A stretch of DNA of 46,872 nt from Dehalococcoidales bacterium (GTDB taxonomy: Bacteria > Chloroflexota > Dehalococcoidia > Dehalococcoidales > UBA5760), in assembly GCA_021161775.1 (NCBI GenBank), contig JAGGZY010000050.1, forward strand, positions 1 to 46,872, given 5' to 3'. This document shows, piece after piece, positions 1-46,872 of the stretch. Both the position numbers and the translations under genes were made by a program. The notes beneath the pieces are model-generated. The model had not been told where the DNA came from. It saw nothing but the letters and a program-made list of their open reading frames with translations, and searched no databases. Every line of letters starts with the position of its first letter. Position 1 is the stretch's first letter.

Positions 1-2514
1 CCCCTCACTACAATCGTGGCTGGCACTTACCAGTCCCTTACCGGTGGCTATACTCAGCCGGTCCATTAGTTGTTTAGCCAGCTTGGGGTTTACCTTAGGC
101 ACCCGGTTGCCGATAGCACCATAGGTCCTGAAATATTCCGACCCCCCTAGCTCATCCCAGGTAGTGCCTACAATATAGATTAGGTTCCCGGCTTTCTTGA
201 AGTCCATCGAGATGGCGTTAGTTACCTTCTCCATAACCCCCACCGCCGAGATAAGCAGGGTATGGGGGATAGAGGTAACCCTGCCCTGTTCCTCAAACTC
301 GTTATACATACTGTCCTTGCCCGAGATAAACGGGGTTTCATAGACGATGGACATATCGTAGCAGGCTTGAGCTGCCCTCACCAGAGCGCCGAGGATATCG
401 GGCTGGCGAACATTGCCCCAGCAGAAGTTATCCAGTAGTGCCACCCGGGAGAGGTTACCCCCCACAGCGATAATCTGCCTTAGGGCTTCGTCAATTGCCG
501 ACGCCGCCATCCAGTAGGGGTCAATATCCCCATATCGGGGGTTGATGCCGTTAGCCACGATAGCTCCTCTATCCGAGTCCAGTATTGGTCGGATGATAGC
601 AGCATCACCGGGACCATCATTGTCTTTGCCGACCAGCGGCTTAAGCACACTGCCTCCCTGAACCTCGTGGTCATACTGGCGGATGACCCATTCCTTGCTA
701 CACACATTTAGCGAACCTAGAATCTGGCATAGCGGCTTAGCTAGGTTCCGGGGACAACTGAAGTCAGGCTCAGCGTGTTTTGGCGGTATCCATTCAGCCT
801 CTCGGGTTATTTGAGGGTAGCCATCGTGGAGGAATTCCATCTCCAGGTTGCCTACCGGATTCCCCTGATAAAATAGTTTAAGCTGCTTATCACTGGTGAA
901 TCTACCGATAACTGCAGACGTAACATTCTCGCTGGCTAATAGTTCTTGTAGCTCGTCAATATGCGATGGGGGGACAGCCAGTAACATCCTTTCCTGAGAT
1001 TCGGATATCCATATTTCGCTATAGGAGAGCCCTTGATACTTCAGCGGAACCTTGTCCAGATAGACTTCTACTCCGGTATCTTTTCCCATCTCTCCGACGG
1101 CTGAGGAGAGCCCCCCACCTCCACAGTCGGTGATTCGGGAGTAGAGTCCTCGGTCTCTGGCCTGGAGCAGGATATCAATTACCTTTTTCTCCACAATAGG
1201 GTTACCAATCTGTACTGCGCTAAAGGAACCGCTGCTGGACTGGTCGGTGAGCTGTTCCGAGGCAAAGGTAACCCCATGGATGCCGTCACGCCCAGTTTTA
1301 CCTCCTACTACTACTACCATATCCCCGGGTTGTTGCTTTCCTGCCTTCGCCATTTGCCGAGGCATCAGCCCTAGGGTGCCGCAGAAGACGAGGGGATTAG
1401 CCAGATAGCGGTCATCAAACAGCACTGCCCCGTTGGAGGTGGGTATCCCTAGCCGGTTACCATAATCGGCGACCCCGGCGCGGACCCCCTGGAAGATACG
1501 ACGGGGATGGAGAACCCCGGAGGGTAACTTTTCATAGGGGAAATCAGGGGAGGCAAAGCAGAAAACATCGGTATTCAGTATGGGTTTAGCGCCCCCTCCG
1601 GTGCCTAAGGGGTCGCGAACTACCCCCCCTATCCCGGTGGCAGCGCCTCCGTAGGGTTCAATCGCCGAGGGGTGATTGTGGGTCTCTACCTTGAAACACA
1701 GCGCCCACTGCTCGTCAAAGGCAATCACCCCAGCATTATCCTCAAAAACCGACAGGCACCACGGTTTAGCCAGCTCTTGGGTGGCTCTAAAAATGGTATG
1801 CTTAATTAGGTTATCGATGGTTTTATTACCCCAGTTGACCTTAGCCTTAAATGTTTTGTGAACACAATGCTCCGACCAGGTTTGAGCCAGGGTTTCCAGC
1901 TCAACATCGGTAGGGTTTCGCCCCTGCCGCTGGAAATAGGCGGTAACTGCCCTTAGCTCATCATCACTGAACCCGAACTGCTGACCAGCCTGGCTAAGCG
2001 CTACCTCGTTTAGGCTGAATCTATAGCGCGGGTTTTCAAGAAAGACAGCTGGTTCCTGTTTAACTACATGCTGAATGATAGGGTTTACCAGTAGCCTGGT
2101 AGCTATCGCCTCAAGCTGTGATTTATCCAGTTGCCCCCAAATAAGGTATCGGGTGGCGGTTTTAATGGCTCTGACACCTATCCCCAAGTCACTGAGGGCT
2201 TTAATAATGGTGGTCTCAATGGGGTCGGTAACCCCGGCATTATAGGTAACCTCGACCGTATGATAATCTCCGCTGATGATTCCTTCGTCGGAGAAATTTT
2301 GGTCATATTGGTACTGCTGGGTTACTGGGTCGGCGAGAAGGTCGCCGCAGATAAGGTCTAGCTTAGCGGGGGTTAGCTCAGCATCTAGCCAGTAGATGTC
2401 CACCACCCGAACCTTGGTAACCGAATCTATCCCCAGGTCAGTTATTGCCTTGACCAGACCCTCGCCTCGGGCATCAGGTAGCGATTCTTTTAGCCGAATC
2501 TCAATTCTATGCAT
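1..2514 (-). CDS. purL: Phosphoribosylformylglycinamidine synthase (PurL) with two N-terminal PurS-like domains, 3' end cut by window
   Basis: Converts FGAR, glutamine-derived ammonia and ATP to FGAM in purine synthesis. I translated the reverse strand from the ATG at 2514; the frame stays open to base 1, giving 838 codons, so the C-terminus is missing. Residues about 1-75 form a PurS-like domain (MHRIEIRLKESLPDARG start) and residues about 87-165 a second one (YNAGVTDPIETTIIKALSDL). The synthase part follows with QTWSEHC, the ETHNHPSAIEPYGGAATG signature and, near the edge, HDCSEG. Fusion of PurS to PurL would replace the separate PurS subunit. The gene lies 111 bp downstream of yqeY in the same direction, with a hairpin between them. 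The family assignment is very secure; that both N-terminal units are PurS folds is inference from sequence resemblance. Confidence 0.96.
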   Translation of the reverse strand, partial: MHRIEIRLKESLPDARGEGLVKAITDLGIDSVTKVRVVDIYWLDAELTPAKLDLICGDLLADPVTQQYQYDQNFSDEGIISGDYHTVEVTYNAGVTDPIETTIIKALSDLGIGVRAIKTATRYLIWGQLDKSQLEAIATRLLVNPIIQHVVKQEPAVFLENPRYRFSLNEVALSQAGQQFGFSDDELRAVTAYFQRQGRNPTDVELETLAQTWSEHCVHKTFKAKVNWGNKTIDNLIKHTIFRATQELAKPWCLSVFEDNAGVIAFDEQWALCFKVETHNHPSAIEPYGGAATGIGGVVRDPLGTGGGAKPILNTDVFCFASPDFPYEKLPSGVLHPRRIFQGVRAGVADYGNRLGIPTSNGAVLFDDRYLANPLVFCGTLGLMPRQMAKAGKQQPGDMVVVVGGKTGRDGIHGVTFASEQLTDQSSSGSFSAVQIGNPIVEKKVIDILLQARDRGLYSRITDCGGGGLSSAVGEMGKDTGVEVYLDKVPLKYQGLSYSEIWISESQERMLLAVPPSHIDELQELLASENVTSAVIGRFTSDKQLKLFYQGNPVGNLEMEFLHDGYPQITREAEWIPPKHAEPDFSCPRNLAKPLCQILGSLNVCSKEWVIRQYDHEVQGGSVLKPLVGKDNDGPGDAAIIRPILDSDRGAIVANGINPRYGDIDPYWMAASAIDEALRQIIAVGGNLSRVALLDNFCWGNVRQPDILGALVRAAQACYDMSIVYETPFISGKDSMYNEFEEQGRVTSIPHTLLISAVGVMEKVTNAISMDFKKAGNLIYIVGTTWDELGGSEYFRTYGAIGNRVPKVNPKLAKQLMDRLSIATGKGLVSASHDCSEG

Positions 2515-2563
2515 CAGCCTATTTCAATCCTATAGATTAGCTTATCCGGCTTGCCGAAAGTCT

Positions 2564-2585
2564 TAGAGGGGCTAACGCCCCTCTA
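2564..2585. other. Hairpin between yqeY and purL
   Basis: A 9-bp perfect inverted repeat (TAGAGGGGC / GCCCCTCTA) with a 4-base loop. No clear T-run follows on either strand, so it may be a weak terminator, an mRNA-end stabiliser or a processing site in a yqeY-purL transcript. Confidence 0.45.
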
Positions 2586-2625
2586 TCTAATTATATAGTA
2601 GCTTCCTGAATCTTTACCCCACATA

Positions 2626-3075
2626 CTATGAACTCAGTAACTCGGTAACGATGCTATTTATCTCGCTGCCATCGGCTCTTCCCTTAAGCTGGGGGATAAT
2701 CCGGGACATCACCTTCCCCTTATCCCGGGGGCCCTGAGCACCGACTTCCTCGATTACCTTACGAACCTGGGTAACGACATCCTCCCGGCCTAACGGCTCG
2801 GGCAGATATCCCTGAAGGATAGCCAGCTCGGTTTCCTCTTTGGCTACCAGGTCGTGGCGGTCTCCCTGCTTAAAGGCATCAATACTTTCGTGATGTTGCT
2901 TAACCCCCTTGGCAATAATCCCCAGAATATCGGCATCACTCAGGGTTGCCCGCTTAGCAATCTCCACATTATGGATGGCCGCCAGTAGCATACGTAACAC
3001 AGAACGTTTGGTCTCATCCCTGGCTTTCATGGCTTGCTTGAGGTCATCGGTTAACTTCTGTTTGAGTTCAGTCAC
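2626..3075 (-). CDS. yqeY: GatB/YqeY domain protein
   Basis: A 149-residue protein matching the stand-alone YqeY family, which resembles the tail domain of the GatB amidotransferase subunit; its cellular role is not firmly known, and a link to tRNA-dependent amidation is only by homology. Typical features are the N-terminal LTDDLKQAMKARDETKRSVLRML and the GYLPEPL motif. The GTG start at 3075 is preceded by an AGGAG site, and a strong promoter lies at 3103-3131. It is divergent from the XRE regulator and probably read together with purL. Confidence 0.93.
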   Translation of the reverse strand: MTELKQKLTDDLKQAMKARDETKRSVLRMLLAAIHNVEIAKRATLSDADILGIIAKGVKQHHESIDAFKQGDRHDLVAKEETELAILQGYLPEPLGREDVVTQVRKVIEEVGAQGPRDKGKVMSRIIPQLKGRADGSEINSIVTELLSS

Positions 3076-3102
3076 CTTAATTACTCCTACCCGGATAAAT
3101 CT

Positions 3103-3131
3103 ATTTTAATTGGCTCGGGCTACCCTGTCAA
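3103..3131 (-). promoter_or_regulatory. Sigma-70-type promoter of yqeY
   Basis: Read on the minus strand, TTGACA (3131-3126), a 17-bp spacer and TAAAAT (3108-3103). This is one mismatch from consensus and would start transcription near 3096, about 20 bases before the yqeY GTG. Confidence 0.7.
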
Positions 3132-3173
3132 GGAATCCTGGCGTTATTAGGCGGGGCGAGGACTGGTTAGTTC

Positions 3174-3185
3174 TTGCCATTTGGC
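3174..3185. promoter_or_regulatory. Operator copy 1 for the XRE regulator
   Basis: TTGCCATTTGGC, containing the dyad GCCA-TT-TGGC. An identical 12-mer recurs at 3216-3227 inside the XRE promoter, 42 bp (four helical turns) away. This copy lies between the divergent yqeY and XRE promoters, so looping or co-operative binding on one DNA face is plausible. Confidence 0.6.
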
Positions 3186-3208
3186 TAAGATTTCCGAATT
3201 ATGTTCTA

Positions 3209-3237
3209 TTGACATTTGCCATTTGGCGAATTATAAT
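3209..3237 (+). promoter_or_regulatory. Consensus promoter of the XRE gene with operator copy 2 in its spacer
   Basis: TTGACA (3209-3214), 17-bp spacer, TATAAT (3232-3237): a perfect sigma-70 match. The spacer holds the second TTGCCATTTGGC copy (3216-3227). The expected transcription start falls at about 3244, which is the A of the regulator's ATG, so the mRNA would be leaderless. A protein bound here would block RNA polymerase, which fits autorepression. Confidence 0.75.
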
Positions 3238-3243
3238 GTCATT

Positions 3244-3648
3244 ATGGATAGTGGTAAAATACTCAGTTTAGGTGAGATAATCAGACAACAGCGGCTCATG
3301 ATGTCGCTGACTCAGGGGGAATTAGCCAAGAAGTCGGGGGTATCCCCATCGCATTTGGGCCGCATCGAGAAGGGAGAGCGTTTCCCTTCCGCCCGTATCC
3401 TGCGCCGGATTGCGGGACCGCTAGGTTTTGATGAGAATGAGTTATTTGCTCTGGCGGGTTATCTGTCATCCCCTTCCCCGGGTATTGCTGAGGAGGGGGC
3501 TTCCTATGTGGGGGGTGGACGACTTGACCCTTATGTTGGTAAAGTATTATCACAGGAACCAGTTGAGGTGCAGCGGGCAGTAATTGGCGTCCTTAGTCTG
3601 CTAAAGGGTATTGCCAAGGGCATACCTCAGGAGCGGCTTAAAGACTGA
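3244..3648 (+). CDS. XRE-family helix-turn-helix transcriptional regulator
   Basis: A 134-residue DNA-binding protein. The HTH spans about residues 10-60 (IIRQQRLMMSLTQGELAKKS, then GVSPSHLGRIEKGERFPSA). The C-terminal part has no domain I recognise. The frame is open upstream to an ATG at 3181, but that start lies before the promoter; the ATG at 3244 matches the predicted transcript start. The gene ends 43 bp before the OmpR-type regulator and is probably read with it. Duplicated dyads upstream indicate autoregulation. The targets of the protein beyond itself, and possibly yqeY, are unknown. Confidence 0.88.
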   Translation: MDSGKILSLGEIIRQQRLMMSLTQGELAKKSGVSPSHLGRIEKGERFPSARILRRIAGPLGFDENELFALAGYLSSPSPGIAEEGASYVGGGRLDPYVGKVLSQEPVEVQRAVIGVLSLLKGIAKGIPQERLKD

Positions 3649-3691
3649 CTACCAGTGGCTTGAGTTATGTCTCTCGGGCTAGGGAGAGAAG

Positions 3692-4381
3692 ATGAAGATT
3701 CTGATTATTGAGGATGACTCGGAGATTGTGGAGGCAGTTTCACTGTGTTTTCAACTGCGTTGGAGTGGGGCTACCGTAATCTCAGCGACTCAGGGGGCTA
3801 AGGGGCTGGACCTGGTTGAAACTGAGACCCCCGATCTGGTTGTTCTGGATATAGGACTCCCCGATATGGACGGCTTTAAGGTTCTCCGTGAGATACGGCA
3901 GTTCTCTCAAGTGCCGGTGATAATGCTGACGGTGAGGGGTGAGGATACTGATGTAGCTAAGGGGCTGGAGCTGGGGGCTGATGACTATATAACCAAGCCC
4001 TTCAGTCATATTGAACTGCTGGCTCGGGTACAGGCAGTGTTGCGTCGTGCCCAGGGGGTGTCAGTTACCGGTGATGAGCGTCCCTTTGTTAGTGGTAAGC
4101 TCTCGGTTGATTTCGCCAGTAGGACGGTCAAGATAAATGGCCAGCCGATAAAGCTTACTTTTACCGAATACCGGCTACTCTACTATCTCATCAAGAATGA
4201 GGGGCGACTGCTTACTCACGAGAATCTGTTAAATAAGGTGTGGGGCGAGGGTTATACTGAAGCCAGAGACCTACTCCGGGTGCATATTCAGCACCTGAGG
4301 CAGAAATTAGGGGATAGCGCTGAATCCCCGAAGATTATCGTTACCGAGCACGGGATGGGCTATAAATTCGTCCGACCTTGA
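3692..4381 (+). CDS. OmpR/PhoB-family response regulator
   Basis: A 229-residue two-domain regulator. The receiver domain has acidic residues E7-D8-D9, phospho-acceptor D53 in VVLDIGLPDMDG, T80 and K102 in TKPF. The C-terminal winged helix (about 130-228) has the usual RDLLRVHIQHLRQKLG and GMGYKF. A Shine-Dalgarno-like GGGAGAGAAG precedes the ATG. No histidine kinase is encoded nearby, so its partner is elsewhere. OmpR-family proteins bind direct half-sites with 11-bp spacing; three such arrays occur in this window (4407, 5737, 17838), the first just downstream of this gene. That it binds them is inference. Confidence 0.95.
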   Translation: MKILIIEDDSEIVEAVSLCFQLRWSGATVISATQGAKGLDLVETETPDLVVLDIGLPDMDGFKVLREIRQFSQVPVIMLTVRGEDTDVAKGLELGADDYITKPFSHIELLARVQAVLRRAQGVSVTGDERPFVSGKLSVDFASRTVKINGQPIKLTFTEYRLLYYLIKNEGRLLTHENLLNKVWGEGYTEARDLLRVHIQHLRQKLGDSAESPKIIVTEHGMGYKFVRP

Positions 4382-4406
4382 GTCCCTGCTGGTGATTTCC
4401 TCCGTT

Positions 4407-4483
4407 TTTATGAAATCTTCACAGAATCTTTACGGAATATTTATTATTTTTATGCCTGCCTTTATACCTGTCTGTTAGATTTA
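4407..4483 (+). promoter_or_regulatory. 11-bp-phased TTTAT array, copy 1 (predicted OmpR-type regulator site)
   Basis: Half-sites TTTAT, TTCAC, TTTAC and TTTAT start at 4407, 4418, 4429 and 4440, exactly 11 bp apart, with further TTTAT at 4449 and 4461. A -10-like TTAGAT follows at 4475-4480. There is no -35 consensus, as expected where an activator takes its place. The 77-bp unit differs from copy 2 (5737-5813) at only about 6 positions. Confidence 0.65.
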
Positions 4484-4516
4484 AGCTATAGGATTACTAA
4501 TCGGAGGAATTAGGAA

Positions 4517-5335
4517 ATGGAAAAAATTACAGTTGTTATCTCGGATTGGCAGGTATTCTTCAGGGAAGGGATACACTTCATCCTTTCCAGCGAAGATGAT
4601 ATTGAGGTCATTGGTGAAGCTACCACCAATGAGGAAACTCTGGCTCTCATTGAAGCTGACCCGCCAGCGGTGGCTATTCTAGATATGGGGCATAGCGATG
4701 TCAGTGGTGTTGAGGCAACGCGGCGGATTAAGCGAAACTTCCCCTCAGTAGGGGTAATTTTAATTATTGATGATTATGATGAGGAACAGCTTTTCTTAGC
4801 CGCCAGGGGTGGGGTGAATGCCTACATAACCAAGGAGTCTAGCCCTGATGAGCTGGTTAGTGCTGTTAGGGAGGTAACTCAGGGTAACTGCCCGATAAGT
4901 AAGGTTCTGCTCATTCCTGATATAGCTTCCCGGGTGCTTGATGAATTCCGGGAATTTCCGTTGATGGAAGGGCAGATGAGTAGCCTGCTAGCTCGCCTGT
5001 CGCCAATGGAGAACGAGCTGCTGCATCATCTCACTCAGGGAGCTTCGTCTCAGCAGGTCGCCCAGGTGCTAGATATCGCCGAGCCGGATATTCTCCATCA
5101 CCTCGGAATTATTCTGTCTAAGCTGGTAACTAACCGTCGTAACCTGGAGATGATTGAAACTGCCCAGAGCAGCCTGCGTCCTATCTCCGGGGTGAGTAAG
5201 CCCACTATGGGGTATATAACCAGGGATGAGTTTGCCAGCTTCAAACAGGATTTGATAGCGCGTCTGGAGACCTTTATCAGTCGAATTGAGATGAGTGCCG
5301 GTGGGTTAGCGGGGAGTCGGAATGATAAAGAATAG
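4517..5335 (+). CDS. NarL/FixJ-like response regulator with degenerate LuxR HTH
   Basis: A 272-residue protein. The receiver domain (about 1-125) keeps D56 in AVAILDMG and the late lysine in ITKESS. A LuxR-type HTH follows (about 160-215): LSPMENELLHHLTQGASSQQ matches the canonical LSPRE..VL..LAQG pattern, but the recognition helix (AEPDILHHLGIILSKL) departs from the usual T-V-K-x-H pattern, so DNA specificity may be altered. A 55-residue tail ends the protein. GGAGG lies 7-11 bp before the ATG. The gene is preceded by phased array copy 1 and followed by a strong terminator, so it is probably its own transcription unit under the OmpR-type regulator. Confidence 0.88.
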   Translation: MEKITVVISDWQVFFREGIHFILSSEDDIEVIGEATTNEETLALIEADPPAVAILDMGHSDVSGVEATRRIKRNFPSVGVILIIDDYDEEQLFLAARGGVNAYITKESSPDELVSAVREVTQGNCPISKVLLIPDIASRVLDEFREFPLMEGQMSSLLARLSPMENELLHHLTQGASSQQVAQVLDIAEPDILHHLGIILSKLVTNRRNLEMIETAQSSLRPISGVSKPTMGYITRDEFASFKQDLIARLETFISRIEMSAGGLAGSRNDKE

Positions 5336-5383
5336 CTAGCCAGCCGAGCCGATAAAGGAGCAACCGGGAATAGTCCATTTCCT

Positions 5384-5412
5384 CCCTCCCCCATCAAGGG
5401 GGAGGGTTTTTT
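5384..5412 (+). terminator. Rho-independent terminator
   Basis: Perfect 9-bp stem CCCTCCCCC / GGGGGAGGG, 5-base loop ATCAA, then six T. It lies 48 bp after the NarL-type regulator and ends that transcript. Confidence 0.93.
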
Positions 5413-5425
5413 ATGGCTAATTGTT

Positions 5426-5462
5426 TCCCCGATGACTCTCGGGGACTAGAAGATTTTTCTAG
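5426..5462. repeat. Two adjacent dyads in the 5413-5581 intergenic stretch
   Basis: TCCCCGA-6-TCGGGGA (5426-5445) is followed directly by CTAGAA-5-TTCTAG (5446-5462). The first could act as a back-up hairpin after the terminator; the second has the form of an operator for the small zinc-finger gene. Nothing else is clear in 5413-5581. Confidence 0.35.
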
Positions 5463-5581
5463 AATAGAGACACTTCCTAAGCGAAATACCATAAAGTATC
5501 CTTAACCCAACAAAACTTCACTATTAAGGTGAGTCTAGAGCAGATTGAGCCGTGATGCTTTTAGGGAAGGGGGTGTGGTAG

Positions 5582-5743
5582 ATGGATAACCAGAGGATGA
5601 GGGTGATGTGTGCCTGGTGTGGTCGGGATATGGGGGCAAAGGATGGGCGGGGTATCACTGGGGTGTCTCATGGCTTGTGTGAACAGTGCCGGCGTAGGTT
5701 AGAGCTGAGTATGAGGGGTAAACTGCCCTCCAATTCTTTATGA
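5582..5743 (+). CDS. Small zinc-finger-like protein (53 aa)
   Basis: ATG at 5582, TGA at 5741-5743, preceded by a purine-rich GGGAAGGGGG. The product has two CxxC pairs, C10-A-W-C13 and C33-E-Q-C36, the second in SHGLCEQC. This resembles the small cysteine module (CAWCK...SHGICPEC) seen attached to bacterial sensor and receiver proteins, so a metal-bound partner for the signalling proteins next door is possible but unproven. Its stop codon overlaps the first half-site of phased array copy 2. It is too short for routine gene calling. Confidence 0.7.
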   Translation: MDNQRMRVMCAWCGRDMGAKDGRGITGVSHGLCEQCRRRLELSMRGKLPSNSL

Positions 5744-5813
5744 AATCCTCATAGAATCTTTACGGAATATTTATCATTTTTATGCCTGCCTTTATGCTTG
5801 TTTGTTAGATTTA
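5737..5813 (+). promoter_or_regulatory. 11-bp-phased TTTAT array, copy 2
   Basis: Near-identical to copy 1 at 4407-4483 (about 71 of 77 bases the same), with half-sites at 5737, 5748, 5759 and 5770 and a TTAGAT at 5805-5810. It begins inside the stop of the zinc-finger gene and faces the 27-aa peptide and sipW. Confidence 0.65.
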
Positions 5814-5849
5814 GGTGGTAAGACTAAAGGGGGTTAAGGAAGCATAGGA

Positions 5850-5933
5850 ATGAATCAGGAAGGAACAACCCCTAAAATTAACGAAATTTTAACGCTAATT
5901 TTAGGGGTGATTAATATCGGCACCTTAAGATGA
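5850..5933 (+). CDS. Putative 27-aa hydrophobic peptide
   Basis: ATG at 5850, TGA at 5931. The product has a polar start and a hydrophobic core, INEILTLILGVINIG. AAGGA lies about 10 bp before the ATG. It sits 37 bp after phased array copy 2 and 30 bp before sipW, so it would be the first reading frame of the fibre transcript. It may be a leader peptide, a membrane micropeptide or chance; the parallel with the 32-aa membrane peptide after array copy 3 is the main reason to list it. Confidence 0.35.
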   Translation: MNQEGTTPKINEILTLILGVINIGTLR

Positions 5934-5963
5934 GAATAGGAATTAGATGATGAGGTTTGGACA

Positions 5964-6764
5964 ATGAAAAAGGTGGCTACTCGGATAACTTTAATAGTGC
6001 TCCTGGTTATTATTGGGGGTTTTGCTTTTCTGAAACTCTCGCCCAACTACAACATATACCTGGTAAGAAGCGAGAGTATGACCCCTAACCTCAATATGGG
6101 GGATATGGTAATTACTGGCCCTGTCAATGGGCTAATAGGGGGAGAGGTGAAACCGGGAGCAGTTGTAACCTACCAGAGGGAAAAGGGACTGGTTACCCAT
6201 CGGGTGTTGTCAATTAATGGAGATACCCTGGTAACCAAGGGGGATGCCGTTGAGGACCCCGACCCTTGGTCGGTTTCCATGTCGGATATCAGGGGTGTCT
6301 ATCTGTTTCGGCTGCCTTCGATAGGTTACGTATCGAATTTCATTAAGACTAAAACCGGCTGGTTATTATTGATAGTGGCACCATCGGCGGTGCTTTTCGG
6401 ACTGCTAATTAGAAGCATTCTCAAGGAGGTGCGGAAGAAGGCTCAAGATGGGGCTCAGGGGGTGGGGATAGTAACTGCCGAAGCGACTAAGTCAGATGAA
6501 ACCACCCCGCAACCGATTGCGCCCACCGGAGGTTCTGGTAAGGAGGTGGCTTACCCCGCGGCTAGGATGGACAGTTCGGAGATGGTAGCTCAGGGGTTAG
6601 TGATGCTTATCCGGGATATGGTTAAAGATTTACGGAGTAGTCCTGATGTAGTAGCTCAGCAGAAAGGAACCGTGGCTCCAGGTACAGCAGAAGTGGATGA
6701 AACTACGAAGCATCTGGTGGCTGCAATTAAAACTGCGGTAGCTGAACTACGAGGCGGTTATTAA
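5964..6764 (+). CDS. sipW: SipW-type (ER/archaeal-type) signal peptidase I with C-terminal extension
   Basis: Membrane protease that removes signal peptides, here most likely from the camelysin-like proteins encoded next. An N-terminal membrane segment (about 8-25) is followed by catalytic S38 in SESMTPNLNMGD. H79 in VTHRV stands where bacterial enzymes have lysine, and D94 lies in TKGD; Ser-His-Asp is the ER/SipW type. A second membrane segment lies at about 132-152. The last 110 residues, rich in Q, A, T and P with an ELRGGY end, are longer than in Bacillus SipW and are unexplained. The neighbour genes and the phased array upstream point to a dedicated surface-fibre operon. Confidence 0.9.
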   Translation: MKKVATRITLIVLLVIIGGFAFLKLSPNYNIYLVRSESMTPNLNMGDMVITGPVNGLIGGEVKPGAVVTYQREKGLVTHRVLSINGDTLVTKGDAVEDPDPWSVSMSDIRGVYLFRLPSIGYVSNFIKTKTGWLLLIVAPSAVLFGLLIRSILKEVRKKAQDGAQGVGIVTAEATKSDETTPQPIAPTGGSGKEVAYPAARMDSSEMVAQGLVMLIRDMVKDLRSSPDVVAQQKGTVAPGTAEVDETTKHLVAAIKTAVAELRGGY

Positions 6765-6779
6765 ATATCAGCTTTAAAT

Positions 6780-6813
6780 AAAGGAGGTGATGACAGTCAT
6801 AACAGAGAATTAG
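6780..6813 (+). promoter_or_regulatory. Perfect anti-anti-SD sequence followed by a 7-codon frame
   Basis: AAAGGAGGTGAT (6780-6791) is fully complementary to the usual 16S rRNA 3' end. It overlaps an ATG that opens only 7 codons (MTVITEN). It may be a ribosome standby site or leader peptide controlling the camelysin gene 73 bp later. The region 6814-6885 is A-rich and holds the AAAAGGAGAAAG site of that gene. Confidence 0.4.
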
Positions 6814-6885
6814 AGAAACTACGCAGCGGGTTGTTAGCTCTTAGGTAACTAACGAACAAAAAACAAAAAATAAAAGGAGAAAGAA

Positions 6886-7506
6886 ATGAACAAAAAGATA
6901 ATGGGATTAGCGGTGGCGGCAGCCCTGGTAGTAGGGCTGGTAGGTAGCGGCACCTGGGCATACTTCTCGGACACGGAGCAGAGCACGGACAACAGTCTTT
7001 GTGCTGGAACCCTAGACCTCAACATTGACGGTGGTAACACTGCCAGTAACACCTTCTCGGTAACCGATGTTGCCCCTGGTGACAGTGGTAACGGTAACAA
7101 TGTGCTGGCTAATGTAGGTAGCCTGAATGGTGAGCTGGATGTTGAGTTTTCAGCGATTACCAACACTGGTGGAACCAGTGGTGAGTATGGGGATGGTAGT
7201 GGAGACCTGGGTGGAGTAGCTGAGATAGCGGTGTATCTGGATGTTGACCAGAGTGGTACTTGGACGGATGGAGACATTGGGCTTAAGTCTGATGGTACTA
7301 CCTACAATCATCCAACAGCTCTGGACTACGACACTATCGACAACTATGACAGTGAGAGCTGGGATGCGGTTGAGACAATGGCGGCATCAGCGGCTGATGA
7401 CTTTGTGGCTCTGTGGCGAGTGCCTACTTCAGCGGGGAACAATATTCAGGGTGATTGCGTAAGCTTTGATGTTACCTTCATTCTGGAACAAGCCGACGCT
7501 GACTAG
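6886..7506 (+). CDS. Camelysin/TasA-like SipW-dependent surface protein
   Basis: A 206-residue secreted protein. The signal peptide MNKKIMGLAVAAALVVG... ends in the SipW-type motif GTWAYFSDTEQ, and the mature protein starts with repeated N, T, G and D residues (LDLNIDGGNTASNTF). Camelysin/TasA proteins form extracellular fibres in Bacillus; the same role is likely here. Key stretches are VAPGDSGNG and ALWRVPTS. The closely spaced sipW supplies the expected protease. The segment ITNTGGTSGEYGDGSGDLGG to the C-terminus is repeated almost unchanged in the protein at 8649-9755. A strong AAAAGGAGAAAG site precedes the ATG. Confidence 0.88.
   Translation: MNKKIMGLAVAAALVVGLVGSGTWAYFSDTEQSTDNSLCAGTLDLNIDGGNTASNTFSVTDVAPGDSGNGNNVLANVGSLNGELDVEFSAITNTGGTSGEYGDGSGDLGGVAEIAVYLDVDQSGTWTDGDIGLKSDGTTYNHPTALDYDTIDNYDSESWDAVETMAASAADDFVALWRVPTSAGNNIQGDCVSFDVTFILEQADAD
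7171..7217 (+). repeat. 47-bp identical segment shared with 9426-9472
   Basis: The coding segment for GTSGEYGDGSGDLGG is identical at the DNA level in the two camelysin domains (second copy 9426-9472), within a longer, slightly diverged repeat. This indicates recent duplication or gene conversion. Confidence 0.85.
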
Positions 7507-7542
7507 TAGTTGGTGAGAGCAGAACTAACGGTTAAAGTTTAT

Positions 7543-7576
7543 CGGGGGCTGGGGCCTGGATAAGCCTCAGTCCCCG
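7543..7576 (+). other. Strong GC hairpin after the camelysin gene
   Basis: A 13-bp stem (two G-T pairs) with an 8-base loop. The following bases are A-rich rather than T-rich, so it is not a standard terminator for the plus strand. It more likely protects the 3' end of the upstream mRNA and sets a lower level for the downstream genes. Confidence 0.55.
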
Positions 7577-7619
7577 GGGACAAAAAATCATTGATAAATA
7601 GGTAAAGGAGGTGCCGATA

Positions 7620-8624
7620 ATGAAGAAAGCCCTGCTTCTGCTAGGGGTAATTCTAGGCTCACTACTGAGTGTAGTGGGCACTGGCACCTATGCCTATTTA
7701 AGCGATACCGAAATCTCGGTGAATAACAGTTTGACAGCCTGGGTGGAAGAGACAGCTAAGTTCTTTGTCACCGACGATAGTAGCTGTCCGGATAAGGTGT
7801 TTAAGTATGACGAATCAGGTACCTTTGTGAGTACTTTTGACCTTCCCGCGGGTGATATGAAGCCTTACGGGATGGCGGTGGTGGATAATGATGTTTATGT
7901 CCTTACCCGAAAGGATAAGCAGGTGTATCACTACACCAGCTCCGGGGAACTGGTGGAGATTTCTCGGGTATTACGAGATTCTGCCGGGGGTGGGCTGTGC
8001 CATCCTTCGGGTCTGGCAGTTGATGGTAATGATATGTGGCTGGTAGAGGAAAGTGGCAGCCTGTGTCGCTACTCGCTATCAGCAGCATTCCCCGATGACG
8101 GTAATCCCCTTAATGCGGCTCAGGAGATTAGCCTTTACTATATTAATGACGATGCCAGTGGCTTAGCTATTGATGATAATTATCTCTATGTATTGGATGG
8201 CTGGTTTAAGCGGTTCTTTAAGTATCCTCGCGCTGGATATCCTAAAGGTATCCCTCAGGAAATCCTCTCCATAGAGTCGGAACTAGAAGGGTCCCAGCAG
8301 CCGATGGTAAATCTGAATAAGACAGACTCCGAGACAGGGTTCGTAGAAAGACTCGCTCCTCAGCAGGTGGACCCTCAAAAGTCAGCGGTAAAGAAATTTG
8401 CCAAGCTGGGGTTGGTCTCCAGGGAGTTAAGGCAGGTCAACGGGAAAAAGCTGGGTCAGCCTACCGGGGCAATGTTGGATGATAGCTCAATGTGGGTGGT
8501 AGATAAAACTAAGGTGAAGGTATTTGAGTATGATGTGAGCCAGTTGTTCTCGGGGTTTGGCAGAATAAACGCTGAATGGGAATTCGACCTTGAGCATGAT
8601 AATCATAAACCGGAGGGTATCTAA
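7620..8624 (+). CDS. SipW-dependent secreted protein with NHL/YncE-like beta-propeller
   Basis: A 334-residue protein. The signal sequence ends in GTGTYAYLSDTEIS, the same SipW-type motif as the camelysin gene. Repeated units follow, such as DMKPYGMAVVDNDVYVLTRK, HPSGLAVDGNDMWLVEE, DASGLAIDDNYLYVLDG and QPTGAMLDDSSMWVVDK, each about 45-60 residues; they look like propeller blades with P-x-G-hydrophobic starts. The ATG at 7620 is chosen because AAAGGAGGTG lies 7-8 bp before it; a GTG at 7611 lies within that site. It may cap or anchor fibres, but the ligand is unknown. Confidence 0.8.
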   Translation: MKKALLLLGVILGSLLSVVGTGTYAYLSDTEISVNNSLTAWVEETAKFFVTDDSSCPDKVFKYDESGTFVSTFDLPAGDMKPYGMAVVDNDVYVLTRKDKQVYHYTSSGELVEISRVLRDSAGGGLCHPSGLAVDGNDMWLVEESGSLCRYSLSAAFPDDGNPLNAAQEISLYYINDDASGLAIDDNYLYVLDGWFKRFFKYPRAGYPKGIPQEILSIESELEGSQQPMVNLNKTDSETGFVERLAPQQVDPQKSAVKKFAKLGLVSRELRQVNGKKLGQPTGAMLDDSSMWVVDKTKVKVFEYDVSQLFSGFGRINAEWEFDLEHDNHKPEGI

Positions 8625-8648
8625 ATTTGGGATAGATATTAAACGATT

Positions 8649-9755
8649 ATGACTGGAGTAAAGAAGAAAAAATTAACCAGGCGGATGCCGGGATGGTTGA
8701 TGATAACCCTGCTGGTAGCTGTTGGGGCTGGAGCGGCAGCCGGTATCATTTTCGCCGGTGATATTGCTGGTGAGATACCGGTAGCGGTAAGCCCGGCGCT
8801 CGCCATTCGGGAGGCTAGCTGGTATGGTGCTGGGGTACTGCCTTCAGTAGTGCCGATTACGATACACGACATCGGGGTTAGTGCCCCTGACCGTGAGTTG
8901 GCTCAGGTTAATGATAATGGCACCGAGTTTGGTGCTGCTGCCGAGATAAACAGCGGTGACCAGATTGCCCTTAAGCTGTATATTGAGAATCATAGTGACC
9001 AGGCAATGCCGGGTAAGCTGGAGCTGGCGGCTCCTTCAGGATTGACCCTGGAGGTCTATGCCCCGGCGGTCTCCGTTATTAAGCAAGTAACTCGCCTTAA
9101 GGCAGATAGCTGGATGTTTACTATTCCGGGGAACACTACCGGCATAGGAGCGAATTTCGTCACTGTGGTTATTGCGGCTAACGATACCCTGACCTCCTTT
9201 TCGACTATTTCGGGTAAATTAACCCCCTTTACCGGTCACGCTGGTTTCAGCGGGAGCAGCTTGGACCTAGACCTTAATATTGATGGTGGGGATGTGGCAG
9301 TAACCACCTTCTCAGCGTCCAATATGGTCCCCGGTGACAGTGGCTATGGTCGCAGTGAGCTGTCCAATGTGGGAACACTGGACGGGGTGCTGGATGTTGC
9401 CTTTTCGGCGATTACCAATACTGGCGGAACCAGTGGTGAGTATGGGGATGGTAGTGGAGACCTGGGTGGAGTTGCCGAGATAGCGGTATATCTGGATGTT
9501 GACCAGAGTGGCGATTGGACGGCAGGCGATATTGGGCTTAAGTCTGATGGTACTACCTACAGTCACCCGACGGCTCTTAACTACGATACTATCAATAGTT
9601 ATGACAGAGAGAGCTGGGATGATGTTGAACCGTTGCTAGTAGCCGCAGCGGATGACTTTGTGGCTCTGTGGCGGGTGCCTACCTCAGTGGGGAATGACAT
9701 TCAGGGTGACTGTGTAAGCTTCGATGTTACCTTCACCCTGAGACAGTCGCCTTAG
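8649..9755 (+). CDS. Membrane-anchored protein with C-terminal camelysin-like domain
   Basis: A 368-residue protein. The basic start MTGVKKKKLTRRMPG precedes a membrane segment (WLMITLLVAVGAGAAAGIIF). There is no AYFSDTE motif, so it is probably not a SipW substrate of the usual kind. Residues about 70-195 look like an immunoglobulin-like or DUF-type extracellular region (DQIALKLYIENHSDQAMPG). Residues about 205-366 repeat the mature part of the 6886 camelysin-like protein at very high identity, from LDLDLNIDGGD to QGDCVSFDVTFTL. It could anchor or nucleate the fibre through this shared domain. It ends 13 bp from the convergent phage genes, with no terminator visible. Confidence 0.75.
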   Translation: MTGVKKKKLTRRMPGWLMITLLVAVGAGAAAGIIFAGDIAGEIPVAVSPALAIREASWYGAGVLPSVVPITIHDIGVSAPDRELAQVNDNGTEFGAAAEINSGDQIALKLYIENHSDQAMPGKLELAAPSGLTLEVYAPAVSVIKQVTRLKADSWMFTIPGNTTGIGANFVTVVIAANDTLTSFSTISGKLTPFTGHAGFSGSSLDLDLNIDGGDVAVTTFSASNMVPGDSGYGRSELSNVGTLDGVLDVAFSAITNTGGTSGEYGDGSGDLGGVAEIAVYLDVDQSGDWTAGDIGLKSDGTTYSHPTALNYDTINSYDRESWDDVEPLLVAAADDFVALWRVPTSVGNDIQGDCVSFDVTFTLRQSP

Positions 9756-9768
9756 ATTTGGTAATTCC

Positions 9769-9981
9769 TCAGCTAAATACGGCGGTGATTACTGCCTCTT
9801 TCGGATTATGCTCATCAAAGAAGGTAACCACCAGCTTCCTCCCCGGGGTCATTGCCGACTCCGGCAGGTTTCTGGCTACAGTAATATCCTCCAGATAAGC
9901 CTGGTGGCTGCCAGTTAACTGAATGGTTGCCTTATAATCAGTAGCGTTGAATCTCTTCAGTGTCGCTTTGCTTAGTCTCAT
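9769..9981 (-). CDS. Small phage-module protein (70 aa), function unknown
   Basis: A 70-residue protein (start MRLSKATLKRFNATDYKATI, end EAVITAVFS). It overlaps the stop of the 9978-11996 gene by 4 bp (ATGA), so it is translationally coupled and is the last gene of the virion operon. The sequence looks like a small beta-rich domain. I do not recognise a family. Confidence 0.7.
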   Translation of the reverse strand: MRLSKATLKRFNATDYKATIQLTGSHQAYLEDITVARNLPESAMTPGRKLVVTFFDEHNPKEAVITAVFS

Positions 9982-11996
9982 CTGACCCTCCTTATACTCT
10001 TCCCAGGGCTAGCCTCGCCTCGTATTTTCCACGGCGGGGGTGATAAACCAAATCCAGCCCGAGGACCCTCCTTATTCTCACCATTAAGCCCGGCGCGGCT
10101 ATCGGTCAGTTCAATAACATCGTATAGCTGCTGACCGCAGTTGGGTGGGGTGTGGATAATACCCCCGCTGGAGGCTATCTCGGCTTGTCTTAGATATACC
10201 TCTCCTCGTTGCTGAGCTTGGGACACGCCGTTGATATTCCGGTCCTCAAGCTGGCGTAATCTATCATAGAGTCGGTTTATCTCATCCCAAGAGAAGGAGT
10301 CAACTATCATCGGCTTATCGTTTACCGGGTCATAGCCCTCGACCTGAACCCGATTAAGCTCCCAGCCCCCCTTTAGGTATCTCCCTTCAACTATGGGGTG
10401 GGATGAGCCATAGGAGTAAACCGAGTTGTCATTGGGGAGGGGGTTTACCACATAGGCTTTACTGCCCTCAATAAATATTACATCGGGGACGAAGGAGAGC
10501 AGCTTGCTGATGACAGCGTCTCCTCGGCTCCCCGGGGGAATGGTAAAATCGGGATAGTAGCTATCCAGAACCGATGACTGGGATTTAATCTCCAGCTTCA
10601 GTCCACATCTTGCCAGCACTAGAGCCAGGATGTCCTTGACACTCATCTCATCGGAGTCTTTATTCCAGCGGAACTGACAGCGGGCGCGCCAGTGTTTAAT
10701 CAGGCTCCAGCCGTCGGAGGCATATAGAATCAGACTGGCGATACCCCCGGCGCTGGTATGCTCACTGGCATCAATCCAGAACTCGGCGCCCGGGCTAACC
10801 TCGTTGCCCCCGGAGGTAACATAGCCGGGGCTGAACTGAAGCTCACTGCCGAGAGCTAGAGCTTTAAGGGAGCCTTCTCCCGGTGAGGAGTACTGCCCGT
10901 CGCTGTTATTTAGCTCAACCGTCAGCCAGCTCTCTCTTTGGCTGAGCTCCTGTCTTACCCTTAATATATCGGCGGTTAGATCGAGGCTCTCGGCGGTGAG
11001 CTTTGCTCTCCATACCCCGCTGGGGTTGGCTAGCCAGTCGTAGTTACCGTGATAGGCGATGGCTAGCCCGTACTCACTGGATAGGTTAAATGGCACCGGC
11101 TCATGCCACCGATTATCAGCGAAATCGGTGTCGGGGATAGTATATGACCAGAAGGGGCGGCTATAGGCTTCGGTGCCGCTAAATTTCTCGATAAAGAAAC
11201 CACGGTAGACATCGGGTTTAGCCAGAAAGGCGTGATGATACTCAAAGCCGCTGTCCGACGGTGCTGAAGCCAGCGGAGTTAGCTCTGACCAACTACCGGT
11301 GGGGCTCGCTCCACCATCACCATAGATGAGGGACCATAGTTTGAAGTTGCCGGCGGTGTCCTTACCGGTAATAAACAGATTCCAGTCGCCATCATAGACG
11401 GTTGCCACCCCGGACAGGTCACCGGTGGTCTTATCCCAGGCGATTTTATTCTGCCAGCTACCGTTTAGATACTGCTTAACATAGAGAGTGCTTTGGTCAG
11501 CGAAAAATAGCGCCAGAGAGCCGTTGGGCTGGTAGGCGGCGGTGATACCATAGATAGCTGATGTCGGGGAATAGTCGATAAGCTCGGGGGACCCCCAGCT
11601 AGCGCCGTAGTCGGTGCTTTTTGACTGGTAAATCTGCCGGGTTCTTTTTATCCAGAAGATGCTGACCTCAGCCCCCAGCGAGCAGCTGGTGGTAGTGACG
11701 ACATCATACTGATTGTGATATACCCACTGGCTAAAGTCTGCCCCCGGGCCGGGGTTAACCACCCGTTGTCGATAAAGCTTTCGGGAGTCGGCAGGTGGGG
11801 TAACCCTTACCCTGATGAGAGAGCCATCACCGGGGATAGTCAGGCTATGAAAATAGTCTGCCTCAGTGCCGGCATACAGCCTTTCCCAGTTTAAGCGGGT
11901 AATATTAGCCAGCCGACTTTTGGCTTTGATATTGACATAGGGGGTATAACTGGCTTCCTGTTGGGCGGTGAGTAGTGATGGTGATAGGCTTCTCAA
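9978..11996 (-). CDS. Phage tail/baseplate-like protein with Asp-box propeller
   Basis: A 672-residue virion protein. The N-terminal part (about 1-45) ends in YVNIKAKSR. Residues about 85-320 resemble a sialidase-type propeller, with one clear Asp box STDYGASW. The C-terminal half (about 355-640) resembles hub proteins of long-tailed phages, with RQELSQRESWLTVELNNSDG and DILALVLARCGLKLEIKSQS. It starts at TTG 11996, 6-8 bp after AAAGGAGG. It would join the particle to a cell-surface sugar or protein. No separate tube, sheath or tape-measure gene is present, so tail type is unclear. Confidence 0.7.
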   Translation of the reverse strand: MRSLSPSLLTAQQEASYTPYVNIKAKSRLANITRLNWERLYAGTEADYFHSLTIPGDGSLIRVRVTPPADSRKLYRQRVVNPGPGADFSQWVYHNQYDVVTTTSCSLGAEVSIFWIKRTRQIYQSKSTDYGASWGSPELIDYSPTSAIYGITAAYQPNGSLALFFADQSTLYVKQYLNGSWQNKIAWDKTTGDLSGVATVYDGDWNLFITGKDTAGNFKLWSLIYGDGGASPTGSWSELTPLASAPSDSGFEYHHAFLAKPDVYRGFFIEKFSGTEAYSRPFWSYTIPDTDFADNRWHEPVPFNLSSEYGLAIAYHGNYDWLANPSGVWRAKLTAESLDLTADILRVRQELSQRESWLTVELNNSDGQYSSPGEGSLKALALGSELQFSPGYVTSGGNEVSPGAEFWIDASEHTSAGGIASLILYASDGWSLIKHWRARCQFRWNKDSDEMSVKDILALVLARCGLKLEIKSQSSVLDSYYPDFTIPPGSRGDAVISKLLSFVPDVIFIEGSKAYVVNPLPNDNSVYSYGSSHPIVEGRYLKGGWELNRVQVEGYDPVNDKPMIVDSFSWDEINRLYDRLRQLEDRNINGVSQAQQRGEVYLRQAEIASSGGIIHTPPNCGQQLYDVIELTDSRAGLNGENKEGPRAGFGLSPPPWKIRGEASPGKSIRRVR

Positions 11997-12009
11997 ATTA
12001 AACCTCCTT

Positions 12010-12204
12010 TCAGCTCCCTGTCTGCCCTGGCACCCAGGGCGTTCCCCAGAAAAGATGTCCTAGCAGGATACCGAGGGCAACGCTTAGCATAATCCAGATA
12101 AGTGGCTGACGGTGGTAGCAGTCCCGGATAATATAGGTCCAGGGGCGGCCGCCTACCCGGGACCACAGGGCTTTGTACAATTGAGAGAGTCGAGCTCGCT
12201 TCAT
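12010..12204 (-). CDS. Phage-module membrane peptide (64 aa)
   Basis: MKRARLSQLYKALWSRVGGR followed by one hydrophobic segment (LIWIMLSVALGILLGHLFWG). Its ATG overlaps the TAA of the gene before it (TAATG), so the two are coupled. Single-span size and position fit a holin-like or virion membrane peptide; the function is not established. An overlapping frame at 11993-12262 is a shadow. Confidence 0.6.
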   Translation of the reverse strand: MKRARLSQLYKALWSRVGGRPWTYIIRDCYHRQPLIWIMLSVALGILLGHLFWGTPWVPGQTGS

Positions 12205-12395
12205 TACTTCTCCTTAAACCGTTTAATTGCCCTCTCGCCGAAGTATTCGATAATGACGGCACTGATTAGCCAGCTAAGCGGTTGGGGAATTACTACCCCC
12301 TTCATTACACAAAAGCCATAAATGATGCATCCCCAGACGATAATAAATGGCCTGACGATGCTTTTTACAAACGTTATTCGCTCGTTTAGGGTCAA
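12204..12395 (-). CDS. Phage-module membrane peptide (63 aa), holin-like
   Basis: MTLNERITFVKSIVRPFIIV start, two hydrophobic segments (about 14-32 and 36-50) and a basic end (AIKRFKEK). The N-terminal part resembles small phage holin proteins with an R-P-x-I/V motif. It is coupled to the downstream 64-aa peptide. Confidence 0.6.
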   Translation of the reverse strand: MTLNERITFVKSIVRPFIIVWGCIIYGFCVMKGVVIPQPLSWLISAVIIEYFGERAIKRFKEK

Positions 12396-12413
12396 TTTTC
12401 CCGCCTCTCCTGG

Positions 12414-13004
12414 TTAATCGATAAACAGCTGATGATCTCTGAGCTGTTGCCTTCGTCCCAACCGCTTCAGGCTATCCCTGAAGGCGGTGAGTCTTTCTTC
12501 CCCCCAGCTTCGGTACTGGTCGGCGGTCATCTCTCCCCCGACATTTACCCGGTTAATGCTGGCGACAGCCTGGCTGATAACCGCGTAGCCGCAGGCCCCG
12601 GTAACTACTAAATCCTCATACTTAGTGGGGACAGTAGAACTGTTAGTGTCAATAGTGTGGAGCACTCCGTAGTAGATACGGCAGTTAGTGCCGTTGGGGG
12701 TATCGCCACTGATTATAACCAGGACATCCCCCCAGATAGAGAAACGCTGGTACTGGGTGGGGAAGGCACCCAGGGGGTATTCTACGGCTTGAACCATAAT
12801 CCGCTCAGTCAGACTGGAGATATCCACGGCTCGGGAGGTGCTTATGGTGGGTAGTATAGCCTCGGCGGGTAGGGGGGTTCTCTCCGATAGTTCCCTCAAG
12901 GCGTGGTTAATATGTCGGGTTAGTTCATCATCTGACCACTGGTAGGGGGTAATCTCATCCTTAAGGTTGTTCCTGACCATGGTTATCATCTCCGATAGAT
13001 TCAC
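12414..13004 (-). CDS. Phage adaptor/head-tail connector-like protein
   Basis: A 196-residue protein. The N-terminal pattern LSEMITMVRNNLKDEITPYQWSDDEL with H-I-N-x-A-L-R-E-L is typical of small connector proteins that dock to the portal. It overlaps the LamG gene by 4 bp. In phages this class closes the head and joins it to the tail. The assignment rests on pattern and position. Confidence 0.65.
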   Translation of the reverse strand: MNLSEMITMVRNNLKDEITPYQWSDDELTRHINHALRELSERTPLPAEAILPTISTSRAVDISSLTERIMVQAVEYPLGAFPTQYQRFSIWGDVLVIISGDTPNGTNCRIYYGVLHTIDTNSSTVPTKYEDLVVTGACGYAVISQAVASINRVNVGGEMTADQYRSWGEERLTAFRDSLKRLGRRQQLRDHQLFID

Positions 13005-14062
13005 TGCTTTACCTCCTTAGACGGCATTCCGGTTTTCCCGGTGCCTTTGGGCAGTTTCATATCGCTGGTGCCGGCTCGGGCGGCGATTTTAGCCCTGAGT
13101 CGGTCTAAACCCAGGCTGGCTTCACCAGCCACGATTAGGCTTAGTAGGGCAGCGATAGCCTCACTCCTGTAACTGCTGTCGGCGACCAGGGAGAATCGGG
13201 ATAAACTGGCTATATCCAGGCTTGAACCAACATCAATAAGGGGTATTTCTCGGCTTAATAGCTCCTCAATATCGCTACCAGCTTCGGCTAAGGTAATACC
13301 CCGGTTCTTCAAACTCTCTACCCCCGCCTTTAGAGGAATGTTGCCCGTAGTCCAGAGAGCCCCGTGAATTATGCCGTCATTATGATTATCTGTCTCATCA
13401 TAGGCAGTAGAACCCGAGCCTTCATTCATTAACCATAAGCCTACCGTATTAGCATCCTTAGGGAATTGCCTACCCACTCCATTATTCCAGTTAGCGGCTA
13501 TTTCAGCGGGGGTTCTGGGCGTGTCAGAGATACGAACCTGAGAAATGAGGCCGTTGACCGTATAGCCAGTGCTCCCAATATACCAATGTCCAGAATGTAT
13601 CAAGTCGGTGTTATCTCTCTCCACAGTAGATTTTAGAAATCCATTTAGATACAACCTTGCTTTATCGTGGTCGTAAGTAGATGCAAAATACACCCATTGG
13701 TTCTTGAGTAAATCATTCTCATAAATTCTTGGACGAGGCGCACTCCCTTGTGTAGTCGTTATCTTCCATTCTAAGTCGGTGTTATATTTAGAGTAGAATA
13801 AGACATTTCTATCGTCATTTGTCCAAACAAAACGCATATAATCCTTTGACATTTCTGATGGCAAATAGGGAATTTTTACCCACACCTCAATCGTAATCGC
13901 ATCAGTGATGTCCAAAGAGGGGTTATTGCCACAATCTATATAGTCATCTACCCCATCAAAGCTAAGGGCAGAACCATAGCCTTCTCTAACTATGAGGTCT
14001 CGGTCGAGAATTGCCTCTATCCCCTCACTTCCGCTATCGCTGGTTTGTATATCAGTACTCAT
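13001..14062 (-). CDS. Phage structural protein with inserted LamG (concanavalin-like) domain
   Basis: A 353-residue protein. Short repeats of about 18-20 residues with the pattern D/A-x-G/S-x-x-x-E-x-L-x-R-x-x-x-L run at the start (SDSGSEGIEAILDRDLIV) and from about residue 243 on (AEAGSDIEELLSREIPLI, DVGSSLDIASLSRFSLV and others). Between them, residues about 33-240 are a LamG/concanavalin-like domain (ALSFDGVDDYIDCGNN, ITIEVWVKIPYLP, VGLWLMNEGSGS). LamG domains bind sugars or proteins, so this is a candidate receptor-binding or decoration protein. The inserted part is visibly more AT-rich than its flanks. Confidence 0.75.
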   Translation of the reverse strand: MSTDIQTSDSGSEGIEAILDRDLIVREGYGSALSFDGVDDYIDCGNNPSLDITDAITIEVWVKIPYLPSEMSKDYMRFVWTNDDRNVLFYSKYNTDLEWKITTTQGSAPRPRIYENDLLKNQWVYFASTYDHDKARLYLNGFLKSTVERDNTDLIHSGHWYIGSTGYTVNGLISQVRISDTPRTPAEIAANWNNGVGRQFPKDANTVGLWLMNEGSGSTAYDETDNHNDGIIHGALWTTGNIPLKAGVESLKNRGITLAEAGSDIEELLSREIPLIDVGSSLDIASLSRFSLVADSSYRSEAIAALLSLIVAGEASLGLDRLRAKIAARAGTSDMKLPKGTGKTGMPSKEVKQ

Positions 14063-14115
14063 CGTTTTCTTCCCTCGTCCCCGGGGGTAGTCAAAGCTAC
14101 CCCCGGTTAGGATTC

Positions 14116-14631
14116 TCAGCTTAGGGTTATGGATACCTCCAAGGTCCAGGTACCTGAGGTTTTGGTGCCCAAATTCTCTACCTTACGGTTGAGACAGATA
14201 GAGCTAGTTGATTGTTTGACCACCCATTCGTTCCAGGTATAGTTGGCGTCATCTGAGCCAAAGCTGGCTTTAAAGGTTGCCTGCTGTGATGTTGATGTGG
14301 GGTAGTTGGCCTCCATACCCTTATAGGTTTTGTTAGTTGCGGCTTGCAGGTCGGTTTGGGTAGCCTCGGCGGCGGTGCTACTGTCACCGACCCCGATTTG
14401 AGCGTGGGGGTTATCGTAGATATGGTCGGCCCCAGAGACTACCCCGGTAATAAGGTCCCACATCTCGTCAATTCCGGAGTTTAGCAGGCAGTTGTGTTCC
14501 CCCTCTATCACCTCATAGGGCTCAAACTGCTGGTGAAACTCGCCCTCCCGGCTCTGGTAAGGCTTAATGTCCTCGTGATATTTGCTGAGCCGATAGTGGC
14601 AATACCAGTTGGCGTGTTCTCTATTTTCCAT
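14116..14631 (-). CDS. Phage structural protein, function unknown (171 aa)
   Basis: Lies between the capsid and LamG genes. The segment IGVGDSSTAAEATQTDLQA is typical of phage proteins annotated as tail-fibre or virion components, and the C-terminal half reads as beta strands (TWTLEVSITLS end). An AGGAGATG site precedes the ATG at 14631. A head-decoration or fibre role is inference. Confidence 0.6.
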   Translation of the reverse strand: MENREHANWYCHYRLSKYHEDIKPYQSREGEFHQQFEPYEVIEGEHNCLLNSGIDEMWDLITGVVSGADHIYDNPHAQIGVGDSSTAAEATQTDLQAATNKTYKGMEANYPTSTSQQATFKASFGSDDANYTWNEWVVKQSTSSICLNRKVENLGTKTSGTWTLEVSITLS

Positions 14632-14652
14632 TCTTTCATCTCCTGTGTCGAG

Positions 14653-15576
14653 TTAATCGGTAATCCCGATTAGGGCGGCTGCCTTAATCGCGGAGAATAG
14701 GGCCAGTGAGCAATACCACTTAATTCGAGTTCGGGAGGCGTCCTTGGTTTCCAGTGAGCCGATAGGCTCTACCTGCAGGTATCCTGGACTGGTTAAGCCA
14801 CAGAGGGCTCCTTCTCCGAACTGGACGGCATAAATGGTGGAGCAACTGCCGCCGGTGGTAGCTGTCTCTAGGCTGGAATCGAGGGTATGGGTATCCAGAA
14901 TCCAGTCATTGACTCCGACGGGAATACTGTCCCATAACTGGACAAAGTTACCGAAGCTGTCTTTTTCGGTTACCATCATTCCTGAGCCTGAGGCTCGGAC
15001 GAGGTTATTAATCTTCCTCCGGGTGCGGCGGCTCATCAGGAGTATATCGGGTTTACCCCCCTTTACGGCGTCAATAAGCTCATCTAGCTTATCCAGGGTG
15101 AGAGTAGCTCCGGTAGCCCCCATCGCGATTACCTGACTGCTTGCGGTGGTGGTATCAATTAGCTTCCTAAGGCCATCAAACTGCTTGGCATTGACGGCGG
15201 GGTCTCCATAGATAACCGTCTCCTCGAATTTGTCCTTGAGTGCCTTTGCCTTAAGTTCAATGACCGCCGCTTCCAGGTCCTGGATATTAGAGCGGGTTGC
15301 CTTGAGGAAATTATCAATATCGGCGTCACCGCCCATAATCTTTAGGGTAGTGGTTACCTGTTCAAAGGTTGGGGTTGACTCGTTCCAGGGGTCGCCAACA
15401 TCGTAGAAATCAATCGAGGGCAGGGTGTTCTCCTGGTTATAGGTTAATCCATTACCCACAATCTCAATAAAGGGGAGTTTCTGCAGTATCGGTGAGTTCT
15501 TGATGATGGTTTCCACGACTCCCTGAAGGAGCATATTATTAGATAGTTTGGATGCCTCGTTTAGTGTTAGTGCCAT
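14653..15576 (-). CDS. Phage major capsid protein
   Basis: A 307-residue protein. It begins MALTLNEASKLSNNMLLQGV and contains the HK97-fold style features of the 'phage major capsid' families: an N-terminal helix, SPILQKLPF, then DPWNESTPTFEQVTTTLKIM and repeated beta-rich segments, with SRRTRRKINNLVRA. It directly follows the scaffold gene (no gap) and the portal, the usual head-gene order. No protease gene is seen. Confidence 0.85.
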   Translation of the reverse strand: MALTLNEASKLSNNMLLQGVVETIIKNSPILQKLPFIEIVGNGLTYNQENTLPSIDFYDVGDPWNESTPTFEQVTTTLKIMGGDADIDNFLKATRSNIQDLEAAVIELKAKALKDKFEETVIYGDPAVNAKQFDGLRKLIDTTTASSQVIAMGATGATLTLDKLDELIDAVKGGKPDILLMSRRTRRKINNLVRASGSGMMVTEKDSFGNFVQLWDSIPVGVNDWILDTHTLDSSLETATTGGSCSTIYAVQFGEGALCGLTSPGYLQVEPIGSLETKDASRTRIKWYCSLALFSAIKAAALIGITD

Positions 15577-16047
15577 TTATTTATCACCTCCTATGGCGTA
15601 TCGAATCTTCTGTCGTGGTGACAGGGATGAGTGGTCAAGTGGTGTTCGTGGTGGAGCCCCGGCAGGAATCCGGGTAGCTTGAATTTCAGTCTCCAGGCTC
15701 TGTCTCACTTGGCTAATCATGCCTTTAGCCTGCCTCAGTGACTCGTTGATAGCCGGGATGCTGTCGCCGGTGATAAGCTCCGCTGGCACCTCAGGGTTGG
15801 TCTGCATTACCATTGTTCGGTAGTTGACTAACGCCTCGCCTAGGGAATTATCTGCCGTCTTGAGTTTTTCGGTTGACTCGGTGAGCCTCTGTTCCAACTC
15901 AGTAATGTGGCTATTGGCTTGGGTCAGCTCCTCATTCTGCTGAGCTACCTGGCCCTCAAGCTTGGCAATTTGGGATGCCAGGCTCTCTTCAGTCTCGGTA
16001 TTTTCAGGAACTGGGTCTTGATGTTGCTTTATCTTGTCATCGGTCAA
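15577..16047 (-). CDS. Phage capsid scaffold-like protein
   Basis: A 156-residue protein. A long coiled coil (about 20-75, SLASQIAKLEGQVAQQNEEL and following) and a basic C-terminal tail (SPRQKIRYAIGGDK) are typical of scaffolding proteins that bind the inside of the procapsid. It lies between portal and capsid and abuts the capsid start. Confidence 0.75.
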   Translation of the reverse strand: MTDDKIKQHQDPVPENTETEESLASQIAKLEGQVAQQNEELTQANSHITELEQRLTESTEKLKTADNSLGEALVNYRTMVMQTNPEVPAELITGDSIPAINESLRQAKGMISQVRQSLETEIQATRIPAGAPPRTPLDHSSLSPRQKIRYAIGGDK

Positions 16048-16085
16048 TGGTCGTCCTCCTCTAGGTTATTTTCTAATACCCGCAG

Positions 16086-17453
16086 CTAGGATTGGTTAGC
16101 TCTCCCTCTCGCTTCATTCCGAGCCGGTTTGGTATTAAGCTCCTTGTTCATGCTGAGGATAATCTGGCGTTCCTCAAGCCAGCGGTTAAATTCTGCCTCA
16201 GGGTCTTTAACCCCGACCTCATCCATAGCGCGTCGTCTGGAGTGGACACCGTTCTGAATCAAGGTCTGCTCGTTGGCTACTAGCCGCTCCTTGTCCTGGG
16301 GCAGGAGCGGTCCCCAGACTACTCGCAGATGGTTATTACCGAAGTTCTCATGATGGTATTTTTCGAGGAGTTTGAGGATTAGCCGGTTTCGCTGGTTGTA
16401 GGCGGCACTGCGGATAAGACGCTTCCGTTTTACCTTCTGTAGCAGGGGCTGAAGCTCAAGCTCAAGGGCTACCCCGGACAGGTTCTTCTCGGTACCACCG
16501 AAAGCAGAGCGGGGTGACTCTGAGATGTCATGCAGGGTCCGATAGAGCAGGTTGAGGTAATCGATATGTAGCCCGACACCACCCCCTTGAAGCAGGTCTA
16601 GCAGATAGGCTTTAGCATCCTCAGGTATATTCCAGACTGCCCCTGGCTTAACCGCGATATCCTCAGATTCCTCGATGTTCTCCAGTACGGCGATAGGGTT
16701 ACCCGATAGCTCTAGTATTCTTGATAGCTGGCTCATTGCCCGGTTAAACTCACGCTGGGGCGGTATTAGCTGGCGCAAATCCGACATTCCCCAGAATTTT
16801 TTAGGCTCCCTCAGATTAGGATAGATAATAAACGGGATAAATCCGTAGGGATTAGGCTTACTGGTTACCAGATTGTTATCTATCCAGAGCTCAAACCCCT
16901 CGGTGGTCCATAACTCGGTAATCTCAGCGGTTTTCCCCTTGGGGGTTACCTTATACAGGATTTCGGTTTCGTCTGAGGTCAGCCGATATTTAGAGGCGAC
17001 CCGCCATAGTCTGGAGGTGTCGTCCCCCACCCACCAGGTGTGGATGCCCTGGATATCGGGGGCAGTAATCCTGACCCGTTTGGTCGCCGCGTCCCAGATA
17101 ACCTTAAAGCAGGCATCTCCCAGGAGGGCACAGTCAATCTCGGTCTCAAAATCAAGTTGTTCTAGATTGTTGTCTTCGTATACCTGGTATAATGCCTGCT
17201 CAGCCCGCTGCGCCCTGGCTCTAGCCTCATCGGAGTCATCGATGGGGTCAACAGCAAAGGTTACTCCTGACATCAGATATGAGGTAAGCTTATCGATAAT
17301 TACCTTGGCATAGTTAAAGACCAGGCGTTTCTCACCTCGCCGGGGATAACCCTCCCACTGCTGACCGTGGTAGAAATCAAGCAGTTCCTGATAACCCTTG
17401 AGCCGACTCAGGTCGTGGTGATTTAGCTGTGCTGGAGTAAAACCTTCATTCAT
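16086..17453 (-). CDS. Phage portal protein
   Basis: A 455-residue protein of the SPP1-gp6-like portal group: FYHGQQWEGYPRRGEKRLVF near the start, the middle stem with IIYPNLREPKKFWGMSDLRQ and RAMSQLSRILELSGNPIAVL, then SGVALELELQPLLQKVKRKR. Portals form the ring through which terminase packs DNA. The gene overlaps the HTH gene before it by 8 bp. Terminase genes normally adjoin; here they are 7 kb away, across plus-strand genes. Confidence 0.88.
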   Translation of the reverse strand: MNEGFTPAQLNHHDLSRLKGYQELLDFYHGQQWEGYPRRGEKRLVFNYAKVIIDKLTSYLMSGVTFAVDPIDDSDEARARAQRAEQALYQVYEDNNLEQLDFETEIDCALLGDACFKVIWDAATKRVRITAPDIQGIHTWWVGDDTSRLWRVASKYRLTSDETEILYKVTPKGKTAEITELWTTEGFELWIDNNLVTSKPNPYGFIPFIIYPNLREPKKFWGMSDLRQLIPPQREFNRAMSQLSRILELSGNPIAVLENIEESEDIAVKPGAVWNIPEDAKAYLLDLLQGGGVGLHIDYLNLLYRTLHDISESPRSAFGGTEKNLSGVALELELQPLLQKVKRKRLIRSAAYNQRNRLILKLLEKYHHENFGNNHLRVVWGPLLPQDKERLVANEQTLIQNGVHSRRRAMDEVGVKDPEAEFNRWLEERQIILSMNKELNTKPARNEARGRANQS

Positions 17454-17733
17454 GGCTAACCTTCTTTAATGCCCTCTGCACAGTTCGTTGACTAACGCCA
17501 AACAGTAGGGCTAGCTCCTTTATTTTTCTTCCCTTGACATATAGCTCTAATATTTCCCTATCCCGCAGCTTTCTAAGGTAGCGTTGCTTACCTCCGGGCT
17601 CGTCATAGATACACCTCTCGAAAGGGCAGTTGAGACAGGAATTGGCGAACTCACAACCGTTATCATGGTAGTGGCAATACTCTGGCGGTAGGTCTAGTTC
17701 ATCGGAGCTCACTATCAAATCCTTAGTTCTCAT
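17446..17733 (-). CDS. Phage-module cysteine-rich helix-turn-helix protein
   Basis: A 95-residue protein from the ATG at 17733. The N-terminal half has cysteines in CHYHDNGCEFANSCLNC and FERC, likely binding zinc. The C-terminal half is an HTH (REILELYVKGRKIKELALLF, then GVSQRTVQRALKK). The frame is open to 17802, but the predicted promoter at 17769-17810 lies over that part, and the ATG at 17733 is about 40 bases after the predicted transcript start. It heads the portal-scaffold-capsid operon. A regulator or terminase-small-like role is possible. Confidence 0.75.
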   Translation of the reverse strand: MRTKDLIVSSDELDLPPEYCHYHDNGCEFANSCLNCPFERCIYDEPGGKQRYLRKLRDREILELYVKGRKIKELALLFGVSQRTVQRALKKVSHE

Positions 17734-17768
17734 ATCTATCTCACCCGAAGGGATGGTCAGGATGTTAG

Positions 17769-17810
17769 AATAGCACATATGTTCTAATATAATCAATAGC
17801 ATTTTGTCAT
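17769..17810 (-). promoter_or_regulatory. Phage promoter copy 2 with GAAC-N4-GTGC dyad over the -10
   Basis: On the minus strand ATGACA (17810-17805), 18-bp spacer, TAGAAC (17786-17781). The 18-base motif at 17769-17786 differs by one base from that at 26541-26558 before the terminase genes. Its core GAACATATGTGC resembles the GAAC-N4-GTTC LexA box of Gram-positive bacteria. SOS control is inference. Confidence 0.55.
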
Positions 17811-17837
17811 CATCTTAGGGGATGGCTATCGGCATTC

Positions 17838-17914
17838 TTTATAAAATCTTCACGCCATCTTTAGGTAATCTTTATTGTTTTTATACCGGTCTTTATAGCC
17901 GTGGATTATCTTAG
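17838..17914 (+). promoter_or_regulatory. 11-bp-phased TTTAT array, copy 3
   Basis: Related over the same 77 bp to copies 1 and 2 without gaps; half-sites TTTAT, TTCAC, TTTAG and TTTAT start at 17838, 17849, 17860 and 17871. It is more diverged than the other two, but the phasing is kept. It faces the 32-aa membrane peptide 22 bp downstream. Confidence 0.6.
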
Positions 17915-17935
17915 AGAAAGAAAGGAGATAGTGAG

Positions 17936-18034
17936 ATGGTAAGAAAGATAATTAATGCCCCCCTTCCGATTAGGTTGCTGATCTCGATTGGTGCCGGGAT
18001 TACCGCCGCCTTCATAAGTTATCTGCTGGGTTAG
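17936..18034 (+). CDS. Single-span membrane peptide (32 aa)
   Basis: ATG at 17936, TAG at 18032, with GGAGATA placed 6-9 bp before the start. The product has a basic start (MVRKIINAPLP) and one membrane segment (IRLLISIGAGITAAFISYLL). It is the first gene after array copy 3. The good ribosome site and the membrane helix make it more credible than the 27-aa frame at 5850. Function unknown. The stretch 18035-18146 after it holds no gene I can support. Confidence 0.6.
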   Translation: MVRKIINAPLPIRLLISIGAGITAAFISYLLG

Positions 18035-18146
18035 GCTGACTATACCTCGGAGCCTACTCCATAAAATCTTAAGGGTATGGTTAGCCTTAATCCCAAGGAG
18101 TCAGAATCCCTCTCGGTCGGCTGTCATTCCAGATTGCTAGTAATTG

Positions 18147-18176
18147 TTGACACCAGTAGCCGTTTTATGTTATTAA
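18147..18176 (+). promoter_or_regulatory. Promoter of the HTH protein / IPT operon
   Basis: TTGACA (18147-18152), 18-bp spacer, TATTAA (18171-18176); transcript start expected near 18183, 35 bases before the ATG at 18218. Confidence 0.5.
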
Positions 18177-18217
18177 TGCTTTAATAAAGTGATATTCATT
18201 GTGTAGCGTGAGGGATT

Positions 18218-18445
18218 ATGGCACCTTTGGAGGATTATCTTAATGTGATAGAGGCGGCTCGCCGTCTTTCGGTTCATCCTGAGACCGTAAAACGATTATG
18301 TCGGCAGGGAGACCTAAAGGCAACTAAAATCCACAATACCTGGCTTATCCGGCGGACTGTTCTCAAGGATTTCGCGGTTAGCTATGTTCCTCGACGTGGT
18401 GCTAGAAAGAAATTAATAAAGGCAGAAAGACAAAGAGAAGATTAA
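18218..18445 (+). CDS. Excisionase/MerR-like helix-turn-helix protein
   Basis: A 75-residue protein with the HTH_17 pattern: NVIEAARRLSVHPETVKRLC, then RQGDLKATKIHNTWLIRR. The tail is strongly basic (RRGARKKLIKAERQRED). Such small proteins act as excisionases or as regulators. Given no integrase nearby, a regulator of the surface genes that follow at 18491 is as likely as a phage excisionase. Confidence 0.75.
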   Translation: MAPLEDYLNVIEAARRLSVHPETVKRLCRQGDLKATKIHNTWLIRRTVLKDFAVSYVPRRGARKKLIKAERQRED

Positions 18446-18490
18446 ATCTATCCTTCTCGTAGGTAAGAGCCTAAAGAGGGCATAGCCCAG

Positions 18491-20035
18491 GTGAAAAATA
18501 GTAGAATCCTTGGTAGTTTAGCGACTGTTGGTAGCCTAGTGTTGTTGATATCCTTCATGCTGCCTACCCCGGCTTTAGCGGCGCCGGTAGTTACCCTGTC
18601 TCCCAGTTCCGGCTCACCGGGAACCAGGATTACTGTAACCGGGACAAACTTCGAATCCTATCTGAATGATACTGTTTCTATCTTCTTTGGCGGTGAGAAA
18701 ATCGATACTCTGGTGGTTACTGAGGGCGGGGCTTTCACCACCAGTTTTGATGTTCCGGATAATGTCTCGCCGGGCAAGGTTTATGTTACTGTTAGGGACG
18801 AGCGGAGTAGTCAGCTGGGTGATAGAATACCCTTTGTTGTTCTGGAGCCTAAAATTGAGTTAAGCCCAGCTTATGGTATCGTGGGCACTACGGTAAATGT
18901 CAGTGGCAAGGGCTTTTACGCTGGGGAGGCGGTAGCCCTTCATTACTATCGGGGTAGTAGTCGGGCTAGTCTAGGTACGGAGATAGCCAGTTCCTCCGGG
19001 GAGTTTAGTGGTACCTTCGTCATTCCTGAAAGCATGGTGGGGGAGCATAAAATTATGGCTAAGGACTCCCGGAGTGGCTTGGCGGAGGCTGAGTTTAAAG
19101 TGGTCCCTTCGCTTACCATCGGCTCATCATCAGGAGCTATTGGGGATAAGATAATGATGAGCGGTGCCGGTTTTGGTAATGAGGATGTCGGCATTTATCT
19201 TAATGATGTTCCGGTGGCAATAGGCACTACTGACCAGTATGGAGGCTTTAAGGCTACCTTTAATATCCCGGTGATGGAGTCGGGTATTTATGATATTAAG
19301 GCTGAGGACAATGATCAAAACATAGCCAGGGTAAAATTCACCGTAGTCGCCCAGGCTAGCCTTAGCCAGTCCACCGGTGCGGTTGGTATGCCGCTCACCG
19401 TTAGTGGTATTGGGTTCGCCGGGGCTAGGTCAATTACGGTTATCTATGATGACAGAGATGTAGCTACAGCAGTAACCGATAATAATGGGGTCTTTCAGAC
19501 TACTTTTAATGTTCCAGCTAGCCTTAGTGGTGGTCATATTATAACTATTAGTGACGGGGTGAGTACCATAAAGTGTTCCTTCACTATGGAAGCCGAGCCG
19601 CCGCCGGTGGTGGAATTACTATTACCCGAAGATGGAACCAAAATCAAAGCGAGTAAAGAAGGGATTAATTTTGACTGGGAGGATGTTAGCGACCCCAGTG
19701 GGGTAACTTATACCCTTCAGGTGGCAAATAAAGGCAGTTTCTCTTCATCTTCTATCGTGCTGGAAGAGGCCGGGCTTACTGATTCTGAGTTCAGTGTTGC
19801 TGAGGAGGGGGGGCTGGGTCCCAGCAGTAAAGAAGCCCCCCATTACTGGAGGGTAAGGGCTACCGATGGTGCCTCTAATGAGGGTGATTGGACAGAGGCA
19901 AGGTCTTTCTACATTAGCTCTTCGTTCACCCTACCGGGTAAGGCTAAGAATGCGTTAATCGGGGTTGGTGTCGGGGCAGCGGTTTTCTTTGGTTTCTGGT
20001 TGGGACGAAGAACTGCCTATTCCCGACGGGTATAA
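18491..20035 (+). CDS. Secreted IPT/TIG-repeat surface protein with C-terminal membrane anchor
   Basis: A 514-residue protein from GTG 18491. The signal peptide ends in PTPALA. Four IPT/TIG-like repeats follow, each opening with S-P-x-x-G or similar (VTLSPSSGSPGTRITVTG, IELSPAYGIVGTTVNVSG, and two more to about residue 370). Then comes a fibronectin-like domain (VTYTLQVANKGSF, HYWRVRATDG) and a membrane anchor (ALIGVGVGAAVFFGFWLGRR). Likely exposed on the cell surface and involved in adhesion or envelope structure. It is paralogous to the next gene, with identical DNA at 19691-19733 and 21484-21526. Confidence 0.8.
   Translation: MKNSRILGSLATVGSLVLLISFMLPTPALAAPVVTLSPSSGSPGTRITVTGTNFESYLNDTVSIFFGGEKIDTLVVTEGGAFTTSFDVPDNVSPGKVYVTVRDERSSQLGDRIPFVVLEPKIELSPAYGIVGTTVNVSGKGFYAGEAVALHYYRGSSRASLGTEIASSSGEFSGTFVIPESMVGEHKIMAKDSRSGLAEAEFKVVPSLTIGSSSGAIGDKIMMSGAGFGNEDVGIYLNDVPVAIGTTDQYGGFKATFNIPVMESGIYDIKAEDNDQNIARVKFTVVAQASLSQSTGAVGMPLTVSGIGFAGARSITVIYDDRDVATAVTDNNGVFQTTFNVPASLSGGHIITISDGVSTIKCSFTMEAEPPPVVELLLPEDGTKIKASKEGINFDWEDVSDPSGVTYTLQVANKGSFSSSSIVLEEAGLTDSEFSVAEEGGLGPSSKEAPHYWRVRATDGASNEGDWTEARSFYISSSFTLPGKAKNALIGVGVGAAVFFGFWLGRRTAYSRRV
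19691..19733 (+). repeat. 43-bp identical segment shared with 21484-21526
   Basis: The coding segment for DPSGVTYTLQVANK is identical in both IPT genes (second copy 21484-21526) while surrounding codons differ, suggesting conversion between the paralogues. Confidence 0.85.
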
Positions 20036-20083
20036 TGGTGTAAGTCGATAGGTAAATCGGTTACAATGATAGGAAAGACCCCC

Positions 20084-20112
20084 TGTAAAAATAGTTTATT
20101 TTCCTTTATAAT
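20084..20112 (+). promoter_or_regulatory. Possible promoter of the second IPT gene
   Basis: TATAAT at 20107-20112 with a poor -35 (TGTAAA at 20084-20089) 17 bp upstream; 42 bp before the GTG at 20155. Confidence 0.4.
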
Positions 20113-20154
20113 GTAATCTCGTAGGCTAAGGAAATAGAGAAGGCAGGTTTATAA

Positions 20155-21843
20155 GTGAAGCGTACTAAGATTTTTCAGATACTGACCCTGACAGCGGCTC
20201 TGTCGCTCTTTATTATGGCTATTCCGGCGGCACCGGCACTGGCTGCGGAGAGTATTAATCTCTCCCCGAGTAGTGGTGAGATTGATGAGAGTGTTACTAT
20301 TACTGGCGCTGGTTTCAATGATACTAAAATAGCTGCCACTATCTATTTCTCCAGTAATGATGCTGATGTCGGTGATGAGATTGATGATGAGGTTACTGCC
20401 TATGAGCTGATAAGAACCAGGACAATAAGTCCTAGTGGGACAATAAGCTATACCTTTCATGTGCCCTCAGCGCTTACCGACGGTGATGATGAGGAAGATG
20501 TAATCGGTGGTGATTACTTTGTCTATGTTACCTATGAGGGGGAGGATGAGATACAGGCAGTTGAAGACTTCACCGTAAGGGGTATTACCCTGAGTGATGA
20601 AGAGGGCCCGGTGGGTAGTGAGGTGGGTATCACCGCGATTGGCTTTACCAAGAATAAGTACTTTGATATTGAGTATGCTGGTGATGACCTGGATAGTGAT
20701 TATATTGTGCACAGCGAAGGACAGACCAGCCGCTATGATGGGAAGACCGACCGGCATGGTGAGATTGCTGAAGGGGATTGTATTATCAGCATTCCCGAGA
20801 GCGTTGCTGGTGAGCATACCATAGTAGTTAAGGATAGGTCTAACAAGGAGGCTTCGGCTATCTTTTTTGTTATCCCACAGGTGACTACGGATGTTACCTC
20901 AGGGGTAGTTGGTGATAGTATTGCGATTACCGGTACCGGCTTCGGAAGCAGTTTAGAGGTGGCGATTACCTTTAATAATGTTGCTGTAGCTAGCGATGAG
21001 ACTGATAGCAACGGTGGTTTCAGTACCATCTTTACCGTGCCTGATGTATCAGATGGTAGCTATAATATTAAGGCGAAGGATGAGGATAATAATCATGCTA
21101 CGGTTGAATTTACCGTAGAGACTAGTATTACTGCCAGTATCAGCCCGGCTACCTCTCAGGCGTCGCCGGGGCATGTTGGCTCTCATATAATGGTTACCGG
21201 AACCGGGTTTGGGGACTGGGAGTCAGTTACTATCAAGTATGATAATATCGCTATCGCTACGGCTATAGTGGATGCTAACGGAGCGATTAATACTACCTTT
21301 GATATCCCGGCTAGTCAGGCGGGTAATCATGTTATTTCTATTGCTGATGCTGATGGCACCAATATAGTAACCGCCGGCTCCTTCGTTATGGAGTCAGCGG
21401 CGCCAGCTGTACCGGAGCTGCTATCGCCGGAGGATGATGGTCAGGCTGAGGCACTGGCATCCTTTGATTGGGGGAGTGTTAGTGACCCCAGTGGGGTAAC
21501 TTATACCCTTCAGGTGGCAAATAAAGACAGCTTCTCCTCGTCTTCTATTCTCCTTGAGAAGACCGGGCTTGCCGATTCTGAGTACACTATCACCAGGGAG
21601 GCCGATGCCTTGGAGCCAACTGAGGAGAATAAGCCTTATTACTGGAGGGTGAAGGCTATCGATGGCACCTCTAGCGAGAGTGATTGGTCCACTGCCGGCT
21701 CATTTTATATTGCGACAGTAGCTCCGGGTCACGGACTGCCGGGTAAGTCTAGTAAGCTGATCCATCTGTGGTGGGGATTAGGGGCGACCGCCGCTGGTTT
21801 CATTGGCTATTATGTCGGCAAAAAAAGGAGCTATTACTATTAA
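20155..21843 (+). CDS. Second IPT/TIG-repeat surface protein with membrane anchor
   Basis: A 562-residue paralogue of the preceding gene. The signal peptide ends in APALA. Four IPT/TIG-like repeats start at about residues 33, 142, 240 and 324 (for example INLSPSSGEIDESVTITG), the first rich in acidic residues. A fibronectin-like domain (VTYTLQVANKDSF, YYWRVKAIDG) and a membrane anchor with basic end (IGYYVGKKRSYYY) follow. Its 3' end is the left border of the acs-satP cassette: the stop at 21841-21843 is followed at once by a decayed terminase fragment, and a remnant of a similar C-terminus stands at 24696-24745. Confidence 0.8.
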   Translation: MKRTKIFQILTLTAALSLFIMAIPAAPALAAESINLSPSSGEIDESVTITGAGFNDTKIAATIYFSSNDADVGDEIDDEVTAYELIRTRTISPSGTISYTFHVPSALTDGDDEEDVIGGDYFVYVTYEGEDEIQAVEDFTVRGITLSDEEGPVGSEVGITAIGFTKNKYFDIEYAGDDLDSDYIVHSEGQTSRYDGKTDRHGEIAEGDCIISIPESVAGEHTIVVKDRSNKEASAIFFVIPQVTTDVTSGVVGDSIAITGTGFGSSLEVAITFNNVAVASDETDSNGGFSTIFTVPDVSDGSYNIKAKDEDNNHATVEFTVETSITASISPATSQASPGHVGSHIMVTGTGFGDWESVTIKYDNIAIATAIVDANGAINTTFDIPASQAGNHVISIADADGTNIVTAGSFVMESAAPAVPELLSPEDDGQAEALASFDWGSVSDPSGVTYTLQVANKDSFSSSSILLEKTGLADSEYTITREADALEPTEENKPYYWRVKAIDGTSSESDWSTAGSFYIATVAPGHGLPGKSSKLIHLWWGLGATAAGFIGYYVGKKRSYYY

Positions 21844-21943
21844 TTAGCTTCTCCGGGCGCTCCGTGGTGAGTGTGGGGTGGTAGTTTTAACCAGCAGTGC
21901 CAAGGCTTATTATCTGGTTGGGGTGATGCTGTCTCTTCTTGAA
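21844..21943 (-). pseudogene. Decayed 3' fragment of a terminase large subunit gene
   Basis: On the minus strand it matches the last 33 or so codons of the intact terminase at 24752. The end reads LALLVK-T-T-T-P-H-SPRSARRS against LALLVKAATQYSPRNAKGS, then the stop. About 45 bases are missing exactly between two ATGAGC direct repeats of the intact gene, which removes the G-H-D-D nuclease segment. Similarity stops near 21943, so only the tail of the gene is present. Confidence 0.8.
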
Positions 21944-21982
21944 AATTTGTCTCCTCGGCATTTTATTTCCCAGCAAAGGGCG

Positions 21983-22012
21983 TTGACAGAGCGCTTCCTT
22001 AGATGATACACT
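21983..22012 (+). promoter_or_regulatory. Promoter of acs-satP
   Basis: TTGACA (21983-21988), 18-bp spacer, TACACT (22007-22012). It lies inside the inserted cassette, so the cassette brought its own promoter. Confidence 0.6.
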
Positions 22013-22094
22013 TTGCTTGCGAGATCAACAAAAACACTGTTTACTGAGGCGGCTTGATAGAGCCTGTCTTGAGGAAAATTGAAGGAGTTTGAAC

Positions 22095-24062
22095 TTGGAA
22101 AAGCCGACAACTATCACCTCTATGATGGCAGAGGGAAAAGTCATCAACCCACCCGAGAAGCTCAGCAAAGAGGCCTACATCAAGAGCATGGCCGAATACA
22201 AGGAGATCTACCAACAGTCCATTGCTGACCCCGAAGCGTTCTGGGGGAAAATGGCGGAGCAGCTGGACTGGTTCAAGAAATGGGACAGGGTAGCGGTGGA
22301 CAATTTCAAAGAGGGCAAGCACGAGTGGTTCGTGGGTGGCAAGCTCAATGTCAGCTACAACTGCCTGGACAGGCACCTCAATAGCTGGAGAAAAAACAAG
22401 GCGGCGCTGGTCTGGGAGGGAGACATCGGCGACAGCAAGACCCTCACTTACCAGGAGCTGTATCATCAGGTAAGTAAATTCGCTAATGTCCTCAAAAAGC
22501 ATGGGGTAAAGAAGGGTGACAGAGTTACTGTCTATCTACCTATGATTCTGGAGCTGCCCATCGCTATGCTAGCCTGTGCCCGTATCGGTGCCATTCACAA
22601 CGTCGTTTTCGGTGGCTTTAGTGCCGATGCTCTACGAGACAGAATGCTGGACTGCGACTCCACGTTTCTCATATGCTCCGATGGTTACTATCGCAGCGGA
22701 AAGGTAATCAAGAGTAAAGTTAATGCCGACCAGGCACTTAAGAACTGCCCTAAGGTAAAGGATGTCATTGTGGTAAGGCGGGCAGGCAACAGCATAGATA
22801 TAAAGGAGGGGCGTGATCACTGGTGGCATGATGAGATAAATGATGAGGACATCGCGCCGACCTGTGAACCGGAGGCTATGGATTCCGAGGACCCGCTTTT
22901 CATCCTGTACACCAGCGGCAGCACCGGAAAACCCAAGGGGGTGCTCCATACTCAAGCCGGCTATCTCCTCTATGCCTATCAGACAACCAAGTGGATATTT
23001 GATATAAAGGATGACGACACTTACTGGTGCACCGCAGACATTGGCTGGGTGACTGGCCACAGCTACATCGTGTACGGCCCTCTAGCTCTGGGAACAACTA
23101 GCCTGATGTTCGAGGGTGTGCCCAGCTACCCCCACCCCGACAGATTCTGGGAAATCGTGGAGAAATATAGGGTCAACATCTTCTACACTGCTCCTACTGC
23201 CATCCGAGCCATAATGAGAGAGGGGGATAGGTGGCCGAACAAGCGTGACCTGAGCAGTCTGCGTATTCTGGGAACAGTCGGTGAGCCAATCAACCCTGAT
23301 GTCTGGATGTGGTATTACAGCGTAATCGGGCATAATAATTGCCCGGTTGTCGATACCTGGTGGCAGACAGAGACTGGCGGTATTGTAATTACTCCGCTGC
23401 CTGGTGCTGGGCCCCTTAAACCGGGGTCAGCCTCATTGCCCTTCCCTGGCATCTTGCCGGCGGTGCTGAGAGAAAACGGTACTGAAGCCGACACTAACGA
23501 GGGCGGTTACCTGGTAATCAAGAAGCCCTGGCCCGGATTGATGCGGGGAGTCTACGGTGATCCGAAGAGGTTTAAAGAAACCTATTTCACCCGGTTCCCC
23601 GGCGTATATACCGCCGGAGATGGAGCTAGAGTAGATGAAGATGGCTATTACTGGTTGATGGGCCGCATAGACGATGTTATCAATGTCTCGGGCCACCGTA
23701 TAGGAACCGCTGAGGTTGAGAGTGCTCTGGTATCCCATGAACTGGTGGCAGAGGCTGCCGTTGTCGGTATGCCTCACGACATCAAGGGGCAGGGAATATA
23801 TGCCTTCGTTACCCTGAAGACCGGCGTGGAGAAGAATGATGCCCTAAAGAAGGAGCTGGTTACTCATGTCCGCAAGGAGATTGGCCCCATAGCTGCCCCA
23901 GATAAGATTCAATTTGCTGACGGCCTACCCAAGACCAGAAGTGGCAAGATTATGAGACGGATACTAACCAAGATTGCCGCTGGTAAGACCAGCGAGATGG
24001 GCGATACCAGCACCCTGGCTGACCCATCAGTGGTTACCACTCTGGTGGAGGGGAGTCGATAA
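22095..24062 (+). CDS. acs: Acetyl-CoA synthetase, AMP-forming
   Basis: Activates acetate to acetyl-CoA with ATP, giving AMP and pyrophosphate. About 655 residues, the normal length. Visible motifs are [13 protein letters not shown] (ATP-binding P-loop), [40 protein letters not shown] and [11 protein letters not shown], whose last-but-two lysine is the known acetylation site. The TTG at 22095 is preferred because GAAGGAG ends 7 bp before it; the TTG at 22089 is too close. Codons end in C or G more often than in neighbouring genes, and the gene lies between duplicated borders, so it was probably acquired. It forms an operon with satP. Confidence 0.95.
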
Positions 24063-24117
24063 AAAACGGTAGCCCCCGGTAATAATTCACTAATCAATAA
24101 ATGGAGGTTATTTCAGC

Positions 24118-24681
24118 GTGTCAAAAGATGATGTAGTATGGGCAAACCCAGGTGCTCTAGGATTAGCTGGCTTCGGTTTTAATACTATTCTGTTGAATAT
24201 ACATAATGTTGGTTTGATGCCCAACACTATGCCCCTGATTTGGGGGTTCTTCTGGGGGGGGATGGCTCAGGTTATCGCTGGAATAATCGATGCTCGGCGA
24301 GGAGACACCTTTGGCTTGACTGCATTCACATCCTACGGTGTTTTCTGGATAGGTCTTGCCTTCGCTTTCTTCCTGCAATGGAGGGGTCTGGTCACCATTG
24401 ATAATGCCAGCATGGCCTGGACGATGGTAGTCTGGGGCATATTCACCGGCTACATGACAGCTGGCACTGTGAAAATATCCAAGATACATATAATTATATT
24501 TGCTTCGCTAACACTACTCTTTGGTCTGCTGGCAGCACACTTCTTTGGTGTTTTACCAGCCCATGTTGCCGGAGGAGTGGGGATATTCGTCGGTGGTTCA
24601 GCAGTTTATGCCTCAGCAGCAATAATCATGAACGACAAATACGGACGCTGGGTACTCCCTATCGGGCTGGCTAAGAAGTAG
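24118..24681 (+). CDS. satP: SatP/YaaH (GPR1/FUN34) family acetate transporter
   Basis: Membrane carrier for acetate and related acids. A 187-residue protein with six membrane segments and the family signature NPGALGLAGFGFNTILLN near the start. It starts at GTG 24118, with GGAGG 10-14 bp before it. It lies 55 bp after acs, so uptake and activation of acetate are encoded together. Confidence 0.93.
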   Translation: MSKDDVVWANPGALGLAGFGFNTILLNIHNVGLMPNTMPLIWGFFWGGMAQVIAGIIDARRGDTFGLTAFTSYGVFWIGLAFAFFLQWRGLVTIDNASMAWTMVVWGIFTGYMTAGTVKISKIHIIIFASLTLLFGLLAAHFFGVLPAHVAGGVGIFVGGSAVYASAAIIMNDKYGRWVLPIGLAKK

Positions 24682-24695
24682 CAATAACCGGCTGG

Positions 24696-24745
24696 AAACC
24701 GTTGTTATCAGAGGCTATTATGTCGGCGAAAAGGAAGCTAATTAA
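24696..24745 (+). pseudogene. Remnant of an IPT-protein 3' end
   Basis: Reads GYYVGEKEAN-stop, matching the IGYYVGKKRSYYY end of the gene at 20155-21843; weaker similarity reaches back to about 24696. It stands 7 bp from the intact terminase stop, the same convergent junction as at 21843/21844. No upstream part of the gene is present. Confidence 0.7.
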
Positions 24746-24751
24746 TAGTAA

Positions 24752-26122
24752 TTAGCTTCCTTTGGCGTTTCGTGGTGAGTATTGGGTGGCGGCTTTAACC
24801 AGCAGTGCCAGGCTCATCAGGAAATCGTCGTGTCCCTGGATAGGGTCAACACCAAAGCTCATTGTCTGGTTGGGGTGGTACTGGCTTTTCGCCCTCTCCA
24901 TCTCCCGCCAGAACTCCTGCTCCTCTGCTGAGCTATCCCCGGCGTACATTTTCAGTCGGCCCGAGTTAATCGCTGCCAGCAGGTTAAAACCGAGGGCTGA
25001 TTTTGACTGCGCTGTGAAGGTAAACGGCAACACCTTTGAACCCAGGGCTTGCCTGAGGAACGAGCTTACCGGTTGGCCCATCCCGGTAGCATCAACTACT
25101 ATCTTGCGACAGTGCCAGATATTTTTCAGAATGTCAATCAGCTGGGGATAAAGCTCGCTATATTTCTTCCCTGTCCACCAGTAGTGCTCCACAATATTAA
25201 TCGTGGGTTGCTTAATCAGCTCACTACAGCTGGAAAAGTTCAGTTCCCCGATAGTAACTACCGTAGCATCCCGACTGGATTGGGCTTTTCCTTCCTCAGT
25301 CTCCCCGGCAAGGTCAATACCGGCGAGGTAAATCTTGCCTGATTCAGGCTGGTGTTGCCGGGGATGCCGTCCGCTTAGCTGAGCCAGCTGCTGGTGGTTG
25401 AGGTAACCCCCGCCGCTATGGACAGGTAACAGTCGGTATTGGGTGAGGAAAAGGGGGTGGTTCTCCCCCAGCCGCTGACGCTCGGCATTAACATAACTCA
25501 GGTAATCAGGGTTATATTTGGCTACTGCCTGCCAGTCATAGCGGAAGTGACGCCTAATGCCGTCTTTTCTCTCCAGTTCCAGATTGGAATTCTTTATCTC
25601 TTCCAGCAAGGTTGAGCTATCCCAGGTGGTTCCGTAGTGAACGGTGGTAACATTGCTGGTAGCTCCCATCGGCTTGAACTCTTTATTATATTTTTCCCGA
25701 CTGACGTCCTGGGACTCGTCTATCTCGAGCAGTATATGTGCGGTGTTGCCGACTACATTGGCGGACTTATCTGCCGATAGAAAGATAGCCCTGGTATTTC
25801 CTAGCCTGATGATATAGCCCAGCTCGCTTACCCATAGTCCGTTAAAACCGGCGTCATTGAGTCGGTCCTTGAGCCTCATTATGGAGATAACGGTCTGTGG
25901 CTTAAAGGTGGGGGAGCACTTGATTAGATTTTGGGGCTTGGTCATATACAGGGTAAGAAGTAGCAGTTCCAGCTGAGCCGAGAGCTCATTCTTGCCCCCC
26001 TGTCGGGCAATCTCTACGGAGAAGGTGAGCCCCTTCCTGCTGAAGATACTGTCGAGTATCGCCAGCGCCACCTCTTTTTGATAGGGCCTGAGTCGGTTGA
26101 TTGAAGATGAGGGGTTAGTCAC
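24752..26122 (-). CDS. terL: Phage terminase large subunit
   Basis: Packaging motor and nuclease, 456 residues from GTG 26122. The ATPase part has IARQGGKNE (Walker A) and LLEIDESQDV (Walker B). The RNase-H-like nuclease part has LAGIDLAGE, IVVDATGMG and GHDDFLMSLAL. The frame runs on to 26179, but the GTG lies 11 bp after the small-subunit stop with a CAGG site, while the longer start would overlap that gene. The enzyme looks intact. Its normal partners, portal and capsid, are 7 kb away at 14653-17453. Confidence 0.9.
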   Translation of the reverse strand: MTNPSSSINRLRPYQKEVALAILDSIFSRKGLTFSVEIARQGGKNELSAQLELLLLTLYMTKPQNLIKCSPTFKPQTVISIMRLKDRLNDAGFNGLWVSELGYIIRLGNTRAIFLSADKSANVVGNTAHILLEIDESQDVSREKYNKEFKPMGATSNVTTVHYGTTWDSSTLLEEIKNSNLELERKDGIRRHFRYDWQAVAKYNPDYLSYVNAERQRLGENHPLFLTQYRLLPVHSGGGYLNHQQLAQLSGRHPRQHQPESGKIYLAGIDLAGETEEGKAQSSRDATVVTIGELNFSSCSELIKQPTINIVEHYWWTGKKYSELYPQLIDILKNIWHCRKIVVDATGMGQPVSSFLRQALGSKVLPFTFTAQSKSALGFNLLAAINSGRLKMYAGDSSAEEQEFWREMERAKSQYHPNQTMSFGVDPIQGHDDFLMSLALLVKAATQYSPRNAKGS

Positions 26123-26132
26123 TATTTGCCTG

Positions 26133-26501
26133 CTATTTGATAATATTAGTCCCGATACCGAGCCCCAGTGGCAGGGCAATATCCCTGAGGACGTTACCTA
26201 CTGCCTCCTTGAGCCCCTTCTTATCGTTCTTACTGATGTTGTACCTCGTCCCCACCAGTCGGGACAGGGTAGTGATTGCCTGCATAATGAGATTGATGTT
26301 ATCCGGGTCGTGGGTGATGAGGGACTTTATCTTGACCCTCAGCAGGGCAATTTCATCATCAATACCCTCTACCTTGGTGGCTAACTCAAAGTCTCGTTGT
26401 TCGGTTTCGTCAAGGACCTTGGAGTAAAAGCCGTGCTTTCTGGCGTACTGATTACCCTTGGGAGCGCCCCGTTTATTCTCGGTTTTAATGGTTGACTTCA
26501 T
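26133..26501 (-). CDS. terS: Phage terminase small subunit-like protein
   Basis: A 122-residue DNA-recognition partner of terminase. The start KSTIKTENKRGAPKGNQYAR-KHGFYSK matches the basic N-terminus common in small subunits and in HTH-bearing phage packaging proteins; a helical part (about 35-95) follows. The ATG at 26501, with AGGAG about 12 bp before it, is preferred to 26540, which has no ribosome site and lies against the promoter. Confidence 0.78.
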   Translation of the reverse strand: MKSTIKTENKRGAPKGNQYARKHGFYSKVLDETEQRDFELATKVEGIDDEIALLRVKIKSLITHDPDNINLIMQAITTLSRLVGTRYNISKNDKKGLKEAVGNVLRDIALPLGLGIGTNIIK

Positions 26502-26540
26502 CTTGGTGCTGACTCCTGAACTGGCTAGCTGGAATTTCAT

Positions 26541-26581
26541 AATAGCACAAATGTTCTAGGCAATCTAGCCGGGTTTGTCAT
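26541..26581 (-). promoter_or_regulatory. Phage promoter copy 1 with GAAC-N4-GTGC dyad over the -10
   Basis: On the minus strand ATGACA (26581-26576), 17-bp spacer, TAGAAC (26558-26553). The dyad GAACATTTGTGC overlaps the -10. The 18-base element 26541-26558 recurs at 17769-17786 with one difference, and predicted leaders (about 45 and 41 bases) agree. Confidence 0.55.
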
Positions 26582-26602
26582 ATTTTGTCGAGACTGGCTA
26601 AA

Positions 26603-26631
26603 TTGATATTGTGGCACGGTCATTATAGAAT
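26603..26631 (+). promoter_or_regulatory. Promoter of the zinc-ribbon / RNase H genes
   Basis: TTGATA (26603-26608), 17-bp spacer, TAGAAT (26626-26631). The transcript would start near 26638, leaving only about 9 bases before the ATG at 26647. Confidence 0.55.
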
Positions 26632-26646
26632 GGGGTGGAGTTAGTG

Positions 26647-27342
26647 ATGGGAGTTACCAAGCAGTTATATCAGTTGCAGGAGGTAGATTCAGGGCTGGAG
26701 TCTGGGACGCAGGCGCTAAGTCAGATAATCAGTCGTCTTGGGGAGAATCAGGCGGTGAGCAATGCCCGTAGTAAGCTGGCTTCGGAACAGCAGGGATTGG
26801 AAGAGTTAAAACATCAGCAACATTCCTTGGAGTGGGAGATAGATGATGTTGTTGCCAAGCTAATTACCGCTGAGGAGGAGCTATACAGTGGGCGTATAGC
26901 TAACCCTAAAGAGCTGGCTAATCTTCAGCGTGAGATTGATGGGCTTAAGCTTAAGCGTTGCCAGCTAGAGGATAAGGTGCTGGAGGTAATGGAGCAGGTT
27001 GAGACGAACTCAGCTACGGTTAGTCGTCTGACCAATGAACTGGAAACACTGGAGGAGGACTGGCGGAGCCAACAACAGCAGCTTGCTGCGGATAGGGAGC
27101 GGCTAGAGGCTACTCTGTCTGAGCTTAAACATAAGCGGGAGCTACTGTCGGCGGGGATTGTGTCTCAAGCAGTTGAGCTATACGATGAGCTTAAGAGGCA
27201 GAAGGGAACCGCGGTGGCTAAGGTAGAGCAGGGGATATGTCAGGGCTGTCGGATATCACTATCAGGAGCGGAGCTACAGCGAGCCAGGGGAGACCGTTTA
27301 AGTCAGTGCAGTAACTGCGGGCGTATCCTGTTTCTGGAGTGA
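26647..27342 (+). CDS. Coiled-coil protein with C-terminal C4 zinc ribbon
   Basis: A 231-residue protein. A long coiled coil (about 10-180) is followed by a four-cysteine ribbon, C-Q-G-C and C-S-N-C, in VEQGICQGCRISLSGAELQR and QCSNCGRILFLE. This is the conserved C4-type zinc-ribbon family (Rv2229c-like), with a presumed RNA- or DNA-related role. In Actinobacteria it is also found beside RNase H and RNase P RNA, the same order as here. The ATG at 26647 is chosen for its GGAG site; an upstream GTG at 26635 lies at the transcript start. Confidence 0.88.
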   Translation: MGVTKQLYQLQEVDSGLESGTQALSQIISRLGENQAVSNARSKLASEQQGLEELKHQQHSLEWEIDDVVAKLITAEEELYSGRIANPKELANLQREIDGLKLKRCQLEDKVLEVMEQVETNSATVSRLTNELETLEEDWRSQQQQLAADRERLEATLSELKHKRELLSAGIVSQAVELYDELKRQKGTAVAKVEQGICQGCRISLSGAELQRARGDRLSQCSNCGRILFLE

Positions 27343-27372
27343 AACCACCAGATTGATAATTTTAGGGGGTAG

Positions 27373-27783
27373 ATGAAGCTAACCAGGGTGATAATCCACG
27401 CTGATGGTGCCTCGCGGGGTAACCCGGGGCTGGCGGCTATCGGAGCGACGCTAAAGGATGAGGGGGGGCGGGTTCTGGCAGCTATTTCGCAGCGGATTGG
27501 GCGAGCGACCAATAATCAGGCGGAATACCAAGCGCTAATTGCCGCTCTGGAAAAGGCTATCAGTCTGGGAGCTAGTGAGGTTGATATATATTTAGACTCG
27601 GAACTGGTCGTCAGACAGCTAACTGGTCGGTATCGGGTGAAGAGTGTGGTACTTAAGCCGCTGTACCGACAGGTAAAGGGGTTACAGGGCCAGTTGGTGG
27701 GATTTACTATTACCCACATCCCCCGTCAGCAGAATGCCGAGGCAGATAATCTGGCGAATTTAGCCTTCACAGGACCTGGTTGA
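27373..27783 (+). CDS. RNase HI-like protein
   Basis: A 136-residue RNase H fold. It starts RVIIHADGASRGNPG (catalytic D in HADG), has E in NNQAEYQAL and D in IYLDSELVV, and ends with HIPRQQNAEADNLAN where the last acidic residue lies. This is the short bacterial RNase HI type with the active acids in place, cleaving RNA in RNA/DNA hybrids. It is 30 bp from the zinc-ribbon gene and ends at the RNase P RNA promoter. Confidence 0.92.
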   Translation: MKLTRVIIHADGASRGNPGLAAIGATLKDEGGRVLAAISQRIGRATNNQAEYQALIAALEKAISLGASEVDIYLDSELVVRQLTGRYRVKSVVLKPLYRQVKGLQGQLVGFTITHIPRQQNAEADNLANLAFTGPG

Positions 27784-27808
27784 CTTTGATGCCCTCGGCA
27801 TTTAGTAT
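27780..27808 (+). promoter_or_regulatory. Likely promoter of the RNase P RNA gene
   Basis: TTGACT (27780-27785) overlaps the RNase H stop; a 17-bp spacer leads to TAGTAT (27803-27808). The start would be near 27815, just before the RNA. Confidence 0.5.
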
Positions 27809-27819
27809 AAAAATAGGTC

Positions 27820-28165
27820 AAGTAGACCGGGTGACCGCCCGCCTCAGGTGGGAGGAAAGTCCGAGCTCCACCGGGCAGGATGCTGGGTAACGCCCAGGGG
27901 GGGTGACCCTACGGCTAGTGCCACAGAAACATACCGCCTGGCGGTTAAGTCGGGTAAGGGTGAAATGGTGAGGTAAGAGCTTACCAGCGGCCGGGTGACC
28001 GGTCGGCTGGGTAAACCCCATCCGGAGCAAGACCAAACAGAGGGACCCAAGGACGCCCGGCCTGTCCCCGGGTAGGTCGCTTGACCCTGGTGGTAACGCC
28101 AGGGCTAGATAGATGGTCACCGCTTCGATTATTCGGAGTACAGAACTCGGCTTACAGGTCTACTT
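27820..28165 (+). ncRNA. rnpB: RNase P RNA (bacterial type A)
   Basis: The catalytic RNA that matures tRNA 5' ends. Universally conserved segments are present in order: GAGGAAAGTCCGAGCTCC, ACAGAAACATACCGCC, GGGTAAGGGTGAAA, then AAGACCAAACAGAGG and the 3' part ACAGAACTCGGCTTACAGG. The ends pair as P1 (AAGTAGACC at 27820-27828 with GGTCTACTT at 28157-28165), which sets the borders. A clear terminator is not seen in 28166-28190. Confidence 0.95.
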
Positions 28166-28191
28166 GGCCCAGTTAGTCGTCCCTTACCGTG

Positions 28192-28208
28192 ACCAAAGGT
28201 GGTATAAT
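28192..28208 (+). promoter_or_regulatory. Dyad ACC-AAA-GGT plus TATAAT before the ADP-forming synthetase
   Basis: ACCAAAGGTGG (28192-28202) directly abuts TATAAT (28203-28208). There is no good -35. The same 11-mer occurs upstream of mutS2 (33545-33555) and of ruvB (46850-46840, minus). Confidence 0.45.
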
Positions 28209-28246
28209 TTTGGGTTGATCTTACAATTATGAAGGAGAGGTTAAAG

Positions 28247-30346
28247 TTGGGCGAAACAAATTTTGAGTATCTGTTTAAACCAAGGTCAGTAGCAGTTATC
28301 GGGGCGTCTAACAAGGAAGGTAAGATTGGTTATTCGGTGCTTAAGGGTCTGATTTCAGGGAATTACCAGGGTAAAATTTACCCGGTTAATGTTAATGAAT
28401 CCGAGGTTCAGGGCCTAAAAGCCTATAAATCTATTTCGGATGTCCCCGATGATAACATTGATATTGCCGTGTTTGCCATCCCGGCGAAGTTCTGTATTAA
28501 GGTGGCTGAGGAGTGTGGCCAGAAGGGGGTGAGGTTTGGCGCTGTAATTACCTCTGGTTTTAGTGAAGTAGGTAATGTGGAAGCCGAAAGAGGGCTTGTC
28601 GAGGTAGCGAATAGGTACGGCATGAGGATTATTGGGCCTAACATCATGGGGGTACTTAGCAATCCGGTGAAGTGTAATGCCTCTTTTTGCCCGGTGTTAC
28701 CCTATCCGGGGAAGATAGCCCTTATCTCTCAGAGTGGTGCCATGGCGGTAGCCGCAGATATGAAGGCCTGGCTGGAGAAAATCGGCTTTTCCTATCTAAT
28801 CAGTGTCGGTAATATGGCTGATGTTCAGTTTGATGAGTTAATTGATTATCTGGATACCGACCCTGATGTTGATGCTATTAGTCTGTATATTGAAGGGTTG
28901 AAGGATGGTCGTAATTTTATGAAGGCGGCGAGGCGTTGTCGCAAGCCTATTGTGGCGCTAAAGGGGGGGGTGTCGGCTCGAGGCGTTCAGGCGGCGGCGT
29001 CGCATACTGGCTCCCTTGCCGGTATTGGTAAGGTGTTTGAGGCGGCTATCAAACAGTGTGGGATACTCAAAGCGGACAATCTCGATATGCTGTTCGCTCG
29101 TTCCAAGGCATTAGCTGCTCAGCCAGCTCCATCGGGGGACAATATTCTTATCATTACTAACGGGGGTGGGGTTGGGGTGCTCGCTACTGATGCCTTGGAG
29201 TTATACGGGATTCCGTTAAAGGCAGCTCCGGAGGATGTCCAGCAGGAGATGAGGAAGTATATGCCCTCCTTCGGCAGTCTGGGTAATCCAATAGATATGA
29301 CCGGGATGGCAGCAGCTCAGACCTATGGTGATGCCGTAAGAGCGGCCTTGGAACAGGATTGGGTAGATGCGCTAATAGTGCTTTATTCCCAACCAGCGAC
29401 AACCGACCCGGTAGAGATATTTGATGCGGTGGCTCAGGCGATTGAGGATTCTAAAGTTACCACTAAGCCAGTGGTCGTTGGTTTGGTGGGTGGAAAACGA
29501 TGTAATGAGGCAGTAGTTAAGCTCACCCAGCAGGGTATCCCGTCTTATGACAGTGTGGAGGTAGCCGCCAACGCTATGGCCGCCCTGTGTGAGTTTACCC
29601 GGTTTGAGCAATTCCAGAACGCCGAATTTGTTCCCTATACTGATGTCGATAAGGATACGGTCAGGAAGCTCATTGACCATGTAAGGGCTGAGGGAAAAGG
29701 GGCGCTCAATGAGCTGGAGTCAAAGGAGGCGATGGCGGCTTATGGATTAGATGTGGTGACTACCCGTCTAGCCAAAACCGAAGATGAGGCAGTGAAGCTG
29801 GCGGGCCAAATTGGCTATCCGGTGGTTATGAAGATAGTCTCTCCCGATATTCTACATAAGAGCGATGCTGATGGAGTAAAGGTGGGCATAAAGGATGAAG
29901 CGAAGCTCAGGGCGACCTATAGTGAGATTATACAGAATGCCAGAAGATACAATTCCACGGCTGAAATTCTGGGTATCGCTATCCAGGAGATGGCGCCGGT
30001 AGGTACTGAGGTTATCGTTGGTTCGACGACCGATTCTGCCTTTGGGCCGGTGATGATGTTTGGCTTGGGGGGTATTTTTGTCGAGGTGCTAAAGGATGTT
30101 GTCTTCCGGGTAGCTCCAGTAAGCCAAGAGACTGCCCTGAAGATGATGGAGGAGATTAAATCCTATCCCATACTGACTGGAATTCGTGGAGAATCTCCCA
30201 GAGATGTAGCGGTGATGGCGGAGATGATAAGCCGGATGAGCCAGTTGGTATATGATTTCGATGAAATTAAGGAATCAGATGCTAATCCCATTTTCCTATA
30301 CCAGAAGGGCGGTAAGATAGTTGATGCCCGCATTATCCTGAAGTAA
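28247..30346 (+). CDS. acdA: Acetyl-CoA synthetase (ADP-forming), fused alpha-beta
   Basis: Makes ATP from acetyl-CoA, ADP and phosphate, giving acetate; the reverse activates acyl acids. About 699 residues. The CoA-binding domain starts FKPRSVAVIGASNKEGKIG; the phospho-histidine lies in AASHTGSLAG; the ATP-grasp part follows (AYGLDVVTTRLAKTEDEAVK, GYPVVMKIVSPDILHKSDAD). The TTG at 28247 is preferred because GGAGAGG lies 6 bp before it; the ATG at 28229 has no ribosome site. This is an energy-conserving step in fermentative Chloroflexota. The exact acyl substrate cannot be told from sequence. Confidence 0.9.
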   Translation: MGETNFEYLFKPRSVAVIGASNKEGKIGYSVLKGLISGNYQGKIYPVNVNESEVQGLKAYKSISDVPDDNIDIAVFAIPAKFCIKVAEECGQKGVRFGAVITSGFSEVGNVEAERGLVEVANRYGMRIIGPNIMGVLSNPVKCNASFCPVLPYPGKIALISQSGAMAVAADMKAWLEKIGFSYLISVGNMADVQFDELIDYLDTDPDVDAISLYIEGLKDGRNFMKAARRCRKPIVALKGGVSARGVQAAASHTGSLAGIGKVFEAAIKQCGILKADNLDMLFARSKALAAQPAPSGDNILIITNGGGVGVLATDALELYGIPLKAAPEDVQQEMRKYMPSFGSLGNPIDMTGMAAAQTYGDAVRAALEQDWVDALIVLYSQPATTDPVEIFDAVAQAIEDSKVTTKPVVVGLVGGKRCNEAVVKLTQQGIPSYDSVEVAANAMAALCEFTRFEQFQNAEFVPYTDVDKDTVRKLIDHVRAEGKGALNELESKEAMAAYGLDVVTTRLAKTEDEAVKLAGQIGYPVVMKIVSPDILHKSDADGVKVGIKDEAKLRATYSEIIQNARRYNSTAEILGIAIQEMAPVGTEVIVGSTTDSAFGPVMMFGLGGIFVEVLKDVVFRVAPVSQETALKMMEEIKSYPILTGIRGESPRDVAVMAEMISRMSQLVYDFDEIKESDANPIFLYQKGGKIVDARIILK

Positions 30347-30359
30347 TCGCTATATAATT

Positions 30360-31138
30360 TTAAACTTTAGGAGCTATGGGGTCAGTAATAGCTTCGCTGT
30401 CGTCCCACTGGGTAACCTGGGTTGTCCAGAGGTGACTTAATGTTGTTTTCAGGATAGCCTGGCGTGGTTCAGGTATGGTAAGTAGTAGCTTTAGCTGGCG
30501 GCGGTCAAACTGGTGGAGGAAGGGACATCGTTTCTGGAAATGGCTGATGGTGGTTCGAGCGCCTCCATATACTATGTAGTCCAGTGTCTTTGCCTGAGGC
30601 TCAAGTTGCTGGCGGGCATGATTACATACCCGAATAAAGAAGGCTTCTATCTGCTTGTCGCGGTGTCGCGCGAAGCGCCGCTCTGAGGAACCGCCCTGAC
30701 GGTGGCGAGAGTGGATAAGACCGGTGCCGACCTTACTGGTGATGAGTTTTTCCCCTTCACTGATGCCGATAGCGTAGGCGCCCAGTCGTATCAACACCAG
30801 GGCTATCCGAAGATTGCTCTGGAGCTGGTGGCATACCGGCTGGGTATCGTAGCCGTGGGTCAAATATTTTTCGGTAACGGGAAACGGGGGCAGTATCAGG
30901 TACCCTCGTGACTGCCCCCAGAAGAGAACACCCCGGTCGCTGAGGTAGCGGTAGTCTGAGCTAAATCGGCAGCGATAGCTGGGGCGTTAACCACTTTAGC
31001 TATCCAGCTCTGGCTATCTGGAGTAGATAGCCCTGAGGGCAGATATAGGGTTACGGCATCTTCTGGGGTTGATTCCAGTTTGTCTAGAAGTTCCAGCATC
31101 CCTGAGCGACTAAGTGAAAAGTGCCTTGATATCAACAT
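30360..31138 (-). pseudogene. Vms1/eRF1-like (VLRF1-type) peptidyl-tRNA hydrolase homologue, interrupted by a frameshift
   Basis: Two minus-strand frames make one protein: residues MLISRHFSLSRSG...GGSHEG (31138 to about 30902), then YLILPPFPVTEKYLTHGYDT...PIAPKV (to 30360). The first frame ends at TGA 30898-30896; one missing base near 30901-30905 explains the break. The second part holds HSRHRQGGSSERRFARHRDK, where the Vms1 family has a G-x-x-Q motif; here E stands where Q is expected. The family cuts nascent chains from tRNA on stalled ribosomes. It follows mutS2 by 3 bp. It may be a real pseudogene, a sequencing error or a recoding site. Confidence 0.72.
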
Positions 31139-31141
31139 AAA

Positions 31142-33502
31142 CTATAGCCTGACAATAGTAACGCCGTCGCCTCCCTCCCCCCTCTCCCCGGGGCGGAAGG
31201 ATTTAACCAGGGGGTGAGACGTCAGAGAATCCCTGACGATGCTACGCACCGTACCGGTAGCCATACCGTGAACAATACAGATCTCACCCAGGTTAGCCAG
31301 TGAGGCATTATTAAGGTAGCTATCCAGCGCCGGGGCTACCTCATCGGCTCGCTTACCTCGCAGGTCGAGCTTAGCTGACACCACTTGCCTAGTTATCTGT
31401 CGGGTTATCGGTGTAGGTTTGGCAGCTTCGCTAAGGGTAGGGGTTATCTTTTCTATCCGGTTGAGGCTAAGGCTAAACCGGGTTGATCCCGATTGAACCT
31501 CAACCTCGCCGGTTGTCTCTGATACTGTAAGCACCTTTACCTGAAGGCCAGCTTCCTTGAGCCAGACGATGTCCCCGACCTTAATCGACTTGCTTATCTC
31601 TTTGGTTTCTACATCTTTTACATCTGGTTTGGGCTTCCAGGCTTGGCTATTTAGCTTTTCCCGCACTACCTCAAGCGCTCTTCGGGTTTGCTCTACCCTC
31701 TCCCGTGATTTCTGCTGGCGTAGCTCGGCGGCCGCCTGTCGGATTTCCTGCTGTAACTGGGATGCCTCACGCGCAATCTCGTCCCGGGTCTGTTGAATGA
31801 CCTGCTGTCTCTCGATAGATAGCTGGTGGAGCTCAGCACTCAGCTCGGCATTATGTTTCTCGGCTTGGGACTTTCCTTTTTCCAACTCACCGCGCAGGGT
31901 CTCCAGTTTTTTCTTCTCCTCAGCAAGGTCAGTAATCAGGGTGGCTAGCTTTCTGGTATCGGTAGTTATCATTTCTCTAGCGCCGGTGATAATCTCGGGG
32001 GGAAGTCCAAGACGAGCGGCGGTCGCTAGGGCATTACTACCCCCGGGAATGCCCACCGTTAGGTGATAGGTCGGGGTTAAGGTCGCGGCGTCGAAATCGA
32101 GGGAGGCATTCTGGAGTCCCGGGGTAATGTGGGCGAATGCCTTTAGCTCACCATAGTGGGTAGTGGCGATGGTCATTATTCCTCGCTGGCGAAAATAGTT
32201 CAGGGTAGAGCAAGCCAGGGCAGAACCCTCGGCGGGGTCGGTGCTGGTGCCCAGTTCATCGAGAAGCACCAGACTTTCGGGGGTGGCATTTCCGGTGATG
32301 TGGATAATGTTACCAGTGTGCCAGCTAAAGGTGGACAGGGTTTGCTCAATGCTCTGTTCATCACCAATATCGGCGAAGATATTGTCAAAGACCGGCAGGC
32401 AGCTATCGGGTGATGCCGGGATAGGCAGTCCTGCCTGAGTCATCAGACTGAGTAAGCCGATGGTCTTCAGAGTAACCGTTTTACCACCGGTATTAGGCCC
32501 GGTGATGACCAGAATGGAGAAATCCCGACCTATCTCTACTGACAGGGGTACTGCTTGATTGCCGAGCAGGGGGTGTCGGGCGTGGATAAGCTTAAGCACC
32601 CTAGCCTGACTCCCCGGAGCAATCAGGCTGACTTCAGTGGCGTTTACCTGTCGGGCATATTTTGCCTTGGCTAGAGCTAGGTCTAGTGTGGCGCTGAGGG
32701 CGATGTTAGCCGAGATTTCTGCCTGTTGGTCACCAACCTTGCCGCTGAGGGCGCAGAGTATCCGGTCTATTTCGTGCTTTTCTTCCGTAATTAGCTGGCG
32801 AAGCTCGTTGCCCAGCTCTACTACTTCCCACGGCTCAACAAATACCGTTGCCCCGGTGTTAGATACATCATGGATGATGCCAGTTATCTCTTTGCGGGCT
32901 GCTGACTTAATCGGGATAACATACCTGCCTTCCCGCTCGGTAATAACTGGTTCCTGAATAGCCTGCCGTGCCAGTGCTGACCGGATAATGGTATCCATAC
33001 GGTGGAGTAGCTGGTGGCGTTGTTCCCTGAGCTGATGCCGGATGCTGGTTAGTTTAGCTGAGGCTGAATCCAGTAGTTCGCCATCAGGGGCGATACATTT
33101 GGCAATAGCTCTTTCCAGCTGGGGCAGTTGGCTAATACCACCAGCAATATCCCAGAGCCGGGGGAGTTCAGTACTAAACTGGCTAAGGTTATGGCGTAAC
33201 TGACGGGTGGCGGCTAGGGTTTGTTGAATCTTGACCAAGACTGGCGGCTCAAGGGTCTTGCCCCGTCCCGCGGTATTTACTGCCTCCCGAATATCAGTGA
33301 TGCTACCAATGGAGAAGTCGGCTTCCCGTGCCAGTAGGTAACGTGCCTCCGCCGATTGGTTGAGTAGTAGCAGGATAGATTCGTAGTCGGAGATAGGCTG
33401 AAGGTTGGTAGCTAACTCATGACTGGCGGAGAAAGAGGTAAACCCGGCGATTATCTCCTGTATCCGGCTAAACTCCAGTATTTCCTGACCCTTATTATCC
33501 AC
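31142..33502 (-). CDS. mutS2: MutS2 (ribosome-collision/recombination ATPase)
   Basis: A 786-residue MutS2 with the full family layout: MutS core (about 1-300), Walker A TGPNTGGKTVTLK, Walker B LVLLDELGTSTDP, a coiled coil (about 510-610), a KOW-like segment and a C-terminal Smr domain (LDLRGKRADEVAPAL, VHGMATGTVR). In Bacillus, MutS2 (RqcU) splits collided ribosomes and feeds quality control; a role in suppressing recombination is also known for the family. It is the first gene of an operon with the Vms1-like gene. A TATAAT lies 30 bp upstream. Confidence 0.95.
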   Translation of the reverse strand: MDNKGQEILEFSRIQEIIAGFTSFSASHELATNLQPISDYESILLLLNQSAEARYLLAREADFSIGSITDIREAVNTAGRGKTLEPPVLVKIQQTLAATRQLRHNLSQFSTELPRLWDIAGGISQLPQLERAIAKCIAPDGELLDSASAKLTSIRHQLREQRHQLLHRMDTIIRSALARQAIQEPVITEREGRYVIPIKSAARKEITGIIHDVSNTGATVFVEPWEVVELGNELRQLITEEKHEIDRILCALSGKVGDQQAEISANIALSATLDLALAKAKYARQVNATEVSLIAPGSQARVLKLIHARHPLLGNQAVPLSVEIGRDFSILVITGPNTGGKTVTLKTIGLLSLMTQAGLPIPASPDSCLPVFDNIFADIGDEQSIEQTLSTFSWHTGNIIHITGNATPESLVLLDELGTSTDPAEGSALACSTLNYFRQRGIMTIATTHYGELKAFAHITPGLQNASLDFDAATLTPTYHLTVGIPGGSNALATAARLGLPPEIITGAREMITTDTRKLATLITDLAEEKKKLETLRGELEKGKSQAEKHNAELSAELHQLSIERQQVIQQTRDEIAREASQLQQEIRQAAAELRQQKSRERVEQTRRALEVVREKLNSQAWKPKPDVKDVETKEISKSIKVGDIVWLKEAGLQVKVLTVSETTGEVEVQSGSTRFSLSLNRIEKITPTLSEAAKPTPITRQITRQVVSAKLDLRGKRADEVAPALDSYLNNASLANLGEICIVHGMATGTVRSIVRDSLTSHPLVKSFRPGERGEGGDGVTIVRL

Positions 33503-33531
33503 GAAACCCCTCAGGCTTACCAGTATATCGT

Positions 33532-33555
33532 ATTATATTGTATCACCAAAGGTGG
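33532..33555 (-). promoter_or_regulatory. mutS2 promoter -10 with CACC-AAA-GGTG dyad
   Basis: TATAAT on the minus strand (33537-33532). The perfect dyad CACCAAAGGTG (33544-33554) lies in the spacer; -35 is weak (TTAGCC). The plus-strand ctpA promoter (TATAAT at 33600-33605) is about 45 bp away. Confidence 0.5.
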
Positions 33556-33660
33556 CTAAGCTGAACCGGATTAATGTTGCTCATTAGATTAGCCTCGGTT
33601 ATAATTTTAGTTAGGCAGCGACCGGTCTGGTGGTGAAATACCTTAGTGAGAGTGAAAGCA

Positions 33661-34815
33661 ATGTCAAAAACGGTAAGAATTATGCTAGCGACCCTGTTGG
33701 TGAGTGTGCTAACGCTGGTCTTGGGGATGGGTTGTTCATCTAGCCCGTCTTCAGATTTGGGTATCGTAAACGAGGCGTGGGAGATAATCTTTCGAGACTA
33801 TGTAGACGGGGATAGCCTTGATGCCAATGCCCTGCAGCAGGGGGCAATCCGGGGGATGGTAAAGGCACTGGATGACCCTTATACAGCCTATCTGGACCCC
33901 GATATCTGTAAATTCAGTATGAGTAACCTGCAGGGGAAGTTTGAGGGTATTGGGGCTCATGTGGCGGTTAAGGATGAGCAGGTTATCATTGTTGCCCCTA
34001 TCCCCGGTTCGCCAGCGGCTAAGGCGGGTATCCGGGCGGGGGATAAAATCCTTGAGGTTGATGGCAAGTCTACTGCCGAGTTGAGCCTGGCTGAGGTAGT
34101 GCTTCTAGTGCGTGGCCCCAAAGGGACCCCGGTAAACTTGCTGGTTCTCCATGAAGGGGATACTGAGCCGGAGGAGATTGAAATTATCCGTGCCGAGATT
34201 AAATTGGAAAGCGTTCATTTTGAGATGAAGGGGGACATCGCTTATATCAATATTACCCACTTTTCAGCCCGGACTAATGAGGAGCTAGACCCTGTATTGG
34301 ATAGCGCCGTTAAGCGGGGGGCGACCGGCATTATCCTCGACCTGCGTCGCAATCCCGGTGGCTTGCTGACAGCGGTGGTTGATGTTGTTAGCCACTTCTT
34401 GAAGGAAGGGGTAGTCACCACGATGGTGGACAATCAGGGGGAGCAGACCATCCTCTCGGTTAAGCCTCAGAAGACGACTACTGACCTGCCGATAGTAGTG
34501 CTGGTAGATAGCTTTAGTGCCAGCGGTAGCGAGGTGCTGTCGGGGACACTACAGGATTATCACCGAGCTACCATTGCTGGTAGTAAGACCTTTGGCAAGG
34601 GTAGTGTTGATATCCTGCGGCATCTCTCTGACGGCTCAGGATTATATATTACCACCGGTCGCTGGTTGACCCCCGATGGTCATCTCATTGAGGGCAAGGG
34701 TATTGAGCCTGACTATGAGCTTGAGCTTGAAGGCGAGGCTGCTATCCAGTGGGCAATAGATTATCTCAAAAGTGGTAAGCAGGTAAAGCTTCGGGATGCT
34801 GTAGCGTCGGGCTAA
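33661..34815 (+). CDS. S41-family C-terminal processing protease (CtpA-like), lipoprotein
   Basis: A 384-residue protein exported as a lipoprotein: a hydrophobic start and lipobox LGMG-C in residues about 16-25. PDZ domain about 90-165 (GSPAAKAGIRAGDKILEVDG). The catalytic part has the S-x-S-A-S-G motif (VDSFSASGSE) with the nucleophile serine and TFGKGSVD with the lysine. Such proteases degrade or trim envelope proteins. The ATG at 33661 is chosen because the signal peptide starts there. A TATAAT lies at 33600-33605. It ends one base from the convergent elp3. Confidence 0.92.
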   Translation: MSKTVRIMLATLLVSVLTLVLGMGCSSSPSSDLGIVNEAWEIIFRDYVDGDSLDANALQQGAIRGMVKALDDPYTAYLDPDICKFSMSNLQGKFEGIGAHVAVKDEQVIIVAPIPGSPAAKAGIRAGDKILEVDGKSTAELSLAEVVLLVRGPKGTPVNLLVLHEGDTEPEEIEIIRAEIKLESVHFEMKGDIAYINITHFSARTNEELDPVLDSAVKRGATGIILDLRRNPGGLLTAVVDVVSHFLKEGVVTTMVDNQGEQTILSVKPQKTTTDLPIVVLVDSFSASGSEVLSGTLQDYHRATIAGSKTFGKGSVDILRHLSDGSGLYITTGRWLTPDGHLIEGKGIEPDYELELEGEAAIQWAIDYLKSGKQVKLRDAVASG

Positions 34816-34816
34816 G

Positions 34817-36196
34817 TTAGAGGCGCTTAACCATATAGTTTCCCCGTAGGGAATAGCCAAACTCGGTGCGGTAGTACTCTCTAGCCCCGACCCCACTGAG
34901 GATGATTATCTGGGGCGTCTGAAATTCCTCTTTAGCGATACGCTCGGCTTCGCTGAGTAGTGCTTTGCCTAAGCCCTTATGCTGGGCTGAATCGGGGTCT
35001 TGCTGATTGAGGGAGACCTCGTGACCGAATACATGTAGCTCCCTGATTAAGGCTAGCCTGCCCTGAAATTCTCGTTCCAGATTAGCTGGTGGCAGGGATT
35101 GAATCCTCAGTCGTAATAGCCCGAACAGGGTTTCTCGCTTATCCTCAACGGATAGAAAAATCTCACTGCCTCCTGAAGCCACATAGTCCATTCTCACTAT
35201 ATGGGGGGTACCTATCTCCCAGCCATCGCGCCTCCGGTGGCCATATTCCCGACACCGGATACACCTACATTCCTTACCCTGCTCTCGAAGGCGTCGTTTA
35301 GCTACATCCCGTAGTGAGTCCCTGGGACCCCCGGTAATATATTGCGCTGGGATATCCCGCAATACCCGGGAGATTCGGACATATTTGGGGACAATGGATT
35401 TAATGTCACTAATCAGATTAATCATCACTTCATCGGGGTAGGGTTGATAGCGTCCCTCCTGGCGCCATCTCTCCAGCTCGGTACCTTCTATCACCATCGT
35501 GGGGTACAGTTTTAAGCCATCCGGTCTGAACTGGGGGTCGCTAAATAGCCTCTTGGATAGCTCAAGGTCCCTTTCCGGGGTTGAGCCGGGTAGCCCTGGC
35601 ATCCAGTGATAGTATACCTTAAAGCTGTGCTCCTTAAGCCGTCGGGTGGCGCTAACCACATCGGCTACCTGATGTCCCCTTTTGATTAGGTGGTAAATTC
35701 CATCATCTATTGTCTGGACGCCGAGTTCTACCCGGGTGGTGCCGAATTCCAGCATTCTATCTATATCTTCCTGTCGGCACCAGTCGGGACGGGTCTCGAT
35801 ACACACCCCGATACAGCGATGGGTGGCGGTTTCATTGATTTTCTTGGCTTCTTCTAGGCTAGCTGATGGCTCGCCATTTAGGGCATCAAAGCAATCCTTG
35901 ACGAACTGATATTGATAGTCTATGGGGGTGGAGAGGACGGTGCCCCCCATTATTATCAGCTCAATCTTGTCGGTGGGGTGTCCCATATCGGAGAACATCT
36001 TTAGTCTTAACTGAACCTGTCTCCCAGCATCATAATCGCATCTTATTGCCCTGAGTACCGCGGGTGAGGTTGGGGTGTAACTCTGGGGTATGTTAGGGTA
36101 GGTGGGACAGCAGATACAGTGCCCTGGGCATTTCATCGGCTGGGTCATCACTGCCAGGGGGGTAACCCCGGAGATTGTTCGGGTGAGTTTCTTCAT
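34817..36196 (-). CDS. elp3: Elp3-like tRNA uridine-34 acetyltransferase / radical SAM enzyme
   Basis: A 459-residue single-protein elongator enzyme that builds cm5U at the tRNA wobble position. The radical SAM cluster motif is C23-x3-C27-x2-C30 (CPGHCICC) with CCPTYPN after it; TDKIELIIMGGT and CIETRPDW follow. The GNAT domain is at the C-terminus (SAQHKGLGKALLSEAERIAK, GVGAREYYRTEFGY). The sequence is close to the Dehalococcoides enzyme known from structure work. A Trm9-like methyltransferase is divergent, 34 bp away. Confidence 0.95.
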   Translation of the reverse strand: MKKLTRTISGVTPLAVMTQPMKCPGHCICCPTYPNIPQSYTPTSPAVLRAIRCDYDAGRQVQLRLKMFSDMGHPTDKIELIIMGGTVLSTPIDYQYQFVKDCFDALNGEPSASLEEAKKINETATHRCIGVCIETRPDWCRQEDIDRMLEFGTTRVELGVQTIDDGIYHLIKRGHQVADVVSATRRLKEHSFKVYYHWMPGLPGSTPERDLELSKRLFSDPQFRPDGLKLYPTMVIEGTELERWRQEGRYQPYPDEVMINLISDIKSIVPKYVRISRVLRDIPAQYITGGPRDSLRDVAKRRLREQGKECRCIRCREYGHRRRDGWEIGTPHIVRMDYVASGGSEIFLSVEDKRETLFGLLRLRIQSLPPANLEREFQGRLALIRELHVFGHEVSLNQQDPDSAQHKGLGKALLSEAERIAKEEFQTPQIIILSGVGAREYYRTEFGYSLRGNYMVKRL

Positions 36197-36230
36197 AGTA
36201 TACTTACTATCAGTGTAGCAGATTAGGCTT

Positions 36231-36878
36231 ATGGCAACAAACCGAGATGTATTTAATCGGATAGCCCCGGGGTGGTATAACTTCAGACACTGGTCTATCT
36301 TTGGCAGAGAGCTAGAGGAGCTGGCACGGCGGTGGCAGGGGGGGCGGTTGCTTAACCTTGGCTGTGCTCACGGGGCTGATTTCTTACCCTTGGGTGAAGG
36401 CTTTAAGTTATACGGGGTGGATAGCTCCTCGGAGATGCTAAAATTTGCTCGGAGATACGCCCGAAAGTTTAACCTTACCCCTAATCTGTTACTGGCTGAT
36501 GTCAGCTTACTCCCCTTTGATGACCGATCCTTTGATTGGGTAATCTCGGTAGCCACCTACCATCACCTGAGGAGGAAACAGCAACGGGCCGCTCTTGATG
36601 AGCTGTGGCGGGTGCTGAAACCGGGGGGAGAAGTCTTCATTACGGTGTGGAATCGCTGGCAACGGCGCTTCTGGTTTAAGCCCAAGGAGGTAGCTATACC
36701 TTGGCGGACAGGTGATGAGACGCTCTGGCGTTACTATTATCTGTTCTCCTACCCTGAGCTGGAGAATTTGGTGAGGAGTGCTGGCTTCAGGGTGTTAAGA
36801 GCCTTCCCCGAAAGCTCTTACTGCTACCGGTTTCGGTTCTGGTCGCGGAATATATGCCTGCTGGTAGGGAAGCCTTAA
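36231..36878 (+). CDS. Trm9/ALKBH8-like SAM methyltransferase
   Basis: A 215-residue class I methyltransferase. Motif I LLNLGCAHGADF, acidic loop YGVDSSSEMLKFAR, motif IV WVISVATYHHL. The order VFNRIAP...VATYHH...AIPWRTG...RYYYLFSYPELENLVRSAG matches yeast Trm9 segment by segment, including the aromatic RYYxLF box. Trm9 turns cm5U34 into mcm5U34, directly after Elp3. No Trm112 partner is in the window. A general type-11 methyltransferase is the alternative; the divergent pairing with elp3 favours the tRNA role. Confidence 0.72.
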   Translation: MATNRDVFNRIAPGWYNFRHWSIFGRELEELARRWQGGRLLNLGCAHGADFLPLGEGFKLYGVDSSSEMLKFARRYARKFNLTPNLLLADVSLLPFDDRSFDWVISVATYHHLRRKQQRAALDELWRVLKPGGEVFITVWNRWQRRFWFKPKEVAIPWRTGDETLWRYYYLFSYPELENLVRSAGFRVLRAFPESSYCYRFRFWSRNICLLVGKP

Positions 36879-36954
36879 ATAGAATAACTTTACATATTGC
36901 CCATAATTTGGTTTAATTAGCTAAATATCAACAGTTAAGGCGAGGAATTAGCAT

Positions 36955-37440
36955 ATGTTTGAATCTTGTGATCTTGGTGCTGACAACAGTCAGTGGTCAA
37001 CGATAATACCGCTAATTGTGCTGGTAGTATTGAGCATTGTAATGAGGCGGCGTAAATCGGAGAAAACCCCTCAGGAGATAGCCTCCAGTCTGTTCTCGGA
37101 CATCAATAACAATCAGCGGATTGTGGAGGGGTTCAGTTTCCAGGGGCGGCCTAAGAAGCTTCAGCTAGGTAGTTGGCAGCGCAATAACGCTAAAATAGAT
37201 TTTTTAGAGCCTTCGTTACGTAGTAGTTTAGCCAGTACCTTTAGGCTATCCGAGGATTTTAATATGCAGATAGAGTCAGCTAAAACCTATCGATCCAGCA
37301 GCTATCTTGAGGGCATCAGTGTGGATAAGTTGAAAAGGTCAATGGAGGAGAGCAAACAGGGTCTGGAGGACTGGCTCAAGTCAAATATGCAACAGACAGG
37401 CCCCGATGCTGGACATCGTGGTTGTATGTTTGGCGGCTGA
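36955..37440 (+). CDS. Membrane-anchored protein of unknown function (161 aa)
   Basis: A short outer part (MFESCDLGADNSQWS), one membrane segment (TIIPLIVLVVLSIVM), then a basic stop-transfer RRRKSEK and a cytoplasmic domain of about 120 residues with no fold I recognise. The last residues CMFGG are unusual. It ends at fabG, convergent. Confidence 0.65.
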   Translation: MFESCDLGADNSQWSTIIPLIVLVVLSIVMRRRKSEKTPQEIASSLFSDINNNQRIVEGFSFQGRPKKLQLGSWQRNNAKIDFLEPSLRSSLASTFRLSEDFNMQIESAKTYRSSSYLEGISVDKLKRSMEESKQGLEDWLKSNMQQTGPDAGHRGCMFGG

Positions 37441-37441
37441 G

Positions 37442-38191
37442 CTAGGAAGGCATTCCTCCGTCAATGCCAATAACCTGTCCGGTGATGTAGCTGGCTCGGT
37501 CACTGACTAAGAAAGCAACTAGCTCGGCGACCTCTTCCGGTTTGCCGTAGCGCTTTACAGCGAGCATCTGAAGTAAGGCTTCTTTGTGCTCTTGAGGTAG
37601 TTTATCTGTCATCGGAGTGACAATAAACCCTGGAGCAATAGCGTTAGCGGTGATATTAAGCGAGCCGACTTCCTTGGCGATGCTCTTGGTAAAGACGATG
37701 ATGGCGGCTTTAGAAGCGGCGTAGTTGGTTTGACCAACATTGCCAATTCGCCCGGCGATAGAAGACATACTGATGATACGTCCCCAGCGCTGTTTCATCA
37801 TTGAGCGCAGGGCAAACTTGGTGCAGGCGTAGGTTCCCCTCAGGTTGGTATCAATTACATCGTCCCAGGCTTTATCCGACATCTTGAGTAACAGGGTGTC
37901 CCGGTTGATGCCAGCATTGTTGACCAGGATATCAATCTTTTCCCACTTGTCGGTTATTTCTTGCACCATAGTCTTCACTGCTTGGCTATCCCTGACATCG
38001 GCTCCCAGAGCTATTGCTTCCCCTCCCCCATTGGTGATTGCATCAACTACGCTAGCGGCGCCAAGCTCGCTTGATAGGTAATTAACGACTACCTTGCTCC
38101 CCAGACTGGCGAGCTTTAAGGCTACTGCCTCACCAATACCACTCGAAGCACCAGTAACCAGTGATACCTTACCGGCTAATTCTGCTTCCAT
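37442..38191 (-). CDS. fabG: 3-oxoacyl-ACP reductase
   Basis: NADPH-dependent reduction of the beta-keto group in fatty-acid elongation. A 249-residue SDR protein: nucleotide motif TGASSGIG (13-20), NNAG, then catalytic serine (MSSIAG), Y and K in NYAASKAA, and the C-terminal YITGQVIGIDGGM typical of FabG. Last gene of the fab cluster, 4 bp after fabF. Confidence 0.95.
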   Translation of the reverse strand: MEAELAGKVSLVTGASSGIGEAVALKLASLGSKVVVNYLSSELGAASVVDAITNGGGEAIALGADVRDSQAVKTMVQEITDKWEKIDILVNNAGINRDTLLLKMSDKAWDDVIDTNLRGTYACTKFALRSMMKQRWGRIISMSSIAGRIGNVGQTNYAASKAAIIVFTKSIAKEVGSLNITANAIAPGFIVTPMTDKLPQEHKEALLQMLAVKRYGKPEEVAELVAFLVSDRASYITGQVIGIDGGMPS

Positions 38192-38195
38192 TTTA

Positions 38196-39422
38196 TTAAT
38201 CCTTAAATCGTTTGAGTATCAGACAACAATTCTGTCCCCCGAAGCCAAAGCTGTCTTTCAGACAAATATCTAGCTTCGCCTCGCGAGCCACATTGGGTAC
38301 GTAATCCAGGTCGCACTCCGGGTCGGGGGTTTCGTAGTGTATCGTCGGGGGGATGAGTCCGTGATTTATGGCTAATACCACGGCGATAGACTCCACTAGC
38401 CCTCCGGCGGTTATCAGGTGACCAAACATCGACTTGGATGAGCTTACCGGGATTTTATAAGCCTGGTCTCCAAAGGTCAGCTTGATGGCTTTGGTTTCAC
38501 AGACATCGTTCAGCTTGGTGCTGGTGCCGTGGGCATTGATGTAATCAACCTCATCCGGTCTCACCCCGGCATTCCGAAGGGCATTCTTCATAGCGATAGT
38601 TTCTGTCTTAGCCTGAGGGGCAGATACATCGAAGGCATCGTAGGACCAACCAGTTCCAGCTACCTCAGCTAGGATTGGGGCTCCGCGTTGCTTAGCGTGC
38701 TCGTAGCTCTCCAGTACTAAGGCTCCGGCGCCCTCTCCGTAGATGAAGCCATCACGATTGAGGTCGAAGGGACGACAAGCTGTCTCCGGGTCGGGGTTCT
38801 TGCTCAGAGCGCCCAGCACCCCCATAGAGGCAACGGTCATTTCGTCCAGTGAAGTATCCGAGGCAACGGCGGCCATCACATCGGCATAGCCCAGACGAAT
38901 GTAATTTACGGCATTAGCGATAACGTCAGCGCCGCTGGCACAAAGGCTGTTGACGCTGATACAGGGGCCGTTGAATCCGTACAGCAGTCCTACCTGCAGG
39001 GAGATGATACTGGGAGCCCCCTTGGTGAAGAACAGAGGGTCAGCCCTTCTAGGACCTCGCCGCTGAAGTACCTTCCACCCTTCAACAATGGTCATGTTTT
39101 CCTGCATACAGGCACTGACGATACCAACTCGCTCCGGTTTCTCCTTACTCATATCTAACCCGGAGGCTTCTATAGCCTCTTTGGCGGCTGGGAGAGCCAT
39201 GTGAATCGTTCGCTGAGTACGCTCCATCGTTTTTATATCCATATATTTGGCAGGGTCAAAGTCCTTTACCTCAGCGCTCACCTTCACCGGGAATTCGGTA
39301 GCGTCGAATTTTTGAATAAGACCAACCCCCGATTTGCCTGATGCCAAATTGGTCCAGAGCTCGTCTATGGTTAGACCTAGTGGACAAATAACACCCATTC
39401 CAGTAACTACTACTCGTTGCAT
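38196..39422 (-). CDS. fabF: 3-oxoacyl-ACP synthase II
   Basis: Condenses acyl-ACP with malonyl-ACP. A 408-residue KAS II with C161 (NSLCASGAD; the preceding residues differ from the usual TAC), HGTST and GHLITAGG histidines and the lysine in SSSKSM. It follows acpP by 174 bp, a stretch (39423-39596) with C-rich and A-rich parts and one short TGACAG/CTGTCA inverted repeat but no clear promoter. Confidence 0.94.
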   Translation of the reverse strand: MQRVVVTGMGVICPLGLTIDELWTNLASGKSGVGLIQKFDATEFPVKVSAEVKDFDPAKYMDIKTMERTQRTIHMALPAAKEAIEASGLDMSKEKPERVGIVSACMQENMTIVEGWKVLQRRGPRRADPLFFTKGAPSIISLQVGLLYGFNGPCISVNSLCASGADVIANAVNYIRLGYADVMAAVASDTSLDEMTVASMGVLGALSKNPDPETACRPFDLNRDGFIYGEGAGALVLESYEHAKQRGAPILAEVAGTGWSYDAFDVSAPQAKTETIAMKNALRNAGVRPDEVDYINAHGTSTKLNDVCETKAIKLTFGDQAYKIPVSSSKSMFGHLITAGGLVESIAVVLAINHGLIPPTIHYETPDPECDLDYVPNVAREAKLDICLKDSFGFGGQNCCLILKRFKD

Positions 39423-39596
39423 AACTAATTTTTTCCTCCTTTATTCACAACAACGAAACAAACCAACACCCCCCCACTGACAGCAACTATCTGTCCTTCT
39501 GTCAAGGTTTCCTCACCGCTTACCGCTGGCTTTGGGTTAGTGCGGTAGTGGCTCTTGGTTCTTTCAGTTTTAGGTGCCTCTCTGAGCCGTTAAACA

Positions 39597-39839
39597 TTAC
39601 TTCTTCTTGGCTACCTGAGCCTCAACATAGCTAACGAAGTCACCGAAGTTTTTAAACTTCTGAGCGTCTTCATCAGGAATCTCAATACCAAATTCATCTT
39701 CTAGGGCTACCAGTACCTGGACCATATCCAGGGAATCAGCCTTCATATCCTGAAAACTAGCGTTAGGGGTAAGGGTTTCTCGGTCACAATGGACAATCTT
39801 AACGACAATATCTTTGATGGTTTCTTCAGTACTAGCCAT
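39597..39839 (-). CDS. acpP: Acyl carrier protein
   Basis: 80 residues, acidic, with the pantetheine serine S36 in KADSLDMVQVLVALE. The end carries four lysines (VAKKK), unlike the acidic E. coli tail. It is 12 bp after plsX, and AGGAG precedes its start. Confidence 0.95.
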   Translation of the reverse strand: MASTEETIKDIVVKIVHCDRETLTPNASFQDMKADSLDMVQVLVALEDEFGIEIPDEDAQKFKNFGDFVSYVEAQVAKKK

Positions 39840-39850
39840 TAATAACTCCT

Positions 39851-40873
39851 TTATAGATTGATATGTTGTTTAATCTCAGCTAACTTGGCTTTCAAGCAGC
39901 CTACTACATCCTTCTCCACGATTAGCTTGGCTTGCCCCAGTTTGTCGGTTACATTGGGAGCCAGACTATTGCCGTGCATCTTAATCACCACTCCATTAAG
40001 CCCCCAAATGAGTCCACCACCGGCACTATCAGGTAACGCCAATGACGATATCAGGCTCTTCATCTTTCCCTTAAGGAGATTGGATAGGAGCGGATAACTT
40101 TTCGTCTTACTGGTGAAAAAACCCTTCATGACTTCAACCGCGCCCTCACTAAGCTTGAAGAGACAGTTACCAGTAAAGGCGTCACAGATAATGACATTAG
40201 CCTGTCCGCTAAGGATGCCGTCACCTTCCACATTACCGATGAAGTTTAGCCCGCTCTTTTCGAGGAGGGGGTAGGCTTCTCGGGTCAGTTGGTTTCCCTT
40301 GGTTGATTCTTTACCGATGTTCAGTAAGGCTACCGTGGGGTTGGGAATGTCGAGAAAAAGCTTGGCGTAGACAGTTCCGATGATAGCGAAGTTTAGCAGA
40401 TACTGGGGCTTACAGTCCGTATTTACCCCGAGGTCAAATACCGCGGTCTTGGGGGCAACCCCCGCTAGAACACCACCGATTACAGGGCGGTCAATCCCGT
40501 CTATCATCCCCAGAAACTGCATCGCGCTGGTAACCAGAGAGCCAGTAGCCGTAGCTCCAATCAGGGCATCGGCTTCTCCGTCCCTCACCAACTTGGTGGC
40601 TACCGCTATCGAGCAGTTGGGCCTGCGGCGGATGGTCAGCGCCGGGTTCTCTTCTTCCTTGATGAAGTCGTCAGAGTGTACTAGTCGAATTGGTAATCCC
40701 GAGGTATTATGTTTGGCTAATTCTGGCTTAATGAGGTCACTGGGTCCGACTAGTATGGGCTCTATATCGTCTTTTCTGGCAGCGTCTACAGCCCCTTTGA
40801 CTATCTCTCCGGGGGCATTATCACCGCCCATAGCATCTACCGCTATTCTCACCCTCGGCTTGCCCTTGGCCAT
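39851..40873 (-). CDS. plsX: Phosphate acyltransferase PlsX
   Basis: Makes acyl-phosphate from acyl-ACP for phospholipid synthesis. 340 residues with AVDAMGGDNAPGEIVKGAV at the start and LLNIGKESTKGNQLTREAY, GNVEGDGILSGQANVIICDA as in the family. It lies directly before acpP, the usual order. Confidence 0.95.
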   Translation of the reverse strand: MAKGKPRVRIAVDAMGGDNAPGEIVKGAVDAARKDDIEPILVGPSDLIKPELAKHNTSGLPIRLVHSDDFIKEEENPALTIRRRPNCSIAVATKLVRDGEADALIGATATGSLVTSAMQFLGMIDGIDRPVIGGVLAGVAPKTAVFDLGVNTDCKPQYLLNFAIIGTVYAKLFLDIPNPTVALLNIGKESTKGNQLTREAYPLLEKSGLNFIGNVEGDGILSGQANVIICDAFTGNCLFKLSEGAVEVMKGFFTSKTKSYPLLSNLLKGKMKSLISSLALPDSAGGGLIWGLNGVVIKMHGNSLAPNVTDKLGQAKLIVEKDVVGCLKAKLAEIKQHINL

Positions 40874-40905
40874 AAAAGGTCTCCTTGGCCTCCTTCCTCA
40901 TCGGA

Positions 40906-41331
40906 TTAGTGAAGTTTAACTGTGGCTCGGCCGTTAATTATTATCTCTCCCTTTTGATTGCAGCACTCCAGGCTACAATTTACCTGTGGAATACCATCCT
41001 TATCCTCGATGGAATCAATCTGGCCACTAGTGGTTATGGTATCCTGAGGGCGGGCCGCTGACTTGAAGCGTACCGCAAGCTTACCCTCCTCTAGCCAGCA
41101 GCTACCAAAGGCTTGGGTCATCATCTCTGATAGATAGGCTAGAACTAGCATACCATGGGCGATAGTCCCCCCCAGCGGGGTTTTAGCGGCGAAGGTCTCA
41201 TCAACATGAATAGGATTAAAATCGCCACTTGCCTCCGCATATCGGTTAATATCCTGTTGAGTGATATGCTTTATTACCGAAGGTAAGCTATCCCCCTGAT
41301 GGATATCCGAGAGTCTAGGTTTTTCTAACAA
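40906..41331 (-). CDS. MaoC-like dehydratase, HadB-type
   Basis: A 141-residue hotdog protein with the full hydratase 2 motif: D37 and H42 in ASGDFNPIHVDETFA and the GGTIAHGML loop. It probably dehydrates 3-hydroxyacyl-ACP. With the preceding hotdog gene it resembles the HadA/HadB pair of mycobacteria, where HadB carries the active site. No FabZ or FabA is present in the cluster. Confidence 0.82.
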   Translation of the reverse strand: MLEKPRLSDIHQGDSLPSVIKHITQQDINRYAEASGDFNPIHVDETFAAKTPLGGTIAHGMLVLAYLSEMMTQAFGSCWLEEGKLAVRFKSAARPQDTITTSGQIDSIEDKDGIPQVNCSLECCNQKGEIIINGRATVKLH

Positions 41332-41354
41332 GACAGGTATTCCTCTCCTGAATT

Positions 41355-41777
41355 CTAGCTTGGCACGGCTATGGTGGCTTTCCCGGTCAACACCTTTTCT
41401 TGGTCTTGGTCCAGAGCCTTAATTTCGAGGGTTATCAGATTTAGCCTGCCTCGCTCCAGTTTGTTGGCTACCTTGCCACTACAACTTATGGTGGTTCCGA
41501 TGGGTACCAACTTGAGAAATTCAAACTCCTGGGACGCATGTATTGACCCCGGAGGTACCACAAATGACTGCGACGTTGCCGTCATGGCACAAGCCGCTAT
41601 AGCCAGGGGAGGAACAATCCCCATTGTTAGGAAGTCATGTTGTTCACCAACCGCTTCCACATATTTAGAAACAACTAACCCGTCCAGCTCATAGCGAGAC
41701 GGCGGAAATTCATAACCTACTGGCACCTGTTTTAAACTCACCGAAGAGTGGTTAGTATCTTTATCTTCCATCGGCAA
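41355..41777 (-). CDS. MaoC-like protein, HadA-type partner (FAS1-like dehydratase N-domain)
   Basis: A 140-residue hotdog protein without the D...H active pair, starting MPMEDKDTNHSSVSLKQVPV and with GIVPPLAIAACAM and SIHASQEFEFLKLVPIG typical of the substrate-binding partner. 23 bp separates it from the catalytic gene. First gene of the fab operon. Confidence 0.75.
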   Translation of the reverse strand: MPMEDKDTNHSSVSLKQVPVGYEFPPSRYELDGLVVSKYVEAVGEQHDFLTMGIVPPLAIAACAMTATSQSFVVPPGSIHASQEFEFLKLVPIGTTISCSGKVANKLERGRLNLITLEIKALDQDQEKVLTGKATIAVPS

Positions 41778-41831
41778 ATCCTAACTAACAATAAGGTTTT
41801 CTAAAAACCCTAGCTGGGAAAGACTACTGTA

Positions 41832-41861
41832 AATATAGACTACCTCTAGTATTGATGTCAA
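41832..41861 (-). promoter_or_regulatory. Promoter of the fatty-acid operon
   Basis: On the minus strand TTGACA (41861-41856), 18-bp spacer, TATATT (41837-41832). In the leader lies GGTTTT-CTA-AAAACC (41795-41809), a perfect 6-bp dyad that could be an operator. Confidence 0.65.
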
Positions 41862-41885
41862 GTGTTCTGGCTATTTAGGATAGCT

Positions 41886-42518
41886 CTAGCTGCCCCATTT
41901 CTGGGAGTGAACTTGCTTCAGCTGGGCTAGGTGTGACTGAAATGGTGCCGCTAGGATATCTTCAGAGGACATCACCAGGGCATCCTCTTTATTGTCGCGG
42001 TAATAGCCACGACGTTGACCTATTGGGGTAAAGCCATACTCGCGGTAGAGGTTCTGGGCGATAGTGTTGGATATCCGTACCTCCAGGGTGAGAATGCGGG
42101 CATTCAGGGCAATAGCGATATCAATTATGGATATCAGTAGGAGTTCTCCTATCCCCTGTCGGCGGTAGCTGCTTCGCACCGCCAGGTTGGTTATGTTGGC
42201 TTCATCAGCCATTACCCAGCAGCCAGCGAAACCGACAATATATTGAGGGGTAACTGGGGGTAGGCTAAGGGCAGGGCTAAAAAACTGCTTTAGCCGGGAA
42301 ACGAGGCTGGGGGGCTGCTTCTTTGGGGTAACGGCTGTCTGGTCTTCAGTTAAGGTCTTGCCTTGCTGGACGGCAACAATGTAATTAGCTATCCGGATTT
42401 GTAGCTCGCGCTGGTAGTTAGCCGGGGGTAGCATAGTGGGGAAAGCCTCATGGTCGATATCGGTAACCTGAGCAATATCCTCGCTACGCATCGGGCGCAC
42501 ATAATAGGGATAGGGCAA
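41886..42518 (-). CDS. GNAT acetyltransferase, RimI-like
   Basis: A 210-residue N-acetyltransferase. N-terminal YVRPMRSEDIAQVTDIDHEA, CoA-binding SSYRRQGIGELLLISIIDIA and then ALNARILTLEVRISNTIAQNLYREYGF, typical of RimI-type alanine acetyltransferases. A low-complexity insert (about 58-85, KKQPPSLVSRLKQFF) is unusual. Substrate not certain. Confidence 0.82.
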   Translation of the reverse strand: MPYPYYVRPMRSEDIAQVTDIDHEAFPTMLPPANYQRELQIRIANYIVAVQQGKTLTEDQTAVTPKKQPPSLVSRLKQFFSPALSLPPVTPQYIVGFAGCWVMADEANITNLAVRSSYRRQGIGELLLISIIDIAIALNARILTLEVRISNTIAQNLYREYGFTPIGQRRGYYRDNKEDALVMSSEDILAAPFQSHLAQLKQVHSQKWGS

Positions 42519-42662
42519 GTTTTTACTCTCCAGATCTAGTTTCGGGAGCTATTGTAACACATCCCTTTGACCAGTAATAGCTATCTTTTTCACATCTCAT
42601 TCGTTATAATTTGTGCATCGGATAACACCGCAGTTACCGGTTAGATAGTAGGGGGTTATCGG

Positions 42663-43205
42663 GTGCAGGATGAGGAGAATCTGGTGCGGAGGGCGCAACA
42701 GCACGATGAGGAAGCTTTCGCCCAGTTATATGAGGAGTATTTCGATAAGATTTATCGCTATATAGCCATCAGAATAGGAGACAGGATGGAGGCTGAGGAT
42801 ATGACCCAGCAGGTCTTTCTTAAGGCTATTCGGGCAATTGCTTCCTTCCGCTGGAGGGGTTTTCCTTTCTCTAGCTGGTTGTTTCGTATTGCCCACAACC
42901 AGGTGGTTGACCATCTGAGAAAGAAAGCCCGACGGGCTACGGCTTTCCTGGATGAGTCGCTACTGGCGGCTGATGATGACCCACAATTAATCGTTGGTCA
43001 GAAGTTAGATGCCGAGAGATTGGCCCTGGCGACCCAGCAACTAACCTCTGCCCAGCAGGAGGTAATTTCGCTTCGTTTTGCTGGCGGACTGACGGTGGCT
43101 CAAGCGGCTAAGATTATCGGCAAGAGTGAAGGAGCGGTAAAATCACTACAGCATAATGCTATAGTTGCTCTGCGTAAAATACTGCTTGGTGTGATTGATA
43201 GATGA
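42663..43205 (+). CDS. ECF-type RNA polymerase sigma factor
   Basis: 180 residues from GTG. Region 2 has FAQLYEEYFDKIYRYIAIR and DMTQQVFLKAIRAIASFRWR; region 4 ends AQAAKIIGKSEGAVKSLQHN. A TATAAT is at 42605-42610 (CGTTATAATTTG), also present before the SIMPL gene at 44133-44138. It overlaps the next gene by 4 bp, which is probably its anti-sigma-like partner. Confidence 0.93.
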   Translation: MQDEENLVRRAQQHDEEAFAQLYEEYFDKIYRYIAIRIGDRMEAEDMTQQVFLKAIRAIASFRWRGFPFSSWLFRIAHNQVVDHLRKKARRATAFLDESLLAADDDPQLIVGQKLDAERLALATQQLTSAQQEVISLRFAGGLTVAQAAKIIGKSEGAVKSLQHNAIVALRKILLGVIDR

Positions 43206-44074
43206 AGAATAATCGTGAGTTGGAAAATATCCTTGATGACTGTCTGCAGAGACTGGCTGAGGGTGAGTCGGTAGAGCAGTGTCTTAAGCGTTACCCCGAG
43301 CAGACTAGCCAGTTGGGGCCGCTGTTAGGAGTGGCTCAGGCAGTAGGTGAGGCTTCGGCTATCCAGCCTCGTCCTGAGTTCAGGTCGCGAGCTAGGTATG
43401 AATTCCGTGCTGCGCTTAAGGTGGGGGGAAAGCGAGCTCCCCTTAGATTCCGGCCGCGGTGGGTAATTGCCTTAATGACGGCTAGCATCCTTCTGCTGGT
43501 GGGGGGAGGCACTGCCGTTGCTGCCAGCAACAGTATGCCGGATGAGCCTCTCTATTCGGTTAAGCTGGCTACCGAGCGAATGCAGCTTGCCTTCACCCCT
43601 TCCGATATCGGTAAGGTGAAGCTGTCGGCAATGCTGGCTGATAGGAGGGTGGCGGAGATAATCTGTATGGCTGACAAGGGTGATATCTGGCGGGTGGAGA
43701 TTACTACCCGGCGTCTGGGCCGGCACTTAACTGCCCTGACGCAGATGGTCTCAACCCAGCAGATAAGCGAGCCCTCAAAAGCGCTAACGGTGCCAGCACC
43801 TAAGGATAAGGAAGATACCGGTGTGGTTCCTGAAGAGGCGCTAACCAAGGGACCAGCAGCTTTATCCCCGGGGAAGGTGAAGAAGGCTAAAGGCTTTATT
43901 AAGGCTGGTGACCGGATTAGACTGAGGGTTATGTTATATACCTATGCCACTAATGACCCTGCTGCTCTCCGGGCGGCGCTAGATAGAGTCCCGGCCCCTG
44001 TAAAACCTGCCCTGCGTCGAGCAATTGGGGTATCAGTAGCTGGTTACCGGAGAACTCTGGCCGCTTTAGATTAG
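43202..44074 (+). CDS. DUF5667-type membrane protein, likely anti-sigma partner
   Basis: 290 residues. A cytoplasmic part (about 1-88, with a CLQRLAEGESVEQCLKRYPEQ motif) is followed by a membrane segment (WVIALMTASILLLVGGG), then ASNSMPDEPLYSVKLATERM, the hallmark of DUF5667. The remainder lies outside. Overlap with the sigma gene supports control of the sigma factor. Confidence 0.8.
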   Translation: MKNNRELENILDDCLQRLAEGESVEQCLKRYPEQTSQLGPLLGVAQAVGEASAIQPRPEFRSRARYEFRAALKVGGKRAPLRFRPRWVIALMTASILLLVGGGTAVAASNSMPDEPLYSVKLATERMQLAFTPSDIGKVKLSAMLADRRVAEIICMADKGDIWRVEITTRRLGRHLTALTQMVSTQQISEPSKALTVPAPKDKEDTGVVPEEALTKGPAALSPGKVKKAKGFIKAGDRIRLRVMLYTYATNDPAALRAALDRVPAPVKPALRRAIGVSVAGYRRTLAALD

Positions 44075-44172
44075 CTACCGATTTGGGGTTTGCTGAGTTA
44101 TTCCCACCGCAACTAAATGATAATCTATCCGTTATAATTTGGGAAAGCCAGAATTTTTATAAGGAGTAGGTA

Positions 44173-44964
44173 ATGAAGATGAACAAGAAGTGGCTGGTGG
44201 CAATAGGTCTGGTAGCAGTAATACCCATAGTTACCCTATGTGGCTGTGGTTATCGGGCGGATGGACCGGGGTTAGGTAGTTTGCCGGCCTCGCTGCAGGT
44301 CAGTCTGGATAGTCAGCAGCAGGGGATTGAGGTTACCGGCCAAGGCAAGACTACGGCGGTTCCTGATGTGGCTAACCTGAGCTTAGGTGTTGAGGCTCAG
44401 GAGGTAACAGTAGCTGAGGCTCAGGCTGAGGCATCGGCGGCGATGGATAGAGTGATGGCGGCGCTGACCAGCGGTGGCGTGGCAGAAAAGGATATCAAGA
44501 CGCGGTATTTTAACATTCGTCAGAGAACCCGGTGGAATGATGAAACTGGTGAAGAGATTATCGTTGGCTACCGGGTAACCAATACGGTAACCGCTAAGAT
44601 AAGGGATATAGACAAGGTAGGTTCCATTATTGATGCCGTGGCTGTGGCTGGGGGGGACCTTATCCGTATTAATAATATCAGTTTTTCTATCGATGACCCA
44701 TCGGTTTACTATAAAGAGGTCAGGGAGAAGGCAATGGCGGATGCTAATGCCAAGGCTGAGCAACTGGCTAGCCTCGGCGGGGTCAAGCTGGGTAAACCTC
44801 TCTATATCTCGGAGGGTGCTTCGTCCTTTATCCCTAAAGGGGTGAGGATGGAAATGGCTGGGGGGGCTCCGGTACCGGCTCCAGTCCCGTCTCCACCGCC
44901 GATTAGTGCTGGTGAGATGGAGATTAGCCTTACCGTTAAGGTAACCTATGCCATTTTGAACTAA
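44173..44964 (+). CDS. SIMPL-domain lipoprotein (DUF541)
   Basis: 263 residues. The lipoprotein signal ends at C24 or C26 (TLCGCGYR). The mature part is a SIMPL domain (VTGQGKTTAVPDVANLSLGV, then IKTRYFNIRQ and KADANAKAEQL-like helix). Function not settled in the family; often envelope-stress related. Preceded by TATAAT at 44133 and AAGGAG. Confidence 0.88.
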   Translation: MKMNKKWLVAIGLVAVIPIVTLCGCGYRADGPGLGSLPASLQVSLDSQQQGIEVTGQGKTTAVPDVANLSLGVEAQEVTVAEAQAEASAAMDRVMAALTSGGVAEKDIKTRYFNIRQRTRWNDETGEEIIVGYRVTNTVTAKIRDIDKVGSIIDAVAVAGGDLIRINNISFSIDDPSVYYKEVREKAMADANAKAEQLASLGGVKLGKPLYISEGASSFIPKGVRMEMAGGAPVPAPVPSPPPISAGEMEISLTVKVTYAILN

Positions 44965-44994
44965 AAAGAAATTAAATTACGAGAGAAGGGTAAA

Positions 44995-45666
44995 ATGAAG
45001 AAAATTGGGAAGATAGCAGGAGTGGTAGCCCTCAGTCTGAGTTTGATATTGGGGATAGCCCTGCCGGCACTGGCGGCTTCGGGGGGACCACCTCCTGAGG
45101 GTAATATGCTACCCAAGGTGTTGACCGGCAAGGTAGTTAGCCTGGATGAAGGTGAAGCCTTCCTGGTAATTCAGTCCCGGGGACAGGAAATTACCCTGGC
45201 GGTTAACGATGATACGCAGTACTTTGAAGCCCCGCTACCGCGGCGGGTCATCGGTTTAGCCGGGCGAGTAAATAGGCTAGCGCCGAGACTGCGAAGGCAG
45301 GTAGGGCGGGGGTTAGTGAAGCGACTTCGCCCCCTGGGTGAAGAGGTTGGCTTTGATGATATTACCGTGGGGGACCGCGTAGTAGTGCAAGCCGTACCGG
45401 CAGCAGATAGTCTGGTGGCGAAACGGGTATTGATTGTTGAGCCAGTTACCTGTAAGCATCTTTCAGGTACGGTTGCTGGTATCTCCACGGCAGATAGGAC
45501 ACTCGTTATTGCCCCGGCTGATGGCAGTAGCCAGATTACCTTAAGCTATGATGACCATACCCGTTTTGTCCTGCGAGGGACTACTGGGCTAGCGATAGGG
45601 CAGTTAGTTAGGGTTGTTCATGATGAGGAACTCGTAGCTAAGGTGGTATCTGTCTCGGTGGAGTAA
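44995..45666 (+). CDS. Secreted protein with repeated beta domains (DUF5666-like)
   Basis: 223 residues. Signal peptide to LPALAA. Two related domains follow: KVLTGKVVSLDEGEAFLVIQ with VNDDTQYF, and KHLSGTVAGISTADRTLVIA with YDDHTRFV. These resemble DUF5666 units. It follows the SIMPL gene by 30 bp in the sigma-factor region and is probably part of that envelope operon. Confidence 0.72.
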   Translation: MKKIGKIAGVVALSLSLILGIALPALAASGGPPPEGNMLPKVLTGKVVSLDEGEAFLVIQSRGQEITLAVNDDTQYFEAPLPRRVIGLAGRVNRLAPRLRRQVGRGLVKRLRPLGEEVGFDDITVGDRVVVQAVPAADSLVAKRVLIVEPVTCKHLSGTVAGISTADRTLVIAPADGSSQITLSYDDHTRFVLRGTTGLAIGQLVRVVHDEELVAKVVSVSVE

Positions 45667-45692
45667 TCTGGCTTCATAAACGGTCTGAAAAG

Positions 45693-45726
45693 TAGGGGGA
45701 ATCTCCTCATTAAGGGGTTCCCCTTA
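45693..45726. terminator. Hairpin between the convergent secreted-protein gene and ruvB
   Basis: TAGGGGGAA pairs with TTCCCCTTA over a 16-base loop (one G-T pair). A terminator or 3'-end hairpin for both strands; the T-run is poor. Confidence 0.45.
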
Positions 45727-45740
45727 TGCTATCCCTGATT

Positions 45741-46763
45741 TTAGTGCAAGGTTGGCTGAGGTGGTTTACCTTTGGTGTAAGCTAAACCGAGGTGCTGGTA
45801 GGCTCGTGGGGTGGCTATCCTGCCGCGGGGGGTTCGCTCCAGAAATCCCAACTGTAAAAGATAAGGCTCGTAGATGTCCATAATGGTATCGGCTTCCTCA
45901 CTGATGGAGGCAGCGATGGTATCCAGTCCGACTGGTCCTCCGTTAAACTTGTCGATAATGGTGTGGAGCAGTTTATGGTCAATCTCATCCAGTCCAATAG
46001 GGTCGACCTCAAGTTTACCTAGGGCTTCAATGGCGATGGATTGGGTAATGGTACCATCCGACATTACCTGAGTGTAGTCTCTAACCCGTTTCAGCAGTCG
46101 GTTAGCTACTCGTGGGGTACCTCTAGCTCGGCGGGCAATTTCCTCCAGTCCCTTGTCCTCAGCAGTTACCCTAAGGATACGAGCCGAGCGTCTGAGGATT
46201 AGTTGGATAGCTGTTTCGTCATAGAAATCAAGCCGATAAATCGCCCCAAAGCGGTCGCGGAGGGGGGGGCTGAGCAGGGCGAAACGGGTGGTAGCGCCGA
46301 TAAGGGTAAAATCGGGTAGCTTTATCCGTAGGTTTCTGGCGCCGGGTCCTTTGCCGATAATAATATCCAGAGCAAAGTCTTCCATCGTCGGGTATAATAT
46401 CTCTTCTACTGCCCGATTAAGACGGTGGATTTCATCAATGAAGAGAACATCCTGACGATGGAGGTTGGTCAGAATGGCGGCTAGTTCTCCGCTGCGCTCT
46501 ATAGCGGGGCCGGAAGTAATCTTAATGTTAACCCCCATCTCGGTGGCGATGATATAAGACAGGGTGGTTTTGCCTAGCCCAGGGGGGCCATAGAGTAATA
46601 TATGGTCTAGAGCCTCTCCCCGACCTTTGGCGGCAGTGATAGCAATGTTCAGGTTATCCTTAATCCTGTCCTGCCCCACGAAGTGAGAAAGACTGCGTGG
46701 CCTGAGGTTGGTATCAAGAGAGACGTCATCGTTGGTTGGCTTGCCAGATACAATACGGTCTAT
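45741..46763 (-). CDS. ruvB: Holliday junction helicase RuvB, probably with a rare AUA start
   Basis: Motor ATPase for branch migration with RuvA. Walker [12 protein letters not shown], Walker [11 protein letters not shown], sensor [18 protein letters not shown]. The nearest ATG/GTG/TTG start is a GTG at 46679, but it falls inside the conserved N-terminus. Upstream, the same frame reads [21 protein letters not shown], which is normal RuvB. The frame has no ATG, GTG or TTG before an upstream stop; ATA at 46763 lies 6 bp after AAGGAA and gives 340 residues, the normal length. The start codon is therefore probably AUA, or the database base is wrong. Confidence 0.9.
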
Positions 46764-46797
46764 TTTTCGTTCCTTCCCTAGATTGATGAACGACCCT

Positions 46798-46803
46798 ATT
46801 ATA
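46798..46803 (-). promoter_or_regulatory. ruvB promoter -10
   Basis: TATAAT on the minus strand; start about 46791, leader near 28 bases with GGGAAGGA. The -35 is weak (GTGAAC). Upstream to 46872 I see only the dyad motif at 46840-46850 and no gene. Confidence 0.5.
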
Positions 46804-46872
46804 CCCCATCGCTACATACGTTCACTTTTAGGGGAGAAGCCACCTTTGGTTAAACGGGGGCCTTCTACAAAA

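Follow-up and report, generated by a model that had tools for sequence, protein, structure and literature searches.

The question raised by this locus is how a fibre of the TasA type might be tied to the cell that makes it, and in which orientation its subunits would run. The window, a stretch of 46,872 nucleotides from an uncultured Dehalococcoidia-like bacterium, contains a short gene cluster (Table 1) in which the same domain occurs in a secreted protein and in a membrane protein. A preliminary description of this DNA had proposed that the membrane protein is the base or the nucleator of an extracellular fibre. In TasA fibres the N-terminal donor strand (mature residues 28-38) joins the groove of the next subunit (PMC9674648), and the first donor strand is given by TapA, whose Ig fold is complete and which is unable to accept one (PMC9674648, PMC10151520); a proline box lies at the protomer interface, near the donor residues A28 and F29 (PMC10151520). 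In our reading the locus is probably an operon for a TasA-type donor-strand fibre that depends on SipW, its three kinds of subunit complementing one another.

Table 1. Features of the fibre locus, with window coordinates
Feature	Position	Strand	Basis
Intrinsic terminator	5384..5412	+	9-bp GC-rich stem, then T run
Small ORF, 53 aa, CxxC..CxxC, zinc-ribbon-like; operon membership uncertain	5582..5743	+	translation
SipW-type signal peptidase (archaeal/ER type), 266 aa	5964..6764	+	TIGR02228, E 4e-20, above cut-off
Shaft subunit (pilin): SipW signal, donor strand, camelysin/TasA-type domain	6886..7506	+	profile matches
Predicted donor strand of shaft, residues 26-37, YFSDTEQSTDNS	6961..6996	+	aligned with TasA donor strand 28-38 (PMC9674648)
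Identical 47-bp stretch, two copies	7171..7217 and 9426..9472	+	sequence comparison
Strong RNA stem-loop, 14 bp stem, 3' of shaft gene	7542..7577	+	z -3.8 and -4.2
Donor-only protein: SipW signal and donor segment, beta-propeller directly after	7620..8624	+	TIGR04088, AF2/Foldseek, HMM classification
Donor segment of propeller protein, YLSDTEISVNNS	7695-7730	+	HMM classification
Anchored acceptor-only protein: N-terminal TM, Ig-like module, C-terminal camelysin domain	8649..9755	+	domain identity, HMM classification
N-terminal TM and Ig-like module of anchored protein	8691..9230	+	6-copy family within this genome
Camelysin/TasA-type acceptor domain, residues 207-367	9267..9749	+	identity to shaft domain; tree

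The shaft protein (206 aa) carries a SipW-type signal (TIGR04088, 37.4 bits, 1.9e-9; cut-off 19), stands next to a sipW gene and is matched over its whole length, residues 3-204, by the Peptidase_M73/camelysin profile PF12389 (E 4.9e-16, 59.6 bits; cut-off 22.5), as is expected of a TasA/camelysin fibre subunit. Camelysin is here the name of a fold family and implies no protease function. The TasA model itself gave 1.8e-8, under its cut-off, and a search of the domain profile against the PDB found AbpX and TasA as the sole chains, both weakly (E 0.05-0.19). A donor segment is present in the alignment with TasA, and polymerisation of the shaft by donor-strand exchange is a prediction from sequence. 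The peptidase, in which the C-terminus is about 100 residues longer, also gave 1.4e-16 with the SipW model NF046067, under that model's cut-off. The terminator separates the fibre operon from a response-regulator gene upstream, and no Rfam families were found across the region.

The preliminary description was right that the domain of the shaft protein recurs in a membrane protein and that the two genes have 47 bp of identical DNA in common. Identity extends to 125 of 161 residues (77.6%), from which a common fold follows, and to 80% of the DNA; beside the 47-bp run three more stretches, of 31, 23 and 23 bp, are identical, and all of them are in register. The longest run exceeds the expectation from column-shuffled versions of the same alignment (p = 0.006). 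Simple sequence conservation is ruled out as its origin because a paralogue on contig C1 differs there, having runs of merely 16-20 bp in common, and the synonymous distance between the two window copies (dS 0.69) is small against those of the comparison with this paralogue (2.3 and 3.5). These sequence comparisons agree better with a recent duplication, possibly combined with local gene conversion.

What precedes the domain in the membrane protein is of a different kind. The protein (368 aa) has one N-terminal hydrophobic segment and, as first described, no SipW motif (no TIGR04088 match); it gave no match to the donor HMM, an Ig-like module and a linker preceding the domain, so that neither the SipW signal nor the N-terminal donor strand of a TasA-type fibre subunit was found in it. 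The domain itself keeps the interface proline and the NxG motif. Searched whole against Pfam, the protein gave no match. The membrane and Ig-like module has six copies in this genome, where it is joined also to DUF11 repeats and to a PKD domain, and elsewhere only two marginal matches among 139 genomes of the order. An AF2 model of the anchored protein from an 11-row alignment was of low confidence (pLDDT 45, pTM 0.37), too poor to show an open groove or complementation in cis by the linker. On the TasA-type jelly-roll expected of the domain, the Foldseek search with this model was uninformative, listing TasA (5of1) at prob 0.33, E 0.4.

The protein encoded between these two genes, correctly called a propeller (its AF2 model matches beta-propellers with a Foldseek prob of 1.00), has a SipW motif that had been overlooked (TIGR04088, 20.2 bits; cut-off 19). 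HMM classification found a donor segment and no camelysin domain. The protein thus has the sequence features of TapA, namely a SipW signal and a donor segment with no acceptor domain, joined to a beta-propeller body instead of the Ig fold of TapA; donor segment and SipW recognition motif overlap here, so that cleavage may account in part for the conservation of this segment. On these predicted features the TapA-like property, a donor and no groove, is in the propeller protein and not in the anchored protein.

Taken together, the three proteins suggest the following assembly. SipW would cut the shaft protein and free its N-terminal donor strand, which would enter the groove of the next shaft subunit. 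SipW would also cut the propeller protein, which, having a donor and no groove, could therefore occupy only the end at which a groove awaits a strand; it would start the fibre in the manner of TapA and later form the tip. The anchored protein, having a groove and no donor, could for its part only receive the donor strand of the last shaft subunit and so tether the fibre to the membrane, with the donor strands pointing toward the cell and the anchored protein as an acceptor-only base. We infer in this scheme the formation of the fibre, the insertion of a donor into the anchored domain, the end that is the tip and the ratio of the subunits. Because of the stem-loop 3' of the shaft gene, the next two genes are likely expressed at a lower level than the shaft gene itself. 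Similar hairpins lie 3' of pilin genes in relatives, and in most loci one is present after the first pilin gene, though not after sipW (p = 0.0005).

Comparison of the domain in relatives, which the preliminary description had recommended as a check, bears directly on the base. A cluster that includes sipW and has the order donor plus groove, donor only, groove only was found at 10 loci in 9 genomes (the window, G003, G002, G008, G012, G064, G069 twice, G093 and G121), and the G139 locus is a variant of it; a membrane-anchored member of the family with no donor thus recurs at the same place. The anchors of the relatives comprise 16 acceptor-only proteins with an ordinary signal peptide and a mature end that begins at the domain, most with a C-terminal transmembrane segment. 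From signal core to domain start they have 8-15 residues, as against 20-26 in 27 pilins, two disjoint ranges with a median difference of 12 residues, and what they lack is about the length of the TasA donor strand, 11-12 residues; the classifying HMMs were trained on part of the proteins that they classified. The proline box is kept, its proline and the N of NxG being invariant in 17 of 17 acceptor-only domains, that of the window included. Four short candidates first counted as acceptor-only (L114:6087, L118, L121 and L123:7336) were reassigned to divergent pilins, among which the tree places them; some of them have a SipW-like remnant. Many SipW loci have no detected acceptor-only gene, some of them lying at contig ends and some apparently representing true absence, and anchors are present in two more genomes of the class.

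The 16 proteins form a single clade (support 100/100). The tree sets the anchored domain of the window apart from this clade (AU p = 0.0027) and beside the pilin of its own locus, and the membrane segment of the protein is N-terminal; a canonical anchor was not found in this genome, which is 99% complete. From tree and module distribution the window anchor looks re-invented: it joins a duplicate of the shaft domain from its own locus to a membrane module almost confined to this genome. That an anchor was apparently re-created in one lineage from unrelated parts suggests that its role is needed. Haloarchaea have, in several loci, domain proteins lacking the SipW motif beside pilins, some with Tat-type leaders and ambiguous N-termini, and there the base model is only suggestive.

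The part of the proposal most exposed to another explanation is the propeller protein, which might stand outside the fibre as an independently secreted substrate of SipW, such as a binding protein or an enzyme. We think this rather doubtful, and it concerns one part of the model, being compatible with an anchored base. The bodies of the donor-only proteins do vary between loci (NHL-like, kelch and other) and the overlap with the cleavage motif noted above points the same way; yet an adhesive tip would be expected to look like this, with the donor fixed and the body variable. The gene is, moreover, usually followed at once by the anchor gene, which overlaps it or begins 4-59 bp further on, and a donor-only cap has an archaeal precedent in Saci_0405 (PMC9715654).

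For the anchored protein, a chaperone-like regulator that holds new shaft subunits by their donor strands and passes them on is an unlikely reading. A groove with no donor would suit transient capture equally, and CapP of Bacillus cereus is a chaperone-like assembly factor, partly wall-associated (PMC13082335); against this, TasA monomers are described as self-complemented and soluble (PMC9674648), so that the need for a holding chaperone is not obvious, and the long linkers and C-terminal membrane segments of the relatives resemble a tether. Still less probable is an ordinary surface protein with a borrowed domain that never contacts the fibre: the other fusions of the N-terminal module, to DUF11 and PKD, mark it as one for general display, but acceptor-only anchors adjoin pilin genes in many genomes, and the window anchor has the same operon place, a local copy of the pilin domain and the interface proline. 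Nucleation, the other half of the original proposal, has membrane position and fold in its favour and is very improbable, since nucleation in this family proceeds by strand donation (PMC9674648, PMC10151520), the window anchor and the 16 canonical anchors have no donor, and a groove would have to trigger its neighbour on being filled.

The anchored protein as base, by comparison, is supported by its recurrence at a syntenic place with a domain and no detectable donor. More generally, and with a little less than even confidence, we propose that TasA-type fibres in Dehalococcoidia, and possibly in haloarchaea, have a dedicated membrane-anchored acceptor-only base, which would tie them to cells with no sortase and fix their polarity, so that donors face the cell and the tip is formed by the donor-only subunit; the lineage of the window would have lost this base and then rebuilt it from a local copy of the shaft domain and a lineage-specific membrane module. 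A membrane subunit that only accepts and a secreted subunit that only donates predict the polarity, the assembly order and the anchor of the family; if true, the model would explain how TasA-type fibres attach to the cell and how they are oriented.

SipW and Dehalococcoidia were not found mentioned together in the literature searched, and the nearest comparisons come from other groups. Archaeal bundling pili (AbpA/AbpX, Pyrobaculum) and threads (Saci_0406/Saci_0405) are likewise donor-strand filaments, the threads with Saci_0405 as their proposed donor-only cap; the polarity of the threads, whose strand tails might face the cell or the opposite way, is given as unknown (PMC9715654, Fig. 4), and no acceptor-only membrane base was found in the excerpted description. 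The sipW-bsaABCRSD locus of Clostridium perfringens resembles ours in SipW, a polymerising protein of the BsaA family, accessory secreted proteins and a two-component system; BsaA is mostly extracellular and not tightly cell-bound, and the excerpts report no membrane-anchored acceptor-only subunit (PMC7395162). Bacillus cereus combines camelysin-type subunits (TasA, CalY) with the surface-associated assembly factor CapP, which differs in that it is a DUF4047 protein, stays in the cell wall through a repeat domain and does not copy the subunit domain (PMC13082335). The closest parallel is tapA-sipW-tasA of Bacillus subtilis, with a SipW-type peptidase, a TasA/camelysin-type domain, a shaft whose donor segment is N-terminal and a second protein that only donates. 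There a role of TapA in attaching TasA to the cell wall is only presumed (PMC9674648), and no membrane-anchored acceptor-only protein was found described for TasA in the excerpts of PMC9674648 and PMC10151520; the window has such a protein, and its donor-only protein bears a beta-propeller where TapA bears an Ig domain.

One camelysin domain, with a 47-bp stretch of identical DNA, had been described as present in both a secreted and a membrane-anchored protein, with a propeller protein encoded between them, and both points are borne out. The C-terminal 161 residues of the anchored protein align without gaps to the secreted shaft protein at 77.6% identity, the DNA being 80% identical with one exact run of 47 bp, a length reached in 0.6% of codon-column shuffles, while the predicted structure of the intervening protein is a beta-propeller (blade pLDDT mostly 60-80; Foldseek probability 1.00 to many propellers). 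Missed in the preliminary description was this propeller protein's own SipW motif (TIGR04088, 20.2 bits, cut-off 19).

Principal features of the fibre locus, its surroundings and related loci (RR, response regulator; GTA, gene-transfer agent; TM, transmembrane segment)
Sequence	Feature	Coordinates	Strand	Remarks
Window	Two RR genes	3692-4381, 4517-5335		upstream of terminator
Window	Terminator, clear	5384-5412	+	fibre genes start downstream
Window	Small zinc-ribbon-like ORF	5582-5743	+	after terminator
Window	SipW-type signal peptidase	5964-6764	+	~100 residues past peptidase domain
Window	Shaft protein, camelysin/TasA-type, SipW-dependent	6886-7506	+	206 aa
Window	Stem-loop	7542-7577		14-bp stem, 3' of shaft gene; z -3.8 and -4.2 (two computations)
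Window	Propeller protein	7620-8624	+	334 aa
Window	Anchored protein	8649-9755	+	368 aa
Window	Phage- or GTA-like structural genes	9978-17802, 24752-26540	-	major head protein (PHROG 3.8e-72), portal (1.5e-43), terminase-like
Window	Host-like genes	18491-24681	+	interrupt the phage/GTA-like set
Window	Two TIG/IPT-domain surface proteins	18491-20035, 20155-21843		tandem, between portal and terminase genes; C-terminal hydrophobic segments, layouts alike
L033 (contig C1, same genome)	Lone shaft paralogue	775-1452	-	77% identical; proline-rich C-terminal tail
L057 (contig C54, same genome)	TM plus Ig-like module family	9433-17820		
L058 (contig C22, same genome)	TM plus Ig-like module family	1578-2135		
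L066, haloarchaeal	Domain protein	11693-13054		N-terminal TM, C-terminal camelysin domain, no SipW motif
L078, haloarchaeal	Domain protein	15296-16576		as L066
L065, haloarchaeal	SipW-dependent pilin	4767-6506		apparent beta-propeller inserted within camelysin domain

In TasA fibres the mature N-terminal strand (residues 28-38) is described as inserting into the groove of the next subunit (PMC9674648), and the proline box is placed where protomers meet, close to donor residues A28 and F29 (PMC10151520). Shaft residues 26-37 match this donor strand, and the propeller protein shares the segment at equal spacing (YLSDTEISVNNSLTAW), alignment and HMM classification finding no camelysin domain in it. 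In the anchored protein the domain is present, and the same two approaches found nothing similar to the donor segment. Sequence searches against the PDB returned AbpX and TasA alone, both weakly (E 0.05-0.19), consistent with a TasA-type fold without proving it.

The proposed comparison of the domain in relatives, when run, showed that this division recurs. Of 139 genomes of the order searched with a profile, 31 carry the domain, and ORFs of the retrieved loci were classified by a pair of HMMs, the first covering signal and donor together, the second the domain. Disregarding the position of sipW, the order donor+domain, donor-only, domain-only occurs at ten loci in nine genomes (the window, G003, G002, G008, G012, G064, G069 with two loci, G093 and G121); sipW lies downstream of the first pilin in G121 and one G069 locus, a second sipW precedes the donor-only gene in G012 and G093, and in a G139 variant sipW separates the donor-only and domain-only genes. 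The donor-only bodies vary, from an NHL-like propeller in the window and its G003 homologue to a kelch protein in G002, equalled in length by its G008 counterpart, and others elsewhere. Most domain-only proteins have about 460-580 aa, a C-terminal TM and an ordinary signal peptide directly followed by the domain; domain-only proteins occur also in two genomes from other families of the class (G159, G232). From hydrophobic signal core to domain there are 20-26 residues in 27 pilins versus 8-15 in 16 domain-only proteins, disjoint ranges whose median difference of 12 is close to the length of TasA's donor strand (11 residues). All 17 domain-only proteins keep both the proline of the proline box and the asparagine of NxG.

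The window's anchored protein appears to have its own origin. On a tree of 53 domains the 16 canonical acceptor-only proteins form a single clade (100/100), and the window's domain lies outside it, grouping with its own pilin and the C1 paralogue (99/91); constraining it to the canonical clade was rejected (AU p = 0.0027). The paralogue, on an 11-kb contig where no sipW was found, is 77% identical to the shaft protein in amino acids, yet dS is 2.3 versus 0.69 between the window copies. Because a copy equally close in amino acids is far more distant at synonymous sites, the window's two copies either arose by recent duplication or have swapped DNA. The N-terminal 190 residues of the anchored protein are a TM plus an Ig-like module, whose family has six copies in this genome, this one included, alone or joined to DUF11 or PKD domains elsewhere; it is nearly missing from the 138 other genomes of the order (two marginal matches, E 1e-4 to 6e-4). 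A profile search of the 0.93-Mb, 99% complete genome found no canonical anchor; such a gene might alternatively be hidden in an assembly gap rather than lost. On the simplest account, this lineage has lost the usual anchor and assembled a replacement from a shaft-domain copy and its own display module.

In the resulting model the base would be the acceptor-only protein in the membrane, the shaft subunits would carry both donor and acceptor, and the donor-only propeller protein would form the tip, donor strands pointing toward the cell; this orientation is 'hypothesis 2' of a paper on archaeal threads, which calls thread polarity unknown (PMC9715654). Given the poor AF2 model of the anchored protein, its linker (195-206) may instead fill the groove in cis. 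In most loci a strong hairpin (z to -6.2) lies 3' of the first pilin gene, and such hairpins are absent between sipW and pilin across the loci compared (Mann-Whitney p = 0.0005 versus post-pilin, the loci being related); the donor-only gene either overlaps the domain-only gene or is separated from it by 4-59 bp. Hairpin and spacing would fit an abundant shaft and scarce fibre ends.

In several haloarchaeal SipW loci, domain proteins lacking the SipW motif adjoin pilins; those of L066 and L078, beside SipW/pilin genes, share the layout of the window's anchored protein and offer a lead, from sequence, to a haloarchaeal version of the anchored acceptor. The propeller protein, with a donor segment and no acceptor domain, in that respect resembles TapA of Bacillus subtilis, described as the donor of the first strand, with a complete fold unable to accept a strand (PMC10151520).
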